Source: Bifidobacterium polysaccharolyticum
GTDB taxonomy: Bacteria > Actinomycetota > Actinomycetes > Actinomycetales > Bifidobacteriaceae
Assembly: GCF_016101585.1 (NCBI RefSeq)
Contig: NZ_JACFQG010000003.1
Span: forward strand, 125,826-189,825
Length of the DNA: 64,000 nt
Reading direction: 5' to 3'
This document shows, one piece after another, positions 1 to 64,000 of the stretch (positions are counted from its first letter, which is position 1; every line of letters starts with the position of its first letter). Below the pieces are notes generated by a model, which saw only the letters and a list, made by a program, of their open reading frames with translations, was not told the DNA's origin and ran no database searches. A program made the translations under genes and the position numbers.

Positions 1-807
1 GCGCAGGTTGAGCACCGGGTGTTCCAGGCCCAACTGACGACGAATATAGAGGACCAGGGCTACTAGGGCCACGACCAGAATGGTCAGGGTGACCGGGGAG
101 AGCCATCCGAACCGGCTGGCCAGGCTGACACCTGCCACCAGTCCGCCGAAGCCGACAATGGATTCCAGTATGGAGGCCAGATCGGGCCGCTGGTGGGTGA
201 TGGTGCCAACGTTCTTCAGGAAGCAGACGGCGAAGATCAGGGCCACCACCAGGAAGGGGGTGAAGAACCAGAAGATCCAGTGCCAGGTCAGCTTGCCCAG
301 GATGATCCCGGTCAGGGTCGGGCCGATGGCGGGGGCGAACATGATGACCAAGGCGCACATGCCCATGACCGTGCCCAGTCGCGCCGGCGGGAAGATCAGC
401 ATGGCCACGGTGAACATGAGCGGCAGGATCAGGCCCGTGCCGATGCCTTGGATCAGCCGTCCAGCCAACAGGACAGGGAAGGTGGGTGCCATGGCCGAGA
501 TCACCGAGCCCGCCAGGAAGGCGACCAGACCGAAGATTACGGTCTGCCTGGTGGTGAACCACTTGGAGATCAGGCTGGAGAAGGGCAGGACGATGCCGAT
601 GACCAGCATGTACCCAGTCACCAGCCATTGCACGGTGGCAGCGGGGATTTGGAAGCTCTCCATCAGGTTGGGCAGGGCGATATTGAGCGAGGTTTCGCTC
701 AGCATGCCCACGAAGGCCCCGATCATCAGCGCGGCGATGGCCGGCCAGGGGTGGGGGACGGCCGGTCGTGACCGGTGAACGGAGGCAGAGGTGGACGTGT
801 TTTGCAC
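1..807 (-). CDS. DHA2-family MFS drug efflux transporter (partial, 3' end outside window)
   Basis: The reverse strand is open from a GTG at 807 to the window edge, giving 269 codons without a stop. An AAGGAG site about 10 nt upstream (near 815-821) supports this start. The translation has a short polar N-terminus followed by strings of hydrophobic helices. MFS motifs are readable: GRLIQGIGTG after the fourth helix and an APAIGPTLTG stretch like antiporter motif C. Both are typical of EmrB/QacA (DHA2, 14-helix) proton-driven multidrug exporters; roughly the N-terminal half is present. The substrate cannot be told. It is divergent from the SNF2 helicase gene, sharing an intergenic region of about 160 bp. 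Family is seen from motifs; drug export is inferred from the family. Confidence 0.85.
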   Translation of the reverse strand, partial: MQNTSTSASVHRSRPAVPHPWPAIAALMIGAFVGMLSETSLNIALPNLMESFQIPAATVQWLVTGYMLVIGIVLPFSSLISKWFTTRQTVIFGLVAFLAGSVISAMAPTFPVLLAGRLIQGIGTGLILPLMFTVAMLIFPPARLGTVMGMCALVIMFAPAIGPTLTGIILGKLTWHWIFWFFTPFLVVALIFAVCFLKNVGTITHQRPDLASILESIVGFGGLVAGVSLASRFGWLSPVTLTILVVALVALVLYIRRQLGLEHPVLNLR

Positions 808-967
808 GATAATGATCTCCTTCTTCAGACAAACAGCACGCCATCTTAGGGAGGCGGCAATTTTTTCGTAAGTCGGCATGTCTACTCGCTTCGCCGAAGG
901 CGTGCCGCGTCGGGATGGAAAAGGTTATGCTCGGGAATGGTCGTCAGAGACCATAAGGAGGGTGCGT

Positions 968-3900
968 GTGGATTGGCATGCAGCGGTCTACGGGTCAAGA
1001 GCCGGTGGTTCAGGAGGCCATGGCTTCTATGATCCGGGTGATGAGGAGGAGGGGCGGACCTTTGGTGATCCGGACACCATCTCTGACGCTGCTCTGCGTC
1101 GATTGGGCGGCAAGGCCTACTTCCGTGCCCATCAACTGCTGGATGACCGTCGCTTTACAGACTTGCGCCTGCGACACCTGGGGGCTTTGACCGTCCTCAA
1201 GGGACGTGTGCCCGCCACCTATCAGCCGGATGGCGACTGCATGGTTCAGGCTCGGCTGGACGAGCAGGCCCATCGGGTCATCGACTCCTCCTGCACTTGC
1301 CGGGCCTTTGGGCGCCAGGGTCCTGCATGCAAGCATGTGGTCGCTCTGATCATGGCCTATAACGAGTCCAGCCAGGCCTTTGCAGGATCGGATGATTGGA
1401 CCGGTGACGAGGGTCGATCCCGGTCCGCCCGCTCGACCTCAGGACCCTTGGCAGCCTACATGCACCGGCAGGAGGGTCGGCGGCGGCAAGCCTTTCGTGA
1501 CCGCCAGCTGAGCTTGCTCAAGCAGGAGAACGGACCGGTCGGCGGTCGTCACCTGCCCATCGGCTCAGTCGGACTGATCCCAGACCTGACCAGCGAGCGC
1601 GGAGGCTGGCTGGTCCGTCTGCACATCACCCTGTCCTCCCACGGGGTCGCCTATTTGGTCAAGGACCTTCCGGCCCTGCTGCGCGCCGTTGACCAGGGCG
1701 AATTCATGTCTTACGGACGGCGGCTGGCCTTCATCCATTCTCGTGACACCTTTGATGACCGGGCCCAGGCTCTGCTGACCATCCTGGAGAGGGCTGGCGC
1801 CATCCGCCGCAGCCTGGCCGAACAGGAGGGGGGCATGCGCCGCCGTCTTACGCGTGCAGGATTGGCGGGGATCCGGCTCAGCGACGATGAGGTGGCGCAG
1901 ATCCTCGACCTGTTTGTGGATTCCGGGCTCACCCTGGACTACACGCCTCCTGAGGACTCCTTCCTGCAGACCATGCCTGCCCCCGTGGTCGGCGGAGACC
2001 CGGACCCTGGCATCGCAGTCAGCAAGGAGGCGGAAGGCTACCGGATCACTCATGCCCTGGCCGTGGAGCGCTTCATCGTAGGCCAGGCCCATTCCTTCGT
2101 TATCGTGCGCCCCTCTCAGCCTGGTTTAGGGCTGGATTCGGGACCAGTCATCCACCGTTGCAGCGCGCGTTTCATGCGTCATCGGGACCTGCTGGAGACC
2201 CTTTGCCGCCCTGGCGAGGATCGGGATCTGCATCTGGATGCCGACGACCTGGACTTGTTCGCCCGGACTGTCCTGCCTGACTTGGATCAGGGTGCCCAGG
2301 AAGGATCCGGGCTCTCCGCCACACTGCCTGAAGAGCTGGATGCCCGCCGACGGCCGCCCTGCAGGATCGAGCTTTACCTGGACAGGGATCAGCAGGGGGT
2401 CAGCTGTGACCTCAAGGCCCGCTATGGAGATCGTCTTGTGTCCGTCGGCGCTGATCCCGGCTCGGAGGATGAACCCGGCAGAGATCGGGAGAGCGAGTCT
2501 CTGGCCCGGCAGACGGTCCGCCGCTATTTCCCCCTGATGGATGAGGGATTGGCCCGCATCCCCGAGGAGAACGAGGAAGCCATCCACACCCTGCTGACCC
2601 GGGGCCTGCCGGTGCTCAAGAGTCTGGGACGGGTTTTTTCCACCCCGGCCTTCGACGGACTGAGCGTCGTCTCTCATCCGCAGATTCGTGTGGGTGTGCG
2701 GGTGCGCTCTGGTCTGGTTGAGATCTCTCCCATCGCCGATGAGGTACGGCCCGAGGAGGCCGCCGCCATTCTGGCTGACCATCGCCGTCGTCGGCGCTTC
2801 CATCGTCTGCGCAATGGGGCTTTCGTCGAGTTGGCTGATCTGAATACCGATGCTGTGGACACCTTGGCCCAAGATCTGGGCATCGACCCGGCTGATCTGG
2901 CCAAGGGGCCGGTCCGTGTGCCTGAATTCCAGCTCGGCTACCTGGATGCGCTGGTACCCGAGCAGGACCGTGATTCCAGCTTCCGCGACTACCTGAAGGA
3001 GCGCAAGCCTGACCCTCAGGAGTTCAAGGTCCCCGACGGGCTGCGCGGGCAACTCAGACCTTATCAGGTAGAAGGGCTGCGTTGGCTATGCACCTTGAGC
3101 GACCGCGGATTTGGTGGCATCCTGGCCGATGAGATGGGCCTGGGCAAGACCATACAGATGTTGGCTTACCTGCTCTCCCGTAAGGATCAGGCCAGTGATC
3201 GAGGGCCTTCGCTGATTGTCTGTCCAGCCTCCTTGGTCTACAACTGGGAGGCCGAGTGCCGTCGTTTTACGCCGGATTTGCGGGTGGCGGTCCTGGCTGG
3301 GGGGCGTAGCCAGCGTCAGGCACTGCTGGATCAGGCCGGGTCCTACGACCTGCTGATCACCTCTTACGACCTGCTCAGGCGTGACCTGGATCGGTATCGG
3401 AGCCTACCCTGGTATGCCTTGGTCTTGGATGAGGCCCAGTACATCAAGAACCATGCCACCAAGGCAGCCCGGGCCGTACGCGCTCTGGACAGTCTGCATC
3501 GGTTCGCCCTGACCGGCACACCCATCGAGAACCGGCTGTCTGAGCTTTGGAGCATCTTCGACTTCCTGATGCCCGGGATGTTGGGCCCCTACTCCCGGTT
3601 CCGGGACCGCTTCGAAATGCCTATACTCAGCGGCGATCAGGACGCCCAGTCCCGGCTCCAGGCCCTGGTGGGACCCTTCATTCTGCGACGGCTCAAGTCA
3701 CAGGTGCTGACCGATCTGCCAGAGAAGATCGAAAACGTGATCAGCGTGCCCCTGCAGGGTCGTCAGCGCAAGCTCTATGCGGCCCTGGAGCAGGAGCTGA
3801 GGGCCACGCTCAACAAGGAAAGGGATCAGGAGTACGAAGTCGGCAAAATCCAGGTCCTGGCCCAGCTGACCAGGCTGCGGGAGGTCTGCTGCGATCCGCG

Positions 3901-4462
3901 TCTGGTCTACCAGGATCAAGGTCGTGACCGGAGGGGCGATTCGGCCAAACTGGATGCCATCGAGGATCTGGTGGTCTCCTGCCAGGATGCCGGACGCAAG
4001 ATGCTGATCTTCTCCCAGTTCACCTCCTACCTGGACCTGATAGCCCAACGGCTGCGTCGGCTGGACGTGTCCTACGATCTGATCACCGGGGCCACATCCA
4101 AGAAGCGTCGGCTGGAGCTGGTGGAACAGTTCAATAGGGATGCCACGCAGGTTTTTCTGATCTCCCTGAAGGCCGGCAACACCGGGCTCAACCTGACCGG
4201 AGCCTGTGTGGTGGTTCATGCGGACCCTTGGTGGAACGCCGCTGCCCAGGAGCAGGCCAACGACCGCGCCCACCGGATCGGCCAGACCCAGGACGTCAAC
4301 GTCTACCAGATCGTAGCCAAGGACACCATCGAGGAACGCATCCTCAACCTGCAGTACAGCAAGAGCGACCTGGCATCGCGCTTTGTCGATTCGGCCGCCT
4401 CCACCGGCGCCTCCAGCGTGGCCAGGCTGAGCAGAAAAGACCTTCTGGCCCTGCTGGGCTGA
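968..4462 (+). CDS. SWIM zinc-finger SNF2/RapA-type DEAD/H helicase
   Basis: Superfamily-2 ATPase of the SNF2 class, which remodels protein-DNA complexes or transcription complexes using ATP. From the N-terminus it has a SWIM zinc finger (CTCRAFGRQG followed by ACKH, about residues 108-126), a long middle region, Walker A DEMGLGKT (about 721), motif II LDEAQ (about 820), GTPIEN (about 850), and a C-terminal helicase lobe ending in the DRAHRIGQ motif. Length (1164 aa) fits bacterial SWIM-SNF2 proteins. The frame is open from an ATG at 878, but that start has no ribosome site. GTG 968 has a perfect AAGGAGGG at 955-962, 5 nt upstream, so I chose it. The exact cellular role is unknown; it is a common chromosomal gene in actinobacteria. 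Confidence 0.9.
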   Translation: MDWHAAVYGSRAGGSGGHGFYDPGDEEEGRTFGDPDTISDAALRRLGGKAYFRAHQLLDDRRFTDLRLRHLGALTVLKGRVPATYQPDGDCMVQARLDEQAHRVIDSSCTCRAFGRQGPACKHVVALIMAYNESSQAFAGSDDWTGDEGRSRSARSTSGPLAAYMHRQEGRRRQAFRDRQLSLLKQENGPVGGRHLPIGSVGLIPDLTSERGGWLVRLHITLSSHGVAYLVKDLPALLRAVDQGEFMSYGRRLAFIHSRDTFDDRAQALLTILERAGAIRRSLAEQEGGMRRRLTRAGLAGIRLSDDEVAQILDLFVDSGLTLDYTPPEDSFLQTMPAPVVGGDPDPGIAVSKEAEGYRITHALAVERFIVGQAHSFVIVRPSQPGLGLDSGPVIHRCSARFMRHRDLLETLCRPGEDRDLHLDADDLDLFARTVLPDLDQGAQEGSGLSATLPEELDARRRPPCRIELYLDRDQQGVSCDLKARYGDRLVSVGADPGSEDEPGRDRESESLARQTVRRYFPLMDEGLARIPEENEEAIHTLLTRGLPVLKSLGRVFSTPAFDGLSVVSHPQIRVGVRVRSGLVEISPIADEVRPEEAAAILADHRRRRRFHRLRNGAFVELADLNTDAVDTLAQDLGIDPADLAKGPVRVPEFQLGYLDALVPEQDRDSSFRDYLKERKPDPQEFKVPDGLRGQLRPYQVEGLRWLCTLSDRGFGGILADEMGLGKTIQMLAYLLSRKDQASDRGPSLIVCPASLVYNWEAECRRFTPDLRVAVLAGGRSQRQALLDQAGSYDLLITSYDLLRRDLDRYRSLPWYALVLDEAQYIKNHATKAARAVRALDSLHRFALTGTPIENRLSELWSIFDFLMPGMLGPYSRFRDRFEMPILSGDQDAQSRLQALVGPFILRRLKSQVLTDLPEKIENVISVPLQGRQRKLYAALEQELRATLNKERDQEYEVGKIQVLAQLTRLREVCCDPRLVYQDQGRDRRGDSAKLDAIEDLVVSCQDAGRKMLIFSQFTSYLDLIAQRLRRLDVSYDLITGATSKKRRLELVEQFNRDATQVFLISLKAGNTGLNLTGACVVVHADPWWNAAAQEQANDRAHRIGQTQDVNVYQIVAKDTIEERILNLQYSKSDLASRFVDSAASTGASSVARLSRKDLLALLG

Positions 4463-4715
4463 TCCCGTACTGACATGAATCTACTCGAAACTAAGACTCA
4501 GCGATTTTGAATGTGCTGCCATCATTGATGGCGAGGTCCTCGGGCCACGGTTCCGGTTATTCTTGATGCGGTAGTCAAATCGAAAGACTATGTGTATGAG
4601 CAGATTGACGGTTGTGCCACTGCGGGCTTGTCGATTTGGCAACGGTCGATTATTCGGGTTATGGGAGCCTGGCCATTTTTCAGCTCCTTTGATACAGGAA
4701 GCTAAAGGAGAGAGC

Positions 4716-5486
4716 ATGATCAGCGGTGTGCAGATGTTCTGCTCGGAGTTCATGGGCACCGCCCTTATGATGGCCATCGCGGTCATGGTCGCCGCCAGCA
4801 GGTCGCTCCCCAAGACAGGGGCTTATCGATCCGACTGGATCAACGCATCGCTGGGCTGGGGTCTTGCTGTCTATGTGGGCGTATATGCGGGGTGGAGAAC
4901 GGGCGGTCATCTGAATCCGGCCGTGACCCTGGCCAGGGTGGTCGGTCACTGGATTGATCCACAAGCGACCTTGAACGGCCTGGCCATGGGCAAGGGTGGC
5001 ATTCCGGTCACCTTGGCCAATGTAGCCATCTTCATTTCCGCCCAGTTCCTTGGGGCTTTCTTAGGTTCCTGTCTGGGCTACCTGGGCACTCGCCAGCATT
5101 TCGAACTTTCGACCGATACAGATACCAAACTCATGGTTTTCTGCACCAAGCCGGCCATACGTTCGAATTTCTGGAATCTTACATCGGAGGCCATCGGCAC
5201 GGCCATCCTGGTTTCCTGGGTTTTCCTCAATGGTGGAACTCCTACACAGGTCGGGCCTCTGGGTGTGGCCCTGGTCATCACGGTTCTGGTCATGGCCTTG
5301 GGTGGGGTTTCTGGTGCGGCCATGAATCCTGCACGTGACTTTTCCGCCCGATTGGCTTACTGCCTTCTGCCCATGTCCGGCAAGAAGGATGCGGACTGGA
5401 GCTACGCATGGATACCCTTTGTCGGGCCGATCATTGGAGCCTGCATCGGTGTGCTGGCTCCTGCCTGGATGGGACTTCTGCCTTGA
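4716..5486 (+). CDS. glpF: MIP-family glycerol facilitator / aquaglyceroporin
   Basis: Six-helix channel of the major intrinsic protein family (256 aa, usual length). Both half-helix signatures are intact: GGHLNPAVTLA in the first half and GAAMNPARDF in the second. The Asp directly after the second NPAR is the residue that marks glycerol facilitators rather than strict aquaporins. It should let glycerol and other small polyols diffuse across the inner membrane. ATG 4716 is chosen because AAAGGAG lies 5 nt upstream; the frame runs further upstream without a comparable site. It stands alone: no glycerol kinase or dehydrogenase gene is adjacent, so the substrate is inferred from the motif only. 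Confidence 0.88.
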   Translation: MISGVQMFCSEFMGTALMMAIAVMVAASRSLPKTGAYRSDWINASLGWGLAVYVGVYAGWRTGGHLNPAVTLARVVGHWIDPQATLNGLAMGKGGIPVTLANVAIFISAQFLGAFLGSCLGYLGTRQHFELSTDTDTKLMVFCTKPAIRSNFWNLTSEAIGTAILVSWVFLNGGTPTQVGPLGVALVITVLVMALGGVSGAAMNPARDFSARLAYCLLPMSGKKDADWSYAWIPFVGPIIGACIGVLAPAWMGLLP

Positions 5487-5500
5487 TCGTCGGCATGGAA

Positions 5501-5523
5501 AAGCCCCTAGCCTTGTCAGGGGG
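5501..5523. terminator. possible bidirectional terminator
   Basis: AAGCCCCT and AGGGGGTT form an 8-bp stem with one mismatch and a 9-nt loop, between the convergent glycerol facilitator and the small gene at 5569. There is no long T run, so it is weak. Confidence 0.35.
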
Positions 5524-5568
5524 TTATTACGACAGGACCGGGGGTCGAGTTAGTTAGACAGCTCGAAC

Positions 5569-5985
5569 TCAGTAGCTGGCTGAGGTGGGCTCCTGGAAGC
5601 GGACTGTCAGTCCGCGGCCGTGGTGAAGGAACATCTCCGCACCGTGGCGGTCGACATCGCGATGGGTGAAGAGCATGCGGATGGCAAACGCCGTCTGGGC
5701 ATCATCGGGCAGGTCCAGAAAGGCCTTATGGGCATCCCAGCCATCGGCTGCGACAGCCTTATTGGGTACGTATGCATATCCATAGCCGTCCTCGTCCACG
5801 TAGCCCAGGAAAGGCAGGTCCCATGCCTGGTGGTAGCTCAACTGATTCTTGTAATCCTCGACCTTCTTAAGGGCTTCGTCGCTGATGCCGTACTTGCGGG
5901 CGACCTCGTTGGCCTTGGCGGTCTTCGCCGCGGCATCTTTTCCGAACATGGAAGTATCAACAACAATGACTGTATCGTCTACCAT
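5569..5985 (-). CDS. hypothetical protein, 138 aa, soluble
   Basis: I do not recognise this protein. Translation from ATG 5985 gives an acidic, soluble protein of 138 residues with no signal peptide or membrane segment. A short beta-like N-terminus (MVDDTVIVVD) is followed by an alanine/lysine-rich helix (residues about 15-45), an aromatic and Gly-rich stretch (YVDEDGYGYAYVP) and a C-terminal HRD/HHGRG region with clustered histidines. The start is chosen because AAAGGT lies 8-13 nt upstream and the upstream extension of the same frame reads as low-complexity non-protein sequence. It lies alone, convergent with the glycerol facilitator gene and downstream of the pilin gene on the same strand, with about 214 bp between. 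Coding bias looks normal for the region. Confidence 0.7.
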   Translation of the reverse strand: MVDDTVIVVDTSMFGKDAAAKTAKANEVARKYGISDEALKKVEDYKNQLSYHQAWDLPFLGYVDEDGYGYAYVPNKAVAADGWDAHKAFLDLPDDAQTAFAIRMLFTHRDVDRHGAEMFLHHGRGLTVRFQEPTSASY

Positions 5986-6199
5986 GACTGACCTTTCTGT
6001 GTGACGGCCTGCACGTGTGACAATCAACGCCATGACCATGCAGGGCCATGACCTTTCGGGTGACCGTCCATCGTCGACAGCGACCCCTGGATGCAAGATT
6101 CCTTCCACTTGCAAGAATACCAAATTCCGCCTGCAAATAGGGGCAAGGAACCGTGAGGTTCGCCATAAGTGCCTGACATTGGCGAAGAGGAGGGAACTA

Positions 6200-9100
6200 T
6201 CAGTCCAGCTCGGTCTCCTGAGCCCTGCGATGCCGAAGCAGACACATCAGCGCCAGGCCGAGAACGGCAGTGCCGACAGCCAGGGCTGCAGGAATGACTA
6301 TGTCTGAGCCGGAGTCGGCTAGGGACGGGGAATTCGTAGAGGACTTCGCTTGGTCATCAGAAGATTGGCTTCCTGGCACTGGTTTTTGGCTATTTCTGGT
6401 TTGATCCGGTTTGCTAGGTGCATGATCGGACTCGACCGGCTTGCTCGGTTCCACCGGCGGATTCGGCTTGTCATGCTCTCCGGAGTTGTTGGAGTTGTTG
6501 GGGGTGCTGGAGTTGTCAGGGTTGCTGGAGTCGCCGGTGTTGCTGGGGTTGCCGGTGTTGCTGGGGTTGCCGGTGTCGCCAGAGTCAGAGTTGCCAGAGT
6601 TGCTGGAGTTGCCAGGGTCGTCGGGCTTGGCCGGCTGGGTCTGGTAGGTGTTGGTGAAGACCGCCGTGTCTAGCTTGATGCCCTTGCTGTCAGTCCATTG
6701 CGCCTTGGCGGTACGGTGTAACTGAGCTGAATCGGTTGTCAAAGTGATGGTCAGGATTGCAACGCTCTGATCATACGTCAGGCCAGGAATGGAGCCGGTT
6801 TCCTGGTGAATACGATACTTGTAGCTGCCATCGTGGGGCAGAGCATACACGTTGACGGGCACCTGGATATCTTGGTTGTCGGTGTTTATGATGATTTGGC
6901 TGGGCAACGCTGCGGAGGGTGCTCCTTCCAGGGGCTCGACGGTTAATGTAAAGGAGTCTGTACTGAGCCAGTTCCTGCCTTGAATCCGTACTTTGACTCC
7001 GGCAGACACTTCATCGGTGTCCATTGTTCCCGTCAGACCGCAGTTGTTGTAGTCCAGGGATTGGCTGGCTGCGTCCACCATATCCTCGGCCTGCTGGAAC
7101 TCAATATCGTTGATGACGGCGCCTTTCATGGTTCCGTCCTCCAGTACGTCGCTGGCTGAGGAGTTTTCGCTCGGGCTGGCTCCGCTGGCCTTTTGGACTG
7201 TTGTAGTCAGGTGAGTCCAGTTCGTGTTCGGGGCGGGGGCGAAGCGCAGGTGGAATTTCCCTGCCGGTATATTGGTCAGTTCGTACTTGCCCTGGGAATC
7301 AGATTTTGTGCTCAGAACATCATGTGGGGTGACGACCGACTTGGCGGGCTCGTTGGTACCGTCCTTGATCAGGGTCACTTTCACATCTTTAAGCAGAATA
7401 TCTTCCGAAGAGCGGACACCGTCCCCATTGACGTCGTACCATACGATGCCACTGATGGAACGTTGAACAACCATGGCCTGGGCAGGCATTTGGTTCAGTG
7501 CATTGCCCCAGCGATTCCGATAGAGGTCGCCGGAGGAGTTGTTTCCGGGGTTTATATGGAAAGTAATGTCATAGCGGAATTGGTTGGGCTGCCCATCAAT
7601 GATGAAGGCCCAGGCGACCACGTTTCCAGGCATTTTCACTTCGCCGCTTGTTGGGTCAAAGTCAGCCTTGCTCCAAGAGAGGTAATCCTGGGATTGTATG
7701 GAACTCGTGTCATTCACCCGCCATCGAGAATCTGTGGTGTAGCGGATGGTGATTCCGCTCAGACCAGCCCCCGCCGAAGCTTTTATGCTCATATCGGCAA
7801 AAGTGGGTTCCCCGTGGAAGTCGGGTTTGCCGCTTGCCTGTTTGTAAGGCATGATGTCGATGGCATAGTGATGCTGCTTGCCACTGCCTGCGGTGCTGCT
7901 CAGCATGTTGGTGAAGCCGATTGGTGCACCGGCTTCATTGGTATCCTGTACGGCCGAAGTGGAAAGGCTGGTGGTGTTGGTCCGCCAGGCGTGGATGGTG
8001 AAGGAGTCGGCAGTCTTCAAGTATGTGTTGGGCTGGGACATATTCTGTTTTGACTGGACTGTGGCAGAGGTCATTAGGTCGTCGCCGGGACCTATGTCTT
8101 TGCTGGGGTCAGTCAGGTCGCCCAGGGAGGTGGAGAAGTGGATGATGCGGTTGCTGCCGTCCACAGGGATGTTGGTCAGTGCCCAGGACAGAGTGGTTAT
8201 TCCGGTTTCGGAGTCCGTGCTTACCGATGGCTCACAGGCGGTTCCGCCCTCTATGTGGCCCATTTCAGGCGTGGCTTCCGTATATGTGCCGCCCAATCGG
8301 GCGCTGCCGGGGATGTAGTGGAGCTTTGCTGGTAGTTTGTCGGTGATGTAGAGTTCGGTTTTGGCGCCCTTGTTGGCTTGGGAAGCTGAAGTGCCGGTGT
8401 TGATGGTTAGCCGCCAGTCAACGAACCGTTGATCGCTGTCTATGTCAAAATAGTCTTTGGGTTTGGAATTGGTGCTTGTTTGTGCTACGGCGTTGGAGAT
8501 GGTGTTGGTTTCGCCGGCTACATAGAGGCTGTCCCCGTGTTCATTGCCGCCGGTGTCTCCGCCCAGGTAACCGTTTATTTGATCATAGTGGGCCTTGGTA
8601 TAGCCTCCGACGGGAGTGGTTAAGACAGGAGATTTTATTTTGGCCAGATCGTATGGGTTCTGCTTCTCGGCCCAGTTCTCCCATTCCTGATCTCTGGACT
8701 TCTCGGGGCTCAGCCCGGCCATAGCTGCTAATTGGCTGCGGGTGAAGGTGCGCGACACTGATGTCAGCTGGGCTACCGAACCTACTTTGGCGTCGGGGAG
8801 GACGTTGATCACAAATCCGCCGAAGCCGAATCGGGAATTCTCTTCGGCAAACCTGGAGGGCGCGGCGGTGCGCCCGCCCAGCAGCATGCCTACAACCGTG
8901 CCATGCTTCTTTGCTTCCTCCTGTGTGCTGTAGAAGTTCAGATTCTCTATGTCGGCATTGGCTTGCTCAGTGTCGTTTTTCCAGTCCTTTCCGTCGGGTT
9001 TGGTGGCATACATGACCAGGTCCCGAAACGGGTTTTGAGCGCTCGTTTGCTCGTATTTATCGTATTTGCCGTTTTGCCAGATGCCATTGACCCAGGGAAG

Positions 9101-11083
9101 ATCCAGGCTGTCGGAGTCCGGCAGTCCAACTACCTTTGGGTCGATTTTGACCAAGGACATTCCCAGCAGAGGCAGATCGGCCTTGCTGGTTTTGAAGTTG
9201 AAGCCAGCCGTTACCCGCACTTTGGTCCCTGCGACTGCTGAGTCGGTCCCCCGTAGATTGTCAGGAGCGTTCCACCACCCGCAGTCCACGCCGTTATCAA
9301 AAAAGTTGGAAGCCGTCATGCAACTGTACTGAATGATGTTGCTGATGCCTGCCTTTGATGTTTCGGAGCCTAGCGTGAAGATGACGTTGTGCCACATGTC
9401 ATCGGACTGGTCGGGTTGGTTTGACGTGTCCGTTGCGTCAGAGGCAAGGGGTAAAGACTGGTTTGATAGCGATTTCGCACCCAGGTTGCCGTCATTGACC
9501 TTGCTCTGCAGGCTGAGACCGGTCTGTCCATAGTAGTTGGCCACGTCCTTGCCTCCGACAGTGGAGGGGTTGAAGACATATAGGTAGCCAGTGGAGATTT
9601 CGGCCACTTCCTGTCGCGTGCAGTCAGTCGAGGCCAGGGCAGGGGTGCAGTTGGTGCCTGGCGCATGGGTATGCCCCAGGTATGGGAAGGGGTCGTTGGT
9701 TTTATAATCCTTCAACGTCAGGTCCAGCCTAAGGCCCTGGCTGCTGCGCTGTTCAGCCACGGTGTATTGACCATTGCCTTGGACCCGGTCCTTCCCGGCA
9801 TCGCCACCCGTGGATCGGGCATAGCCATAGTTGCTGAGAGTGGGTTTCCAGCCCTGATCGCCGGTGTTGCGCCCGCTGTTGTTGAAGTCGCCATCGATGG
9901 TGCCGATGTCCCAGAAGTAGGGTTGCAGATCCTCTATTTTCGGGTAGGCATCTCCGCCGGCGGTCTGCCACAAATTGCTAAGCGACAGGGAAAAGGTTAT
10001 GGGGCCAGTGGGAACCTCCAGACCCTTAAGACCCTTGGTTCGATCGGGCCAACGCATGTCAACGGCCCAGTTGAACTTGCTGATGATCCCCTTGCGCTTG
10101 CCCAGCTCATGGTTGGGGTAATTGCTGGCGGCTGGGGTGTTGAAATCGAAGGTTTGGTTGCCGGAGCCTTCATTGGTTCCGCCAGTGATTCTCAGGTTCA
10201 GATTGAGCTTGGCCGATACGGTGATCTCATCGGACGTGGCTGAAGCAGGATCGGTCTTGGTGGTGGCATCCGGAGCTCCCCAGGCCTGGATCTCTGGGGC
10301 GAATTTGCTGCCATTGGGCATGCTTCGGACCCGGAGGACCAGAGTGACGCTGGAGGATCCCGGAATGACGGTAGACATATTCTGTGTGGAGGCGAGCAGC
10401 CTGTAAACGGTAAGCACCTGTGTGGGCTGACCGTTGATGATCTCTGTAGTTTGCTTTGGCTCGTATCCCTGCGTATTGTCCACCCAGCCCATCGAAGCCA
10501 CATCAAAGGTGACCTGATCCTCAGGCTGGCTCAGTTTGAATTGGAAGCCTATTCGGCCCCGGCGGTAACTGGTTGTCTCGCTGCGGGTATTTACGGCGAA
10601 AGAGTAGGTGTAGGACATCTTATCGAAAGTGCGCACTATGGCATTGTCCGCATCGTGGTCGTCGCCTGGGTTGTTGTCGCTGTCGAAAGGAGCCGTGCCA
10701 GTGGAGCGGGAGGCCTGGGACAGTGTGGTGACCACGGCGTCGTCGGTGTCCAGCGTGTCCTTGATTACCGATTTGGCGGTCGGCCTCCTGCTGGGTTGTA
10801 TGGGCGCGGCCTGGTTCGGGGAGGTTGACTTCGATTTATGAGTGGTTGGGGCTGCTCCAGACGTGGCAGCGTCTAACTGTGGAGACGAGGTTTGGGTCGA
10901 CGTGGATGATGCCTGGTTTGTCACAGTCGTCTGTTGTGCTTGCGTCGTTGCCGATGTTGATGTGGAGGCGGTGGTCTGTGCACCAGCTGTCTGCCCACCA
11001 TCGGCTATAGCCATGGTGGGTATCAACATGGCCATAGCCATCAGGCCGACCAGGACTTTTCCACTCAAATTACCCTTTGCCAC
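6200..11083 (-). CDS. large pilin-like, sortase-anchored surface protein (SdrB-like and FctA domains)
   Basis: 1627-residue cell-surface protein. It has an N-terminal signal peptide (residues 1-28), a Thr/Ser/Gln-rich stalk (about 30-110), a long beta-rich region with DUF11-like adhesive repeats (about 110-1190), and an SdrB-like domain beginning GIVWYDVNGDG (about 1205-1300). A Spy0128/FctA-type pilin domain follows (about 1350-1485), ending in the typical VFTNTYQ. Next comes an Asn/Ser/Gly/Pro linker (about 1490-1585) and a C-terminal sorting signal of LADSG, a hydrophobic helix and RHRR. LADSG departs from LPXTG and is closer to the LAXTG signals of actinobacterial sortases; anchoring is inferred. 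No sortase or second pilin gene is adjacent, so it may be a stand-alone adhesin. GTG start with AAAAGGAG 4-5 nt upstream. Confidence 0.85.
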   Translation of the reverse strand: MAKGNLSGKVLVGLMAMAMLIPTMAIADGGQTAGAQTTASTSTSATTQAQQTTVTNQASSTSTQTSSPQLDAATSGAAPTTHKSKSTSPNQAAPIQPSRRPTAKSVIKDTLDTDDAVVTTLSQASRSTGTAPFDSDNNPGDDHDADNAIVRTFDKMSYTYSFAVNTRSETTSYRRGRIGFQFKLSQPEDQVTFDVASMGWVDNTQGYEPKQTTEIINGQPTQVLTVYRLLASTQNMSTVIPGSSSVTLVLRVRSMPNGSKFAPEIQAWGAPDATTKTDPASATSDEITVSAKLNLNLRITGGTNEGSGNQTFDFNTPAASNYPNHELGKRKGIISKFNWAVDMRWPDRTKGLKGLEVPTGPITFSLSLSNLWQTAGGDAYPKIEDLQPYFWDIGTIDGDFNNSGRNTGDQGWKPTLSNYGYARSTGGDAGKDRVQGNGQYTVAEQRSSQGLRLDLTLKDYKTNDPFPYLGHTHAPGTNCTPALASTDCTRQEVAEISTGYLYVFNPSTVGGKDVANYYGQTGLSLQSKVNDGNLGAKSLSNQSLPLASDATDTSNQPDQSDDMWHNVIFTLGSETSKAGISNIIQYSCMTASNFFDNGVDCGWWNAPDNLRGTDSAVAGTKVRVTAGFNFKTSKADLPLLGMSLVKIDPKVVGLPDSDSLDLPWVNGIWQNGKYDKYEQTSAQNPFRDLVMYATKPDGKDWKNDTEQANADIENLNFYSTQEEAKKHGTVVGMLLGGRTAAPSRFAEENSRFGFGGFVINVLPDAKVGSVAQLTSVSRTFTRSQLAAMAGLSPEKSRDQEWENWAEKQNPYDLAKIKSPVLTTPVGGYTKAHYDQINGYLGGDTGGNEHGDSLYVAGETNTISNAVAQTSTNSKPKDYFDIDSDQRFVDWRLTINTGTSASQANKGAKTELYITDKLPAKLHYIPGSARLGGTYTEATPEMGHIEGGTACEPSVSTDSETGITTLSWALTNIPVDGSNRIIHFSTSLGDLTDPSKDIGPGDDLMTSATVQSKQNMSQPNTYLKTADSFTIHAWRTNTTSLSTSAVQDTNEAGAPIGFTNMLSSTAGSGKQHHYAIDIMPYKQASGKPDFHGEPTFADMSIKASAGAGLSGITIRYTTDSRWRVNDTSSIQSQDYLSWSKADFDPTSGEVKMPGNVVAWAFIIDGQPNQFRYDITFHINPGNNSSGDLYRNRWGNALNQMPAQAMVVQRSISGIVWYDVNGDGVRSSEDILLKDVKVTLIKDGTNEPAKSVVTPHDVLSTKSDSQGKYELTNIPAGKFHLRFAPAPNTNWTHLTTTVQKASGASPSENSSASDVLEDGTMKGAVINDIEFQQAEDMVDAASQSLDYNNCGLTGTMDTDEVSAGVKVRIQGRNWLSTDSFTLTVEPLEGAPSAALPSQIIINTDNQDIQVPVNVYALPHDGSYKYRIHQETGSIPGLTYDQSVAILTITLTTDSAQLHRTAKAQWTDSKGIKLDTAVFTNTYQTQPAKPDDPGNSSNSGNSDSGDTGNPSNTGNPSNTGDSSNPDNSSTPNNSNNSGEHDKPNPPVEPSKPVESDHAPSKPDQTRNSQKPVPGSQSSDDQAKSSTNSPSLADSGSDIVIPAALAVGTAVLGLALMCLLRHRRAQETELD
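6482..6620 (-). repeat. repetitive DNA coding the Asn/Ser/Gly cell-wall linker of the surface protein
   Basis: Tandem, imperfect units of about 18 nt related to GTTGCTGGGGTTGCCGGT encode (on the minus strand) NPSNTG-like hexapeptides just before the sorting signal. Such wall-spanning linkers commonly vary in copy number between strains by slippage or recombination. Confidence 0.7.
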
Positions 11084-11287
11084 GTTTCTCCTTTTTGAGC
11101 GCCGACGACCTCCAGGGGCGTCGGGCCGGGCATCCCCTTCAGATCATCCGGTCGACTGTCTACGATGGTTTTCGAGTCATTCGATATTAGTTCTGTAGAG
11201 CTAGTATACAAAGTCTTTGGTTATGATTCCGATTGATACGCGCCTCCGGAGAAAAGGGCCAACCATGGACAGAACAAGGAGGTCCGC

Positions 11288-12538
11288 ATGAGTGAACGGG
11301 ATCATCATGAGCTCTCGGCTGCCGATTTTCCGGGTCACGGAATGCGCGAGCGGCTGGCCGTCTACGGGTTCTTCATCATCATGGGTATTGGTACATCGGC
11401 CTGGATTTCTCGACTGCCAACAGTCAAGGCCAGTCTCGGTCTGCAACCCTCGGGTCTGGCGCTAATGACTATCCTGGGCGGATGCGGCGCTCTGGTCGGC
11501 ATGCTGGTCTCGGGAGTGTTGACTGATCAGCTGGGTGTGCGCCGGGCCATGTTGCTGGCAGCTTCGATCTGGTGCCTGGGCATGGTGATCGCGGCCCTGG
11601 CCGTCACTTTGCAATCAGTGCCGGGGGTGATTTTGGGGCTGCTCTTCAATTCGGCGGGGATCAGCCTCTGGGGAACGGTCAACACTGTTGAGGCCGGCGC
11701 AGTGGAGCGATTCTCCTCCCGGTCCATAATGCCGCGCTTTCATGCCTCGTACAGTCTGGGCATGTTTCTTGCCCTGGGGCTGGGCTCGCTCCTGTCTCAT
11801 CTGGGCGTGCCCATAGGCGCGCATCTGGCGGTCAATGCACTGATCAGCCTGGTCCTGGTGGCCGCTTGCGTTCTGCTCTGCCCGGCTCGGCCTCTAGGGG
11901 ACTACAAGGGCAGTGCTGACGGCAAACGTTCGGACCGTCATGCTGATTCATGCCGCTCATCCGCCTTCAGCAGGCAGTTAGCGGCTTGGAGTGATGCCTT
12001 GGTGCTCATCCTGGCCCTGATCAACGTGGCTCTGGAGGCCAGCGAGGGTGCTGTCAACGACTGGAGCGGGATCGGTCTGGTCGATTCCTTCGGTGTCCCC
12101 GAGTCTCAAGCCGGTCTTGCTCCCACGATTTTCGCTGCAGCCATGATCGTCTCAAGGCTGCTGGGTACGCATCTGATCGAGTGGCTGGGGAATATGCGCT
12201 CGCTGGTTCTGACTCTGCTGGTCTCGGCTCTGGGCATTCTGGTCTATGCTCTTTCGCCCTCTTTCGTGCTCAGCCTCGTGGGCACTGGAATTTGGGGTGT
12301 CGGAGCAGCTCTGGGTGTACCTATCGTCACCACTCTGGCAACCAAGGATCCGGCCATGGCGGCTCAGCGGGCTTCGGTCATCTCCACTGCCTACTACGGG
12401 GTCTCCTGGATCATTCCTCCGGCTATCGGATTTTTGGCCGACCATACAGGTGTCAGACCGGCGTTGCTTCCCTTGGCGTTCTTGTTGGCGGCAGTCACCC
12501 TCCTGGTGCCCAAGGTGTCCAGGCTCACTCGGGAATAA
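11288..12538 (+). CDS. MFS transporter, YbjJ-like
   Basis: 416-residue membrane protein with about 12 predicted helices. Features are an N-terminal WISRLPTVK segment, a VLTDQLGVRRAM loop matching the MFS G-x-x-x-D-R-x-G-R/K motif between helices 2 and 3, and a SYSLG helix. Overall it resembles the E. coli YbjJ-type MFS branch, whose substrate is not settled (sugar or metabolite efflux has been proposed for the family). ATG 11288 follows a good AAGGAGG 6 nt upstream. It is divergent from the surface-protein gene (204 bp between) and convergent with the glycosylase-like gene at 12696. I cannot assign a substrate from the sequence. Confidence 0.82.
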   Translation: MSERDHHELSAADFPGHGMRERLAVYGFFIIMGIGTSAWISRLPTVKASLGLQPSGLALMTILGGCGALVGMLVSGVLTDQLGVRRAMLLAASIWCLGMVIAALAVTLQSVPGVILGLLFNSAGISLWGTVNTVEAGAVERFSSRSIMPRFHASYSLGMFLALGLGSLLSHLGVPIGAHLAVNALISLVLVAACVLLCPARPLGDYKGSADGKRSDRHADSCRSSAFSRQLAAWSDALVLILALINVALEASEGAVNDWSGIGLVDSFGVPESQAGLAPTIFAAAMIVSRLLGTHLIEWLGNMRSLVLTLLVSALGILVYALSPSFVLSLVGTGIWGVGAALGVPIVTTLATKDPAMAAQRASVISTAYYGVSWIIPPAIGFLADHTGVRPALLPLAFLLAAVTLLVPKVSRLTRE

Positions 12539-12695
12539 TGCTCTTCGGTTGGCAAACCCCGTCAACCGGTTGTTGGGCGAAGTACAGTCTTTGGGAAGAT
12601 ACTCGGATTCAAACAGCCCTTCCTCAACATTGCCGTACACGTCAGTGAATTTTATGGCCACAGCAGTCAGCCGGCACCGGCCCTGAGGATCGGCC

Positions 12696-13061
12696 TTAGG
12701 ACAGATGGATGCCCTTCTCCGCCAGGTTCTCCAAGCACTCCTGCAGGTAGGCTGCATCGTGCTCGGGATAGATGGGGTCCGTCAACGGCACTGCAGACAG
12801 ATCCTTATAGGGCGGGCAATGTCTGCCGCGGTAAAGCGGATCGTACCAGGCAGGATCAGGATGGTAGCCGCGCTCGCGCATCGTTGCCATGACCAGCAGA
12901 TGAAATTGAAAGAGCTTGTACGGGGAGTAGTGAAAGACATAGTCAACAGTGGCGTGCCGTCTACCCCAGCCCAGTCCCCGCAACGCGGTGATCTCCCGAT
13001 GCTGGCCCAACAGCTGCTGTCTGGGGAGCAGTCGAATCAAATCCTGATGCCACAGTCGCAT
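12696..13061 (-). CDS. pyrimidine dimer DNA glycosylase-family protein (T4 EndoV-like fold)
   Basis: 121-residue protein starting MRLWHQDLI, with GQHREITALRG and the YSPYKLFQFHLLVM block. It matches the bacterial protein family related to T4 endonuclease V / pyrimidine-dimer glycosylase (Pfam Pyr_excise, TIGR02328). T4 endonuclease V cuts the glycosidic bond at UV-induced pyrimidine dimers and nicks the strand; whether the bacterial relatives do so is largely untested. Full length for the family. ATG 13061 has AAGGAGGGGG about 5 nt upstream. The gene is monocistronic, between a convergent MFS gene and a short-chain dehydrogenase gene. Confidence 0.8.
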   Translation of the reverse strand: MRLWHQDLIRLLPRQQLLGQHREITALRGLGWGRRHATVDYVFHYSPYKLFQFHLLVMATMRERGYHPDPAWYDPLYRGRHCPPYKDLSAVPLTDPIYPEHDAAYLQECLENLAEKGIHLS

Positions 13062-13149
13062 GATGCCCCCTCCTTCAGCCTAGCCGCTTGCATTACTGTA
13101 AAGCGGACTGGCAGAAGAAGGGGTTTCAGCAATTCTTTACTGGAATTGC

Positions 13150-13890
13150 TTACTGGGCGATGAATCCACCGTCCACAACGAATTCGGCACCCAGTGCGAA
13201 CTTGGATTCGTCGCTGGCCAGATAGACGCAGATCTCGCCGATGTCCTGGGGCTCGCCGATGTGGCCCAGGGGGGTCAGCTTGCTCATCCTGTCCTCAAGG
13301 CTCTGGCTGATCAGAGGGGTCTTGATGAATCCGGGATGAACCGAGTTGATGCGAACACCATAGTTGTTGTTGGCGGAATCCAGGGCCGCGGACTTGGTCA
13401 GCAGCCTGGTGCCGCCCTTGCTGGCGTTGTAGGCTCCGGCTCCGCTCAGGCCTACGAAGCCCTCAATGGAGGAGATGTTAATAACGGATCCGCCACGGCC
13501 CTTCATGACCCGCATGCCGTGCTTGGTGCCAAGGAAGGTTCCGTTCAGATTGATGGCGATGACCTTTTTCCAGTCCTCGTAGCTTTCCTGGTCCATAGTG
13601 GCTCCGCTGCCGCCTATGCCGGCATTGTTGACCACGGTGGTCAGCTGACCCAACTCCTTTTCAACGGTGTCGATGGTGGAGACCCACTGGTCCTCATCCG
13701 TCACGTCCAGGGTGTGGAAGACGACCTGCCCGGGGTGCTTCTGCATGAAGCTGCGGGAAGCATCGCTTTCCTTGATATCGGTAAGGGCCACCTTGGCTCC
13801 CTCGCGGACGAAGCATTCGGCGATGCCTACGCCCATGCCACCGGTTCCTCCGGTGATGATGGCTACCTTACCTTGTAGTCGATCAGTCAT
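13150..13890 (-). CDS. short-chain dehydrogenase/reductase (classical SDR)
   Basis: 246-residue NAD(P)-dependent oxidoreductase. The nucleotide motif ITGGTGGMGVGIAE is near residue 12, NNAG near 85, and the catalytic Ser (INISS), Tyr and Lys (YNASKGG) are in place, with a C-terminal FVVDGGFIAQ. The Asp after the second beta strand (LTDIKES) suggests NAD(H) preference. Substrate unknown; the sequence is in the broad hydroxysteroid/cyclohexanol-type dehydrogenase group. ATG 13890 has AAGGAG 6 nt upstream; the longer frame to 13920 would place this site inside the gene. A 16-bp palindrome sits just upstream and may be its operator. Confidence 0.86.
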   Translation of the reverse strand: MTDRLQGKVAIITGGTGGMGVGIAECFVREGAKVALTDIKESDASRSFMQKHPGQVVFHTLDVTDEDQWVSTIDTVEKELGQLTTVVNNAGIGGSGATMDQESYEDWKKVIAINLNGTFLGTKHGMRVMKGRGGSVINISSIEGFVGLSGAGAYNASKGGTRLLTKSAALDSANNNYGVRINSVHPGFIKTPLISQSLEDRMSKLTPLGHIGEPQDIGEICVYLASDESKFALGAEFVVDGGFIAQ

Positions 13891-13923
13891 ATCCACTCCT
13901 TTATAGAGATGTGCTGTCATATT

Positions 13924-13939
13924 CCATCCTATGGGATGG
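13924..13939. promoter_or_regulatory. palindromic operator candidate upstream of SDR gene
   Basis: Perfect inverted repeat CCATCC-TATG-GGATGG, 34 bp upstream of the SDR start codon. Size and position fit a dimeric repressor site. No regulator gene is adjacent, so the binding protein is unknown. Confidence 0.4.
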
Positions 13940-14314
13940 CATGCCCACGGTGGTGACCGACGTACCGATTATCTTGGTTCCGTTATTTCTTTGAAGTTGT
14001 CCATGAGGGGCTAAAAGTTCTGCAGGGGTTACAGTAAATTCCCCGCAGAAACAGTGCGCCTGTTCTGCTGACTGGTCTGCGCTTAGACATCAAGCAGAAG
14101 GCAGTAGAGCCCATGATCCATAGGTCGGTCAAGACAGAAATTGGTGATGGTGACGAGCATCCGGTCATTGCCGTCCGGCCCTGCTTTTCTTCCCGGCATA
14201 CGGTGGCCCTATAGCGGTGACGGGGCCTAGGTAGTAGAAGTTGCGGTCTGCCGTATCCTGTCAGCCCATGACGCAAGGTGGAATGTTGCGCAGGCTGCTG
14301 GTTGCAAGGTTCGG
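13940..14314. other. intergenic region without a convincing gene
   Basis: A minus-strand open frame of 97 codons (13983-14276) exists, but it lacks a ribosome site and its translation is Arg/Pro/Ser-rich with no domain-like pattern. I see no RNA gene or strong hairpin. Confidence 0.5.
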
Positions 14315-15640
14315 TCAGTTGGTTTGAGTAGCTGACTTGTGCGTGCCCTTCAGTGGGATAATGCCCAGGAACAAGGCTGCAACCATGATCAGGATGCTCA
14401 GACCGAACATGATGATGTAGCCGTGGGGCAGGTCGGCGATGGCTCCCCAGAAGAGAGCGGCGAAGGCCGAAGCCAGGGAGCCCACCATCTGAATGCGGGC
14501 GTAAATGTTGGTGTAGTCATGCGAGCCGAAGACTGCCGTAACCAGAATGGGCGTCTGCACTGTAGTGCATGCGTAGACCAGGCCGAAGGCGAAGGCTCCC
14601 AGCAGGAGAAGCGCAGGCAATCCGGGGAAGGCGACCATGAGGCAGACGCCGAGAACGCCGCCGCCGATGCCCAGGCAGAGCCCGCCCACGATGCTGCCGT
14701 CGTTGACCATGCCCAGGATGACCTTGCCGATGGCCTGGCCGGCCATGCAGGAGGAGGCGATCAGGCCTGTGTAGGCCGCCATGGATGGCAGGGATGCTGC
14801 ATAGGAGGGCAGGAACTGGTAGATGGTCTGATTCATGGTGATCAGGCCGCAGAAGAGTGCCAGCGCCCAGAAGGCAGGGGAACGCAAGGCCTGGGAAGCG
14901 GTCATGCCAACAGTCGACGTGACAGGCTCTGGGCTCTTTACGTCTTTACTTCCGGTGTTTGGGCTGTTGGACGCAGCCTCAGCTGCAGCAGGCTCCTGGC
15001 CGGTGGCGCCATAGGGGAGCAAACCTATCTGCTCGGGCGTGCCGCGAATGACGAAAATGGTGAAAGGCAGGGTGATCGCCAGAATGAGAATGGCAAAGAC
15101 CAGGTATCCCCGCCGCCATCCGTCAGGGGCGGATCTGATGATCATGGTGCCTATCTGGTTGAAGATCACGCCGCCTATGCCGGTGAAGGCCATGCACAGG
15201 CCGATGAAGAACCCGACCCGTTTGCGGAACCAGGCGTTGATGAGCGTGGGAACCGACAAATATAGAATGGGCGGCATGCCGATTCCCAGAACCACTCCGC
15301 ATAGGTAGAACTGCCACATGGCGGATGATCGGGACATGCCAAGGCAGCCCAGTCCGGCCAGGATGGTGCTTGCCGTCAGGACGATGCGCAGATCATAGCG
15401 GTGCATCAACCATCCTGCCACCGGCAGGAAGACGACCATGGTGACGCTGAATATGCTGAAATACCCCGTAAATGCAGCCTTGGGAACATGAAAGTAGTTG
15501 CTGACAGGAGTGAAGAAGATGCCTGCGCAGCTGCATACCAGCGATACGGGGATGGCCGTGAAGACAATGCCCGACAGCACGATCAGGTACGGATAAACAG
15601 CCTGTTTTCGTGATGAGGGCTGTGTCGGTGTGGTCGACAT
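14315..15640 (-). CDS. MFS transporter, OFA/monocarboxylate-like
   Basis: 441-residue 12-helix MFS protein. It has a polar Thr/Ser-rich N-terminus, the MHRYDLRIVL loop between helices 2 and 3, TLINAWFRKRVG and a long central loop (about 215-250). The NAWFRKRVGFFIGL segment resembles the oxalate/formate antiporter (OFA) and monocarboxylate branch, so an organic acid is a plausible substrate, but this is not decided by the sequence. ATG 15640 has an AGGAAGG element upstream. The gene is followed by a long intergenic stretch and stands more than 450 bp from the divergent SDR gene at 16094. Confidence 0.8.
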   Translation of the reverse strand: MSTTPTQPSSRKQAVYPYLIVLSGIVFTAIPVSLVCSCAGIFFTPVSNYFHVPKAAFTGYFSIFSVTMVVFLPVAGWLMHRYDLRIVLTASTILAGLGCLGMSRSSAMWQFYLCGVVLGIGMPPILYLSVPTLINAWFRKRVGFFIGLCMAFTGIGGVIFNQIGTMIIRSAPDGWRRGYLVFAILILAITLPFTIFVIRGTPEQIGLLPYGATGQEPAAAEAASNSPNTGSKDVKSPEPVTSTVGMTASQALRSPAFWALALFCGLITMNQTIYQFLPSYAASLPSMAAYTGLIASSCMAGQAIGKVILGMVNDGSIVGGLCLGIGGGVLGVCLMVAFPGLPALLLLGAFAFGLVYACTTVQTPILVTAVFGSHDYTNIYARIQMVGSLASAFAALFWGAIADLPHGYIIMFGLSILIMVAALFLGIIPLKGTHKSATQTN

Positions 15641-16029
15641 GACTGCGACCTTCCTCTTATGGGATCGTGGCTAGCCAACTGATGTTTGGTTTGTATGCTC
15701 CCATCGATCTGTGGCTCGTCTGCTCTGAATGTCCACTATGGGAAATGTAAGGACTAATTGTAGTTCAATATTTGACCCTCACCTATCGTTACAATGCAGA
15801 TTAAGACGATGCAGATTAAGTAGTTTTGCGACACTGCCGTTTTTATTCCTTGCAATGGAGTGAACAAGCCCCTTTTGGCTAGCAGTTGCCTTTCTTCGTA
15901 GATTACTGTGTCGATTCTCCATATGCCCATGCTGATGCCGCCCTGACTGATCTGTCCTTCACAAAAGGTTCAGCCCTGTACCACGCATCTGGTCACAGTT
16001 GTCGATGTGTGCCTGATAGTAGTAAAGAC
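15641..16029. other. intergenic region between divergent MFS and SDR genes
   Basis: No supported gene. A small plus-strand frame (15886-16080) overlaps the MerR-type promoter described separately and is unlikely to be translated. An imperfect GATGCAGATTAAG duplication occurs near 15795-15820. Confidence 0.5.
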
Positions 16030-16060
16030 TTGCACCTCCAGCGACTCGAGGTTGTACCAT
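16030..16060 (+). promoter_or_regulatory. MerR-type promoter/operator of the SDR gene
   Basis: TTGCAC (16030-16035) and TACCAT (16055-16060) are separated by 19 bp instead of the usual 17. The spacer carries the dyad ACCTCCAG-CGA-CTCGAGGT (16034-16052, 7 of 8 arm positions symmetric). A 19-bp spacer with a central CCTC/GAGG dyad is the hallmark of promoters activated by MerR-family proteins. The SDR start codon is 33 bp downstream. No MerR gene is next to it in this window. Confidence 0.75.
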
Positions 16061-16093
16061 CAGGCCGAATGAACATCTAGGAAAGGCGGGACT

Positions 16094-16840
16094 ATGACAG
16101 TTGCAGATAAGACAGTGCTGATCACCGGAGCTTCTTCTGGCATCGGAGAGGCTACGGCGAGACTGTTGGCGCAGCGAGGGGCCAAGGTGGTGCTGGGTGC
16201 TCGTCGCAAGGATCGGCTGGATACAATCGTCGACGACATTGTTCAGGCTGGTGGCCAGGCGGCTTCCATGGCTCTGGACGTTACTGATAGGCAGGCCAAT
16301 GAGGACTTCGTGGCCTTCGCCAAGAAGCAGTTCGGCGGAGTGGACGTGGTATTCCTCAATGCCGGGCTCATGCCTAATTCTCCCTTGTCGGCTCTGCATG
16401 TGGACGAGTGGGATCGGACTATTGACGTTAACCTCAAAGGCGCACTGTACGGCATTGCTGCGGCCCTGCCGGAGTTCACCGGGCAGCGTCACGGGCAGTT
16501 CATCGCCACCTCTTCGGTGGCTGGTCTCAAAGCCTACCCGGGCGGAGCAGTTTACGGGGCAACCAAATGGGGCCTGCGTGATCTGATGGAGGTGCTCAGG
16601 ATGGAGTCTGCCCAGGAGGGGACTCATATTCGCACCTCTACCATTTACCCGGCAGCCATTCGAACCGAGTTGCTGGACACCATCACAGACAAGCAGACCT
16701 TGGCTGATATGAACAAGACCTACGACACCTATCAGATCGATCCCGAACGGGTGGCTCAGGTGGTGGCCTTTGCCATTGATCAGCCTGAGGATACCAATGT
16801 ATCGGAATTCACCGTGGGCCCCACCATTCAGCCCTGGTGA
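16094..16840 (+). CDS. short-chain dehydrogenase/reductase, MerR-controlled
   Basis: 248-residue classical SDR with cofactor motif LITGASSGIGEAT (about 8-20), FLNAG (about 90) and the catalytic SSVAG/YGATKWG Ser-Tyr-Lys set. ARRKDRL after the second beta strand favours NADP(H). The closest general type is the YdfG-like 3-hydroxy acid dehydrogenase / clavaldehyde-dehydrogenase-like group; the substrate is not certain. ATG 16094 follows AGGAAAGG. The promoter region carries a MerR-type 19-bp-spaced dyad, so induction by a small molecule, aldehyde or redox signal is likely. It ends 18 bp from the convergent nicotinamidase-like gene. Confidence 0.85.
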   Translation: MTVADKTVLITGASSGIGEATARLLAQRGAKVVLGARRKDRLDTIVDDIVQAGGQAASMALDVTDRQANEDFVAFAKKQFGGVDVVFLNAGLMPNSPLSALHVDEWDRTIDVNLKGALYGIAAALPEFTGQRHGQFIATSSVAGLKAYPGGAVYGATKWGLRDLMEVLRMESAQEGTHIRTSTIYPAAIRTELLDTITDKQTLADMNKTYDTYQIDPERVAQVVAFAIDQPEDTNVSEFTVGPTIQPW

Positions 16841-16858
16841 ATTCCTCCGCCGCTGCCC

Positions 16859-17479
16859 TTAGTCGCCACTGGAGGAAAGAAGACGAATGCCGGCTTGTGC
16901 CATGGCCTTTCGAGCCTCGATGCCCTGATCCTCGCTGACCGGGACAGTCAGATCCTCGAAGACCGTGACCTGGTAACCCAGCTTTGCGGCATCCAAGGCC
17001 GTCTCCTTGACGCAGTGGGATTCGGCGATGCCGACTACATCCACCTGGTCGACTCCTACTTGCGCCAGTGCGTCGGCCAAGGTGACTCCAGATGACTTGG
17101 CGGCAGCGAATTCCTCCCTGCTCTGGATTCGATCGGTGTTGTCTTCGATGCCTTCGAATCCGGAGTAGGCGGCGGAATATTGGCCCTTTTTGAAGTGATG
17201 GGTGATGCCCAGCTCCCGAATGCTGGGATGCAGCTCCGCCCCGGGTGATCCGGCCACGCCGTGCTTGGGCCAAGTATCCACAAAATCCGGGTGATCGGAC
17301 CAATGGGATCCGGGTTCGATGTGCCAATCCTGGGTGGTGGCCATGTAGGCATAGTCCTTGGCGTGGTCGTGGACATAGTCGGCGATTTTGTCGGCTGTGG
17401 CGTTGCCTCCCTCGACTCCCAGCTCACCTCCTTCGCAGAAGGTCGGTTGAACATCCACGACGATCAAAGCCTTGGACAT
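16859..17479 (-). CDS. pncA: nicotinamidase / isochorismatase-family cysteine hydrolase
   Basis: 206-residue hydrolase that would convert nicotinamide to nicotinate in NAD salvage. Motifs include the catalytic Asp in LIVVDVQPTFCEGGELG, the TTQDWH metal-ligand segment, the catalytic Lys in FKKGQYS and the nucleophile Cys in GIAESHCVKETALDA. The surrounding residues match PncA better than other isochorismatase-like hydrolases. ATG 17479 is preferred: AAGGGAG lies 8 nt upstream, whereas the GTG 9 nt further up abuts that site. Single gene, convergent with the MerR-controlled SDR gene. Confidence 0.85.
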   Translation of the reverse strand: MSKALIVVDVQPTFCEGGELGVEGGNATADKIADYVHDHAKDYAYMATTQDWHIEPGSHWSDHPDFVDTWPKHGVAGSPGAELHPSIRELGITHHFKKGQYSAAYSGFEGIEDNTDRIQSREEFAAAKSSGVTLADALAQVGVDQVDVVGIAESHCVKETALDAAKLGYQVTVFEDLTVPVSEDQGIEARKAMAQAGIRLLSSSGD

Positions 17480-17666
17480 AGTGATCACTCCCTTGGTCGA
17501 TGCTGACGGTAGGCAGAGGGAATACCGGTTGAAGCTCCTCGATCATTTCCTCTTACGCATCAGTCTAATTCCCGCAGATGCGTCGGTCCTTCCGCGTTAG
17601 TGCATGTGGACGAATATGGCGGCGAATCAGCACCTTGTGGACAAGATGATAAAGGAGGTAGCAAGG

Positions 17667-17732
17667 GTGATTAACCGTGGCTGTGTGAGGTGGATCCATA
17701 CGGTCTTTTGGGGCGTTTGCTTGGTATCATAA
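17667..17732 (+). CDS. possible 21-residue leader peptide upstream of acetyltransferase
   Basis: A GTG at 17667 is preceded by a near-perfect AAAGGAGGT (17651-17659) at 7-nt spacing and opens a 22-codon frame ending TAA at 17732. The peptide is rich in Cys, Trp, Val and Arg (VINRGCVRWIHTVFWGVCLVS). It ends 92 bp before the GNAT gene on the same strand. The ribosome site is stronger than that of most full genes here. It could be a regulatory leader or a small membrane-active peptide. No terminator/antiterminator pair was seen. Confidence 0.45.
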   Translation: MINRGCVRWIHTVFWGVCLVS

Positions 17733-17824
17733 GCAGGATTGTACGTAGTTGTGGCCGGTGCTTTTAGGCCTGCCTCTTCCGTGCGATGACGGAGTGAGCA
17801 TTGTTCCAAGGGAGGAGATGCGGT

Positions 17825-18595
17825 ATGAGGATCAATGAGTTTGGGCAACCTATTGGGGATGCGATTTCGTTTGCCGGGGCCAGGGTGCCAGAGCCTGTCA
17901 TGTTGACTGGCAAGACCGTTCTGGCAGTACCCTTGGACGAAAACCAAGGTGATGCCTTCTATGAGCGAATCTTCGGTCCAAAATGCGACGAATCCATCAT
18001 GACATATACCACTCACGACCTCTACCCTGACAGAGCAGCATTCGACTCAGGATTCGCAGCCATGATTGAAAGCCGGGAGCCGCTATTCTTTGCTATCCTT
18101 CGCAAGCCATCCGCACCTGACTTTGGTGTCGGTCAGCCTGTGAGTGAGAAGGATGCAGATTTACGGGAGCATGTGAAGCTTCATGATTCGTCGGATCTGT
18201 TGGGCATGTATGCCTTGCACCGGATAAGGTCCGACATGGGAAGCGTCGAGATGGGCCACGTTATCTATACCAGGGAGTTGCAGAGAAGCAGGCAGGCTAC
18301 CGAGGCCCAATATCTGATGGCTCGGCATGTCTTCGAGAACTTGGGCTATCGCCGATACGAGTGGAAGTGCGACAGCCTCAACGCGCCCTCACGGTCGGCG
18401 GCGCTGAGGCTGGGGTTCAAGGCTGAAGGCCGGTTCAGAAACGACATGGTCTACAAGGGTCGGACTCGGGATACGGATTGGTTTTCCATATTGGATAGTG
18501 AATGGCCAACAGTGAAAGAGCGGTTGGAGACCTGGCTGGATGATGACAATTTCGATCAGGATGGCAGGCAGAAGCGCCGTCTGCAGGATTGCTGA
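17825..18595 (+). CDS. GNAT-family N-acetyltransferase (RimJ/RimL-like)
   Basis: 256-residue protein with the acetyltransferase fold in its middle and C-terminal parts. An EMGHVIYT strand is followed by an acetyl-CoA-binding helix region and the hallmark KCDSLNAPSRSAALRLGFKAEGRFRN, which matches RimJ/RimL-type N-acetyltransferases acting on ribosomal proteins or small amines. The C-terminus (RTRDTDWFSILDSEWP) is also typical. ATG 17825 has GGAGGAG about 7 nt upstream. A possible short leader ORF precedes it. The gene ends 1 bp before the convergent UvrA-like gene. Substrate unknown. Confidence 0.82.
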   Translation: MRINEFGQPIGDAISFAGARVPEPVMLTGKTVLAVPLDENQGDAFYERIFGPKCDESIMTYTTHDLYPDRAAFDSGFAAMIESREPLFFAILRKPSAPDFGVGQPVSEKDADLREHVKLHDSSDLLGMYALHRIRSDMGSVEMGHVIYTRELQRSRQATEAQYLMARHVFENLGYRRYEWKCDSLNAPSRSAALRLGFKAEGRFRNDMVYKGRTRDTDWFSILDSEWPTVKERLETWLDDDNFDQDGRQKRRLQDC

Positions 18596-18596
18596 A

Positions 18597-20873
18597 CTAT
18601 TGCTGTTGCACTGCTGCATCCTTGAGAAAGCCAAAATAGGCATTCATGGCTCGGGCTGTGGGAGTGTCATTTCGACGCATCAGTGCAAGTGGAGTCCCTT
18701 CAAACAGCACCTTGCCGCCCGCGCTCCCGGCTCCTGGGCCCATATCAATCACCCAGTCGGCCTGACCGATGAAGCGCAGGTTATGTTCTATGGCGACAAC
18801 AGTCAGGTCTTTATCAGTGATGAGTTTGCGTAAGAGGGCAATCTGCTGCAGGATATTGGATTCGTGCAGGCCGCTGGTAGGTTCATCCAGAATCAGAGTC
18901 TCACGAATTCCATCCTTGAGCAGCTTGGCCAGCTTGAGACGTTGCAGCTCACCGCCCGAGAGCGTATCGAGAGCCTGTCCAACGGATAGGTAAGACAGAC
19001 CGACATCCTCCAGGGCCTTCATAGCTGGCCCCAGCACCGTACGATATTGGTGCATAGCCTCGCTGGCAGTCAGTTTCAGCGCCTGGGCGATGCTGAGACC
19101 GCAGTATCTCGCAGATAGAGCCTGTGCTGAATATCTGGTTCCATGGCAGCTTTCGCAGACAGTGCTGGCATCGCCCATGTAGGCAATATCAAGAGTGACA
19201 ATTCCCTTGCCCTTGCAAACAGGGCAGGCTCCGGCAGCGTTGAATGAGAAGAGTGACGGGGACTCACCTGTGGCCTTGGCGAAGGCCTTGCGCAGTGGGT
19301 CGAAGACGCCCAAGTAGGTCAACAGGTTGGAGCGCCCACTGGCCTTGATCGGCTTCTGATCCAGGAGTATGGCATCATGCTGAGCCATGAAGCCTGCCTT
19401 GATCAGGGTGCTTTTGCCTGATCCGGCCACACCGGTCACCACTGTCAGCATATGCTTGGGTATCTTGGCGTGGGCTTCTCTGACGTTGTGGGCAGTGACC
19501 TTGTCTATCGCGTAGAAGCCATGCGATGGCGCCACTGGTTCGTTCACTACGCCTGGATCTGACAGAGCTCTGCCCGTGGCTGTGCCGCTTTCCAGCAGAG
19601 ACTGATAGCTCCCTTCGAAGACGATCCGTCCTCCTTCCCTGCCTGCTCCTGGCCCCATGTCGACGATACGGTCTGCAATACCGATGAGCTCGGGGTCATG
19701 ATCCACGATTACCACCGTATTGCCCTTGTCCCGTAAGCCCTTGAAGATTTTCTTGATCCCGGTCAGGTCATGGGGATGTAGCCCAACGCTTGGCTCGTCA
19801 AAGATGTAGAGAACGTCATTCAAGGGGCTGTTCAGGCAGTTGGCGATTTTCAGACGCTGTGCCTCTCCTCCGGAAAGCGTAGAGGTGCCACGCTGTAGAC
19901 TCAGGTAGCCCAGACCAACCGTTATCAGGTTAGCTATCTTGCGCTTTAGGTCCTGCAGAATGGTCTCGGTCTGATCGTCATGAATCTTCCCCAGCCAGTC
20001 CTGCAGGTCAGCAACGCTCATGGCGGAGCAGTCAGCTATGTTCAGTCCGCCAATCTTGGCTGAGCGCACCTTGGCGTTGACCCTGGCCCCTTGGCAGTCG
20101 GGGCACTGGGTGATTCGCGTAACCTCCTCCAGCTCGTGCTGGTACTTGTCACCGTTCTGGTTGATGAAGGACTTGGTGATCCGGGGCACCAACCCCTCAT
20201 ACATGGCCGTCTTGTGCCAGTTGGGACCAGGGTGTGCCGGTTTTTGCTTCTTGCCATACAGCAGAAGGTCAAGGTCGCCGCTCGTCCACTCCCGTAGGGG
20301 CAGATCGTTGTCAAAGTAGCCTGAATCCGTATACCTGGTCAGTCTCCAGCCGCCCGGCTGGAAGGTGGAAAAGTTGATGGCGCCCTGATTCAGCGAGAGA
20401 TTCACGTTGAGCAGGCGATCAAGCACCAGACTGCGCACCGTTCCCAGCCCCTGGCAGGTTGGGCACATCCCCGCAGGATTGTTGAAGGAATACGTCATGG
20501 AGTACCCGATGAAGGGCTGGGCCATACGGGAGAACAGCAGGCGTAGGGCGGTGTAGATATCGGTGTAGGTACCCACGGTCGAGCGGGCATTTCCCGAGAG
20601 CTGCTTCTGGGTGACGACAATGGAGAAGGGCAGGTTATCGATGCGGGCGACTTCCGCGGGCTCATACTTGGGCAGGAGCTGCTGGATGTAGGAGCTATAG
20701 CTGCGGTTGATCATGCGCTGTGACTCGGCTGCCAGCGTGGAAAACACGAGGGACGACTTACCTGAACCTGACATGCCGGTGACCACGGTGATGGCCCGTT
20801 TGGGTATGGACAGTGAGACCTGCTTGAGGTTGTGCGTAGAGGCCCGATCAATAAGGATGGATTCTGTCCTCAT
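18597..20873 (-). CDS. UvrA-like ABC ATPase, drug-resistance (DrrC) type
   Basis: 758 residues, against about 950 for housekeeping UvrA. Two ABC cassettes are present: Walker A GMSGSGKSS (about 33) and GVAGSGKST (about 486), with signatures LSGGEAQRLK (about 331) and LSGGELQRLK (about 636). Zinc-binding CxxC pairs occur in CPTCQGLG, CPDCQGAR, CPVCKGKG and CESCHGTRY. The shortened form lacks part of the UvrB-interaction/insertion region. It matches the UvrA2/DrrC group, linked to resistance against DNA-binding drugs rather than classical excision repair. It overlaps the upstream MarR gene by 4 bp (ATGA), so the two are translationally coupled and probably drug-responsive. Role is inferred from family and context. 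Confidence 0.86.
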   Translation of the reverse strand: MRTESILIDRASTHNLKQVSLSIPKRAITVVTGMSGSGKSSLVFSTLAAESQRMINRSYSSYIQQLLPKYEPAEVARIDNLPFSIVVTQKQLSGNARSTVGTYTDIYTALRLLFSRMAQPFIGYSMTYSFNNPAGMCPTCQGLGTVRSLVLDRLLNVNLSLNQGAINFSTFQPGGWRLTRYTDSGYFDNDLPLREWTSGDLDLLLYGKKQKPAHPGPNWHKTAMYEGLVPRITKSFINQNGDKYQHELEEVTRITQCPDCQGARVNAKVRSAKIGGLNIADCSAMSVADLQDWLGKIHDDQTETILQDLKRKIANLITVGLGYLSLQRGTSTLSGGEAQRLKIANCLNSPLNDVLYIFDEPSVGLHPHDLTGIKKIFKGLRDKGNTVVIVDHDPELIGIADRIVDMGPGAGREGGRIVFEGSYQSLLESGTATGRALSDPGVVNEPVAPSHGFYAIDKVTAHNVREAHAKIPKHMLTVVTGVAGSGKSTLIKAGFMAQHDAILLDQKPIKASGRSNLLTYLGVFDPLRKAFAKATGESPSLFSFNAAGACPVCKGKGIVTLDIAYMGDASTVCESCHGTRYSAQALSARYCGLSIAQALKLTASEAMHQYRTVLGPAMKALEDVGLSYLSVGQALDTLSGGELQRLKLAKLLKDGIRETLILDEPTSGLHESNILQQIALLRKLITDKDLTVVAIEHNLRFIGQADWVIDMGPGAGSAGGKVLFEGTPLALMRRNDTPTARAMNAYFGFLKDAAVQQQ

Positions 20874-21307
20874 CGGGCGACTCGCTCCTGACGCAGCTTG
20901 GCAATGAGTCTATTGGCAAGAGCAGCGAACTCTTCCTGCTCGTCTTCGGACCAGACCTGTCGGGCATCCTCCTCGAGGGTCTTATGCTGTTGATCGATGA
21001 TGCTGAGCATGTCTCGGCCATCCTGAGTCAGGCTGGTCTCCAGCTCTCGCCGGTCACGAATATCGGGCGTCTGCCTGATGTATCCGAGATCGCGCAGCGT
21101 GCTCAGGTTCTTGGAGACCTTGGATCGGCTCATACCAAGTCGCTGACCAATCTGTGAGGGCCTGAAGGCTCCAGTACGCAAAACAGTGAGGATATCGAAC
21201 TGTTGCCAGGTGATGTCTCCTGGGTTGACCCTATTACGCTCTGCTACGAATTCGCACTGCAGATACATGAGAGCATCATAAAGGGAGGATGGCCTATTTG
21301 ATTTCAT
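20870..21307 (-). CDS. MarR-family transcriptional regulator
   Basis: 145-residue winged-helix regulator. The DNA-binding segment (QQFDILTVLRTGAFRPSQIGQRLGMSRSKVSKNLSTLRDLGYI, about residues 36-78) and a basic wing with RDRRELE are clear. It probably represses its own operon with the UvrA-like ATPase and releases DNA on binding a drug-like ligand. The ATG at 21307 has no ribosome site: direct repeats containing TATAGT end 1 nt before it, so the mRNA is probably leaderless. Stop and start overlap with the UvrA-like gene. Function is inferred from family and operon. Confidence 0.85.
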   Translation of the reverse strand: MKSNRPSSLYDALMYLQCEFVAERNRVNPGDITWQQFDILTVLRTGAFRPSQIGQRLGMSRSKVSKNLSTLRDLGYIRQTPDIRDRRELETSLTQDGRDMLSIIDQQHKTLEEDARQVWSEDEQEEFAALANRLIAKLRQERVAR

Positions 21308-21308
21308 A

Positions 21309-21344
21309 TTGGAAACTATATCATGTTGGAAACTATATATTTCC
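21309..21344 (-). promoter_or_regulatory. direct-repeat operator and -10 region of the MarR operon
   Basis: TTGGAAACTATAT occurs twice, at 21309-21321 and 21326-21338, repeating every 17 bp. The outer copy extends into the dyad GGAAA-CTATATA-TTTCC (21328-21344). On the minus strand the inner copy supplies TATAGT about 7 nt before the ATG, so the operator covers the core promoter of a leaderless transcript. Autoregulation by MarR is inferred. Confidence 0.6.
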
Positions 21345-21404
21345 CGAGCCGTTTGGTAGTGCTCTAGCTTCTGTCTTGTCTGGCTATCGAATCCATGAAG
21401 TTAG

Positions 21405-21417
21405 CCCCCCCCCCCCC
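21405..21417. repeat. 13-nt poly-C tract
   Basis: Uninterrupted run of 13 C in the gap between the MarR operon promoter and the 3' end of the HNH gene. Such tracts mutate by slippage. Apart from this the 21345-21673 gap holds no supported gene. Confidence 0.8.
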
Positions 21418-21673
21418 AGGATGTCATTGCTTTATATTTGGCCTTGTTTCGTTGAAAAATGGCTGGGCGCTTCATGGATTGCTTAAGTGCTTGGCTGTTT
21501 AATCCTGCGCTCTCACAGTCCGTAGCCATGCGGTGAAGCAGGTCGTTATGGATTTCAGGCTGGCAGAGCAGCCTCTGGACATGGTTGATGCCTTGGAAGA
21601 AAAGGGCGGGGAGTGATGTGTCCAATATTTCCAGGCAGAGCAGAGCGTGCAGGGAGAGGGATAGTCCCCGTGG

Positions 21674-22516
21674 CTATGCAGCATCGGTGAGAAATATATG
21701 TTTGTGATGGTACTCGATAAATTCATGCGAGGGCCGGCTGATCGATGGCAATGTGATTCTCTGGTCTTCGAAAGCGTAGAGCCATTGATCATTGATCGGC
21801 GAATGCCTTACCTTGTCGTGGTTGACCATGATGCGGTAATCGTCGTCGATGGAAATGAGCCCTTGATCAAACGCCCGGTCGTGGAGTGCATTGAGCAGCA
21901 GGCCGTTCGATGCAGCGGTTTTCTCGGTTGGGGTTGATGCTTTCCATGGTTTGATATGGCTGGCAATCAGCATCGAAGGTATCTGCATACCTGTGATGCA
22001 GCATGTGTACTGGTAGTTCAAGAGCAACGAATTGCGGAAGTAAGACTGGTTGATCCGCTGAATCGTGGTCGCTTCGCGCTCGCGGCCTTTGGGATTGAGT
22101 TTGCCAAGCAGCAGTCTTGTTGCGGTTTCGAGCGAGGAATATCGGTCGGAAGCCAAGGGTGCTGGATGGAAGTCTTGTTTGTTCGCTTGCAGGAGTGCAT
22201 GTCGGAGCAAATTGAGGCATTCTGCCATGAAAGCATCGGGATTTTCCTCGTACCATTGCCAGACTTGGGAATCCATCTTGCTGCCATGCTTCATGCCTGC
22301 CTTGCCTTGTGCGCTCCGATTGACGTCACGGGCTGCGATGTTCCAAATTTTCAAGGCGACTGAGGCGGGTGTGCGGTTCAGGAATGATGCCAGACGCTGC
22401 ACGTCTAGTCCATTGTCATCACACTCTCTAGGTTCAAGTACGATGTACAGGGCAAACGCCATCATCGTTTCTTCGCGCGACCAGTTGCGACGGCGCGACG
22501 CGACATTGACGTTCAT
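21674..22516 (-). CDS. HNH endonuclease domain protein
   Basis: 280-residue protein. The N-terminal half (NWSREETMMAFALY onward, residues about 10-150) is a helical recognition-like region often joined to HNH nucleases. The C-terminal half carries an HNH_2-type nuclease domain with CCITG, the catalytic ASHIKPW, and then NGLLLNALHDRAFDQGLISI. These supply the His-Asn-His set that hydrolyses DNA with a divalent metal. ATG 22516 (MNVNVASRR) is preferred because GGAGG lies 7 nt upstream; the ATG six bases earlier is too close to it. It is divergent from the 791-residue membrane-type protein, sharing 191 bp. In this accessory setting a restriction or defence role is plausible, but no methyltransferase is present. 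Confidence 0.8.
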   Translation of the reverse strand: MNVNVASRRRNWSREETMMAFALYIVLEPRECDDNGLDVQRLASFLNRTPASVALKIWNIAARDVNRSAQGKAGMKHGSKMDSQVWQWYEENPDAFMAECLNLLRHALLQANKQDFHPAPLASDRYSSLETATRLLLGKLNPKGREREATTIQRINQSYFRNSLLLNYQYTCCITGMQIPSMLIASHIKPWKASTPTEKTAASNGLLLNALHDRAFDQGLISIDDDYRIMVNHDKVRHSPINDQWLYAFEDQRITLPSISRPSHEFIEYHHKHIFLTDAA

Positions 22517-22707
22517 TGCCATACCTCCAGGATAATCGGCCGTGAAGCTTGCGGGATGTATGTCTGAGGGAATTCTGAAACCTGCAAAGCTGAAGGTGAA
22601 TTGCCGGCAAGGGGCGTAATGGTTGACTGTTTGCAGGCGTTCCAGTCGCTGTTTTATTCTGGCTACATTGCTTTGTTCCTGTGCGCACTGTGGAAGGAGA
22701 GGGACGG

Positions 22708-25083
22708 ATGACAAGGGAGTTGGAGCTTTCGCCACGGCACGGCAGCGAGTTGGTTTCTGTTGAGTATTCGTTGGAGCTTGCGAACGACAAAGGTATAGAG
22801 GCTGGAATTAGCCTTGCTAAAGCGACCGAAGATTTTGGTGATGGAATCTATGTGGAATCCATTGAAGAAGATGCTGCAACTGACCATGTGCAAGATGACG
22901 CGCAGCTTGATTACAAGATAGCTGCAGCTTGTGGGGTGGTTGCTGGTTTATGCGATTCGATTTTTGTTGGCAAATTCTCTCTGGACAGGGCGAACGAGTG
23001 GGGTTCGGAGAAAGTCAATGAATTCGTGGTTTGGGTGGCAAAGCAGCATTCTGGTTTTAGAGGAGAGTCCCTGCGTGATGCCATTCAATTCCTAGAAGAT
23101 CAATATCCTTTTGTTAGCGATAAGTACACAGCCGAATTTGGCGGTGGTTTGCAGCATCATCTCAGGGACTTTTCTCACCACTTCTCCCTTGAAGGATTGG
23201 TATTCTCGATACTTACGCAATTTACCGGAAAGGTATACGGCACCAATCAGTATGGGGATTTCATTGCAGTCCCGGTGGAAGAACAATGGTTCAAGGAAGG
23301 ACTGATCGGCGATAACTTCTGCGAAAAGCTGTTCTTAGGCGCGGTGCAATGGTTCTTTCACATGGCATCAGACATGGCGGGGTCAAGTTCGAATCCCGGT
23401 AAAGGCACGGGGATACCTGGGCCTTTTCTCTCTATTATTAAGGCATTGTCCGTCTTGCCCGTATTTAAAAATGCCATGGATCCTGGCATGGGGGCGCGCA
23501 ATTTCATTTCCAAGATGTTTAATGGGACCTTATTTGCACAACTGGATGATGAAGGTCGTAAAGTGCCTCGTAGGTTTAACCTGCGAACTGAAATCGGAAT
23601 TGTGCATGAACTGGGGCGCCAGGCGCTTCCAGTGTTGCTGAATGAATGCTTGACGCGGGGCTGCTATTTTCTTCATCATCTGTATCTGGAGATGAAAGAT
23701 AATGAGGTCCGCTCTTTGTCCGATTTGAAGCAGCTGGACATGGACCGAATTCTTCCATTCAATAATTCCAGAGTTGTTCGCATGGTATCCATTGCCTCGG
23801 CCACTTTTACTGCGGTGGATCTGGCGGATGCTGCTATTCGGGCTGCATTGGTCGGGTTTACGGAAGGCAGGGTACTTGCCGGCAAGGAGTTCTTGCTGAG
23901 AGTCAACTACGTAGGTGTGACTCGTCTGGTTTTCGCAATAGGTGTGGATGTCAAAACGGTATGGGAACGAAGAACAAGCCACAGGCAGCGGCAGCAAAAC
24001 GACGATTCGGCCGATCGGGCGACAATGGAAACGCTCTCGTTGAAGCCGGAGCATCTATCTGTTCTGTTCTCGATAGAGCGACTGGCGCTTTATGAGGACA
24101 TAGATCGAAGTAAGGCAGTGGATCGAGGCGAAAAAGAAGAATGGTTTGGCAAATGGTCTGAAAGCCTCCCTGCTGACTGCGTTCTTCTTAATCGTGGGCA
24201 AGTGAAAGAGAGAATTGAAGAACTTGTTGCACGAGATGGAACTACATGGAAAGCCTTGGTTCTGATTGAACTTGCACGGTTTGTGCCATATGACTCCTAT
24301 CGTTCTGAAATGGAGTCAGAGGATCCTGACGGAAGGTCAGACTCCTCAATCAAAAGGACTAAACGCCCAAAATTTGATTCAAAAATTCTCGAAGAATTAT
24401 GGCGTGATGTAAGCGGCGATTCGGACAAATCCCCTGTGCAACAGACCGCTAAGGCGCTGAATAAGAATGCAGGCGTATTGGATGGTAGCCGAACCAAAAT
24501 AATTGTCGGTGCTGCCGGAACTGCCGCGGTTGCGGTTGCTACGGGAGGTGCAGCGTTTACATTAGCGCCAGTCATAGCGCCGTTGTTTGCCGGATCGGCT
24601 GTTGCCGGCCTATCTGGTGCTGCTCTTACCAGTGCGAGCCTTGCAGCGGTTGGCGGTGGTGCATTGGCTGCAGGAGGACTCGGTATGGCAGGTGGCACGG
24701 CCATAATCGCTGGTGGCGGCGCAGTCTTGGGTTTGGTTGGTGGTAGTGGGGTAACTGCTGTTACTTCGCTTCTCACTGATTCCAAAGGAGCGTTTGCCCT
24801 CGACGAGTGTTCGAAGCTCCTAACATTTTGCCAATCCGACTTTGCTCAAGCTGATATGAAGCCAAAGACGATTGAACGGATGCGACAAGGCTTGCTCGAT
24901 CAGATTGAACGAATTGAAATTCAGCAGGAGATTCTCTATGGGCGTTCTGGAGACAAGGAATTAGATAAGTCTGAGAAAAAAGAAACGAAGAAGGAGCTTT
25001 CCGGTCTTAAGAAGAGCCTGGGTTACATGCGTAATTGCGAAAGGGAATTGTTGAAGCTGATCAATCAAAAAAGTCACTCGTAG
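22708..25083 (+). CDS. large protein with C-terminal glycine-zipper membrane segment, unknown function
   Basis: 791 residues, not assignable to a named family. Residues 1-60 are acidic. From about 65 to 240 is a conserved-looking region with GVVAGLCDSIFVGKF, LQHHLRDFSHHFSLEGLVFSILTQFTGKVYG and IAVPVEEQW. Mainly helical sequence follows, with a charged stretch at about 420-450. At about 600-690 lies a Gly/Ala-rich hydrophobic block (GGGALAAGGLGMAGGTAIIAGGGAVLG) like a glycine zipper or membrane hairpin. A lysine-rich coiled coil (about 720-790) ends the protein. ATG 22708 has AAGGAG 8 nt upstream. The layout of soluble sensor, membrane-inserting segment and coiled coil suggests a membrane-acting effector, by inference only. 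It is divergent from the HNH nuclease gene in an accessory island. Confidence 0.72.
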   Translation: MTRELELSPRHGSELVSVEYSLELANDKGIEAGISLAKATEDFGDGIYVESIEEDAATDHVQDDAQLDYKIAAACGVVAGLCDSIFVGKFSLDRANEWGSEKVNEFVVWVAKQHSGFRGESLRDAIQFLEDQYPFVSDKYTAEFGGGLQHHLRDFSHHFSLEGLVFSILTQFTGKVYGTNQYGDFIAVPVEEQWFKEGLIGDNFCEKLFLGAVQWFFHMASDMAGSSSNPGKGTGIPGPFLSIIKALSVLPVFKNAMDPGMGARNFISKMFNGTLFAQLDDEGRKVPRRFNLRTEIGIVHELGRQALPVLLNECLTRGCYFLHHLYLEMKDNEVRSLSDLKQLDMDRILPFNNSRVVRMVSIASATFTAVDLADAAIRAALVGFTEGRVLAGKEFLLRVNYVGVTRLVFAIGVDVKTVWERRTSHRQRQQNDDSADRATMETLSLKPEHLSVLFSIERLALYEDIDRSKAVDRGEKEEWFGKWSESLPADCVLLNRGQVKERIEELVARDGTTWKALVLIELARFVPYDSYRSEMESEDPDGRSDSSIKRTKRPKFDSKILEELWRDVSGDSDKSPVQQTAKALNKNAGVLDGSRTKIIVGAAGTAAVAVATGGAAFTLAPVIAPLFAGSAVAGLSGAALTSASLAAVGGGALAAGGLGMAGGTAIIAGGGAVLGLVGGSGVTAVTSLLTDSKGAFALDECSKLLTFCQSDFAQADMKPKTIERMRQGLLDQIERIEIQQEILYGRSGDKELDKSEKKETKKELSGLKKSLGYMRNCERELLKLINQKSHS

Positions 25084-25108
25084 GAGATTACGGCAGCCGC
25101 CAAGGACG

Positions 25109-25222
25109 ATGTCGGATTGGCCTGATCAAGTACAGCGCTGGAGCGGGAATCATGCCGAGATGTATAAGCATCGGATTCTGCAGATTGTCATCTTGGGGAA
25201 TGCAGGGGATATCTCTGATTAA
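25109..25222 (+). CDS. small ORF, 37 aa, doubtful
   Basis: Begins 25 bp after the large membrane-type protein gene, with AAGGA only 2 nt before the ATG, and ends TAA at 25222. The peptide is polar and Trp-containing (MSDWPDQVQRWSG). It could be a real small partner or a gene remnant. The rest of the 25084-25416 gap holds only the promoter/operator array. Confidence 0.25.
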   Translation: MSDWPDQVQRWSGNHAEMYKHRILQIVILGNAGDISD

Positions 25223-25325
25223 AGTCTTGTTCTGCTTTTTAGTATTCCAGGTTACTGATTGCATTGGAAATGTTAAAGGGGGTCCAGTTCTCTCTGCTGC
25301 CAGACTGTTTGTTTAAGGGTAGTTT

Positions 25326-25382
25326 TAACTGAATTCAGTTATCCTTTACCGGAATTCAGTGAAAAAGTATATAATTCAGTTA
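25326..25382 (+). promoter_or_regulatory. promoter with three helically phased AATT-centred operators
   Basis: Site 1 is the perfect 16-bp palindrome TAACTGAATTCAGTTA (25326-25341). Site 2 (GGAATTCAGT, 25351-25360) and site 3 (TATAATTCAGTTA, 25370-25382) keep the right half. AATT centres are at 25332, 25353 and 25373, so spacing is 21 and 20 bp, two helical turns. A consensus -10 TATAAT lies at 25370-25375 inside site 3, with a weak TTTACC -35 at 25345. This is a classic array for cooperative repression, and the gene it precedes encodes a DNA-binding wHTH protein. Confidence 0.75.
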
Positions 25383-25416
25383 AGGCCAATAGCTCAGAAC
25401 AGGTGGTGGACGACGG

Positions 25417-27066
25417 ATGGCGTGTGAGTACGGCAAGGAGACTTTGTCCAAGGAATTCAAAAGTGATCTCAAGGGCTTGCCGGACTCCGAATTGGTAGAA
25501 GCAGTTGTTGCCTTGGCCAATACGGATGGCGGATGCTTATACTTGGGCGTTGAGGATGATGGCACGCCTACCGGTGCGCAGCAAAAGCATCAGGATCCGG
25601 TTGGAATGGCTGCAATGATTGCCAATAAGACTGTGCCACCGATATCGGTTCGTGCGCAATTGGTTGGCAATGACATCGCGGTTATTCAGGTCGAGGTGCC
25701 CAAGACGCAGAGCGTGGTATCAACAAAGTCGGGTAAGATTCTCCGTCGCATGATGAAAGTGGATGGCACGCCTGAAAGTGTACCCATGTATCCGTATGAG
25801 TTTGCAACTCGTCTTTCTGATCTGGGAAAGCTCGACTATTCAGCTCAGCCGGTGAGGGGATCAACTCGGGAAGATTTTGATCCGTTGGAGCGTGATCGTC
25901 TGCGCAGGATCATCGCCTCTTATCAATCTGGTGACCAGAACCTTCTTGAGCTTTCGGATGAGGATATGGAAAAATCGCTGCGCCTTGTCGTATCGGTCGA
26001 TGGGGATTTGACACCAACCTTAGCTGGCTTGCTGCTCATTGGCAACGAAGATGCATTGCAACAGTTCGTTCCGACGAATGAAGCGGCTTTCCAAGTTCTT
26101 AACGGCACTGACATCAAGGTGAACCAGACGTATCATGGCCCTTTGCTCAAGACCATAGAGCAAATATCCGCTTCGTTTAAGCCGTGGAATCCGGGGACGG
26201 AGCTGAATGTGGGCCTGTTTTCTTCGATTGTCCCCGAGTTTGACGAAAGGGCTTTTCGAGAGGCTTTGGTTAACGCATTCGGCCATAGGGACTATTCGGT
26301 TCTCGGACGTGTGCGCGTATTGGTGGACGATGCTGGCTTGACCATTGCCAATCCCGGTGGGTTTGTGGAAGGCATAAATGTTCATAACCTGCTTACAGCT
26401 GAGCCACATGGGCGTAACCCATGTCTGATGGATGCATTGAAGAGATCTGGCCTCGCCGAACGCACTGGGCGTGGGATCGACCGCATTTTCGAAGGTGCCC
26501 TGAACTATGGCCGTCCTCTGCCTGATTATTCGAGATCCAACGGGCGTGGGGTATCAGTGCTGTTGCCGCGCAGTGCGCCCGATAAGGCGTTTGTGGAGCT
26601 GCTGGCCGAGGAGCGTGAGCGTAGTGGCAAATCCATGTCTCTCGATGGGTTGCTTATTCTGGACAAGCTCAAGAGAGAGAGGCGCTGCAGCTTTGACGTG
26701 TTGTCGAAATCGATGGACATGAGCGACCAGCGTCTACGCACGGTTTTGGGGCAACTGACTGAATCTGGTCTTATCGAAAGCGTTGGCACCGGGGCTCGCC
26801 GAACATATATGTTGGGTGCGAAGGTGTATCGGCGTAGCGGCAAGGTAGTGGAATACGTTCGCCAATCGGACATCGATAGAGTTCGGTACTCCGAATTAAT
26901 CATCAAGCTGATCCATGAACAAAAAACGGTGAGTAGAAACGACGTAATGGAACTGCTGCACCTTAGCGGGAATCAGGCGTATTACCAGTTGCGGAAGCTC
27001 GTTGATGAGGGGCGTATCAGAAAAGTTGGTAGTGGAAAACGTAAAGCACGGTACGAGGCGGTGTAG
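25417..27066 (+). CDS. AlbA_2/Schlafen-type DNA-binding protein with GHKL ATPase and winged helices
   Basis: 549 residues. The N-terminal AlbA_2 (Schlafen AlbA_2) domain begins with EFKSDLKG and has VVALANTDGGCLYLGVEDDG (about 8-130). The middle holds a HATPase_c_4 region with EALVNAFGHRDYS (about 281-295), VDDAGLTIANPGGF and a Gly-rich GLAERTGRGIDRI loop. The C-terminus has two winged-helix segments (about 405-450 and 505-549). These 'ATP-binding, putative DNA-binding' proteins are common in accessory islands and some belong to defence or toxin-antitoxin-like loci; their activity is poorly known. The ATG at 25417 has only a weak GGTGG upstream. Palindromic operators both before and after the gene suggest autoregulation. 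Different in neighbours and codon use from the core genes. Confidence 0.82.
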   Translation: MACEYGKETLSKEFKSDLKGLPDSELVEAVVALANTDGGCLYLGVEDDGTPTGAQQKHQDPVGMAAMIANKTVPPISVRAQLVGNDIAVIQVEVPKTQSVVSTKSGKILRRMMKVDGTPESVPMYPYEFATRLSDLGKLDYSAQPVRGSTREDFDPLERDRLRRIIASYQSGDQNLLELSDEDMEKSLRLVVSVDGDLTPTLAGLLLIGNEDALQQFVPTNEAAFQVLNGTDIKVNQTYHGPLLKTIEQISASFKPWNPGTELNVGLFSSIVPEFDERAFREALVNAFGHRDYSVLGRVRVLVDDAGLTIANPGGFVEGINVHNLLTAEPHGRNPCLMDALKRSGLAERTGRGIDRIFEGALNYGRPLPDYSRSNGRGVSVLLPRSAPDKAFVELLAEERERSGKSMSLDGLLILDKLKRERRCSFDVLSKSMDMSDQRLRTVLGQLTESGLIESVGTGARRTYMLGAKVYRRSGKVVEYVRQSDIDRVRYSELIIKLIHEQKTVSRNDVMELLHLSGNQAYYQLRKLVDEGRIRKVGSGKRKARYEAV

Positions 27067-27101
27067 TGGATAAGTCAATTGGGATATCGCTAATCGAGTC
27101 T

Positions 27102-27136
27102 ACCTGAATTCAGTTATTTTTAACTGAATTCTGTAA
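27102..27136. promoter_or_regulatory. second operator pair downstream of the AlbA_2 gene
   Basis: ACCTGAATTCAGTTA (27102-27116) and TAACTGAATTCTGTAA (27121-27136) repeat the operator motif of the upstream promoter. The AATT centres are exactly 20 bp apart. They sit 36 bp after the stop codon, where no plus-strand gene follows, and directly border the truncated integrase remnant. Confidence 0.7.
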
Positions 27137-27361
27137 AACCAGTGTCCGTTTTACGTTGTTTCTCAACATACACGGTCGCATACTCGCGAAATGTGATCTT
27201 GCTTCCGGTATTGGCCTTGCCCGGAACCTTCGGCGGAGTCCACACATTCAAGTTGATAGGGCACATGCCTTATTAAATCATGTCTTGGCCTGAGTCTCTT
27301 TCTCTTCATCGAAGTTCTTGTGGATGCGGACAGGGTTTGTACTTTGCGAAGTGCGTGCCAT
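27137..27361 (-). pseudogene. decayed tyrosine integrase, N-terminal fragment
   Basis: On the minus strand an ATG at 27361 opens MARTSQSTNPVRIHKNFDEE...AKT, then a TGA at 27278-27280. After a frame change the reading continues as NVWTPPKVPGKANTGSKI and TFREYATVYVEKQRK. FDxxKEAxAW-(about 13)-WxPP-TFxxYAxxYxxxxRK is the arm-binding and core-binding N-terminus of phage-type integrases; the intact integrase at 35060 has the matching MGTWEPP and TFAQYSAAYLQKHRK. The fragment stops at the operator pair, so the catalytic domain is lost. Same orientation relative to the tRNA-Ser site as the living integrase, so it marks an older integration. Confidence 0.7.
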
Positions 27362-27536
27362 GGTAATCAACCCCAGCTGCCGCAGACGGATGAACGACGT
27401 CGTTTTTGGGCTGAGTGCTTGAGCGCTAAAGCGATACTGCTTAACTTACTCCAGATAACGGGTCAAAAAGAAAGAAGACGGAGCAGGGACAATCTTTGAA
27501 ATGTTGCCAAAAATGTTACAATCCCGCCCTCTAAGC

Positions 27537-27570
27537 GAAAAAAGGGATTTTTGGAAAACCAAAAATCCCT
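27537..27570 (-). terminator. Rho-independent terminator, probably originally of tRNA-Ser
   Basis: Perfect 12-bp stem AGGGATTTTTGG / CCAAAAATCCCT with an AAAA loop (27543-27570), followed on the minus strand by six T (27537-27542). It lies immediately beyond the attL copy of the tRNA 3' end, where the tRNA terminator would be before insertion of the element. Confidence 0.8.
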
Positions 27571-27598
27571 GCTGGCGGAGGATACGAGATTCGAACTC
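27571..27598 (-). repeat. attL: 28-bp duplicate of the tRNA-Ser 3' end
   Basis: Identical over 28 bp to 36749-36776, covering CCA, the acceptor 3' strand and the T-arm. The next bases diverge, so it is not a working tRNA. Direct orientation relative to the intact tRNA copy. Confidence 0.9.
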
Positions 27599-27656
27599 TG
27601 ATCTTTCATAATCCCCGCCGTTGCAAAGGTTATTAAAGAACCAGGAAAAGAGGGAA

Positions 27657-27676
27657 CCACCTAATTCACCACCTAA
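27657..27676 (+). repeat. putative integrase arm-binding repeat (left)
   Basis: CCACCTAATTCACCACCTAA differs at one base from the copy at 36599-36618 and lies 59 bp inside attL. The duplicated CCACCTAA half-sites look like tyrosine-integrase arm sites. Confidence 0.55.
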
Positions 27677-28872
27677 GTGACGTTTTCAAACGTACCAAGA
27701 CGGCGCATAATGACGCTCCAATGATAACTCGAACGAGCAAATCCAGCCGCTCCTAGGGGCGGAGAACAGGGCTCGCGAGTGTCTCTATTTCCAGAATTAA
27801 CTGACGTGATGATGACTCCAACTAGTTGTGGTGAAGATTTGACTAATGGGGCCAGGGGGGACCTAGATTCAATCTCGGGGGCCTCGCTTTCGGCCACCTA
27901 GCCCCATGTCCATGATGGACATGACAGAATCTGGGCGGGGATTGGAAACCCCATGTTCTTGGACTATGAGGTGGGATGAGCCAGGCTCATGCCGCTTCAA
28001 TAGCGTGCATGAACATGCGCAACTGCCTTGCCGACAGGCGTGTAGGATTCACCGCCCCTCTTCAAGCATGTGTATGACACACTCAATTGGCGGACATTTC
28101 CACTAGAGGGAGATTCTCCAATAGTGGCTATGATGACCTCAAATGGCCCAACAAAGTCAATTCCTGTGCATCTCGAACCTGTTATTAAGCAGGCTACTGT
28201 CCCGCATGCCGCAGGCATGACGCCCATGGCCGCAACGCGGGGAATCGTCCCAACAGATAGGAACTTGCGGATACATCTGCATTGTGGCGGCATATCCTCT
28301 AGGGTGCATGTGCTGATCTGTTTGCTCTGACACCAGGAAGTCAGTGAGGGCATTGTTACGACGGTCGCCAATGGCAGAGGTCGGCCGTGACAGGCCGGTG
28401 GAAGGGCTTGCCACCATGTTGCTTACCCCTGATCGCTAAGGTGGCTCAGCCTGACTTAGCCCGTCTTGACTAGGGTGGGTTTCACTGGTACTGAACCCAT
28501 GGACTACGCCCGCGTGCACAACTATGGTCACGACGGGCACGCCCTAAGCCCAGCTTAGATCTAGCATAAAGTTAGAGGCGTTCGTTTGGCAATGGATTGG
28601 GAGAAAGACCGGACGTGATAGTTTTGAACCCTCTACACTTCCGAGCCGTCTCGCTGACGGTCTGAGGATCCACCCCGAACGGTACTCCGACCACCTGTGT
28701 GCACCCCTGCTTCAGCTTGTGGTGCTTGGTCGGTTCATTGGACCTACGTAGGTATTAATCCTAGTGGTCAAAAGTTGAAATCGCGGCCCAGGAAATTGCT
28801 TCGACTACTTTGTGGGGGATTCTTCAAACAAAAACAATAATAGTCCAGTAAAGGACGAAAATAATATGCGTA
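27677..28872. other. 1.2-kb stretch at the left end of the element without a convincing gene
   Basis: Only short open frames exist on both strands (for example 27997-28371 minus and 28070-28330 plus), without ribosome sites or recognisable motifs. Composition is mixed and the region may be a decayed former cargo gene. The upstream part of the older layer (27362-27536) also shows no gene, only AATGTTGC/AATGTTAC direct repeats near 27499-27517. Confidence 0.5.
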
Positions 28873-29628
28873 TCACAGACCATAGCCAATCTTGAGAATA
28901 TGGTTTGGAGGTGGAGACGAGAGATCCATTTCATTAATTTCAATACGGGGGCCAAACTGGACAGAGGCTGTTAAGCCCTCCTCGCCCTTTATCGGATACT
29001 CATAGCTATTGCCTGTATCGTCTTTCCATGTGATATGGAGAGTGTATTGAAGTTGAGTAGTTTTTTTCCAAGGTCCCCTATAAGGGAATGGGTAGTTCTC
29101 GTTCCCTGTGTTATTAAACCATGTGTGCTCTGTATTTGGTTTCAGAACACTTACTTGCAAATCTGCCTTTGTCGGGCAGTTTCTAGACCTTGGTTTTTCA
29201 TCATTGCATTCCCAATAAGCTCTGATTTCTAATGCGACACCGCCCCCAACATTGGAGATTGCTAGTTTACAGTTTAGATAGTGGTTAACAAGAAAATCAG
29301 TGGAACGGGTTACTTCGATGATGGGAACCAGACGCGGCAACAATTGATGTTGATGGGATTTATACTCCCCAAAAGCGACCATGGCAGCTACAATAGCTAC
29401 GAGAAAAGTACCGAATTCCCACCATGCAGACCAATCAATATTCCCGGCGAACACGTCTGCGATTGTCGCACGAAACTCATGGTTGTGCTTGAGATATTGC
29501 CAAATCAGTGGAGTGATAATAAAAAGCACGACAAGACAAACGAAAACAACAAGTATGATGATTTTTCGAATGACCGGCCGCTGCAGGTGCCAATACTTCT
29601 TTACTTTATCTAAACTTAGCTTGCCCAT
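28873..29628 (-). CDS. two-helix membrane protein with extracytoplasmic or cytoplasmic beta domain, unknown
   Basis: 251 residues, not recognised. A basic N-terminus is followed by a strong helix (IIILVVFVCLVVLFIITPLI, about 23-42) and a second (FGTFLVAIVAAMVAFGEY, about 72-89). A polar, beta-rich domain of about 155 residues follows with a CNDEKPRSRNC pair of cysteines and a C-terminal aromatic/proline segment. The gene is clearly richer in A and T than the surroundings, a sign of recent acquisition. ATG 29628 has only a weak GGGG upstream. It is the only long gene in the left half of the element and may be cargo. Membrane topology is predicted from hydrophobicity; function is unknown. Confidence 0.65.
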   Translation of the reverse strand: MGKLSLDKVKKYWHLQRPVIRKIIILVVFVCLVVLFIITPLIWQYLKHNHEFRATIADVFAGNIDWSAWWEFGTFLVAIVAAMVAFGEYKSHQHQLLPRLVPIIEVTRSTDFLVNHYLNCKLAISNVGGGVALEIRAYWECNDEKPRSRNCPTKADLQVSVLKPNTEHTWFNNTGNENYPFPYRGPWKKTTQLQYTLHITWKDDTGNSYEYPIKGEEGLTASVQFGPRIEINEMDLSSPPPNHILKIGYGL

Positions 29629-30322
29629 GCCCCAATACTAGCGTCTCGTAAAGTTGATTAGGGATGTCAACAACGGAATTGATGACACCCCTTTGCCTTC
29701 TCTTAGCCCCTGTATCAGGCTAAAACAGGATAAAAACAAATTGGAAAACCTGAGATGCTCGAAAAGCAGTTATGGCGGCGCGGGAGAGGTCGGTTCGATT
29801 GGCCTTCTTCTGACCCATTACTCCGTATAGGAATCCAACCGCCACCCAGAGTTATTGTGACAACGCTATTTCAGGTCGTTGGCCTGCTGTGCCTATTGGC
29901 TTCTCTCAATTATCGTGACGAAGGTAAAACAGGATGGAGGTGGTTGGTTCGCGAGCGCCCATGTCGTCGGTTGGATGCTCCTGGTGGCCTCATGGTGAAG
30001 GGTCTGAGCGTCTTGGGTTACTTATGACTCCACTGGGTTGCATCCGAGTAAAAATGACTCTTACGGCGCATGCATGTTTGGTGGTGCTATCCGGCGGTTA
30101 TATTCACCCGCCCGGGAAGTATCCCCCCACCCACCCCGTTATGAACCCAGCTTGGAGTGAGCTACCTGAGCTTAGAAGAAATTATTTCGACAATGTGACC
30201 AACATCACACTATTGTTTTGAGAATATGCCTATAAACGGCTTCTTCATGCCGCTTCTCGGTATCATACAAATAAGTTCTACGACAAGGAGATACCTGACT
30301 CGCTGAACAGAAAGGAGCAAGC
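29629..30322. other. intergenic stretch in the element
   Basis: A plus-strand frame at 29755-30027 (90 codons) lacks a ribosome site and has an Arg-rich, domain-less translation, so it is not called. I see no RNA gene. Confidence 0.45.
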
Positions 30323-30454
30323 ATGCACAGCAATTTATGGCTCTTGGTGATCGCATTCATCTCGGCAAAGTTGATCAATCGCCTAAGCCCAGTACAAGCA
30401 ACTGTAGCACTGATTCTGATTTTTGCAATCAGCACCATCGTCTGTATGTGGTGA
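30323..30454 (+). CDS. small hydrophobic membrane peptide, 43 aa
   Basis: ATG 30323 follows a strong AAAGGAGC with 4-nt spacing. The 43-residue product has an amphipathic to hydrophobic start (MHSNLWLLVIAFISAKLI), a short polar hinge (NRLSPVQ) and a second hydrophobic segment ending in CMW. This is two short membrane spans, or one hairpin. Single small membrane peptides in mobile elements are often type I toxin-like, holin-like or membrane-regulatory. A perfect 13-bp hairpin follows 22 bp after the stop, making a compact stand-alone unit. Function is inferred only from size and hydrophobicity; no antisense RNA could be proven. Confidence 0.6.
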   Translation: MHSNLWLLVIAFISAKLINRLSPVQATVALILIFAISTIVCMW

Positions 30455-30476
30455 AATTGTAGAGAACCTGAATCAT

Positions 30477-30512
30477 TGTGGCTTGCCGAGCTATAAAAGT
30501 CGGCAAGCCACA
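30477..30512 (+). terminator. strong hairpin after the small membrane peptide gene
   Basis: TGTGGCTTGCCGA (30477-30489) pairs perfectly with TCGGCAAGCCACA (30500-30512) around a 10-nt loop. It is not followed by a T run, so termination may be inefficient. Confidence 0.6.
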
Positions 30513-30570
30513 CCCCATGTCATTTCGTTCCAAGCTGCTGTAGTTCTATCTGACTGTCAGCCGCCCGTTC

Positions 30571-30903
30571 CTATTTGCTTGATGTTGGTGTTGTTGCGGT
30601 GTTGATGGTGAGTCGGGCGAGCCGGTTGGGGCGGAGGACGCCGAAGCCCAGGCGCATGGTGACGCGGATGGCCAGGGAGTCGTTGGCGAAGTATGCCTGG
30701 TCGCTGGTGGCGACGGCGGCTTGGCTGGCGGCGCTGAGTACCTGGCTGGCGGCGCTGAGCACCTGGCTGCTGTCGTTGAGCAGGATGGTGTATTCACGCA
30801 CCCCCCCCCCCCTATGCGGCTGTGGGGAGGGAGGAATAACGATGCGCAGGAGTGTGTCGGCCTTCTTGCTCTGTTGCGATGGGAGTGTGCCCCCTGCGAT
30901 CAT
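30571..30903 (-). CDS. hypothetical protein with poly-G tract in its 5' part
   Basis: The minus-strand frame of 110 codons begins MIAGGTLPSQQSKK, passes through a 12-G run (read as R-GGG-V), and continues VREYTILLNDSSQ. Two VLSAASQ repeats and a basic, beta-like C-terminus (AIRVTMRLGFGVLRPNRLARLTIN) follow. The part after the tract reads like a real protein and could instead start at the GTG (VREYT) that ends the tract. A change of one G would shift the frame, so expression may be phase-variable. Not recognised; GC-rich DNA gives long frames by chance, so confidence is limited. Confidence 0.4.
   Translation of the reverse strand: MIAGGTLPSQQSKKADTLLRIVIPPSPQPHRGGGVREYTILLNDSSQVLSAASQVLSAASQAAVATSDQAYFANDSLAIRVTMRLGFGVLRPNRLARLTINTATTPTSSK
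30801..30812. repeat. 12-nt poly-C tract
   Basis: Run of 12 C (poly-G on the coding minus strand) inside or at the start of the hypothetical gene 30571-30903. Slippage-prone. Confidence 0.8.
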
Positions 30904-31169
30904 CGCTTGGGGCTGTTATGGGGATCGGGGTCATGGCGATCTTGGTCGGGTGCTTGGTGGGGATGGGCAACCGGTCATTTCCCAGAACCTGGCCTTGCGG
31001 CGTTAAGGGTAACGGGAGCCCCGACGGGGTATGCCCAAGCCTGCACGTAAGTCGATCGTCGCACATCTGCGCTCAGGCTGGATGGCAAGCGTGGGTCTTC
31101 TGGAACTTTCCCGGTCGCGGGGGGATACAGGCAATATGCCCCTGGGTGCTGGGAGCCGGGGAAGGGGGG

Positions 31170-31256
31170 CTCGCCCCCGTGGTCAGGGGGAGGCGTCACG
31201 CTCATGCGGCCCCTGACAGATAATCAGCGACTCGCCCCCGTGGTCAGGGGGAGGCG
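31170..31256. repeat. pair of 26-bp direct repeats with hairpin potential
   Basis: The same 26-bp sequence, beginning CTCGCCCCCGTGGTCAGGGG, occurs at 31170-31195 and 31231-31256. Each copy can fold as CCCCC-GTGGTCA-GGGGG. They precede the small gene at 31296. The rest of the 30904-31295 gap holds no supported gene. Confidence 0.75.
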
Positions 31257-31295
31257 AGGAGACTCGAAAAACACCATGAACAAGGAGATTGAGCA

Positions 31296-31430
31296 ATGAA
31301 CAACATGGCTGATGGGACGGGGCAGGAGCAGCCGGAGGCCAGAAGCGTGGAGAACACTTCATTGACCTACCTGTTCAAGCAGTTGCGGGTCAGAACTGGG
31401 CAGAACGGGTCTTTAATGGACCAGGTCTGA
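31296..31430 (+). CDS. small ORF, 44 aa, possibly frameshifted
   Basis: ATG 31296 has AAGGAG 9-14 nt upstream and encodes 44 polar residues (MNNMADGTGQEQ, then NTSLTYLFKQLRVRTGQ). From about 31349 another plus-strand frame reads GEHFIDLPVQAVAGQNWAER and onward to DIDQDGIQIYAQS, with TAG at 31527-31529. That second frame looks more protein-like than the tail of the first. The original gene may have been about 75-80 codons and split by a frameshift. A strong terminator hairpin follows. Not recognised. Confidence 0.4.
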   Translation: MNNMADGTGQEQPEARSVENTSLTYLFKQLRVRTGQNGSLMDQV

Positions 31431-31537
31431 AACTGTTGGCCTTGTGCCGGATTGGGGATGCTTTGGGGACTCAGTACACGTTGGATGACATAGACCAGGA
31501 TGGCATCCAGATTTACGCCCAGTCGTAGGCCAGGGAG

Positions 31538-31593
31538 AATAGGCGGGGCCTCCGGCCGTCCACACGAGGGGATGGCCGGAGGCCCCGCTGCTC
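31538..31593 (+). terminator. very strong GC-rich hairpin
   Basis: GCGGGGCCTCCGGCC (31543-31557) pairs perfectly with GGCCGGAGGCCCCGC (31574-31588); the stem extends further inward with one wobble pair. It closes the small ORF region and isolates it from the AT-rich origin-like stretch. Confidence 0.7.
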
Positions 31594-31630
31594 TTCGAGG
31601 GGTGTTGGGGATACGGGGAATGTTTTACAC

Positions 31631-31804
31631 ATGTTATAGGCGTTATACCGTTATATGTGTTCTCCTGATTGGGTTCCCGTGTTATATAAGTGCGTTATAT
31701 TCGGTATACAGGCGGGTTTGTTTGTATATCATGTATACCGCTGTATATCAGTCGACTATCACACGTCACCCCCTTATAGGAGTATGCATATAACGGTATA
31801 ACGC
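31631..31804. other. AT-rich, repeat-bearing origin-like region
   Basis: 174 bp of AT-rich DNA in GC-rich surroundings. An 18-bp perfect inverted repeat lies at its ends: GCGTTATACCGTTATATG (31640-31657) and CATATAACGGTATAACGC (31787-31804). Between them GTTATA, GTATAC and GTATAT hexamers recur in mostly direct orientation. It lies immediately after the 3' end of the replication-type gene, as the origins of several phage satellites do. Replication function is inferred. Confidence 0.55.
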
Positions 31805-31823
31805 TTTGGGCTGCGGGTCAGTG

Positions 31824-33185
31824 TCAGTGTGAACATACAGGTAGGGTCCACAGATCGTTCGAGGTTCGTCCTGTGGTCTCACCGACATGCTCTACCAGGC
31901 CATCCTCGTACAAACCCTCAAGGACCCGGTAGCATAGGGTGCCGTTCCTGCCGCACCTCTGCCTGAGCACATACCCCTTGATCCCCTCACGGGCATCATC
32001 CTCCCCCAGCGAGCGCAGTATGGCGTTCCTTACAGTCTGCTCCTTCCTGCACTCAAGACTCTCGGAGGCCTCATCCTTGATCTGCATGGAGTCCGCTATG
32101 CGTGTCCTCTGCGCCTCCCTGCCCAGTTCAAGGCATCTTCTCCTGGTCTCAATGGAATCCGACGTGATGGCCTTGGCGGCCAGCCAGTCATCCATGTCGA
32201 CCTGTTCGCGGCCGTCGGCCATGGCGAGGATTCCAGCCACTTTGACGCTTACCAGCAATTTGTGGGTGTCCAATGGGTCGATTCCCACTCCGCGTAGCGC
32301 ATCGAGTCTTTGAGCGTCAACCTCCTTCCATACGGCATCCGGATAATCCAGGATGGTGAGTGGGTAGCGTTCATCGGGGTTGAGCATGTTACTACGGTCA
32401 CGCTGCTGATAGAGAAAGTCTAGGTCATCCCGATCCGGGTCATATGGAATCAGACCCAAACTGACCGGCAGGCTGCCTTCAGGGCGATCGGGACGCTGGT
32501 CGGGTGCCTGGGGATCACCGGTGTTGGCCCACAGGAAGCGCTGTGGCAGGCCGGTGCCGCTCTCGTTGGTTAGGATATCCGCGTTGGCGGGTTGTACACC
32601 TGTGACCAAGGCCAGGGAATAGCCATAGCGTGGAGCCATGAGACGGTCCGAATCGTTCTTGTTCCAGGCCCCCAGGGTCTCGCCGCTGAACGCGCTGGTC
32701 AGGGTTGGTACGATCGTGCTACCCTGTCTGGACGCGGCCCCTCCCAGGGAACGGATCTCGGGAATGTTCAGCAGGGCGCGGGGGTTGGCGCAGAACAGTT
32801 CACTGTCGTGGGCCTTGGGGTCCTCCGGGTTCTCCCGGAACCTTCTGCCCGCGAAGATGGCTACTAGGCCTTCGCCCGATGCCGGCTGGGTCTCGACCGC
32901 CCCACGGAGGTTGGGGATGAGGCTTTCGGCCGTGCTGATTGTGCTGCCCTTTCCGGCTCCCGAAGCACCCCAGAGGGCCAGGAACAGGTTCAGGGTGATA
33001 GGACTGGACCCCACAAATGCGGGAGCAGTCACCGTGGGCGGGATCAACGCCGAGAGACGGGTCAACACCGTGTCTAGCAGGGCCGTCGGTGCCACCCGGC
33101 AGGCTCTGGCGTAAGCTCTCACGTAGGCGAACAGGGGACGGCCCTCCCAGAAGTCCTTGTCAAGCAACTGGCTCACGTCGCTCAT
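31824..33185 (-). CDS. P-loop replication protein (DUF3987-like primase/helicase)
   Basis: 453 residues. LFLALWGASGAGKGSTIST (about 75-90) is a Walker A loop, with a downstream acidic block and DILTNESGTG. Domain order and length resemble DUF3987-type or virulence-E/primase-helicase proteins of integrated plasmids and phage satellites. The C-terminus (about 390-453) reads like a winged helix (YVLRQRCGRNGTLCYRVLEGLYEDGLVE). It probably drives replication of the excised element from the adjacent AT-rich region. ATG 33185 has AAGGTGG upstream and overlaps the previous gene's stop (ATGA), so translation is coupled. Helicase or primase activity is inferred. Confidence 0.68.
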   Translation of the reverse strand: MSDVSQLLDKDFWEGRPLFAYVRAYARACRVAPTALLDTVLTRLSALIPPTVTAPAFVGSSPITLNLFLALWGASGAGKGSTISTAESLIPNLRGAVETQPASGEGLVAIFAGRRFRENPEDPKAHDSELFCANPRALLNIPEIRSLGGAASRQGSTIVPTLTSAFSGETLGAWNKNDSDRLMAPRYGYSLALVTGVQPANADILTNESGTGLPQRFLWANTGDPQAPDQRPDRPEGSLPVSLGLIPYDPDRDDLDFLYQQRDRSNMLNPDERYPLTILDYPDAVWKEVDAQRLDALRGVGIDPLDTHKLLVSVKVAGILAMADGREQVDMDDWLAAKAITSDSIETRRRCLELGREAQRTRIADSMQIKDEASESLECRKEQTVRNAILRSLGEDDAREGIKGYVLRQRCGRNGTLCYRVLEGLYEDGLVEHVGETTGRTSNDLWTLPVCSH

Positions 33186-33784
33186 GCCGCCACCTTCAGA
33201 CGGAGGTCTCCAGCGACCTTGGACCATGGGTCTCCCTCCATCAATCCGAGCCTGCACAGGACCCGGGAGGATTCCCTGCCGTCCGCGAGTGCCTCGCTCT
33301 CGTACCGTCTGGCGCAGGAGACCAGGCGTTGACGCATGTAGGACACGTCCATGCGAAAACGGTCAGTGAGCATGCCCGACTCCAGCAGGGTGAGTATGCG
33401 TTGGTCGCTGCCCACGGTTCTGAGAGGCAGCATGGCCGTTGGAGGGGCGGTGCTGGGTGTGAAGGCCCATGTTCCGTTCTCGCTTAGGAGGCTGGCCGCT
33501 TGGACCATGATGCAGGCACCTAGGTCGTGGGTGCTCGCGAACAGAGCTATAGGGATTGGGGTGATGTGGGAGGCCAGGGCCAGGAGCGCCACCGCCTGGG
33601 TCCGCGAGCCCAGGTTGTGGGTGAGGGTCAGGGCGTATGGTCCCCATGCGGTTTCCAGCAGGTAGCAGCTGGTGGTGGACAGGGTGTAAAGGATACGGTC
33701 GGGGTCAACGCCGACAGGTATCATGGCATTGTCTTCAGAACCCTTCAGGCCGCCAGCTTGGAGGGTTTTCTTTTGCTCGATCAT
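33182..33784 (-). CDS. hypothetical protein, 200 aa, coupled to the replication gene
   Basis: No recognised domain. The translation starts MIEQKKTLQAGG and has an alternating beta/alpha core with VALLALASHITPIPIALFAST (about 65-85) and a basic, Arg-rich C-terminal third (RFRMDVSYMRQRLVSCARRYESEAL). A DNA-binding or replication-accessory role is possible. Its stop overlaps the start of the P-loop replication gene by 4 bp, and it begins 8 bp after the HTH gene, so the three form one transcription unit. GAGGA lies about 12 nt before the ATG. No function can be given from sequence alone. Confidence 0.6.
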   Translation of the reverse strand: MIEQKKTLQAGGLKGSEDNAMIPVGVDPDRILYTLSTTSCYLLETAWGPYALTLTHNLGSRTQAVALLALASHITPIPIALFASTHDLGACIMVQAASLLSENGTWAFTPSTAPPTAMLPLRTVGSDQRILTLLESGMLTDRFRMDVSYMRQRLVSCARRYESEALADGRESSRVLCRLGLMEGDPWSKVAGDLRLKVAA

Positions 33785-33792
33785 GGTCGGGT

Positions 33793-33981
33793 TCAGTCCT
33801 CGATGAAGGATTTGAGGCTGGAGTAGCTGACCAGGAAGATGCGCCCGACCTTGCGGGCCCTGACCTTTCCCTCGTGTATGAGCTTGTAGGTGGTCTTGGT
33901 GTCCTTGAATCCCAGGAGCCTGGTGGCTTCGGGAACAGAGACCGATAAGGGTTCGGTGATGGTTGTTGCGGGAATAGACAT
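33793..33981 (-). CDS. AlpA/excisionase-like helix-turn-helix protein
   Basis: 62-residue protein with a MerR-like HTH_17 domain: LSVSVPEATRLLGFKDTKTTYKLI (about 11-34), then a basic wing KVRARKVGRIFLVSYSSLKSFIED. This is the usual form of small excisionases and AlpA-type activators encoded near integrases. It should bind element ends or a control promoter to promote excision or gene expression. ATG 33981 is preceded by TTAGGA; the frame extends to 34158 but without a ribosome site or domain. It begins the HTH - unknown - replication operon. Confidence 0.78.
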   Translation of the reverse strand: MSIPATTITEPLSVSVPEATRLLGFKDTKTTYKLIHEGKVRARKVGRIFLVSYSSLKSFIED

Positions 33982-34202
33982 GGTTGTCCTAACCGGTGAA
34001 GACACGACAGGGTACACTTCACCTAACTCGGTAAGTCTGCTAATTACTTCCCCGTTCGACCTTGGCTGGGTCACTACGTGGCACGAGTTACTAAGCGGAT
34101 CTTTTATCTCCGATGGAGATGGCTGTACCGCCCATGAGCCTTCCACGTGAGCCACCACATGGAAACAAACACCTGTTCAAGGCATCTACTGATAGGATAT
34201 CA

Positions 34203-35063
34203 CTACTTAGCGGGCCAACCCCCATTCAACATGTCGGAGTATTTGCTGGTTGGCTCAACCGGGGGAACTCCTTGCTTATATGCTCTCATAAAGGCCGATA
34301 GTGCTTCGGATACTGTTGTAGGCCCTTTAACGAAATCGGGATTATTTGTCGGCAGTTTGTTCATTTCTTCATACGTGTTAAAGAAAAGGTCCAACGCCTC
34401 ATGCGATACTTCAGCGTCGTTAATCTCTCCGTTCTTGTAACGCCACTGTTCAGTGTGCCAGAATGCATATGCATAGCTGGACAGATCTACCAGACCAAGA
34501 CGAATGTGCTTATCGTCCTCTTCGGCATTGCGCACATGCGTCAATAGCTCGCCCGCTAGTCCAGTGAAATAAGTGCCCAGTTCTGATTCCTCTCCGTCAA
34601 GATAATCAGCGAACAGTTCATCGCGTCGTTTCAACATGCCAGGTACGCCATATTCACTCTGTGCTATTTCCCAATTGCACAGAATGGAATATCTGCTGGT
34701 ATGGATTCGCATTTTCTCGATATGCTGTTCTTCCAGATACCGACTCAGATACTCTTCCACCTGGCCAATGATGAGTTGAACCATTTGCTTACGTCCGTCT
34801 GACCAATCGCCATCGCGTTGAATGTTAAAAACGGCATTCAGGCCGGCATGGGCACCGCGAAGAAGCCCCTGCCTATGCTGTTCGAATTCCCAATAACCTT
34901 GTTCGACATTAGCCAGTCCGGTACCCCAATACCCTTCCGTCGGAGCCAACTCAGCTTGCAGCTCCCATAAGTCATCGTCAAACATGTAATCCCGGCCATA
35001 CGCAAGATCCAGGAATTTCCTCAATGTCTTCTTGTGCTCTCTTGTAACTTGCACCATGCTCAT
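34203..35063 (-). CDS. hypothetical cargo protein, 286 aa, next to the integrase
   Basis: Not recognised. The sequence is predominantly helical, acidic and aromatic-rich, with no signal peptide or membrane span. Notable blocks are GLLRGAHAGLNAVFNIQRDGDW, QMVQLIIGQVEEYLSRYLEEQHIEKMR, YLDGEESELGTYFTGLAGELLTHVRNAEEDDKHIRLG and AYAFWHTEQWRY. GC is lower than in the integrase and replication genes, which marks it as separately acquired cargo. The ATG at 35063 overlaps the integrase stop; a second ATG at 35057 is better spaced from AAGGCGG. The site beside the integrase is a usual place for anti-phage or fitness genes in satellites. That role is inference. Confidence 0.68.
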   Translation of the reverse strand: MSMVQVTREHKKTLRKFLDLAYGRDYMFDDDLWELQAELAPTEGYWGTGLANVEQGYWEFEQHRQGLLRGAHAGLNAVFNIQRDGDWSDGRKQMVQLIIGQVEEYLSRYLEEQHIEKMRIHTSRYSILCNWEIAQSEYGVPGMLKRRDELFADYLDGEESELGTYFTGLAGELLTHVRNAEEDDKHIRLGLVDLSSYAYAFWHTEQWRYKNGEINDAEVSHEALDLFFNTYEEMNKLPTNNPDFVKGPTTVSEALSAFMRAYKQGVPPVEPTSKYSDMLNGGWPAK

Positions 35064-36517
35064 ACCGCCTTGCTCAATAGAATCGTCATCGTTTCCGCCT
35101 GCACCTGGGCAGAGAAGCAGGCCAGGACCCTGTTCCGTCTCTCCTGGGAAAGACCGTTCAACACTTGGACTCGAACCTCTAGGTCCATGGATTCCAAAGC
35201 GGCCGCGAGCGCATGCAGCTCCTGTCCGCTCTCCTGGATACCCTCAGGCGGCTGCGCTGGCTTTCCGCCGTGTTCAGCCGCCTCGCCATCGGCCTCTATG
35301 CCTGCGAGGATCTTCCCACGCTCGCTCTCGGTGACATGCTGATAGTGCATGGCCGTACTGACCTGGGTGTGACCACCCTGGGCCATGATGGCCTTGATGC
35401 TGTTGGTATGCTTGGCGACCTCGGTCAGGGCCCGATGGCGCAAATCATAGAGCCGCAGCTTCCTCTGCTCCAGGCGGGGAACGGCCTTGCGGGCCCGATA
35501 CCAGGCGTTGCGAACCGACTGGTCGAATACCAGGCCTCTGGTGCGCTCGCCGGTGAACAGCCAGGCGTTGGGTCTGTCCTCCACATAGGTGTCCAGGTGG
35601 TGACGGATGTGGGGGATGAGGAAGGGGGGCAGCTCCAGGTCGCGTACGCTGCCCTTGGTCTTGGTGCTGCTCACCTCCATGACTTTGTGTCCGTCCTTCA
35701 TGATGCCCTTGGCGCTCTTGGTGATGTGCACCACCCCGCCTGAGCCATCCTCGACCAGTTCGATGTCCTTGCGCTGCAGAGCGTATGCCTCCCCTGGCCT
35801 GAGGCTGAGCACTCCGACTAGGTAGAGAACCAGGGAGAAGCGTCCGGGCATGGCCTCGACCAAGGCGTTCAGTTCCTCCATGGACACGTCCCCGTAGGCC
35901 CGGTTCGAGTTGGGCTTATCCACCCTTAACAGCACAGGGTTGTTCCTGAGCAGGGTGGTGCCCTCCTCATCCAGGGGTTTGGAGCAGGCCTCTTTGAAGA
36001 TGGCGCTGAGCAGCTCCCACACATGTCGCTTGATACTGGCACCCTCTCCGGCCTTGCCGACCTTCATGGAATCGGCCCAACGCTGGATGTCTTTCGGGCG
36101 TATCGCAGCCATGGACATGTCCCCCAGGATGGGTAGCAGGTCGTCCCTGAGGTACTGCTCGTACTTCTGCCGGGTGGTTGGCGCTATGGGCTCTCCGTTC
36201 GCCTTGCGATGCTTTTGGAGGTATGCGGCCGAGTATTGGGCGAAGGTGACGGCTCCGGCTTTGCGTGAGTCCTCCTCGATTTGTGGCGGCTCCCAGGTGC
36301 CCATGCGTATGGCGGTCTCGGCCTCGTTGAGCCACCGCTCCGCCTCGGTCTCGAAACCTACGGGGAAACGTCTCGTTATCCGCTTGGGGAGTCCCGGCCA
36401 ACGCGAGTAGGCGCTGACAGGTGGTTGGTAGCGGGCTTCGATGTACTTACGACCGGACCTAGCATCAGTCTTTAACGGCATGGAACCGAACCTTCTGCGC
36501 CTCGCCCTCTTCGCCAT
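35060..36517 (-). CDS. int: tyrosine-type site-specific integrase of the tRNA-Ser element
   Basis: 485-residue tyrosine recombinase. The N-terminal AP2-like arm-binding part runs through MGTWEPP, followed by a SAM-like core-binding domain (VTFAQYSAAYLQKHRK, about 90-200) and a catalytic domain with Arg in SLRPGEAYAL. The box II segment YDLRHRALT keeps the Arg but has Tyr where His is common; box III is GGHTQVS and the nucleophile Tyr lies in AMHYQHV. A C-terminal tail of about 80 residues follows. It catalyses recombination between the 28-bp att sites. ATG 36517 has AAGGCGG 6 nt upstream; the longer frame to 36565 is unsupported. It lies next to attR and tRNA-Ser, and its stop overlaps the cargo gene's start. 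Confidence 0.93.
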   Translation of the reverse strand: MAKRARRRRFGSMPLKTDARSGRKYIEARYQPPVSAYSRWPGLPKRITRRFPVGFETEAERWLNEAETAIRMGTWEPPQIEEDSRKAGAVTFAQYSAAYLQKHRKANGEPIAPTTRQKYEQYLRDDLLPILGDMSMAAIRPKDIQRWADSMKVGKAGEGASIKRHVWELLSAIFKEACSKPLDEEGTTLLRNNPVLLRVDKPNSNRAYGDVSMEELNALVEAMPGRFSLVLYLVGVLSLRPGEAYALQRKDIELVEDGSGGVVHITKSAKGIMKDGHKVMEVSSTKTKGSVRDLELPPFLIPHIRHHLDTYVEDRPNAWLFTGERTRGLVFDQSVRNAWYRARKAVPRLEQRKLRLYDLRHRALTEVAKHTNSIKAIMAQGGHTQVSTAMHYQHVTESERGKILAGIEADGEAAEHGGKPAQPPEGIQESGQELHALAAALESMDLEVRVQVLNGLSQERRNRVLACFSAQVQAETMTILLSKAV

Positions 36518-36563
36518 GGATCGCCGCCTTCCGAACACCCTCGCCTGACACATCTTGCATGGC

Positions 36564-36618
36564 AATTAGGTGGTGAGTTTGAGCCTCTGGGAATTGCGCC
36601 ACCTAACTCACCACCTAA
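36564..36618. repeat. putative integrase arm-binding repeats (right)
   Basis: TTAGGTGGTGAGTT (36566-36579) is the inverted copy of the AACTCACCACCTAA inside CCACCTAACTCACCACCTAA (36599-36618). The latter matches the left copy at 27657 in direct orientation. The cluster lies between the integrase start and attR. Confidence 0.6.
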
Positions 36619-36714
36619 CTTAGCATGTTCAACGGTCCCAAACGGAACTAAAAGGATAGTCGAAAAACGAGGAGAACAGCTGGAAAACGGCGAAATACCG
36701 GCAATAATGGCATG

Positions 36715-36748
36715 AAAAAAGGGCCTTGAACGATGGTCCAAAACCCTG
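36715..36748 (-). terminator. element-supplied terminator after tRNA-Ser
   Basis: Imperfect stem AGGG..TTG / CAA..CCCT (36720-36747) with six T on the minus strand (A run at 36715-36720), directly after the tRNA. It appears to replace the native terminator now stranded at attL. Confidence 0.5.
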
Positions 36749-36776
36749 GCTGGCGGAGGATACGAGATTCGAACTC
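36749..36776 (-). repeat. attR: 28-bp att repeat inside intact tRNA-Ser
   Basis: Same 28 bp as attL. Recombination between the two would leave one complete tRNA gene and release a circle of about 9.2 kb. Confidence 0.9.
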
Positions 36777-36838
36777 GTGAGGGCGTGAACCCAACACGCT
36801 TTCCAAGCGTGCGCCATAGACCACTAGGCGAATCCTCC
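36751..36838 (-). tRNA. tRNA-Ser (anticodon GGA)
   Basis: 88 nt including an encoded CCA (36753-36751). The acceptor stem GGAGGAT/ATCCTCC has 7 pairs, the anticodon loop is CTTGGAAAGC within a GCACGC..GCGTG stem, a variable arm is present, and the T-arm contains GTTCGAATC. The anticodon GGA reads UCC/UCU. It is the integration target of the element on its left and still complete. Confidence 0.93.
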
Positions 36839-36902
36839 AAAGCTGCAGTGAACGGGGCCGTAGCCTACGTGACCCTGATCAAGGCAACTAGAAAATAGTA
36901 AC

Positions 36903-36957
36903 ACAGGGCAAGGATTGCAGGCCAGTCCAGACGTGTCGCCGACAATCCTCGCCCTGT
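36903..36957 (-). terminator. terminator of the catalase gene
   Basis: ACAGGGCAAGGATTG (36903-36917) pairs with CAATCCTCGCCCTGT (36943-36957), 15 positions with one wobble on the transcribed strand, 14 bp after the catalase stop codon. The loop is 25 nt. Confidence 0.6.
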
Positions 36958-36971
36958 TTCTGTTTTCTGTG

Positions 36972-38414
36972 TTACTTGATCTGATCCATGGAAAGGCCAA
37001 GGGCCTCGGCCACGCGCTGGCCGTAATCCGGGTCGGCCTGATAGAACTGCCTGGTCTCGAGAACCTGGATCTCCTGGTCATCAACGGATCCCAGATTGTT
37101 CTTGATGGTCTGGATCAGACGGTCCTTCTCTTCCGGGCTCATCAGCCTGTAGAGACGGCCGGCTGCGGAATAGTAGTCCTTGTCATAGGGACGGGAGTAC
37201 TCGGTTTGCCCTTGGACGGCATCGCCATGCATGCGGGCATCGTTGTCTTCCACGGGGCCACCCTTGCTGTTGGGCTCGTAGTTGACTGATCCATCCTGAC
37301 CTTGGGACATGAACCCATCGCGCTCGTAGTTGTGGACCTCGTTGACCGGGCGGTTGATGGGCAGCTGTTCGTAGTTGGCACCCAGACGGTAACGCTCGGC
37401 GTCCTTGTACCCGAACAGGCGGCCCTGCAGCAGCTTGTCGGGCGAGGGCTCGATGCCGGGGACGAAGTTGGCGGGGGAGAAGGCCGCCTCCTCCACGTCA
37501 TCAAAGTAGTTGGTCGGGTTGGTATCCAGCACGAACTCGCCTATCTCGATGCGCGGATAGTCCTTCTTGGAGACCACCTTGGTCACGTCGAAGATATCGT
37601 CCTTGTAGTCCAGGCCCTCCTGGTAGGGCAGGATCTGCACGCAGACCTTCCACTTGGGGTAGTCGCCCCGGTCGATGGCATCGTAAAGATCGTGCAGGAG
37701 GAAGTCCGTGTCCTCGGAGGCAACCTTGGCGGCGGTCTCATCGGTCATGTTCTTCACGCCCTGCTCGCTCAGGAAGTGATACTTGACCCAGAACTGCTCG
37801 CCCTTGGCATTGACCCACTTGAAGGTGTGGCTTCCGTAGCCGTTCATGTTCCGGTAGCTGGCCGGGTTGCCCCTGTCGCCCATCAGATAAGTCACCTGGT
37901 GAACCGACTCGGGGGAGTGGGACCAGAAGTCCCACTGCATCTCCTGGCTGCGCAGATGCGTGGCCGGATCGCGCTTCTGCGAGTGGATGAAGTCGGGGAA
38001 CTTCAGGGGGTCGTTGACGAAGAATACAGGGGTGTTGTTGCCCACCACGTCGTAGTTGCCCTCCTGCGTGTAGAAGCGCAGGGCGAAGCCGCGCACGTCA
38101 CGCAGGGTGTCGGGATAGCCTGATTCACCGGCCACCTGGGAGAAGCGCAGCAGGATGGGCGTGGTCTTGCCGGCTCCGTTGAATACGTCGGCCTTGGTGT
38201 AGGCGCTCATGTCTTTGGTCAAGGTGAAGGTTCCCTTGGCCCCGGCCCCCTTGGCGTGGACTACGCGCTCCGGGATGCGCTCGCGGTTGAAGTGGGCCAG
38301 CTTTTCGAGGAGCTGGTAGTCCTGCATGAGGATGGGTCCGCGGGTGCCCGCCGTCTGGCTATGGTTGTTGTCTGCCCAGGGCTGCCCTTCGTTGGTAGTA
38401 AGTTTGTCGTTCAT
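36972..38414 (-). CDS. katA: monofunctional haem catalase (clade 3)
   Basis: 480-residue catalase that splits H2O2 into water and oxygen in the cytoplasm. The catalytic His is H53 in [15 protein letters not shown], the distal Asn is N126 in [10 protein letters not shown], and the proximal haem-ligand Tyr is in [14 protein letters not shown] (about 337). Full length for small-subunit clade 3 enzymes. ATG 38414 has GAGGAA about 10 nt upstream. Most bifidobacteria lack catalase; the bee-associated species B. asteroides and B. indicum are known exceptions, which supports the taxonomic reading. It is followed on the same strand, upstream, by the Mn(II) transporter gene, giving a compact peroxide-defence cluster. 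No haem synthesis gene is visible, so haem supply is an open question. Confidence 0.95.
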
Positions 38415-38650
38415 ATTTGCTCGATTCCTCTGACATCTTTGATATTTGCGGTCGACGGTCCCATGCGGGCCAGGTCTGTGACCCTGCTTCTGGCCGGCCG
38501 TCCGGTCGCTTATAGCAAGACCCTTGATAAAATCCTGCTATCCTCCACAGTATCTGACAGGCAATGGAGTTGGTGGATATGCGCGCTGAGCGAGAGTCAG
38601 ATATCTCACTAATCAAGCGAGGCGTTTATGGCATCTCAGACAGAACCATA

Positions 38651-38700
38651 AGAAAGCCGCCGACATTGCCTCATTCATTCGGCAAATGGCGGCGGCTCTC
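38651..38700 (-). terminator. terminator of mntH
   Basis: On the minus strand AGCCGCCGCCATTTGCC pairs with GGCAATGTCGGCGGCT, with small mismatches, followed by TTTCTT. It begins 16 bp after the mntH stop. The remaining 38415-38650 stretch holds the katA promoter region and no gene. Confidence 0.65.
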
Positions 38701-38716
38701 ATCAGAGCACTGGCGC

Positions 38717-40159
38717 TCAGAGCATCTGCATCAGTTCGCCCACATCCTGGATGACCAGCTGGAGGTTGAGCCCGGTCAGGACAGCCACGACAATCCAGGC
38801 CAGGAAGGCCATCCATCGGGGGTTGGCGTATTTGCCCATGATCTTCTTCGAGGAGGTGAACCAGACCAGAGGGATCATGGATATGGGCAGGGCCACGCAT
38901 AGGAAGACCTGGGAGTAGACCAGCAGGCTATCCAGGGCAGACTCCTTGCCTCCGAAGGCGATGGTGCAGATCAGCACGGGGATGATGGAGATCACACGGG
39001 TGACCAGCCTGCGCAACCAGAGAGGGATCCTCATGCGGATGAAGCCCTCCATGACGATCTGCCCGGTCAGGGTGCCGGTGATGGTCGAGTTCTGACCTGA
39101 GGCCAGCAGGGCCACGGCGAAGAGGGTGGAGAGCAGTCCGGAGGCGACCGGCCCGGCGATGGCCTTGTCGCCAAGGGCGTTGTAGAGGGCGGTGAAGGTG
39201 TCCAGCCCTTCGCCGTGTCCGAAGAACATGGCCGCCCCCAGCACCAGCAGCAGGCAGTTGACCACGAAGGCGGCAGACAGTTGGATGTTGGAATCCCAGG
39301 TGGCGAAGCGAACAGCGTTGGCAACCTGACGGTCGTCGCTTCGATCGAAGTCGCGGGTCTGAACGATGGATGAGTGCAGGTAGAGGTTGTGGGGCATGAC
39401 CGTGGCGCCCACAATGCCCAGAGCCATGGTCAGCTGGCCATTGCCCAGAATGGCCTTGTCGGGGATGAAGCCGCGGAAGACCGCAGGCATGTCTGGCCTG
39501 GCCAGGCAGACCTCGTATAGAAAGACGGCCATGATGACCAGGATCAGGGTGGCCACGATGGCCTCGATGCGGCGGAAACCGATCTTGGTCAACAACAGGA
39601 GGATGAGCACATCCAGGACGGTCAGCGTCACGCCCAGGACCAGCGGAATGCCGAAGAGCAGCTTCAGGGCAATGGCCCCGCCGATCACTTCGGCGATGTC
39701 AGTGGCCATCACGGCCAGCTCCGTGCAGATCCAGAGGACGAAGCTGAGCCGGCGGCTGGTGTGCTGGCGTGTGGCCTGTGCCAGGTCCAGACCAGTCACG
39801 ATCCCCAGCTTGGCAGACATGTACTGCAGCATCATGGCGATCAGGCTGGAGATGAGGATGACGCTCATGAGCAGATACCCGTACTGGGCGCCGCCGCCGA
39901 TGGAGGTGATCCAGTTGCCAGGATCCATGTAACCGACTGCAACCAGGGCGCCTGGGCCTGAGAAGGCAGCCAGGTTCTTCCAGAAGGAGGATGTCGAGTT
40001 GGGCACGGAGACTGTGGCGTTGATCTCCTCCAGGGATCGCCCATTGGCGGTCTCGATGATGGGATGGGATTGGCGCTGCCGACTGGACGGCGGAGTCCCG
40101 ACTTCGGATCCGGCTGGACTGGCGGACCCTGAGGAGGGTCTGGTCTGACTGTTCGGCAT
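38717..40159 (-). CDS. mntH: NRAMP-family Mn(II)/H+ symporter
   Basis: 480 residues, 11 or more helices. The metal-binding helix 1 motif is DPGN (D79-N82, in [11 protein letters not shown]) and the helix 6 motif is [10 protein letters not shown] (about 254), both essential in NRAMP transporters. A Ser/Pro-rich soluble tail of about 58 residues precedes helix 1. It imports Mn(II), used for superoxide and peroxide protection. It lies upstream of katA in the same direction and divergent from a DtxR-family gene whose ligand set is of the Mn type, so MntR control is likely. AAGGAAGG lies upstream of the ATG. Confidence 0.93.
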
Positions 40160-40251
40160 GACACCTTCCTTGATTCTGGTTGCTCAAAGGTCTGGAAAAA
40201 CTTCGACCCTTCGAAGTCTAATGGTGCCACATGAAAATTGCGAGACCTTGA

Positions 40252-40273
40252 CAATGACATGTCTGTGACATTG
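40252..40273. promoter_or_regulatory. palindromic operator candidate between mntH and mntR
   Basis: Arms CAATGACA and TGTGACATTG form a 22-bp dyad, with 7 of 8 outer positions symmetric (CAATG-A/T-CA), in the 192-bp divergent region and 93 bp upstream of the mntH ATG. It overlaps a TTGACA. Size and place fit an MntR box; binding is inferred. Confidence 0.55.
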
Positions 40274-40334
40274 CCTACATGCCGGATTCTGCTGATGTTT
40301 GACTGAAAAAATCGGGGAAGGGGCTGAGGAATTG

Positions 40335-40343
40335 TGCTATAGA
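40335..40343 (+). promoter_or_regulatory. extended -10 promoter of the mntR-type gene, leaderless start
   Basis: TGCTATAGA is an extended -10 element ending 8 nt before the ATG at 40352. The gap contains no ribosome-binding sequence, so transcription probably starts at or next to the start codon. Confidence 0.55.
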
Positions 40344-40351
40344 CTGTGCAC

Positions 40352-41080
40352 ATGGACGTCATTCAGCTTTCCACCAATGTCCAGGACTACCTCAAAGTCA
40401 TTTGGGATCTGGAGGAGTGGGACGATGGCCCAGTCCACCCGACGGATATCGCTGAACGGACCGGCATGAAGCAATCGACCATTTCGGGCGCGCTCTCGCG
40501 TATGGTCAATGCCGGCTTGGTGGAACATAAGCCTTATGGACGGGTTGGTCTCACTTCGGCAGGTAGGCGTTCGGCCGTTACCATGGTCCGTCGCCACCGC
40601 CTTCTGGAGACGTTTCTGGTGGAAGTTCTGGGCTATAGCTGGGATGAAGTGCATGAGGAGGCTGATGCCCTTGAGCATGCCGTCTCTGAAAAGTTGGTTG
40701 ACAGGATTGATCGCTATCTGGGCCATCCAACCCAGGATCCGCATGGGGATGCCATACCGACTGAATCCGGCAGCATGCCCGTTGTCCCTCTGACGAAGCC
40801 TTTGTCTCAGGTGGAAGATGGGCAAACCGTACGCGTATGGCGAGTGAGCGATCAGGATCCAGCATTGCTCAGGTATTTGAGCAGGCACAGGGTGCGCCCA
40901 GGGACCTTGCTGAAATTAGTTTCGCATGGGGACGCATCAGAGAGGGCGCAAATCCGCGTTCAGAAGATATCGGCCGGGCAAAGTAGTCCCAATAGGGATG
41001 AGAACGAATCGAAGGGGATTGCTGAGCCTGTGGAATTGGATGATGCACAGGCTTCAAGAATCCAGGTAGTAATTCAATAG
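40352..41080 (+). CDS. mntR: MntR-type DtxR-family manganese-responsive regulator
   Basis: 242 residues: a winged HTH (PTDIAERTGMKQSTISGALSRM, about 30-51), a dimerisation and metal-binding domain, and a C-terminal SH3-like/FeoA domain (about 150-235). Candidate metal ligands are D12, H82, E86, H101, D105, E108 and H109. In DtxR/IdeR the positions of D12 and D105 are Met and Cys; the acidic replacements are the mark of manganese-sensing MntR proteins. It should repress mntH when Mn(II) is high. Divergent from mntH. ATG 40352 is used because the start looks leaderless; a GTG 6 bp upstream is in frame. Confidence 0.85.
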   Translation: MDVIQLSTNVQDYLKVIWDLEEWDDGPVHPTDIAERTGMKQSTISGALSRMVNAGLVEHKPYGRVGLTSAGRRSAVTMVRRHRLLETFLVEVLGYSWDEVHEEADALEHAVSEKLVDRIDRYLGHPTQDPHGDAIPTESGSMPVVPLTKPLSQVEDGQTVRVWRVSDQDPALLRYLSRHRVRPGTLLKLVSHGDASERAQIRVQKISAGQSSPNRDENESKGIAEPVELDDAQASRIQVVIQ

Positions 41081-41520
41081 ATTTTTATATACTGCAGATG
41101 TCACGGCAGCAACGATGGTTGTGCTGTCCATCAGGGAACACGTCCATCATCTCCGGCTATGAGTTCATGGATTATTTCACCATGCAATGTTTTTCTGTTG
41201 GGAGTCATGGTATCCCCTGCATCTGCGGGAAGATCCAGCTAAATTCCCCAAAACGTCCAGACTCTGTCTGGCAGCAAATGAATGGACGTCTCGCTTATCG
41301 TCTTCAAGCAAGGTTCCGGACCAATACATACGCCTTTTCTTAGGCTGAGGTGTCCGCTCGGCAGGCCTTGGAGCTTTTAGTGACACTGGAAAGTCTGGTA
41401 TCTGGTATGTTTCGAAACCAATTCTGCGATCATTGGACGAACTCGGCTTTACCTCCTAAGCTGGTACCAGTGTGGTTGGTGGGTTCATTGTTGCATGACG
41501 ATTGAAGGGGAGCCGTAACA
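41081..41520. other. intergenic region before the autolysin gene
   Basis: 440 bp without a supported gene. It contains a perfect GTTTCGAAAC palindrome near 41408 and the ribosome site of the next gene. No RNA gene recognised. Confidence 0.5.
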
Positions 41521-43956
41521 GTGCTTTGGTCTGTGATTAAAAATATTCTGGTTATTGCTGCCACTGCTGCCATGGCCGGTCCTATGGGATTTCAGCCCAG
41601 TGCCCCTGGATCCACGGCTGCTGAATGGAATCCACAGTCAGCAACGCAGGAACAGGTGGCGGAGGAAGGGCACGCAAACCCCTCGACAATAGGCGATCAG
41701 GACCAGTCGCAGAGCGCGTCTATGCCGGACAACCCCAATCAACCACTGCCAGAGAAAATCAGCAACGCCATTCCTAAGGACTCGACCGTAGTTGCGAATG
41801 ATCTGGTTTTGACACCAGACCAGCAGCTTAAGCAATTGGACTCAGGCAAGAAAGTCACCGACCCGAAAATCGTCGGAACATCAACCCATCAGGCAGATCC
41901 TTTGGCTAAGACCAATGGGGAATCATTCATCCCTGTTCATGTGGATAAAGTCAGAAAAGCCATAAAAGATTCCAAGACGGATTCCGATCAACAGACCAAG
42001 AACAATCAGGGTGAAGAGGCGAGACCGGCAACAGCTGATTCCTCCGTCCGGTCGCGTACATCCTTTGCTTCGTTGCAGAATAATGAATACGGTGCTCACT
42101 GGGGCTCTTATCAAGGTTCACAGGCATTTTTTGAGGCTGATGGGACTCTCTTCGCGGACCAGGCCAAGGGGGTCATCGATGTTTCTGTGTGGCAGAACAC
42201 TATAAATTGGGAGGCTGTAAAGAACTCCGGAGTCGACGGCGCCATCATCCGCCTAGGCTACGGTTGGGGCAACGGCCTGGATAAACAGGCCAAGAGAAAC
42301 ATCAGTGAATGCAAGCGTTTGGGAATACCTTTCGGCGTCTATATCTACTCGTATGCCTATGACGCCAATACGGCCGCCGCTGAGGGCGACAATGCGGTCA
42401 ACCTGTTGAGGCAGGCCGGTGTCAGCCCTTATGATCTCAGCTACCCCGTTCATTATGACTTGGAAAATTGGACCTGGGCAGGTCACAGTCATCCCACCGA
42501 TCCTGGAACCTATGATCAAATAGTCAATACCTGGTGGGGCAAGCTGTCATCTGCCGGTTACAACAGGCTGTCCTTGTACTCATACACCAACTATCTTTAT
42601 TCCGCCTTGAATTCTGACAACATCCATTCCAAGACGCATTGGGTGGCCAGCTATGGTCCGCGTACTGGTTTTCATTTCAGAAGCGCTGATAAGGGTTGGC
42701 AATACAGTAGCAGCGGTTCAGTCAGCGGCATCAACGGACACGTGGATTTGAACGCCTTCAGCAACATACGCAGTCAGCCTGATTTCAATGGAACCGACCC
42801 CAATTCATTTGCAGCCAAAGTCACGGACGTTCCTGAAGGGCGTTACTATATCGCCAGTCTTTTCGACAATCGTTATGTCGACGTAACAGGAGCCAGTCCT
42901 GACAATGGTGTGCCTCTGGATATCTGGCCCTACAACGGGCAGGACAACCAGCAGTTCTATATCAAGCCGGCCGGTGGCGGTAATTACACCATTGCGACTG
43001 GCTACAGCAAAGTGGTGGATGCATCAGGACCTTCGGCTGATAACGGGACACCATTGATTCAGTTTTCGGCAAATGGCGGTCGCAACCAGCAGTGGACCCT
43101 GTATAGGTGCATCGATGGTTCGTACTACATCGCTTCTGTGTATGCCGGAAGCCGGAACAAGGTTTGGGACATCACCGCCTCGAATGGCGCCCCGGGATCC
43201 AGGCTGGAATTATGGGCGGCTAATCAAGGCGAGAATCAAAGATTCAAGCTGGTCAGCGTTAATGGAAGCGGCAACGGCAACTCTTCAGCATCAGGTCAGT
43301 TGGTGAGCGCTGATGGTGGAAAGTACTGGTATGAGAACGGAGAGAAAGCCCGTTCCAAGGAAATATATGATTCTTCTGCCGGACTCTGGTACTGGGCAGG
43401 TGACGACGGTCAGCTGGCCAAGGGCTGGAAGACGCTGCCTGATGGGCGAAGGGTGTATTACGATCCCCGAACCTTGGGAATGGCCCATGGCGAAAGGCTC
43501 ATTGATGGGGCTTGGTATTACTTTGCCTATGACGGCAATATGGTCAGAAGCCGGGATCTCTACCTCACTTCAAACGGCGGAAAATATGTAAGATACGCCG
43601 CCGATGGAAAAATGGTCAAGGGCGAAAGTAGCAAGGCCGGCAAATGGTATTTCTTCGACCCCGTTACCGGCGCTATGGCTAAGGGGTGGAAGCATGTGTC
43701 GTCCAACGGCGGCAAGTGGGTCTACTACGATCCGTCCAATGGCCAGATGCTCCATGGAGAGGCCTATATCAATGAAAATTGGTACTACTTCAACGATTGG
43801 AGCGGTGCCACCACTTATGGATGGAAGCACTTGGCATCCAACGGCGGCAAGTGGGTATATTACGATCCGGTTATGGGGTGGATGCTCAAGGGCTGGCAGC
43901 GAGTCGAAGGCTCCATGCGCCACTTCGATGAGACGACTGGGGCGGTGCTCAATTGA
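41521..43956 (+). CDS. secreted GH25 lysozyme-like autolysin with ricin-B and cell-wall-binding repeats
   Basis: 811 residues. Signal peptide (about 1-35), a Gln/Asp/Ser-rich linker (about 40-185), then a GH25 muramidase domain (about 215-430) with GVIDVSVWQNTINWEAVK, IIRLGYGWG and the catalytic-type HYDLENW. A ricin B-type trefoil lectin (about 440-580) follows, with QxW-like repeats such as DNQQFYI, NQQWTLY and NQRFKLV. Six or so aromatic choline-binding-type repeats end the protein (about 595-811; GWKHVSSNGGKWVYYDP and similar). It would cut the glycan of peptidoglycan at the cell surface, in remodelling or lysis. GTG 41521 has AAGGGGAG at 8-nt spacing. It heads the envelope gene region. 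Confidence 0.88.
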   Translation: MLWSVIKNILVIAATAAMAGPMGFQPSAPGSTAAEWNPQSATQEQVAEEGHANPSTIGDQDQSQSASMPDNPNQPLPEKISNAIPKDSTVVANDLVLTPDQQLKQLDSGKKVTDPKIVGTSTHQADPLAKTNGESFIPVHVDKVRKAIKDSKTDSDQQTKNNQGEEARPATADSSVRSRTSFASLQNNEYGAHWGSYQGSQAFFEADGTLFADQAKGVIDVSVWQNTINWEAVKNSGVDGAIIRLGYGWGNGLDKQAKRNISECKRLGIPFGVYIYSYAYDANTAAAEGDNAVNLLRQAGVSPYDLSYPVHYDLENWTWAGHSHPTDPGTYDQIVNTWWGKLSSAGYNRLSLYSYTNYLYSALNSDNIHSKTHWVASYGPRTGFHFRSADKGWQYSSSGSVSGINGHVDLNAFSNIRSQPDFNGTDPNSFAAKVTDVPEGRYYIASLFDNRYVDVTGASPDNGVPLDIWPYNGQDNQQFYIKPAGGGNYTIATGYSKVVDASGPSADNGTPLIQFSANGGRNQQWTLYRCIDGSYYIASVYAGSRNKVWDITASNGAPGSRLELWAANQGENQRFKLVSVNGSGNGNSSASGQLVSADGGKYWYENGEKARSKEIYDSSAGLWYWAGDDGQLAKGWKTLPDGRRVYYDPRTLGMAHGERLIDGAWYYFAYDGNMVRSRDLYLTSNGGKYVRYAADGKMVKGESSKAGKWYFFDPVTGAMAKGWKHVSSNGGKWVYYDPSNGQMLHGEAYINENWYYFNDWSGATTYGWKHLASNGGKWVYYDPVMGWMLKGWQRVEGSMRHFDETTGAVLN

Positions 43957-44033
43957 TTGATAGTTTGTCTTTCTAGCAAGCCTTCGCTGGTATCCTGCAA
44001 ACTTGGTTGAGCATGGGTTTAAAGTTAGAAACC

Positions 44034-45083
44034 ATGAACACTGCTGGGCAATTGAAATCGGATCTGCCTGAAAGCGAGGCAGATGAATCTGCCTCCGGCC
44101 ACGGCGGGAATGCCGATGACCAGGGTAACGGTAGGGGCGCTCCGCAACTCGCCTTGGTGATTCCTTGCTACAACGAGCAGGATGTTCTGCCCATAACTTT
44201 GCCCGTGCTCGATACCAAGCTCTCAGACTTGGAAAAGCGCGGGTTCATTACGGAGAACAGCTACATTCTTCTTGTGGATGATGGCTCTCACGATTCCACA
44301 TGGTCAATTATCGAGTCGAGTCATTCCCAGTACCCTACGAGGGTGCATGGCCTTAAGTTTTCTCATAATAGGGGACACCAGAACGCCCTGTATGCAGGGC
44401 TTATGGAGGCTCTGAGTCGTGGATGCGACGCGGCCATTTCAATGGATGCGGATTTGCAGGATGATCCCGATGCCATTGATGCAATGGTGAAGGAATATGC
44501 CAAAGGAAACGACATCGTCTACGGTGTCAGGGACAACAGGGATACCGACACTGTTTTCAAGCGCTCGACAGCGGATCTGTTTTATAGGATGATGTCATGG
44601 CTGGGAACTGACACAATACCGAACCATGCTGATTACCGGCTTATGAGCCGTACGGCCTTGGAGGCTCTTTCACACTACACTGAAGTCAATTTGTTTTTGC
44701 GAGGCATCGTTCCTTCTCTCGGTTTCCCCCATAGCAAGGTGTACTACAAGCGCGGCTCAAGAGCAGCAGGCGAGTCCAAGTATCCTTTGAAAAAGATGAT
44801 GTCATTCGCAGTGGAAGGCATTACGTCTTTTTCAATCACCCCGCTCAGAGCCATCACCGGCATCGGTCTCATTTCGGTTGCGGTGGGCATAGTGATCCTT
44901 GTTTATGTGCTGGTCTCCTTCTTCTCTGGTCGTACAGTGGCCGGCTGGGGGTCTGTGATGTGTTCGATCTGGATCCTTGGAGGGCTGATTCTGTCAGGCA
45001 TTGGAGTGGTGGGCGAGTATGTTGGCCGAATCTATTTGGAAGTGAAGCATCGACCCCGCTATATCGTCGAAGAACGCATCTGA
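44034..45083 (+). CDS. GtrB-like polyprenyl-phosphate glycosyltransferase (GT2)
   Basis: About 349 residues. Polar N-terminus (about 40), then a GT-A domain with LVIPCYNEQDVLP, LLVDDGS and the DADLQDDP DxD motif, and two C-terminal helices (about 265-290 and 305-330) before VEHR-like cationic ends. This is the DPM1/GtrB type, which moves a sugar from a nucleotide donor to undecaprenyl phosphate. Candidate starts are TTG 44007, ATG 44013 and ATG 44034, none with a clear ribosome site; I use the last. It lies 66 bp upstream of a GtrII-like transferase that would use the lipid-linked sugar. No GtrA flippase is visible. Confidence 0.85.
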   Translation: MNTAGQLKSDLPESEADESASGHGGNADDQGNGRGAPQLALVIPCYNEQDVLPITLPVLDTKLSDLEKRGFITENSYILLVDDGSHDSTWSIIESSHSQYPTRVHGLKFSHNRGHQNALYAGLMEALSRGCDAAISMDADLQDDPDAIDAMVKEYAKGNDIVYGVRDNRDTDTVFKRSTADLFYRMMSWLGTDTIPNHADYRLMSRTALEALSHYTEVNLFLRGIVPSLGFPHSKVYYKRGSRAAGESKYPLKKMMSFAVEGITSFSITPLRAITGIGLISVAVGIVILVYVLVSFFSGRTVAGWGSVMCSIWILGGLILSGIGVVGEYVGRIYLEVKHRPRYIVEERI

Positions 45084-45149
45084 TATGTACGTCAAACCGC
45101 ATTTCGACCGGGAAAGTCTCGACAAGATAATTCAAAAGAGGTATTGAAC

Positions 45150-46787
45150 GTGAAATTTGTCCTCTCTCGGCATGCACTGATGCCTATCGAATCGCTGAAG
45201 CGTCACGCTGGCATTGCTCTATTGGCTTTCATCCTTAACGCCGTTGCCTTTGCTCCCCTGATTGCCCGTCGACATTACTCGGTGGATTCCTATCATCTGA
45301 TTGACGACCAGAACGCTCTTTGGTATTTGCAGAATGGCCGATACACATGGTGGCGTTTGACGCTGGTGGCGGACAGCCTCGGTCTGAACCTGGTTTTGCG
45401 GCAGCGACTGTTCATGGCAATCTGCATTGTCGGATTCTCCATCTCTTTGATTATTCTCACGGCCTCTTTTGCCAGGCTGGGCGGAATCTCATCCTTTGCT
45501 GGGCAGTGCTGTCTGTGTCTGACCTTGTCGGTGGTATGGATCAACGTATTCGTACTTGAATTCCTCTTGTTCCCTGAAAGCGCTGTGTCTGCAGCCGTCG
45601 GTTCCATATTCGTCAGCTTGGCTGTTAGCCTCATCCTTGGCAGACGGAATGTTTGGCTGTCGGCTGTATCGTTGATTTGTCTTTTGATTGCCCTGGGGTG
45701 CTACCAAAGCTTGGTAGGCGTGTTTTTAGCGCTCGCCTTGCTGGGCGGCTGCCTGACTTCTTTACGGGAAGGGCATGAGCCTTTTACACGGGTGATGCTT
45801 CGATGGGCCAAGGTGCTGGGCATGGCTGCCTTCGGCTCTGTTTTCAATGTCATCTGCGTAAGGTATTTGATACATATTCAGTACATAGCCGATCCTGGCC
45901 GTGGAGCCGGGCTTTCTTTGCCGACTATTGTCTCCAACGTCAAACAGGTATTGAAATACCAGCTGCCTCTGCTCAATAATGCCGATGGACTCATGCCCAA
46001 ATTCAGCGTTACCCTGATACTGCTCTTTCTGATTGCTCTGCTGGTGCTGTCCTTCCGTACCAGGCACAATCTGCCCTATGGGCAATTGGCTTGCGCCGCC
46101 CTGGTCACCTATATGGCAGTCTTTGCTCCTCACTATATCGAGAAGAATATCCTCTTGACCCCGCGCAGCAATATGGCTTTTTGGGCTTGGATTGCGTCAA
46201 TGGCCACGGTTTTTGCGGTTTCCCTGCTCGTATCCCGGCATCAGCCGCTCACGGTCAGGACCTCGATCGAGCCCATGCCGGAACCAGAGCGAAAGGCCGA
46301 AGGCACAATTGAGGGGACCGAGGCCTTCCCGGGCTCTGGCAACGGTGCTCAGCATGCTGCAAGGCTTATCGCCGTCTCTGGCGTCTTTCTCCTCTTTTCA
46401 AGCCTATGCATGGCGGACATAGCTTATGATGCCTATGTCAGTAATACCCATGATCAGGCCTATGCCCTGAGCGTCGCCCAGAAGATCAAAGAGTATGAAG
46501 CTTCCACCGGCCAACATGTAACAGCTATCGCCATAGTTCCCGATGCCAGGGTGCATGTCAAATACGACAGTGTGCGTTATCAGAGGTACGAACTGAACCG
46601 GCGCATCATGAATACCCCTTATTCAAATTATCAGATGATCAATTATCTGAGTCATTCGAACCTCAGCAAAATTGAGATGCCTCGGTCGGACTATCGCCGC
46701 TACTTTGCCGGTCGGGACTGGAACCAGCTCGATTTGGATCAGCAGCTGGTATTCTCTGGCGACAAGGCCTATCTGGCCTTGTACTAG
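45150..46787 (+). CDS. GtrII-like membrane glucosyltransferase
   Basis: About 545 residues with 11-12 hydrophobic helices. The early loop YHLIDDQNALWYLQNGRYTWW (about 45-65) carries the Asp pair and GR(Y/W) motif of GtrII (Glucos_trans_II) integral membrane glucosyltransferases, which transfer glucose from undecaprenyl-phosphate to a surface polysaccharide. A soluble loop at about 365-395 and a C-terminal extracytoplasmic region (about 430-545) follow. GTG 45150 is preferred because AAAGAGG is 8 nt upstream; TTG 45144 is too close. It pairs with the GtrB-like gene upstream. Its last 125 bp overlap the convergent GT2 gene. Confidence 0.78.
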   Translation: MKFVLSRHALMPIESLKRHAGIALLAFILNAVAFAPLIARRHYSVDSYHLIDDQNALWYLQNGRYTWWRLTLVADSLGLNLVLRQRLFMAICIVGFSISLIILTASFARLGGISSFAGQCCLCLTLSVVWINVFVLEFLLFPESAVSAAVGSIFVSLAVSLILGRRNVWLSAVSLICLLIALGCYQSLVGVFLALALLGGCLTSLREGHEPFTRVMLRWAKVLGMAAFGSVFNVICVRYLIHIQYIADPGRGAGLSLPTIVSNVKQVLKYQLPLLNNADGLMPKFSVTLILLFLIALLVLSFRTRHNLPYGQLACAALVTYMAVFAPHYIEKNILLTPRSNMAFWAWIASMATVFAVSLLVSRHQPLTVRTSIEPMPEPERKAEGTIEGTEAFPGSGNGAQHAARLIAVSGVFLLFSSLCMADIAYDAYVSNTHDQAYALSVAQKIKEYEASTGQHVTAIAIVPDARVHVKYDSVRYQRYELNRRIMNTPYSNYQMINYLSHSNLSKIEMPRSDYRRYFAGRDWNQLDLDQQLVFSGDKAYLALY

Positions 46788-47709
46788 CGGCTTGCTGTCT
46801 GCTCAGATACGCGAATTGGTTTCGAGCCAGAATGATGCGTTTGCGCTCCTCGGCTGCCATGATGTCCAGGATGATTCCGGCCACGATGAGCAGCAGGCCC
46901 GCGATGACGAGCATCACGGATCCGATAAGCGTGGGGAAGCGTAGAACCACGCCGGTTTTCCAATAGTCAATCATGACGCTCAGAGTCAACAGCAGCCCGA
47001 CCATGGATATCAACAGTCCGGAAATGCCAAAGAATGGCAAAGGTCTGTACTCGCGTATCATGCGGAAGATGGTTGACATGACTTTAATCCCGTCACCGAA
47101 GGTATCCAGTTTACTCACCGATCCATTCGGACGGTCGCGGTACTGGATGGGGATTTCGCAGATGCGCAGGTTGTTGTCCAGGCTATGAATGGTCATTTCG
47201 GTTTCTACCTCGAAGCCCGAGGAGGTTACGGGGCAGGTTTTGGCAAAGGCGAAGGATACGGCTCTGAAACCGGTCATGACATCCGTCAGATGGGCTCCGA
47301 AGAGCAAGTTGATCGAAGACCTGACCAGTCGGTTGCCAAGACCATGCAAGGGCCGTTTGTTCTCTTGGAAATAGGTGGAGCTGAGACGATCACCGGAGGC
47401 CATGTCATATCCTTGGAGGATTTTGGAGACAAGCTCCGGCGCCGCTTCGGCCGGGTAGGTGTCGTCCCCGTCAACCAGCACATAGACATCCGCATCAACC
47501 TCCTCGAACATGGCTCTGATGACATTGCCCTTGCCCTGCCGAGGTTCCTGGCAGACGATGGCGTTTCGTTGCCTTGCTATGGAAGCCGTTGCATCAGTGG
47601 AATTATTGTCGAAGACATACAGGTCGGCCGTTGGCAAAGCCCGACGGAAATCGTCGATCACCTTGCCTATAGTCATCTCCTCGTTGTAACAGGGAATAAG
47701 TACGGCCAC
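46663..47709 (-). CDS. GT2 glycosyltransferase with two C-terminal helices, extended tail
   Basis: Polyprenyl-phosphate-type GT2. VAVLIPCYNEEMTIGKV, YVFDNNSTDAT, LVDGDDTYP (DxD) and GFRAVS are clear, with two C-terminal helices (ISMVGLLLTLSVMID and SVMLVIAGLLLIVAGIIL). GTG 47709 is chosen because AAGGAAG is 5 nt upstream; the frame extends to 47760 with GTG 47742 as alternative. Proteins of this type normally end near the FAYLSRQQ segment. Here 41 further Arg/Ser/Pro-rich residues are read antisense to the end of the GtrII-like gene, which suggests a lost stop codon. Divergent from the DUF6020-type gene. Confidence 0.83.
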   Translation of the reverse strand: MAVLIPCYNEEMTIGKVIDDFRRALPTADLYVFDNNSTDATASIARQRNAIVCQEPRQGKGNVIRAMFEEVDADVYVLVDGDDTYPAEAAPELVSKILQGYDMASGDRLSSTYFQENKRPLHGLGNRLVRSSINLLFGAHLTDVMTGFRAVSFAFAKTCPVTSSGFEVETEMTIHSLDNNLRICEIPIQYRDRPNGSVSKLDTFGDGIKVMSTIFRMIREYRPLPFFGISGLLISMVGLLLTLSVMIDYWKTGVVLRFPTLIGSVMLVIAGLLLIVAGIILDIMAAEERKRIILARNQFAYLSRQQAASTRPDRPCRQRIPAADPNRAGSSPDRQSSGDSPTEASQFC

Positions 47710-47872
47710 ACGTGCTTCCTTGTTCTTCCTTATCTCTTCCACAAGGCACAAGCTTACCAATCAGCGCAACAATGAATCAGGGTCGTATTCTGCGGCTTCC
47801 TGGTGGTGTTGCAAGGTAGGCGGGAGGTTAAGCTGGCATTATTGACGTATCCATCAGTATGCAAAGGGAATC

Positions 47873-49774
47873 ATGGTCGGACTTCGCAGGACTGGTTCGA
47901 ATCGAATCGGGCCGATCGCACATGGCAAGAACCGTGACGTGTTGCTGCAAGGCAGAGCAATGGAAGGGTGCGTTTTTCCTTTGCTGCTGGGAGTGCTTTT
48001 CTCTCTGTCCTCAGATGCAGGAACCTATGGTGCCATTCAATGGGGTCAGGCGCATCTGTATCTGAATATCGTGCTCTATGGAATGCTCTTCTGGGTCTTG
48101 TTCGCTACGATGTACCGATTCTGCTTTCCCGATAGGATCGGCTCTTTTTCGGATGACCGAGCCGGAAAGCAAAAAAACAGCCTGATACGACGGCTGTATT
48201 TCAATCATATTGAATCGCCCAAAGGCGTGCTCTGCGATGGCATACGGATTCTCATCTGCTGGCTTCCGTACCTGATACTTCTATACCCGGGTTCGCTTTT
48301 TTGGGACACTGGTGATCAACTGGCCCAATACTACGGGATTGCGGCTTTCAGCCAGGCCCCAGGCGTCATATCTGACCGCCATCCCTTTTTTGATACTTTT
48401 CTTTACGGTTGGTTTTCCGACCTTGGCCGGTTCCTGACGGGCAGTCCGAATTTCGGCTTTTCCTTGTATGTCATAATTCAGTTCATCTTTTTTGCGCTCT
48501 GCATCGCCTGGCTGCTGGCCTATATGTCCACAAGGGCGATGGGGAAAAGAATCATTGCGATTTGCACGGCCTTTTTCTGCCTTTTCCCTCTGGTTCCCAT
48601 GATGGCCATGATGATTTGCAAGGATACGACTCATGCCTTGTTTTTCCTGCCCTGGGCCATCCTGTTTGTAAAGCTGGTCGAGGGCCGGCTGGAACCCTTG
48701 AAGAACCCCCGTTTTCTCAGCGCTTTTATTGTTCTGACCCTCCTAAGCTCGCTGACGAAGAAGATGGGCCTTTACATTATTGTGGTGAGCCTGCTCCTGC
48801 TGGTCCTCGGCCATTTCCGAAGGAAAATGAAGGTTCTGGCCGCTTGCCTGACGGCATCGATATGGCTGGTTGTCAACATGCTTATACCTGCCTGTCTTTT
48901 TCCTGCGCTGCATGTGGTGCCGGGGGAGAAGGTAGCAGCAATTGTCATGCCTGTACAGGTGCTGTCCAGGACGGCTCATGATCATCCAACAGCAATCGCT
49001 GATTCCCAGAAAAAAGCAGTGGATGAGATGATGCCTTTTGGCTGGGAGGGAATGGCTGCAAAGTACATACCTTATATATCTGATCCGGTCACCGGTTATG
49101 GGGCGAACGGTCCTCAAGGGTCCCTGCCCGGTTTCGCGCGTTTGTGGGTGAACTTAGGACTTCACCATCCCTTGTCGTATTTGAATGGCTTCTTCTGTTT
49201 AGAGGGCGGCTGGACGAGTTTTGTCGGCCCGCAATCCACCAAGGCCCAGAAACCCCCGTATAGGCAAGATCCCATGGTGATGCGCGTGTACACGTGGACC
49301 ATGACGAATCCTGATACATATGGGCGGCTGCAAAAGGATCCGCACCCCAATGGGCGTCAACGGCTGGCCGATGAAACATACCAGACGCTGACAACCATAC
49401 CGGTGCTGAATGTCTGCTTCTATGTGGCTGTCTGGTCATCGATCGTACCCTTCTTCATTCTATATGCCGCTTGGAGAAGGCGTGGTAGGGAGCGCTTGAT
49501 GGTATTGGCCATGCGGCTGGCGCCCTATTTCGTTTCAGTGCTGAGCCTGTTCGCATACCCCATATCGTTTTCCGTCCCGGGACGGATGGATCCCACAAGG
49601 TATGTGTTTCATGCAGTGCTGATGGCTCCCCTGGCCCTGGGGGCTCTGTATTCAGCCAATGAAAAGATGTCTGAAGAAGGGGGTTTTGCCGCCGACCCAG
49701 CTTATAAAGGCGGCAATCAAAACAATAGCGGCCACCAGCACAAGATTGATGAGCATGGGCGCCTTATAGAATAA
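47873..49774 (+). CDS. DUF6020-like polytopic membrane protein
   Basis: 633 residues with about 12 hydrophobic helices and one large extracytoplasmic region (about 340-520). LYPGSLFWDTGDQLAQYYG and SDRHPFFDTFLYGWF are characteristic of a membrane protein family common in bifidobacterial and lactic polysaccharide loci (DUF6020 type), likely lipid-sugar-dependent transferases or polysaccharide modifiers. The exact reaction is not known. ATG 47873 has AAAGGG close upstream. The last 40 residues (after LGALYSANEK) are hydrophilic and are encoded antisense to the convergent acyltransferase gene, an overlap of 123 bp. Confidence 0.75.
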   Translation: MVGLRRTGSNRIGPIAHGKNRDVLLQGRAMEGCVFPLLLGVLFSLSSDAGTYGAIQWGQAHLYLNIVLYGMLFWVLFATMYRFCFPDRIGSFSDDRAGKQKNSLIRRLYFNHIESPKGVLCDGIRILICWLPYLILLYPGSLFWDTGDQLAQYYGIAAFSQAPGVISDRHPFFDTFLYGWFSDLGRFLTGSPNFGFSLYVIIQFIFFALCIAWLLAYMSTRAMGKRIIAICTAFFCLFPLVPMMAMMICKDTTHALFFLPWAILFVKLVEGRLEPLKNPRFLSAFIVLTLLSSLTKKMGLYIIVVSLLLLVLGHFRRKMKVLAACLTASIWLVVNMLIPACLFPALHVVPGEKVAAIVMPVQVLSRTAHDHPTAIADSQKKAVDEMMPFGWEGMAAKYIPYISDPVTGYGANGPQGSLPGFARLWVNLGLHHPLSYLNGFFCLEGGWTSFVGPQSTKAQKPPYRQDPMVMRVYTWTMTNPDTYGRLQKDPHPNGRQRLADETYQTLTTIPVLNVCFYVAVWSSIVPFFILYAAWRRRGRERLMVLAMRLAPYFVSVLSLFAYPISFSVPGRMDPTRYVFHAVLMAPLALGALYSANEKMSEEGGFAADPAYKGGNQNNSGHQHKIDEHGRLIE

Positions 49775-50797
49775 ATGGAAATGCAGGACCAGATCACGAA
49801 CCACCAATATCAGCATCAGATGCAAATAATAGATGCCAAGCGTATTGGAGCCGATAGCCGTGACGATTGCACTCAGGCCGGACGGGACTTTCCTGACCTG
49901 TATGAATAACTGGAATAGAGCGATGGCCAAGATCAAGGTTACAACGTTCTGGTAACCAGACTCTATATCGAAAGATATACCCTTTGTTCGGGCTTGGAAC
50001 CGTTGCAGGGTGAAAAGCAAGCCCCAGGCCAATAGGGCCACGAGAGCAAGGCAGATGTTTTTCGCCCTCGCGCTTGCGAAGTGACGAGACAGCCAGGCTG
50101 CTATATCGTGCCCGTAACCTCCGGCAACGAAATAGACCAGGGCGTAACCATAGTCTCCCAGCATGTTGTATTGGCTGATCGAAGCGAGCACTTGCGGAAC
50201 CTGATGCCCGCTGTAGCTCGACAGTATGTCTTTGGCATTGTCTCCTAGCGTTACAACGAATATCAGAGCACCAAGCACAATCGTGACATAGGCCAGGTAT
50301 CGTTTCCCGTGCGGGTCGTCGTAGACAGTCTTCAGTATGGGGAAAACAATGTAAATGGCCAGAAGCGCATTGATGAACCAGAAGTATCCCAGAGGAACCA
50401 CGTCGTAAGAGCCGCCCAGAAGATACTGGGGAACCAATTTCCAATCTATGCGTTTGCGCATCAGGGCACTGAGTATCGGCAAGCTGATGATCTTCCATGC
50501 CAGCAGGATGAATACCATCCTAAGGATTTTATGAAGATGCTTGTTCGCCGAAAATCGCGAGTTCATCAGAAGATACCCATTGACAGCAAAGAACAAGGGC
50601 ACTCCGACGACTGAGAAAGTTGACGCGAGGTTGTTCAGTACGGTATCGCTGACAAAACCGGTGTAAAAAATGTAATGTACAAAAATAACAAGAAATATCG
50701 CCAGTGATTTTGCCAGATCAAGGCCAGCTATCCGATCCTTATGGACTCTGTGTCTCGCTGCATGTTCAGGAGGAGCAGCTCTTCGCAGGTCGTTCAT
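49652..50797 (-). CDS. acyltransferase family 3 membrane protein
   Basis: 381 residues, about ten helices. The start LDLAKSLAIFLVIFVHYIFY contains the helix with the catalytic His of acyltransferase-3 proteins; FFAVNGYLLMNS, PLGYFWFINALLAIY and the C-terminal KTPFFRHL are also typical. Such proteins acetylate or otherwise acylate surface polysaccharides using cytoplasmic acyl-CoA. ATG 50797 has AGAGG 6 nt upstream; the frame continues to 50854 without a site. Convergent with and overlapping the DUF6020-like gene by 123 bp; its own C-terminus looks normal, so the extension belongs to the other gene. Confidence 0.83.
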   Translation of the reverse strand: MNDLRRAAPPEHAARHRVHKDRIAGLDLAKSLAIFLVIFVHYIFYTGFVSDTVLNNLASTFSVVGVPLFFAVNGYLLMNSRFSANKHLHKILRMVFILLAWKIISLPILSALMRKRIDWKLVPQYLLGGSYDVVPLGYFWFINALLAIYIVFPILKTVYDDPHGKRYLAYVTIVLGALIFVVTLGDNAKDILSSYSGHQVPQVLASISQYNMLGDYGYALVYFVAGGYGHDIAAWLSRHFASARAKNICLALVALLAWGLLFTLQRFQARTKGISFDIESGYQNVVTLILAIALFQLFIQVRKVPSGLSAIVTAIGSNTLGIYYLHLMLILVVRDLVLHFHLFYKAPMLINLVLVAAIVLIAAFISWVGGKTPFFRHLFIG

Positions 50798-51235
50798 CTG
50801 CAGCCTCTTTCGTGTGAAAACCCCAGAGCTAATCACGCGTGTAATCATGCGCAATCGCCGACGAGAACTGGCTCTGATATCTATTCCATACTCGATTCTG
50901 GAATGTCAGCAGAAGCCACAACCAACCACCTCAACCTGTGTACTGACTTTACTCCCCTTGAAACTGTGGCCCACATGGTCATTGGGTGATGTTTGCCTGT
51001 TCCCGTCATGATCAGGCTATGCATAAAAAACAATCGGTGCGATTTCCAGGTCGTTCCTCCAGGGCTCTGCTATCGAGCTGTTGGAGAACTGATGAGAGTT
51101 GTTGCCTACCGGTAAGGAATATGAGCCCAGCCTGGTACAACTAGACTTTATGGCATGCTGACTGCAAGGAATCCAAGTTCTTAGCGATCCAGACGTGTTT
51201 ATCTTTATAGGGTTGCCGAAGGTGAGGTGGAGTTT
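50798..51235. other. divergent intergenic region
   Basis: About 438 bp between the acyltransferase and the GT-A gene. Short frames here lack ribosome sites. Contains promoter space for both genes; I see no RNA gene or strong hairpin. Confidence 0.45.
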
Positions 51236-52138
51236 ATGTCTACGGGCCTGTCTTTGAGGGAGAAGCGCAACAGGCTGAGGCGTCTCGGTACCCGATGCGG
51301 TCGGGCCCTGGTGCCTGGCCGTCCACGAATCATTGCCTCTATGACTTCATACCCTGCCCGCATCGAGACTGTCCACCTGGCCATAAAGTCACTGCTTGCC
51401 CAGAAGACCCTGCCAGATTTGATCATTCTTTGGCTCTGCCGATCTGATTTTCCAGGTGGAGAGCGTGACCTGCCTTCCAGCTTGAAAGACCTGCTTTGGA
51501 TGGATGTCCAGGTGCGTTGGGTCGATGATGATTTGAAGCCGCACAAGAAATATTATTGGGCTCTGCGCGAATTTCCGAACGATTTGGTTGTCACAGTTGA
51601 TGATGATTTAATCTACCGGAATACCATGATTGGGGATCTTCTGGCGACCCACCGCCGCTATCCGCACACCATAGTGGCTTCCCGCACCCATCTCATCACT
51701 TTTAACAGCGACGGCAGTCGTAAAAAATATGAGGACTGGATTTACGAGGCACCGCATTATCATCCCCGATTGGTGGGTGTCCCGTCCATGCGACTTTTTG
51801 CCACTACTGGTGCCGGCACACTCTTCCCCCCACATTTGATGCCTGACTCTACCTTTGACAAGAACTTGATCATGTCTCTATGCCCCACCACCGATGACGT
51901 GTGGTTGAAAATTATGCAAGTAAGGGCCCATCGACCTATTCCTGTAGTGGCTTCCACAGATGATCAACTTCTGCAATATGTGCCCGGTACTCAAGAAGAG
52001 GCACTCTGCCACGTCAATACCGAGAGTGGAGGCAACGATCAGGTTTTCCAACGAATACTCGGCTATCTCAGCGCACATGGATGCCAGCTGGATTTCGACA
52101 ATGCCGTTCGAGACGATGAATTAAATAAGTTGTTGTAA
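51236..52138 (+). CDS. GT-A-type glycosyltransferase-like protein
   Basis: 300 residues. A basic N-terminus (about 25) precedes RIIASMTSYPARIETVHLAIKSLL (about 32-55), a LWLCRSDFP strand, WVDDDLKPHKKYYWAL and the metal-binding VTVDDDLIY (about 124-131). Next comes a segment on aromatic Tyr/His (EAPHYHPRLVG) and TTDDVWLKIM. The pattern belongs to bacterial glycosyltransferases around surface polysaccharide genes that begin MTSYPxRI; donor and acceptor are unknown. ATG 51236 has GAGGTGGAG 4-6 nt upstream. It lies between the acyltransferase and the LRR/CWB2 surface-protein gene. Confidence 0.78.
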   Translation: MSTGLSLREKRNRLRRLGTRCGRALVPGRPRIIASMTSYPARIETVHLAIKSLLAQKTLPDLIILWLCRSDFPGGERDLPSSLKDLLWMDVQVRWVDDDLKPHKKYYWALREFPNDLVVTVDDDLIYRNTMIGDLLATHRRYPHTIVASRTHLITFNSDGSRKKYEDWIYEAPHYHPRLVGVPSMRLFATTGAGTLFPPHLMPDSTFDKNLIMSLCPTTDDVWLKIMQVRAHRPIPVVASTDDQLLQYVPGTQEEALCHVNTESGGNDQVFQRILGYLSAHGCQLDFDNAVRDDELNKLL

Positions 52139-52482
52139 TTCGGTTTCGACTGGATAATGTATGCACGTCTATCAAATACATAGTTCAAATAGAGCAGTGC
52201 ACTTCACTTTAGACGCAGAAGTTTAATATACGGTTCTTTATGGCAGTAGTCAGTAATACTATATAATATAGTTTCAGGAAGGAGCGGGGCCACAAAATCC
52301 AATCGGTTAATCAACAGAGCTATAGATTCTGATTAAAGCAATGATGAGTCAGATTCTATGACACTCGAGATTGCCAACTACTCATGTAGGAGTATAGTGT
52401 TGTTGACGAAGGGGCCGGTTGGGTTCTTTCACGATAATAGAAACTGATATGTAGTACAACTTATACGATGAAGGAGAGTAAG
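52139..52482 (+). promoter_or_regulatory. AT-rich upstream region of the LRR/CWB2 surface protein
   Basis: 344 bp, AT-rich, with no gene. It contains the palindrome ACTATAT-A-ATATAGT (52259-52273) that embeds a consensus TATAAT, followed by AGGAAGGAG without a start codon. The true promoter may be this or a nearer GATAAT at about 52434. Confidence 0.4.
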
Positions 52483-54483
52483 TTGTCAAAAGTTAAAACA
52501 TCCCTACCGTTGAAGCTGGGAGCCGGCCTAATCTGCGGTGCAACACTGATTGCATGCGTAGGTGCTTTGACTGTGCCTGCACGAGCTGCTACGGAATCGA
52601 AGTGCGGAGATGACAACACACTCAAAGATTGTGTGATAGATGAGAATCTTCGTAATCCTCTTAAAGATAATTTGACTACCTTTGTGCCAGGCGTTGCAGA
52701 TAACACATTAGTTAAAACTGTAAAGGAACAACCCATCTCTGTAACAGTTGATGGAGTACGGAATCTGGAATTAGCAGGTTTGGGTACTTTCAAGAACGCT
52801 AAGTCTCTCTCTCTTACGAATGATGGACTTCGGGATTTGAATGAGTTGTCTGGGCTAGATCAGTTGGAGAGCTTGGACCTTTCAGGGAATCCAATCGTTT
52901 ATGGCCTCACACAGCTAGGACAGAAAGATAAATTAAAGACTCTGAAAGTCGACGGCAATCAACACCAATTCATTGATAGTTTGTCGGCTGTTAGCTCGTT
53001 CAAGAACTTAACCACACTGTCTCTTCAGAATCAGAAACTCACCGATCTTTCTGCTCTTAGTGGGTTGGAGAAGTTAACATCGCTTAACTTGAAGAACAAC
53101 AAGATATCAGATGTCACTCCGTTGGGTAATCTGACTGCTTTAACACAACTCAATCTTGATGAAAACAACATTAAAGACATAACACCGCTTCTTGGCACCG
53201 TGTCTTTGAACAATGCTGGGGTAGCTGGGTTGTCTGTTAAAGAGCAGAAGATTACGGTGAAGCCTGATCATGAATTCGACAAAAAAGCTGATTGGGTTCT
53301 TGATGGGGTGAAGGTCGGCAACGTCTACGCGAATATTGACGACGCATCATCAGAGGGTGTCCATACGGATGACACTAAAGTCACTTGGGCTGCGCCGGCC
53401 GAATATGATTCAGTATGGTATCACTTCAAGTCAGCTGTATTTGCTGCGAATGGCACGCAACTTGGTGCTGAAGATGCTTTCAGTGGTAAAGTTCAGCAAA
53501 ACAGAAGTGTTATTCAGCGCCTGTCTGGCAATGATCGATATGACACAATGGGTGAGATTGTCGAAGAAGCTTATCCGCACGCATCTGACGACGGCACGGT
53601 GATTGTAGCTTCTGGAGATAATTTCCCCGATGCGCTTGCATCATCAGGTCTTTCTGGCTTAGCAAATGCTCCTGTCATTTTGACTAACTCGTATAGGCTT
53701 TCTGCTCGCGCTGATGGACAGATTTCTCGTTTGAACCCGAAAAAGGTTATAGTTATTGGTGGGGAGTCTGCAGTTTCTGATAGTGTTGTAAACCAAATTG
53801 AAAAGCGGGTTGCTCGAGAAGCAAAGATCGTTCGTATCTCAGGTGATACCCGTAGGGATACAGCTAATGAGATCTTTGCACAGGCAAAGAAGCAGGTAGG
53901 CGCAAATTGGAACGGTGATACTGCGATCATAGCTACTGGTGAGAACTTCACTGATGCACTGTCAATCTCTGCTTATGCACAAAAGAACGGATATCCTGTA
54001 TTCCTGAGTGGCAAGACTGGCCTTGATGCGAGTACCGTTAAGGACATTAAAGGGTATGGATTCACCAAGATTGTAATTGCTGGAGGATCTGCTGCTGTGC
54101 CTAACAGTGTAATTGCTCAGTTGAAGGGTGCTGGAGTTTCTGAATCTAATGTTGTTCGTCTGGGCGGTGCTACGCGTTACCAGACCTCACTTGAGATTGC
54201 TAAGTATGCTGCAAGCAGAGACAACTCGGAAGCTCTTAAACCTACGACTCCAGTATTTGCGACTGGCGAAAACTTCCCGGATGCACTGGCCGGTGGTGTA
54301 CTAGCTGGAGTAAAGAAAGCACCGCTTGTCTTGGTTAGCCCAGATACTGCCGTCAATCATGATGCACTCAACTGGATCAATTCCACTAACGCGTTTACCA
54401 AGACCGCTTATGTACTTGGTGGCCTTGATGCAGTAAGTGGGACGGTTTCAGCTGACATTTCCTCAGTGTTGAATGAAGACTGA
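52483..54483 (+). CDS. secreted LRR protein with three CWB2 cell-wall-binding repeats
   Basis: 666 residues. Signal peptide (about 1-35) ending VPARAAT, an N-terminal cap, about five internalin-like leucine-rich repeats (about 90-250; for example LTSLNLKNNKISDVTPLGNL), a beta spacer, and three CWB2 (PF04122) repeats (about 345-660). Each repeat has R-x-x-G-x-x-RYxT and ATGENFPDAL or VIAGGSAAV. CWB2 modules hold proteins on surface polymers non-covalently. TTG 52483 is preferred: AAGGAG lies 6 nt upstream; an ATG at 52468 would have that site inside codons 2-3. GC is clearly lower than in the neighbouring genes, suggesting acquisition. Likely an adhesin or host-contact protein, by inference. 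Confidence 0.85.
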   Translation: MSKVKTSLPLKLGAGLICGATLIACVGALTVPARAATESKCGDDNTLKDCVIDENLRNPLKDNLTTFVPGVADNTLVKTVKEQPISVTVDGVRNLELAGLGTFKNAKSLSLTNDGLRDLNELSGLDQLESLDLSGNPIVYGLTQLGQKDKLKTLKVDGNQHQFIDSLSAVSSFKNLTTLSLQNQKLTDLSALSGLEKLTSLNLKNNKISDVTPLGNLTALTQLNLDENNIKDITPLLGTVSLNNAGVAGLSVKEQKITVKPDHEFDKKADWVLDGVKVGNVYANIDDASSEGVHTDDTKVTWAAPAEYDSVWYHFKSAVFAANGTQLGAEDAFSGKVQQNRSVIQRLSGNDRYDTMGEIVEEAYPHASDDGTVIVASGDNFPDALASSGLSGLANAPVILTNSYRLSARADGQISRLNPKKVIVIGGESAVSDSVVNQIEKRVAREAKIVRISGDTRRDTANEIFAQAKKQVGANWNGDTAIIATGENFTDALSISAYAQKNGYPVFLSGKTGLDASTVKDIKGYGFTKIVIAGGSAAVPNSVIAQLKGAGVSESNVVRLGGATRYQTSLEIAKYAASRDNSEALKPTTPVFATGENFPDALAGGVLAGVKKAPLVLVSPDTAVNHDALNWINSTNAFTKTAYVLGGLDAVSGTVSADISSVLNED

Positions 54484-54524
54484 TTGCTTTAGATTATCAT
54501 TAGTTTGACACTAAAATAGTTCAG

Positions 54525-54566
54525 ATTGGTGGCTCCTGACATGTGATGTTGTCAGGAGTCACCAAT
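54525..54566 (+). terminator. terminator of the LRR/CWB2 gene
   Basis: ATTGGTGGCTCCTGAC and GTCAGGAGTCACCAAT form a 16-bp stem with one wobble and a 10-nt loop, followed by TTTG. Confidence 0.75.
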
Positions 54567-54802
54567 TTTGCTAAGAACAGAAAACTACTCTTATCGTAGG
54601 ATATAATTTCGGACTCAGAACTACGACTTAGTAAGTATCCTTGTCTGTGTTGATACATACGATTCGATAGTCTCGATGGAGCGAAAGTTAAGCGTTCTCT
54701 AAATTTTACAAAATCCTTACTGTAGGCCAACTTGTATGGAAAACGAACCCAAATCTGGCGAATCATTTCTTTTCCAGGACATGTAGCTAATAAAATGAAT
54801 GG
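54567..54802. other. intergenic region before the DUF6541-like gene
   Basis: AT-rich, no supported gene and no clear ribosome site at its end. Confidence 0.45.
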
Positions 54803-56737
54803 ATGAGTAGTAAACATCCCATATCAGGCAACAATTTGATTATCAAAAATGTCTGTATCAGAAAAAACGTCAAGGGGAAAGACGCAAAAGTTAAGGCCGA
54901 GGTATTTGCTCCTCGTAAACAGCCAATGCAAATTTGTATCTTGTCATCCACTTGTTTTGGTCTTTTGCTTGCCTTTCTGATTGTTGTAATTTGGTTTCCC
55001 AACAATAGGAGTATGTGGAATCTGCCCATCCAGGCTATCGATGCGCCCTCACACTACTACTTCATTCGTAAACTTATGCAGAACGGCTTGTCAGTTGTAT
55101 GGGAGCTAAACCCTAATGATAGTTTTTATCCACCCCTGTTTCACGTTTTAGTCTATGTCTTGCTTAGTGTATCGAGCCGGTTGGGGATTCAGATCAATAT
55201 ATTTACCGGACTGAATTTGATATGGCTGGTCACCTCGGGTCTTCTTTTCCCGATAGGTATGTTGCTGTGGTGCTCTTATTTCTATTCAGATGCATCAAAG
55301 AGATGTCAGATCATCCTTAATATTGCAGTTCCGGTGCTATCCGTGGTATCGGTGGCGCAGCCCTACTGGATGCTGAACGCCGGGCCGCTCATTGCTTATG
55401 GACTTGCTACCTCGATTCTGCCTTTGCTGATGTATTCCAGTCTTAGGTTGATGGACGTAGTCACTATACGGGGCAAACGCACAGTTGCTCACGTACTTCG
55501 TTGGTCTCTGCTGACGATTGTTCTCGGCTTGCTGATGTTGTTGGCTCACCCTCGAGTGGCTTTTACCTATTTGGTCTTCATAGGTCCTTTTATACTGGTG
55601 AAAATGTCCAAAAAAGACATTCTCTGCTTCCTTCTATGCATTTTCCTCGCAGCGGGGCTTTTCTTTGCGTATGTCTCTCACCGTGATCACGGCAAGGATT
55701 ACCTGCATCCTGGGTCATGGTTCCATACATTTCGCCCTACCAGAAGTCTTGGTAATGCAGTAAAGACTGTGTTAACTGACGCCATTTCTGGCTTTGCAGG
55801 CCTATTTATGGCAATTTTGGTCTGTATATGTTTTATTGCAGTCCTGTTGCTTTGCGGAGAGCGTTTTCGTGATGCACTAGCTGTGAACGGAGCATTTCTT
55901 CTTACTGCCCTGATCTTTGTTTCCAGTTCTGCACTCACTGGGCCAGTGGCCAACGTGATCACTGCTGCCTGGTACCGTGGCGAGACCCGACCGCTGACCA
56001 TGATTCCTTTGGCTGTTGTTCCTCTGCTTGCCTTTGGGCTGCGTTGCCTTCTTGAGCCTCATCCTGGCATAAGTCTGAAGACCCATGTTCTATTCCGACC
56101 TGTGTCATCCCAGGTTCAACTCTCGCCTGTCGGTGTGGTCACCGTGTTGCTTCTGGTCGTAGTCTTGGTGTTCTGCTCGAGTTTTGAACCAGCAAAAAAA
56201 CGATTGTCAGTCATTGTCGCTGGCAGCACGGATATCGAGACGCAAACTCCAGGGGAGCAATTGAGCCATGATAAATACTACGCCTTGAAGAAGGTACACG
56301 ACTTGGTGGAAGACAATGCTGTAGTGGTGTCCGACCCCTTGAATGGTTCCATGTATGGAATGGCTCTCTACGGAATGGATATGTTGTATCCGGTATACAA
56401 CCCCATGGATACGAAAAATGGCCAGGTGTTCGGAAGGGTGGAGCGTGCATTCGCCTCAGGTGATTCCGCACGCTTGCTGCATACAGTGTGCCCTGTCGTG
56501 ACCAGCTATAAGGCAAAGAGCGAACCTGAAGAGATAAGCAACAAGTACTTTTTGACCATGGGTCCGCAATCTCCGAGCCTGCGTATGTTCACCTACAAGG
56601 CGCAGTACTACCCCTTCCATGATGACCGTTTGATCAATGAATATGAGCAACGGGGAACTCTGGTAAAAATCAGTGCCCTTGATTCTCCCAATGAGCCGGG
56701 GAGTCAATGGAATCTATATCGATTCGCATGCAGATGA
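54803..56737 (+). CDS. DUF6541-like polytopic membrane protein
   Basis: 644 residues. A basic tail of about 40 is followed by about 11 hydrophobic helices, with the loop QAIDAPSHYYFIRKLMQNG (about 75-95) carrying an Asp and His, and NDSFYPPLFHVLVY. The C-terminal 170 residues are soluble and probably outside the cell. The pattern fits DUF6541-type proteins found with actinobacterial surface-polysaccharide genes and resembles lipid-linked sugar transferases of the GT-C fold. The reaction is unknown. The ATG at 54803 lacks a ribosome site; ATG 54926 is an alternative. A bidirectional hairpin separates it from the convergent three-domain transferase. Confidence 0.7.
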   Translation: MSSKHPISGNNLIIKNVCIRKNVKGKDAKVKAEVFAPRKQPMQICILSSTCFGLLLAFLIVVIWFPNNRSMWNLPIQAIDAPSHYYFIRKLMQNGLSVVWELNPNDSFYPPLFHVLVYVLLSVSSRLGIQINIFTGLNLIWLVTSGLLFPIGMLLWCSYFYSDASKRCQIILNIAVPVLSVVSVAQPYWMLNAGPLIAYGLATSILPLLMYSSLRLMDVVTIRGKRTVAHVLRWSLLTIVLGLLMLLAHPRVAFTYLVFIGPFILVKMSKKDILCFLLCIFLAAGLFFAYVSHRDHGKDYLHPGSWFHTFRPTRSLGNAVKTVLTDAISGFAGLFMAILVCICFIAVLLLCGERFRDALAVNGAFLLTALIFVSSSALTGPVANVITAAWYRGETRPLTMIPLAVVPLLAFGLRCLLEPHPGISLKTHVLFRPVSSQVQLSPVGVVTVLLLVVVLVFCSSFEPAKKRLSVIVAGSTDIETQTPGEQLSHDKYYALKKVHDLVEDNAVVVSDPLNGSMYGMALYGMDMLYPVYNPMDTKNGQVFGRVERAFASGDSARLLHTVCPVVTSYKAKSEPEEISNKYFLTMGPQSPSLRMFTYKAQYYPFHDDRLINEYEQRGTLVKISALDSPNEPGSQWNLYRFACR

Positions 56738-56837
56738 GCAATCTATGCGTCTTATACTTTAGGGCTTGAGAGGTAGTTGTCGGTTAACGGCTTGGGATAG
56801 ATAAGAACAGTGGCGTCGCACTGCTGCTGAAGAAATC

Positions 56838-56877
56838 AGACGTTGCCGGCCTTCCTCACAGAAGGCTGGCAACGTCT
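56838..56877. terminator. bidirectional terminator hairpin
   Basis: AGACGTTGCCGGCCTTC (56838-56854) pairs with GAAGGCTGGCAACGTCT (56861-56877) over 17 bp with one wobble and a 6-nt loop, between two convergent genes. T runs are weak on both sides. Confidence 0.7.
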
Positions 56878-56885
56878 AGATTAGG

Positions 56886-59800
56886 CTAGTGCCGACCTTC
56901 CACTGCCCTAGCTACCGTTTTCAAAATCTCGCGACGGGCGCTGCCGATTGGGGCGATAGGGTCTACCAATCTGCGGAGTCCATTGTCCTCAGCAATCACG
57001 CGTTCATGCTGTACCACCTGTACCTGGTTATGGGAGGATCCTGACAGGTGTTGTATCAGGCTCTCGTAGAAGGGGGTCTGTCTGGCGTAGGACCAATACA
57101 CGTCAGCCAGGTCACAGCTGGCATCATTCCAAGGTTTTATGAATCCAGCGTAGTGAATAATCCTTGGCCGGTTACGGGACTGAAGATAGTCGTAGTAGGC
57201 ATTGGCTGGTGCATGGCTGAATATACGCTCCAACCTGGTGTCGCAGTCATGTATCACGTTCCATGACCAATCCAGGTAAGTCACACGGCCCTGGCATTGA
57301 GCGTTGAGAACATCCTGGTCGTTGTAAATAAAGCTGGAATTTGAAGACAGCCTTAGCCATTCCGGCAGGGAGTGCAGCTTTCGCATCTCAGCAGTGTTCA
57401 GCAACAGTACGCCTGCCTGGAAGTAGGAATAAGGATCCCGCATGCCTAATACCTGCCTGCTGTAGCGCAGCCGCTTGCCATCCTTGTTGTTCAGGTTGCC
57501 CAGGTAATCGATATCGTGGATAGCCGCTAAGAGATCAGTACCCAGATCTGTATTGTAGAGTTCTGCAATATCGTCGTTCACTACCAGATCTGAATCCAGA
57601 TATAAAACCTTGTCATAAAAAGGTAGGACCCTCTGGATGATAAATCGGTAATAGGTTTCGATGCTGATGTGTTGGTTGGAGGTTGTCAGGTGGCAGCCGG
57701 CAATTTCACGTTCCACATTCACGAAGCGCAAGGTGATGTTGGGGGAGGACACAAGGAACTTCCTCATGACCGCCTTATGTTGCTTGCTGATGTCCCTTTC
57801 CAGAACGACAATATCGTAGTGATACTTGTCTGATGCGTTTGACAGCAGCGAGTATATGGCTGTAGTCAGCATAGGGACATAGGCGTCGTTTGCCGCGAAG
57901 ACTACCGGAATGATCTTTTTTGCATTGTCGGCAAGTTCAAGAGGCCTGCAGATCGTCTGTTGTTCGGGGTGGGTAAAATGAACGCATTGCAGTTCTTTGG
58001 TACGCAATGTGGGCTTGATCCGGCGCTGGTGAATAAGCCAGATGTTGAAAAGCCGCTCGGCCAGATGGCCTGGCGTGCGCAGACCCTCCTGGCTGTATGC
58101 GGACATGTCGGTGCTCTGCTCGAATTCGTCAAGTATTGGGAACAGCCACTGGCAGTAGGCAAAGAAGAGGTCCTTGCGCATAATAAACATATTGCAGAAG
58201 CAGGAATAATGCCCGTGCAGATACTGCTTGACGTCGTCGCTATAGTCAGGGTGCGACTTCATGACGATGGCGCATGCCTTTTGCAGATCCTTCAGGTACA
58301 GGTCCGGTGCGGCCCTGTACAGAGCCAGCGGGCTGCCCCAATTGTCGATGGTTGTTCGAAGGTCCTTGATGCCGGTGGTGATAACGTCATAGCCTTTGAC
58401 AGTTGCGGAGATAGTTGCGTCGTCCAGGCCATATCGCTTGATGGCGGCATCGTCGATATAGTCATCCATGATTTCCCCGTAAGGGTTCTCCCTGTGGGTG
58501 TCCTTGGAGAAATCGAAGTATCGCCGGTAATGACAGAAGCCGTAATAGTCAGCGTCGACGTTTTTCCATGCCCAATACTGCGTGGTGAGTTCGCAGTATC
58601 TGGGGTTCTTCTCTGAGATGTTGATGCCGTCATCATCATGCAGGGTATTCTTCATCCTTGCCTTTGTAAGGCCAGGTCCTACCTGTACGGGTTGCAGGAT
58701 CTCGGACTTGGGGATGTCGACCTTTTTGTGCGTTGTTACGAAAATCCTGATGCGCTGCCGGTTATAGGCATCAAGCGTCTGTCGGGCCTTCAGATCGGTC
58801 AGATGTTCATTGGCCTTGCTGCGCATGCTTTGATAGCGGTCAAGCTGCAGAGGGGGAGCAGAGTTCACAAATATCCTGTCTGCTATAGCCTTCCAACCCC
58901 ACAGAGGGTCTGTGTCATCAATGGCGGATTGCTGATGGAGAAAGTCATATGCTCTATCTCGAATAAAGCGATAGATCTCCCGGCCGGTGATGGCGGGGCC
59001 GAAAACGTCGCTCATACCATGGGCGGCCTCTGCCTTATGCCCATCATCGATGCGCAGCAGCCAGTCATTGGCCAGTATTTCCGTGCCCTTATGCTCGAAG
59101 CCCAGGGCGCATTTCTGCAATATGGCCGAGTGCTGGCTGTTGGCGAAATCATAAGCAGCTGCGAAGTTCGATTGGAATTCCCGGCAATATCGTGCATACA
59201 ACTTGGGGGTGATCTGTGCGGTGCCGCTGATTCCACGGCCATAGTAATAGCGGTATCCCCTGCATTCCTTGATCGGCTGATAAGACTGCGCAAGCGCTGA
59301 GGTGACAAAGCACTCGTACCCATCCTGGGAGCGGCCTAGGCGATTGTCGGTCATGGCGGCAAAGGCTTTTTTGAGCAGGGCTGTTTTGTAGAGCCGCTGG
59401 GTGAACCGCCAATCCACCTGTTGTCCGCGGTCTTCATCAAAAATGTCGCGAACGATATCGAGGCCCTGGCTCGGCTTGGTGGGCTTGTTATTAAAGCTCT
59501 CGAAATCTTGCCGTTCTTTGTCCAGGGTGCCGTTCGCTGCCGTCACAGTGATGCCGAAATGCATGATGTCGGCAGGGTGAAGGTCTATGGCCTCTGACAG
59601 CTCGCTGAGCATGGAGGGCGCCAAAGCATCGTCGCCATCCAGGAAGAAGGTATACTCACCCTTGGCTTCCTGCACGCCAGTGCGTCTTGTCAAATGGGTG
59701 CCCATATTGCTGGGGTGCTCCACCAATCGAATTCTCTCATCTTTGCCGGCTGCTTCCGCGGCAACGGCCGCCGTGTTGTCCGTGCTTGCGTCATTGATGA

Positions 59801-59906
59801 CCAGAGCTTCGAAGTCCTTGTAATCCTGTGAGCTGATGCTGGCAAGGCATTCCGGAAGGTACCTGCCCACGTTGTAGGCGGGAATTACGACTGAGATCTT
59901 TGGCAT
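56886..59906 (-). CDS. three-domain glycosyltransferase: GT2 + DUF4422 + GT8
   Basis: 1006 residues. N-terminal GT2 domain (about 1-230) with SVVIPAYNVGRYLPE, VINDASTDNT and FLDGDDAL. Central DUF4422 domain (about 398-630) with IRIFVTTHKKVD, YCELTTQYWAWKNVDADY and FCHYRRYFDFS. C-terminal GT8 domain (about 680-960) with VPMLTTAIYSLL, VLYLDSDLVVNDD (DxD), FQAGVLLLN, NDQDVLN and IHYAG. All three are nucleotide-sugar-dependent transferase types, so one chain may add several sugars to a surface glycan. ATG 59906 has AAGGAGATG upstream. The DUF4422-GT8 half is closely similar to the protein at 61277, which lacks the GT2 part: a duplication within one locus. Confidence 0.87.
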   Translation of the reverse strand: MPKISVVIPAYNVGRYLPECLASISSQDYKDFEALVINDASTDNTAAVAAEAAGKDERIRLVEHPSNMGTHLTRRTGVQEAKGEYTFFLDGDDALAPSMLSELSEAIDLHPADIMHFGITVTAANGTLDKERQDFESFNNKPTKPSQGLDIVRDIFDEDRGQQVDWRFTQRLYKTALLKKAFAAMTDNRLGRSQDGYECFVTSALAQSYQPIKECRGYRYYYGRGISGTAQITPKLYARYCREFQSNFAAAYDFANSQHSAILQKCALGFEHKGTEILANDWLLRIDDGHKAEAAHGMSDVFGPAITGREIYRFIRDRAYDFLHQQSAIDDTDPLWGWKAIADRIFVNSAPPLQLDRYQSMRSKANEHLTDLKARQTLDAYNRQRIRIFVTTHKKVDIPKSEILQPVQVGPGLTKARMKNTLHDDDGINISEKNPRYCELTTQYWAWKNVDADYYGFCHYRRYFDFSKDTHRENPYGEIMDDYIDDAAIKRYGLDDATISATVKGYDVITTGIKDLRTTIDNWGSPLALYRAAPDLYLKDLQKACAIVMKSHPDYSDDVKQYLHGHYSCFCNMFIMRKDLFFAYCQWLFPILDEFEQSTDMSAYSQEGLRTPGHLAERLFNIWLIHQRRIKPTLRTKELQCVHFTHPEQQTICRPLELADNAKKIIPVVFAANDAYVPMLTTAIYSLLSNASDKYHYDIVVLERDISKQHKAVMRKFLVSSPNITLRFVNVEREIAGCHLTTSNQHISIETYYRFIIQRVLPFYDKVLYLDSDLVVNDDIAELYNTDLGTDLLAAIHDIDYLGNLNNKDGKRLRYSRQVLGMRDPYSYFQAGVLLLNTAEMRKLHSLPEWLRLSSNSSFIYNDQDVLNAQCQGRVTYLDWSWNVIHDCDTRLERIFSHAPANAYYDYLQSRNRPRIIHYAGFIKPWNDASCDLADVYWSYARQTPFYESLIQHLSGSSHNQVQVVQHERVIAEDNGLRRLVDPIAPIGSARREILKTVARAVEGRH

Positions 59907-60068
59907 ATAGCTGGCATCTCCTTGTATAGCTAATCGAGGGCGACGAAGTCTTTACGTATCTTACCTGGATGCCGCAATAGGCAGGAGCAAAACCATTGAA
60001 TATTCAGCTGGATTACACAACTGGTTCCCTGGCACTTCCAGTATGGAATGAACTGTAGACTGTTAGGT

Positions 60069-61253
60069 ATGAAAATAACGATCGTAGGTACTGGCTATGT
60101 CGGTCTGTCCCTGGCCTGTCTGTTGTCACAGCACAATGAGGTGCGAGCCTTGGATGTTCTGAAGGACAAGGTCGATGCCATCAACCAAGGGCAATCGCCC
60201 ATCAAGGATTCTGAGATCAGCGCTTTTCTCGCTTCCGGAAAATGCAACCTGCGGGCTACGCTGGATCCTGACTGGGCTTACGAGGAGCCGGATTACATTG
60301 TTCTTGCCACTCCGACCGATTATGACGAGGAGCGCAATTACTTTGACACCTCCTCAATCGAGCATGAGCTCCAGAGGTTGGCTGAACAGCACACCCAGGC
60401 CTGCATCGTCATCAAATCGACGGTTCCGGTAGGGTATACCGAGACCGTATGCAAGCGTTATCCGCAATTGCGCATTGTGTTCTCGCCCGAGTTTCTTCGC
60501 GAAGGCCACGCGCTTGCCGACAACCTGCATCCATCGAGGATTGTCGTGGGTATACCTGCCGGCCAGATGCAGGACTGGAGGCATTATGGTGAGCAGTTCG
60601 CTCAGCTGCTCCAGCAGGGCGCTGAGGATGACGGAATTCCTTGCCTGTTGCTCCGTGCCACTGAGGCGGAGGCCATCAAGCTCTTTTCAAACACCTATTT
60701 AGCGCTGAGGATTTCGTACTTCAACGAAATGGACACCTACGCCGACGTTCGTGGCTTGGACACGGCGCAGATCATCAAGGGCGTGTGCTTGGATCCCCGG
60801 ATAGGTGATTACTACAACAACCCATCATTCGGATATGGCGGGTATTGCCTGCCCAAGGACTCCAAGCAGTTGCTGGCCAACTACAAGGATGTGCCGCAGA
60901 CCCTGATCAAAGCCGTGGTTGTATCCAACGATACACGCAAGCGGTTCATAGCGGAGCAAATCGCCTCTCGCAAGCCCAAACTGGCTGGAATCTACCGGCT
61001 GGTCATGAAGAAGGGTTCGGATAACTTTCGTGCAAGTTCCATCCAGGGCATCATGGATTACCTGGATAGCCTGGGTGTGGATTTCATCATTTACGAGCCC
61101 ATGGCTGCGGATAGTTTCGCCGGGCATAGGGTGATGCACGATCTTGATGAATTCAAGGCCTCATGTGATCTGATTGTGTGCAACCGGATGACTGAGGAAT
61201 TGACCGATGTGGCAGACAAGGTCTATACCCGCGATTTGTGGCATCGAGAGTAG
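60069..61253 (+). CDS. ugd: UDP-glucose 6-dehydrogenase
   Basis: 394 residues. NAD-binding [19 protein letters not shown] (1-19), the central substrate domain, and the catalytic Cys in [15 protein letters not shown] (about 260), with FSPEFLREG and IKSTVPVG also conserved. It oxidises UDP-glucose to UDP-glucuronate, a precursor for acidic surface polysaccharide. Full length for the short bacterial form. ATG 60069 begins at the conserved MKI; the frame is open from 60048 but adds no conserved residues. Lies between the two DUF4422-GT8 genes and converges on the second with 23 bp between. Confidence 0.93.
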
Positions 61254-61276
61254 AAGCGGTCAATTGCCAATGCTGC

Positions 61277-63157
61277 TTACGCTTTATGCAGTATGACTCG
61301 CAGCAGTGATTTGACGCGGGAGCGCCTCTTGGAGCCAATCGGAAGTATCTTGTCGGCATACTGCCTAAGAGGGCTGTCTTCGGTAATAAGACGCTTATGA
61401 TGTCCGGTTGAAAGAGACCCGGTCTTGGTCATGATCGCCAGTATCTGGTGGAAAAGCGGGGAGTGCCGGACGTACAGCCAATACCAGGTGGATAGGTCAC
61501 ACCAAGGATCCAGCCAGGGCTTGTCGAAGCCGGCATAATGAACAATATAGGGCTCCTCACGGGCTTGCGCATATTCCTTGAATGCCTGTGCAGGCGCATA
61601 CCGAAAGACCGTTTCGACGCGGTCGTTGCAATCGTGCAGGACGTTCCACCGGCCGTCAAGGAACCTGACCTTTCCCTGGCATTCCATGTTGAGTATGTCT
61701 TGATCGTTGTATATATAGTGAGGGTTTGCTGCCAGCCGCATCCATTCGTTGGTGGTGTGTATTCTTCGGAGAGCCTTCAGGTTCATCACCAGCACCCCGG
61801 CCTGGAAGTATGAATACGGATGCTTCAGATGCAACACATTGCGGGCGTATTGCAGACGCTTGCCATCGGAATACCCCAGGTTGCCTAAAAAGTCCAGATC
61901 TTTGACTGCTGCCACGGCGTACTGGCTGACGTCGGTATCGTAGAGCTCGGCTATGTCTCGGTTGACAACCAGGTCGGAGTCCAGATACACCACCTTGTCG
62001 TATTGAGGCAGCACCTCCTGGATCAGGAATCGGTAATAGGTTTCATTGCTGATAAAGCCGTTATTGGTTGTCAGGGCTCTGCCGGCCATACGCTGCCGTA
62101 CATTAAGGAAATGCAAAGAACACCAGGGGTATTTTGCGAATATCCCTGCAAGGATCTTTTTATTCTCCTTTGATATATCCTGCTCCAGGACAGTGATGCG
62201 GTATCGACGAGTCGCTGATGAATTGCGTAGTATGGACGTCAATGTCGTGGCCAGCATGGGCACATAGGCATTATCGGCCGCCAGCACCACGGGTACAGCC
62301 TTGTCCGTTGCGTTTGCTGGTTGAGCAGTTTCCTGAGCATCGGGATAGCGGAAGTGCACGCATCCCAGTTGCTTGATTTTCCAATTCCCGCTGGTGCGTT
62401 GATGATGGCAAAGGAAGATGTTCAGCAGCCTTTCAGCCAGGTGTCCCGGCGTTCTCAGGCGTTCAATGTCGGCCGTAGATGCATCCCATAAGGCCGTGAA
62501 CTTCTGCAGGAGCGGAAACAGCCACTGGCAATATTGGCGGAAGATTGCTTTCTTCATTATGAACATGTTGCAGAAAGAACCCTTGTCGCCGTGCAATACG
62601 GAGTCTGCATCCTCCCTGTAGTCAGGGTAATTCTTGCAAAGGATCTCATACATGAGGCGGAGGTCGCCGACTCGCAGGTGATCGTTGCCTGCATAATGCT
62701 GGATCAGCGAATGATACCCCCCCATGGCTTCAACATTGTTGACGGGAGAGGTAATGACATCCCAGCCGATCACCTGGCGCCTGATGGATTCATCATCCAG
62801 GCCGTACCGCCGTGCAGCGGACTCGTCGATGAAGTCGTCCATGATTTCGCCGTAGTCGTTGGCCTGGTGGGGTACGCCGCTGAAATCGAAGTAGCGACGG
62901 TAATGGCAGAATCCGTAGTAATCGGCATCGACGTTTTTCCAAGCCCAATATTGCGCAGTGAGCTCGCAATACATGGCGTTGAGCGAAGAGATCGAGTCCC
63001 CGCTGTCGTCGTGAAGCATGTGCGGGAGCTTTTCCGGTGCCTGCGCTGTTCCGACTTGCAAGAGACTGATCGCATCGCATTGCGGGGCTGCAACGCGTGT
63101 ACGGGTGGCTACATAGATTTTTATACGCTGCCCGTTTTGCCTGTCCTCGTTATTCAT
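61277..63157 (-). CDS. two-domain glycosyltransferase: DUF4422 + GT8
   Basis: 626 residues. DUF4422 domain (about 12-245) with IKIYVATRTRV, YCELTAQYWAWKNVDADYY and FCHYRRYFDFSG. GT8 domain (about 285-560) with YVPMLATTLTSIL, VVYLDSDLVVNRD, FQAGVLVMN, NDQDILN and VHYAGFDKPW. The tail is basic (PIGSKRRSRVKSLL), matching PIGSARREILKTV in the 1006-residue paralogue. It adds galactosyl- or glucosyl-type residues to a polysaccharide, by family inference. ATG 63157 starts just before the domain. Divergent from the ABC exporter gene with 154 bp between. Confidence 0.87.
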   Translation of the reverse strand: MNNEDRQNGQRIKIYVATRTRVAAPQCDAISLLQVGTAQAPEKLPHMLHDDSGDSISSLNAMYCELTAQYWAWKNVDADYYGFCHYRRYFDFSGVPHQANDYGEIMDDFIDESAARRYGLDDESIRRQVIGWDVITSPVNNVEAMGGYHSLIQHYAGNDHLRVGDLRLMYEILCKNYPDYREDADSVLHGDKGSFCNMFIMKKAIFRQYCQWLFPLLQKFTALWDASTADIERLRTPGHLAERLLNIFLCHHQRTSGNWKIKQLGCVHFRYPDAQETAQPANATDKAVPVVLAADNAYVPMLATTLTSILRNSSATRRYRITVLEQDISKENKKILAGIFAKYPWCSLHFLNVRQRMAGRALTTNNGFISNETYYRFLIQEVLPQYDKVVYLDSDLVVNRDIAELYDTDVSQYAVAAVKDLDFLGNLGYSDGKRLQYARNVLHLKHPYSYFQAGVLVMNLKALRRIHTTNEWMRLAANPHYIYNDQDILNMECQGKVRFLDGRWNVLHDCNDRVETVFRYAPAQAFKEYAQAREEPYIVHYAGFDKPWLDPWCDLSTWYWLYVRHSPLFHQILAIMTKTGSLSTGHHKRLITEDSPLRQYADKILPIGSKRRSRVKSLLRVILHKA

Positions 63158-63311
63158 GCCGAATAAGACTCCTCGCTCGGTGGTTGGTACTTATGTTACT
63201 TCCCAATTGTGGGCTTCCTGTTTATATAAGGTAAAACCGCTGCCTGGTAAGAGGTTTCCTGCGAAAATGAGCCTTTGCGCTATTGGACGAGTTCAGTAGA
63301 ATAGGAGTTTT

Positions 63312-64000
63312 GTGAAAGCTTCTTTAAAGCGACTACAGCAAAGGTATCGCTACTCGTTTATCGTTTTCAAAGAGTTGGTGAAGACAGATTTTCAACTTCG
63401 GTACCAAGGGTCCTTCCTGGGTGTACTGTGGTCGGTTCTCAAGCCACTGATGCTGTTCTGCGTCATGTATGTGGTCTTTGTGAGATTCCTTCACTTCACG
63501 GACGGAACGCCCACATTCCCCATTGTTCTGCTTTGCGGCACCTGCCTGTGGAGTTTCTTCTCGGAAGCCACCAGCATGGGGCTGCAGTCGATTGTCAACC
63601 GTGGAGACCTGCTGCGTAAGGTTCATTTTCCTACATACATCATCGTAGCGTCAGTCACGATGGGTTCCATGATCAGCCTGGCCATCAATCTGGGCGTGGT
63701 CATCGTTTTCGGGCTGTTCACTACGGCTCATTTCACATGGAGGATTCTCCTGGTCCCCCTCAATGTTTTTCAGCTCTATATCCTTGCCCTGGGCATTGCC
63801 ATGATCCTATCCACGATGTTCGTTTATTATCGTGACATCGCCCATATTTGGGAAGTGGTTCTTCAGGCTATGTTTTATGCTGTTCCCATTATTTACCCAT
63901 TGTCCATGGTGCAAAAGAACTATCCTTTGATTGCAAAATTCATGCTGTTGGATCCCGCAGCCCAGGTCATCATGGACGTGCGTCATAATCTCATTTCTCC
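63312..64000 (+). CDS. ABC-2 polysaccharide exporter permease (partial, runs off window)
   Basis: GTG 63312 with TAGGAG 4-5 nt upstream opens a frame to the window end (229 codons). The N-terminus is basic and amphipathic (KELVKTDFQLRYQGSFLGVLWSVLKPL), followed by hydrophobic helices and the FVYYRDIAHIWEVVLQ and FYAVPIIYPLSMV segments. These are the signatures of Wzm/TagG-type ABC-2 permeases, which export O-antigen, teichoic acid or rhamnose-rich polymers across the membrane. The ATPase subunit should lie just beyond the window. It follows the transferase cluster, so it probably exports their product. Confidence 0.88.
   Translation, partial: MKASLKRLQQRYRYSFIVFKELVKTDFQLRYQGSFLGVLWSVLKPLMLFCVMYVVFVRFLHFTDGTPTFPIVLLCGTCLWSFFSEATSMGLQSIVNRGDLLRKVHFPTYIIVASVTMGSMISLAINLGVVIVFGLFTTAHFTWRILLVPLNVFQLYILALGIAMILSTMFVYYRDIAHIWEVVLQAMFYAVPIIYPLSMVQKNYPLIAKFMLLDPAAQVIMDVRHNLIS

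Follow-up and report, generated by a model that had tools for sequence, protein, structure and literature searches.

The satellite systems closest to the locus analysed here are presented as excerpts of the cited sources describe them. Among the phage-inducible chromosomal islands (PICIs/SaPIs) some members carry a single capsid-protein homologue (SaPIbov5 Ccm, PmCI172; PMC6092414), and the cf-PICIs encode a major capsid protein (MCP), protease, portal, connectors, both terminases and an HNH protein in a mean of 14 kb (PMC10690885, PMC10803314). The Streptomyces satellites MulchRoom and MiniFlayer have TerL, a portal, a head-tail adapter and direct terminal repeats and, in the excerpted account, lack key replication genes (PMC10690885). 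The PICMI of the Vibrionaceae include a fis gene at the insertion site, package concatemers and, as far as the excerpt describes them, have no capsid-remodelling gene (PMC10803314). A survey, in its excerpted form, proposes that actinobacterial prophage-like elements <15 kb could be satellites (PMC10023795).

The element described here lies in a 64,000-nucleotide stretch of DNA (the window) and is read, at a probability of about three in four, as a partly decayed member of a small integrative PICI-like phage satellite family of the Bifidobacteriaceae. On the excerpted description it shares with the PICIs/SaPIs a site-specific integrase with flanking att repeats, an AlpA/xis-like HTH protein, a rep gene with two sets of iterons in an origin directly after it, a length of ~9 kb and a family in which some members have a capsid gene (PMC6092414); it differs in coming from the Actinomycetota, in a Rep lineage related to Reps of Gordonia and Mycobacterium phages, and in having some relatives that carry both MCP and scaffold. 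Of the PICI packaging or interference genes (terS, cpm, ccm), the window has a C-terminal MCP remnant only; six of the 20 relatives have the MCP gene intact. Satellites encoding a capsid protein are also found among the cf-PICIs, but the present elements show MCP, scaffold and sometimes TerS or HNH in ~8.3 kb, and in place of the full cf-PICI head and packaging module (PMC10690885, PMC10803314) the window has the MCP end, the portal profile PF04860 having no match in the whole host genome. MulchRoom and MiniFlayer are likewise actinomycete satellites with encapsidation genes, set apart by the genes, terminal repeats and lack of key replication genes given above (PMC10690885). With the PICMI the comparison extends to a minimal set of integrase, AlpA (PF12728) and DUF3987 primase, whereas the insertion is in tRNA-Ser and not at fis (PMC10803314).

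Integration site

The element spans 9.18 kb and is bounded by exact 28-bp att repeats within tRNA-Ser(GGA); a sequence-only reading of this DNA had described 28-bp direct repeats of the tRNA 3' end. Its two ends comprise the following features.

27543-27570 (-), terminator-like hairpin, the host's tRNA terminator, which the insertion displaced
27571-27598 (+), distal att repeat, exact 28 bp, copying the 3' end of tRNA-Ser
27657-27679 (+), candidate arm-type integrase site (TCACCACCTAA), repeat D1
36566-36618, inverted pair of candidate arm-type sites at the int end, inverted repeat I20
36720-36747 (-), terminator-like hairpin, the element-borne replacement tRNA terminator
36749-36776 (+), att repeat on the tRNA side, exact 28 bp
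36751-36838 (-), tRNA-Ser(GGA), the intact integration target

The 28-bp repeat has just two matches in the window at ≤3 mismatches (none of 100 shuffles contains one), and the tRNA was left whole after insertion. At the empty sites of genomes G010 and G020, a sequence like 27543-27570 directly adjoins the tRNA, and a sister element in genome G003 has a hairpin resembling 36720-36747 at the equivalent place and a ~20 bp partial copy of the distal att repeat at its own distal end. Terminators as a class were not enriched in the window (7 found, 8.0 expected), promoter and terminator scans being no richer than shuffles. The motif TCACCACCTAA is confined within the window to 27657-27679 and the region beside int, though its count alone is weak, since 3 matches compare with 0.8 expected and 5 of 100 shuffles reach 3. 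Insertion is site-specific in the 3' end of the tRNA, displaces the host terminator and supplies one of the element's own.

The element is not fixed in the genus, a fixed presence being what the sequence-only reading had held against a satellite. Its Rep is present in one of 27 same-genus genomes, its own, and among 12 same-genus loci inspected at this tRNA two are empty and two hold sister elements, with other replication proteins, at the same att site.

Integration, regulation and replication genes

The gene order runs from integrase through a 286-aa gene, an HTH_17/AlpA-like gene and a 200-aa gene to Rep and the origin, and the int, AlpA/xis-like and Rep genes are open.

35060-36565 (-), tyrosine integrase, ATG start possibly at 36481
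34203-35063 (-), 286-aa protein, overlapping the int stop codon
33793-33981 (-), HTH_17/AlpA-like protein, 62 aa from its ATG
33182-33784 (-), 200-aa replication-module protein, coupled to rep via ATGA
31824-33185 (-), Rep, a P-loop protein
31640-31804, iteron replication origin directly 3' of rep
31543-31588, 19-bp GC-rich inverted repeat after the origin, repeat I4

The integrase, correctly placed beside the tRNA in the sequence-only reading, exceeds the Pfam cut-offs for both Phage_integrase and Phage_int_SAM_3 and has homologues at the same tRNA in G003 (89%) and G011 (70%). It is phage-like and no satellite-only gene, as 339 phage records match it, all at <60% identity. For the 286-aa protein the remaining 188 genomes offer two remote homologues, both lying immediately after an integrase-like ORF as judged by eye, and the AF2 model is too poor to use (pLDDT 45.5). 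The 62-aa HTH protein matches HTH_17 (E 3.3e-5), though at 24.5 bits against a cut-off of 27, is conserved in two sister elements (81% and 55%) and precedes the replication module as in PICIs; it is the probable excisionase and regulator. No CI/Stl-like master repressor was recognised in the window element with Pfam profiles, and a Cro/CI-type gene adjoins int in several relatives. The 200-aa protein belongs to a family of seven members including the window copy, all just upstream of rep (44% in the G011 sister element), and gave no family match at E 1 in Pfam or PHROGs.

A replication role had been proposed for the P-loop gene, and profile searches bear it out: Rep matches the phage DNA polymerase/primase families phrog_28894 (1.9e-42) and phrog_11515 (8.7e-35), in alignments that cover the C-terminal parts of the profiles only. 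With the AF2 model (pLDDT 91.0) as a Foldseek query, the best 50 of 1112 matches were all MCM chains, and these query-normalised TM-scores of ≤0.43 suggest that Rep is probably an MCM-like AAA+ replicative helicase; a literature search linking SaPI Rep and MCM found nothing relevant. A 30-sequence Rep tree groups all 22 Reps of elements in a single clade (100/99), separate from an outgroup of 8 that come from viral contigs and from genomes of other actinomycetes; this outgroup has long branches and represents 8 of 13 such loci (L054-L064, L075, L076). MCP-bearing elements recur across several Rep subclades, and the nearest relatives of the window Rep (L034/L035, 45-47% identity) are without MCP.

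The origin, also foreseen from the sequence as an AT-rich inverted-repeat region after the P-loop gene, contains the inverted repeat 31640-31666/31778-31804 and five copies of CGTTATA over both strands, compared with a best 7-mer maximum of 4 in 200 shuffles. Directly after rep, 17 of 21 element origins have one 7-mer commoner than in any of 200 shuffles; those not above all shuffles are L037 (1 of 200), L050 (11), L052 (19) and L053 (199). For MCP-bearing elements with other Rep types, compared without shuffles, iteron clusters are weaker or absent in several. An alignment of 11 of the 21 regions, picked for looking alike, has a consensus from which the window's two boxes deviate.

A capsid gene remnant

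The sequence-only reading was mistaken in finding no virion gene in the element, which contains the end of a capsid gene.

30571-30801 (-), remnant of an HK97-type MCP gene, C-terminal part only
30065-30132, stretch shared at 81% over 68 bp with L096 (same genus), where it lies downstream of a decayed MCP gene

The remnant comprises the last ~57 residues (E 1.5e-18 against the six-frame translation of the window) and matches the MCP of L093, a decayed element of the same genus, at 83% aa (63 residues) and 93% nt (162 bp). A six-frame search of the window's stop-free segments did not recover the remainder of the MCP, and the element has probably lost most of its capsid gene, leaving the packaging half defective. 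The profile PF05065 has no match in the host genome and alone misses the remnant, which a satellite MCP query or profile finds. As the host genome is without a detectable portal gene, no resident helper was found.

Relatives in the Bifidobacteriaceae and in sequence records

Counting the window's own genome, 25 of 189 Bifidobacteriaceae genomes have Rep homologues. Of the 29 other listed Rep places 20 were examined, and 17 of these are tRNA/tmRNA-bounded elements of 5.9-9.7 kb. The repeats bounding L047, L050 and L052, and likewise L106, measure only 14-16 bp. An HK97-type MCP scored above the Pfam cut-off at six of the 20 loci and was absent from 14, three of which are truncated at contig ends. 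Among same-genus genomes, L092 and L095 have the MCP intact; the closest Rep belongs to B. tibiigranuli. Elements with MCP were more uniform in att-bounded size (8.28 ± 0.52 kb, n = 19, range 6.9-9.1 kb) compared to those without (7.58 ± 1.20 kb, n = 11; Levene p 0.004), in a sample that is not unbiased because MCP-bearing elements were partly chosen through an MCP search, and that leaves out the window element, decayed L093/L094, prophage L097 and the incomplete or unbounded L035, L038, L044, L096, L102, L104 and L108.

Some of these homologous elements carry, in addition to capsid genes, a scaffold, TerS or HNH. Two protein sets were scanned: 109 of 119 proteins of 60-394 aa from 20 relatives (the ten omitted being 5 integrases and 5 MCPs), and 74 of 96 proteins excluding decayed L093, L094 and L096 and prophage L097, the 22 omitted proteins sitting between int and rep. 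PHROG results cover the first 25 of 90 families for the former and the first 25 of 50 for the latter. Among the families listed, the scaffold (phrog_9857) was matched by 3 of 109 and 3 of 74 proteins, and a small terminase by 1 of 109 (Pfam) and 3 of 74 (PHROGs); portal, large terminase, tail and conjugation genes were absent from these scans. The MCP-bearing relatives had no portal or TerL in 12 Pfam families or the first 25 of 50 PHROG families, and no relaxase, FtsK or partition family was matched in the relatives' protein sets (Pfam).

With a satellite MCP as tblastn query (E 1e-5), the sole phage matches were ten 10.9-11.0-kb Mycolicibacterium 'phages', and no phage record >11.1 kb was matched. 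These M. aichiense records (WillG and nine others, within OR387111-OR387121) resemble the present elements in a length of ~11 kb and an MCP related at 25% identity, but are deposited as phages and, in the one annotation read, have a serine integrase, tape measure and head-tail adaptor/stopper genes and list neither portal nor large terminase; a literature search on M. aichiense phages found nothing related. Rep had 65 matches in phage records, including Gordonia and Mycobacterium phages, compared to two distant ones among 72,556 plasmid records, and homologues also form part of 747-831-aa proteins encoded by IMG/VR contigs. Scans of viral contigs gave no relative when queried with single proteins, and 11 Rep relatives and one MCP relative when queried with small alignments; with a related MCP on one contig only, packaged forms are not evident in IMG/VR.

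A search for satellites of Bifidobacterium, with preprints and most subscription journals outside its range, found no paper on the topic by title or abstract start, and a family with MCP and scaffold only is apparently undescribed.

Nature of the element

A satellite, the reading first suggested from the sequence, is favoured over an integrated cryptic plasmid, judging from gene content, because relatives carry capsid genes and the scanned sets contain no relaxase, FtsK or partition family. As a cryptic plasmid or self-replicating integrative element, it would never have been packaged and would owe its capsid fragment to chance recombination with a neighbouring satellite. This is unlikely, even though int, xis and rep are open, an origin is present and most rep-bearing relatives are without MCP. 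The parts of the element are indeed of mixed origin, since the MCP piece matches same-genus elements and Rep matches other Bifidobacteriaceae; against a plasmid stand the scarcity of Rep in plasmid records, the recurrence of MCP in several Rep subclades, the use of the same att site by sister elements with other replication proteins, and the 109 scanned proteins, in which no conjugation, plasmid-maintenance or mobilisation family was found.

That a full prophage lost its late genes to leave this remnant is very improbable. The HK97-type capsid fragment, the phage-like integrase and the Rep homologues in phages and in long IMG/VR proteins would fit such an origin, but Rep falls within the clade of element Reps, the att-bounded MCP relatives are uniformly small, phage records matching the satellite MCP are no longer than 11.1 kb, and the control prophage L097 has a gene run read by eye as terminase, portal, protease and capsid. 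The int-xis-rep order in a tRNA gene is the core of an actinomycete integrative and conjugative element (AICE), and the locus shares it. Descent from an AICE that kept these genes and lost its FtsK-like transfer gene is nevertheless scarcely credible: an FtsK/SpoIIIE-type transfer gene, as AICEs have, is absent from the element's main ORFs and the relatives' proteins, FtsK, TraB and relaxase are absent from the 109 small proteins of 20 relatives and the large extra proteins of L050/L052, and six relatives have a capsid gene. An integrated conjugative element in general was rejected on the absence of transfer families from the relatives' scanned proteins.

Under the satellite reading, a helper, induction and packaging are inferred. 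The HTH_17 protein would act as excisionase and regulator, and the MCM-like Rep would load on its own iterons and amplify the excised circle. Complete relatives would supply MCP and scaffold themselves and rely on a helper for portal, terminase and tail, building small heads of ~8 kb; the window copy, its MCP gone, would at best be packaged in the helper's own capsids, or else be stranded. More tentatively, and with slightly less than even confidence, an undescribed family of capsid-encoding satellites of ~8 kb may be widespread in the Bifidobacteriaceae, with a small shell of MCP and scaffold only that holds genome size, a portal, terminase motor and tail from the helper, and Rep-origin pairs that diversify their iterons against cross-replication between coexisting elements. 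If so, the family would rank among the smallest satellites of dsDNA tailed phages.

Infant and bee gut communities have bifidobacteria among their main members. Intact members of the family, if packaged, would represent new gene-transfer agents for these hosts, a few-gene system for studying how capsid size is set by a satellite MCP, and a natural collection of ~20 Rep/iteron pairs for work on origin specificity, while the window copy illustrates the decay of such an element.

Cargo region

Two further features lie between the distal att repeat and the capsid remnant.

28873-29628 (-), ORF for a 251-aa predicted membrane protein, cargo
29384-30098, stretch common to the G003 sister element

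The membrane protein has weak, sub-threshold Pfam/PHROG matches only, and a defence role for it and the 286-aa protein was dropped as PADLOC gives no match. Two 26-bp repeats (31170 and 31231, 61 bp spacing) are not claimed as a mini-CRISPR, since a 24-base pattern finds just these two copies in the genome at ≤3 mismatches. The stretch common to the G003 sister element is 74% identical.

Structure of the element and a capsid gene remnant

The element lies on contig 8 of a 2.23 Mb genome and is delimited as follows:

27571–27598 and 36749–36776, 28-bp exact copies of the tRNA-Ser(gga) 3′ end
36751–36838, minus strand, tRNA-Ser(gga)

The element that they bound measures 9,178 bp, and no third copy (≤3 mismatches) occurred in the whole window. 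From the tRNA inward, the minus strand encodes in turn a tyrosine integrase, proteins of 286 aa, 62 aa (HTH_17), and 200 aa, and the P-loop protein Rep, whose ATG overlaps the stop codon of the preceding 200-aa gene. A repeat search, a tRNA call, and ORF, Pfam, and PHROG checks bore out the coordinates, features, and gene order of the sequence-only reading, which had proposed a phage satellite or an integrated cryptic plasmid. Remote homologues of the 286-aa protein in two fetched loci (L157, 1054–1872; L158, 1363–2268) each directly follow an integrase-like ORF, so this protein may work together with the integrase instead of being random cargo. By eye, a 43-aa hydrophobic ORF with a good ribosome-binding site and a hairpin after it was seen on the plus strand (30323–30454) and could be a small membrane peptide. 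Two GC-rich 26-bp direct repeats with a CRISPR-like spacing of 61 bp (31170–31256) are the sole copies in the genome.

Using the HK97-type major capsid protein (MCP) of a related element (L046) as a query across the family genomes, a match was found in the window at 30586–30774 on the minus strand (E = 6.8e-8), and the MCPs of three elements matched the same spot (E = 3e-13 to 1e-11). The A7 profile, built from 20 satellite MCPs, matched the six-frame window at profile positions 221–277 of 278 (63.6 bits, E = 1.5e-18; runner-up piece, E = 2.4), with the remaining ~220 positions not found in this search. L093, a tRNA-Arg element that has decayed in a genome of the same genus, has an MCP with which the fragment shares 83% protein identity over 63 residues and 93% DNA identity over 162 bp. 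Because A7 finds the capsid structures 1if0 (named GP5; E = 5.1e-12) and 1ohg (E = 6.3e-12) in the PDB, both from HK97, the fragment is, judged by sequence, the end of a truncated HK97-type capsid gene.

Variation at the integration site

Twelve same-genus loci were inspected at tRNA-Ser(gga), of which two (G010 and G020) were empty sites where a terminator-like sequence directly adjoins the tRNA. The counterpart of this terminator is displaced in the window to 27543–27570, and the element has its own hairpin at 36720–36747. Sister elements occupy the same tRNA in G003 and G011, where identity to the window's genes is 89% and 70% for the integrases and 81% and 55% for the HTH genes, respectively; an AAA_25 protein takes the Rep position in both, and the 200-aa gene recurs in G011 (44% identity). 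Integrase remnants are present in G009 and G021, and six further genomes (G004, G007, G008, G012, G019, and G025) had neither an integrase match beside the tRNA nor a clean junction with the left flank of the window. The window's Rep was found in one of 27 same-genus genomes, its own. Given the empty sites and this distribution, the element is accessory and not fixed in all related strains; fixation would have counted against the satellite reading. Replication proteins vary among the elements at this site.

Candidate defense genes occur in sister elements at the same tRNA (L153, 9148–10128; L146, 4639–5508), namely an MrcB_N/NOV_C protein (PDC-S36) and PDC-S42. Adjoining attL in the window is a defense-like cluster (21674–27066) of HNH restriction-type (PADLOC, 1.3e-161), 800-aa BnzB-like (PADLOC, 2.3e-46), and AlbA_2 proteins, a stretch matched by some, not all, of the 12 loci.

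A family of related elements

Of 189 Bifidobacteriaceae genomes, 25 (counting the window's own) contained Rep homologues, and the named relatives, all Bifidobacterium, include B. tibiigranuli, B. mongoliense, B. myosotis, B. pullorum, B. tsurumiense, B. miconisargentati, B. avesanii, and B. jacchi. Twenty Rep loci were fetched out of the 29 other places listed; 17 were bounded by a tRNA or tmRNA end repeat (5.9–9.7 kb). In six of the 20, an MCP passed the Pfam cut-off, and one of these MCPs is fused to a prohead protease. A satellite MCP query matched 32 of 189 genomes (own included; E ≤ 0.001), the weak end of this set including other capsids, for example that of the L097 prophage. Among 20 further MCP-match loci, 16 were satellite-like (MCP, 275–295 aa), and of these 13 had both att boundaries and an integrase; three other loci had decayed MCPs, and one (L097) was read as an ordinary prophage and kept as a control. 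Att-bounded elements with an MCP measured 8.28 ± 0.52 kb (n = 19), compared to 7.58 ± 1.20 kb without (n = 11; Levene p = 0.004, Mann-Whitney p = 0.04).

The gene content of these relatives bears on whether the family is of satellite or plasmid origin. The 109 small proteins of the 20 rep-bearing relatives matched 13 Pfam families (HTH, seven models; HNH, two; integrase and Terminase_6 [TerS], one each; two others). No relaxase, FtsK, or partition family was among them; conjugation or plasmid-maintenance genes would have counted against a satellite. The 25 of 90 PHROG families listed for these proteins include head scaffolding (three proteins), two superinfection-exclusion families (three proteins each), a DNA transposition protein (three), and a ‘Zot-like toxin’ label (three). 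For 74 proteins of MCP-bearing elements, the 25 of 50 PHROG families listed include small terminase (three), two scaffold families, and HNH, with no portal, large terminase, or tail; their 12 Pfam families comprise replication proteins, other ATPases, regulators, HNH, and one scaffold. Against plasmid records, the MCP had no match and Rep two distant matches only.

Replication module

The predicted Rep model (pLDDT 91.0, from 20 sequences) aligned with MCM chains in every one of the 50 Foldseek matches listed out of 1112 (best E = 1.9e-6; TM-score ≤0.43, normalized by query), and sequence profiles returned no convincing solved relative. In a tree of 30 sequences, the 22 element Reps, including that of the window, formed one clade (100/99) separate from eight long-branched sequences from viral contigs and other actinomycetes, with MCP-bearing members spread over several subclades. 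Within 300 bp after rep, one 7-mer (both strands) exceeded all 200 shuffles in 17 of 21 elements, differing among most of them; in the window, CGTTATA has five copies (shuffle maximum, four). Two boxes near CCTACTCCCGCAAGGG and AAACCCCAATGATTCCAACG were common to 11 aligned origins chosen for likeness, among which the window copies deviate. PICI origins are described as lying at the same place and having two iteron sets (PMC6092414).

Proposed cycle and relation to known satellites

The element would most likely be excised by the integrase and HTH_17 protein, with Rep–iteron replication most likely following and packaging most likely performed by a helper phage. Intact relatives would probably assemble small heads out of an MCP and scaffold that they encode themselves, borrowing portal, motor, and tail; SaPIbov5 is described as having Ccm, a satellite capsid-protein homologue leading to small capsids (PMC6092414). 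A portal gene occurs in five of 27 same-genus genomes, and profile searches of the host genome matched neither a portal (PF04860) nor an intact capsid (PF05065). With these matches absent and its MCP lost, packaging of the window's copy is doubtful.

Compared with published descriptions, the element has the integrase, xis, and rep–origin features of PICIs and is without the full head module of capsid-forming PICIs. It is probably a variant of PICI-type satellites, and a search by title and abstract start, with preprints and most subscription journals outside its coverage, found no earlier description of a Bifidobacterium satellite.

Relatives in virus collections

A satellite MCP (L048) searched against 50,697 phage records matched only ten Mycolicibacterium aichiense ‘phages’ (25% identity, 10.9–11.0 kb; e.g., OR387121.1, 1–10866). 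The annotation of one, WillG, has a 97-aa terminase, head-tail adaptor and stopper, serine integrase, MCP, and tape measure, with neither portal nor large terminase listed, and WillG may be a satellite isolated in particles and deposited as a phage. The window integrase matched 339 phage records (<60% identity). In IMG/VR scans, a Rep relative was found on 11 contigs and an MCP relative on one. On one IMG/VR contig (L065, 3895–9649), two satellite-type MCPs flank a tRNA cluster and perhaps belong to two neighboring satellites.
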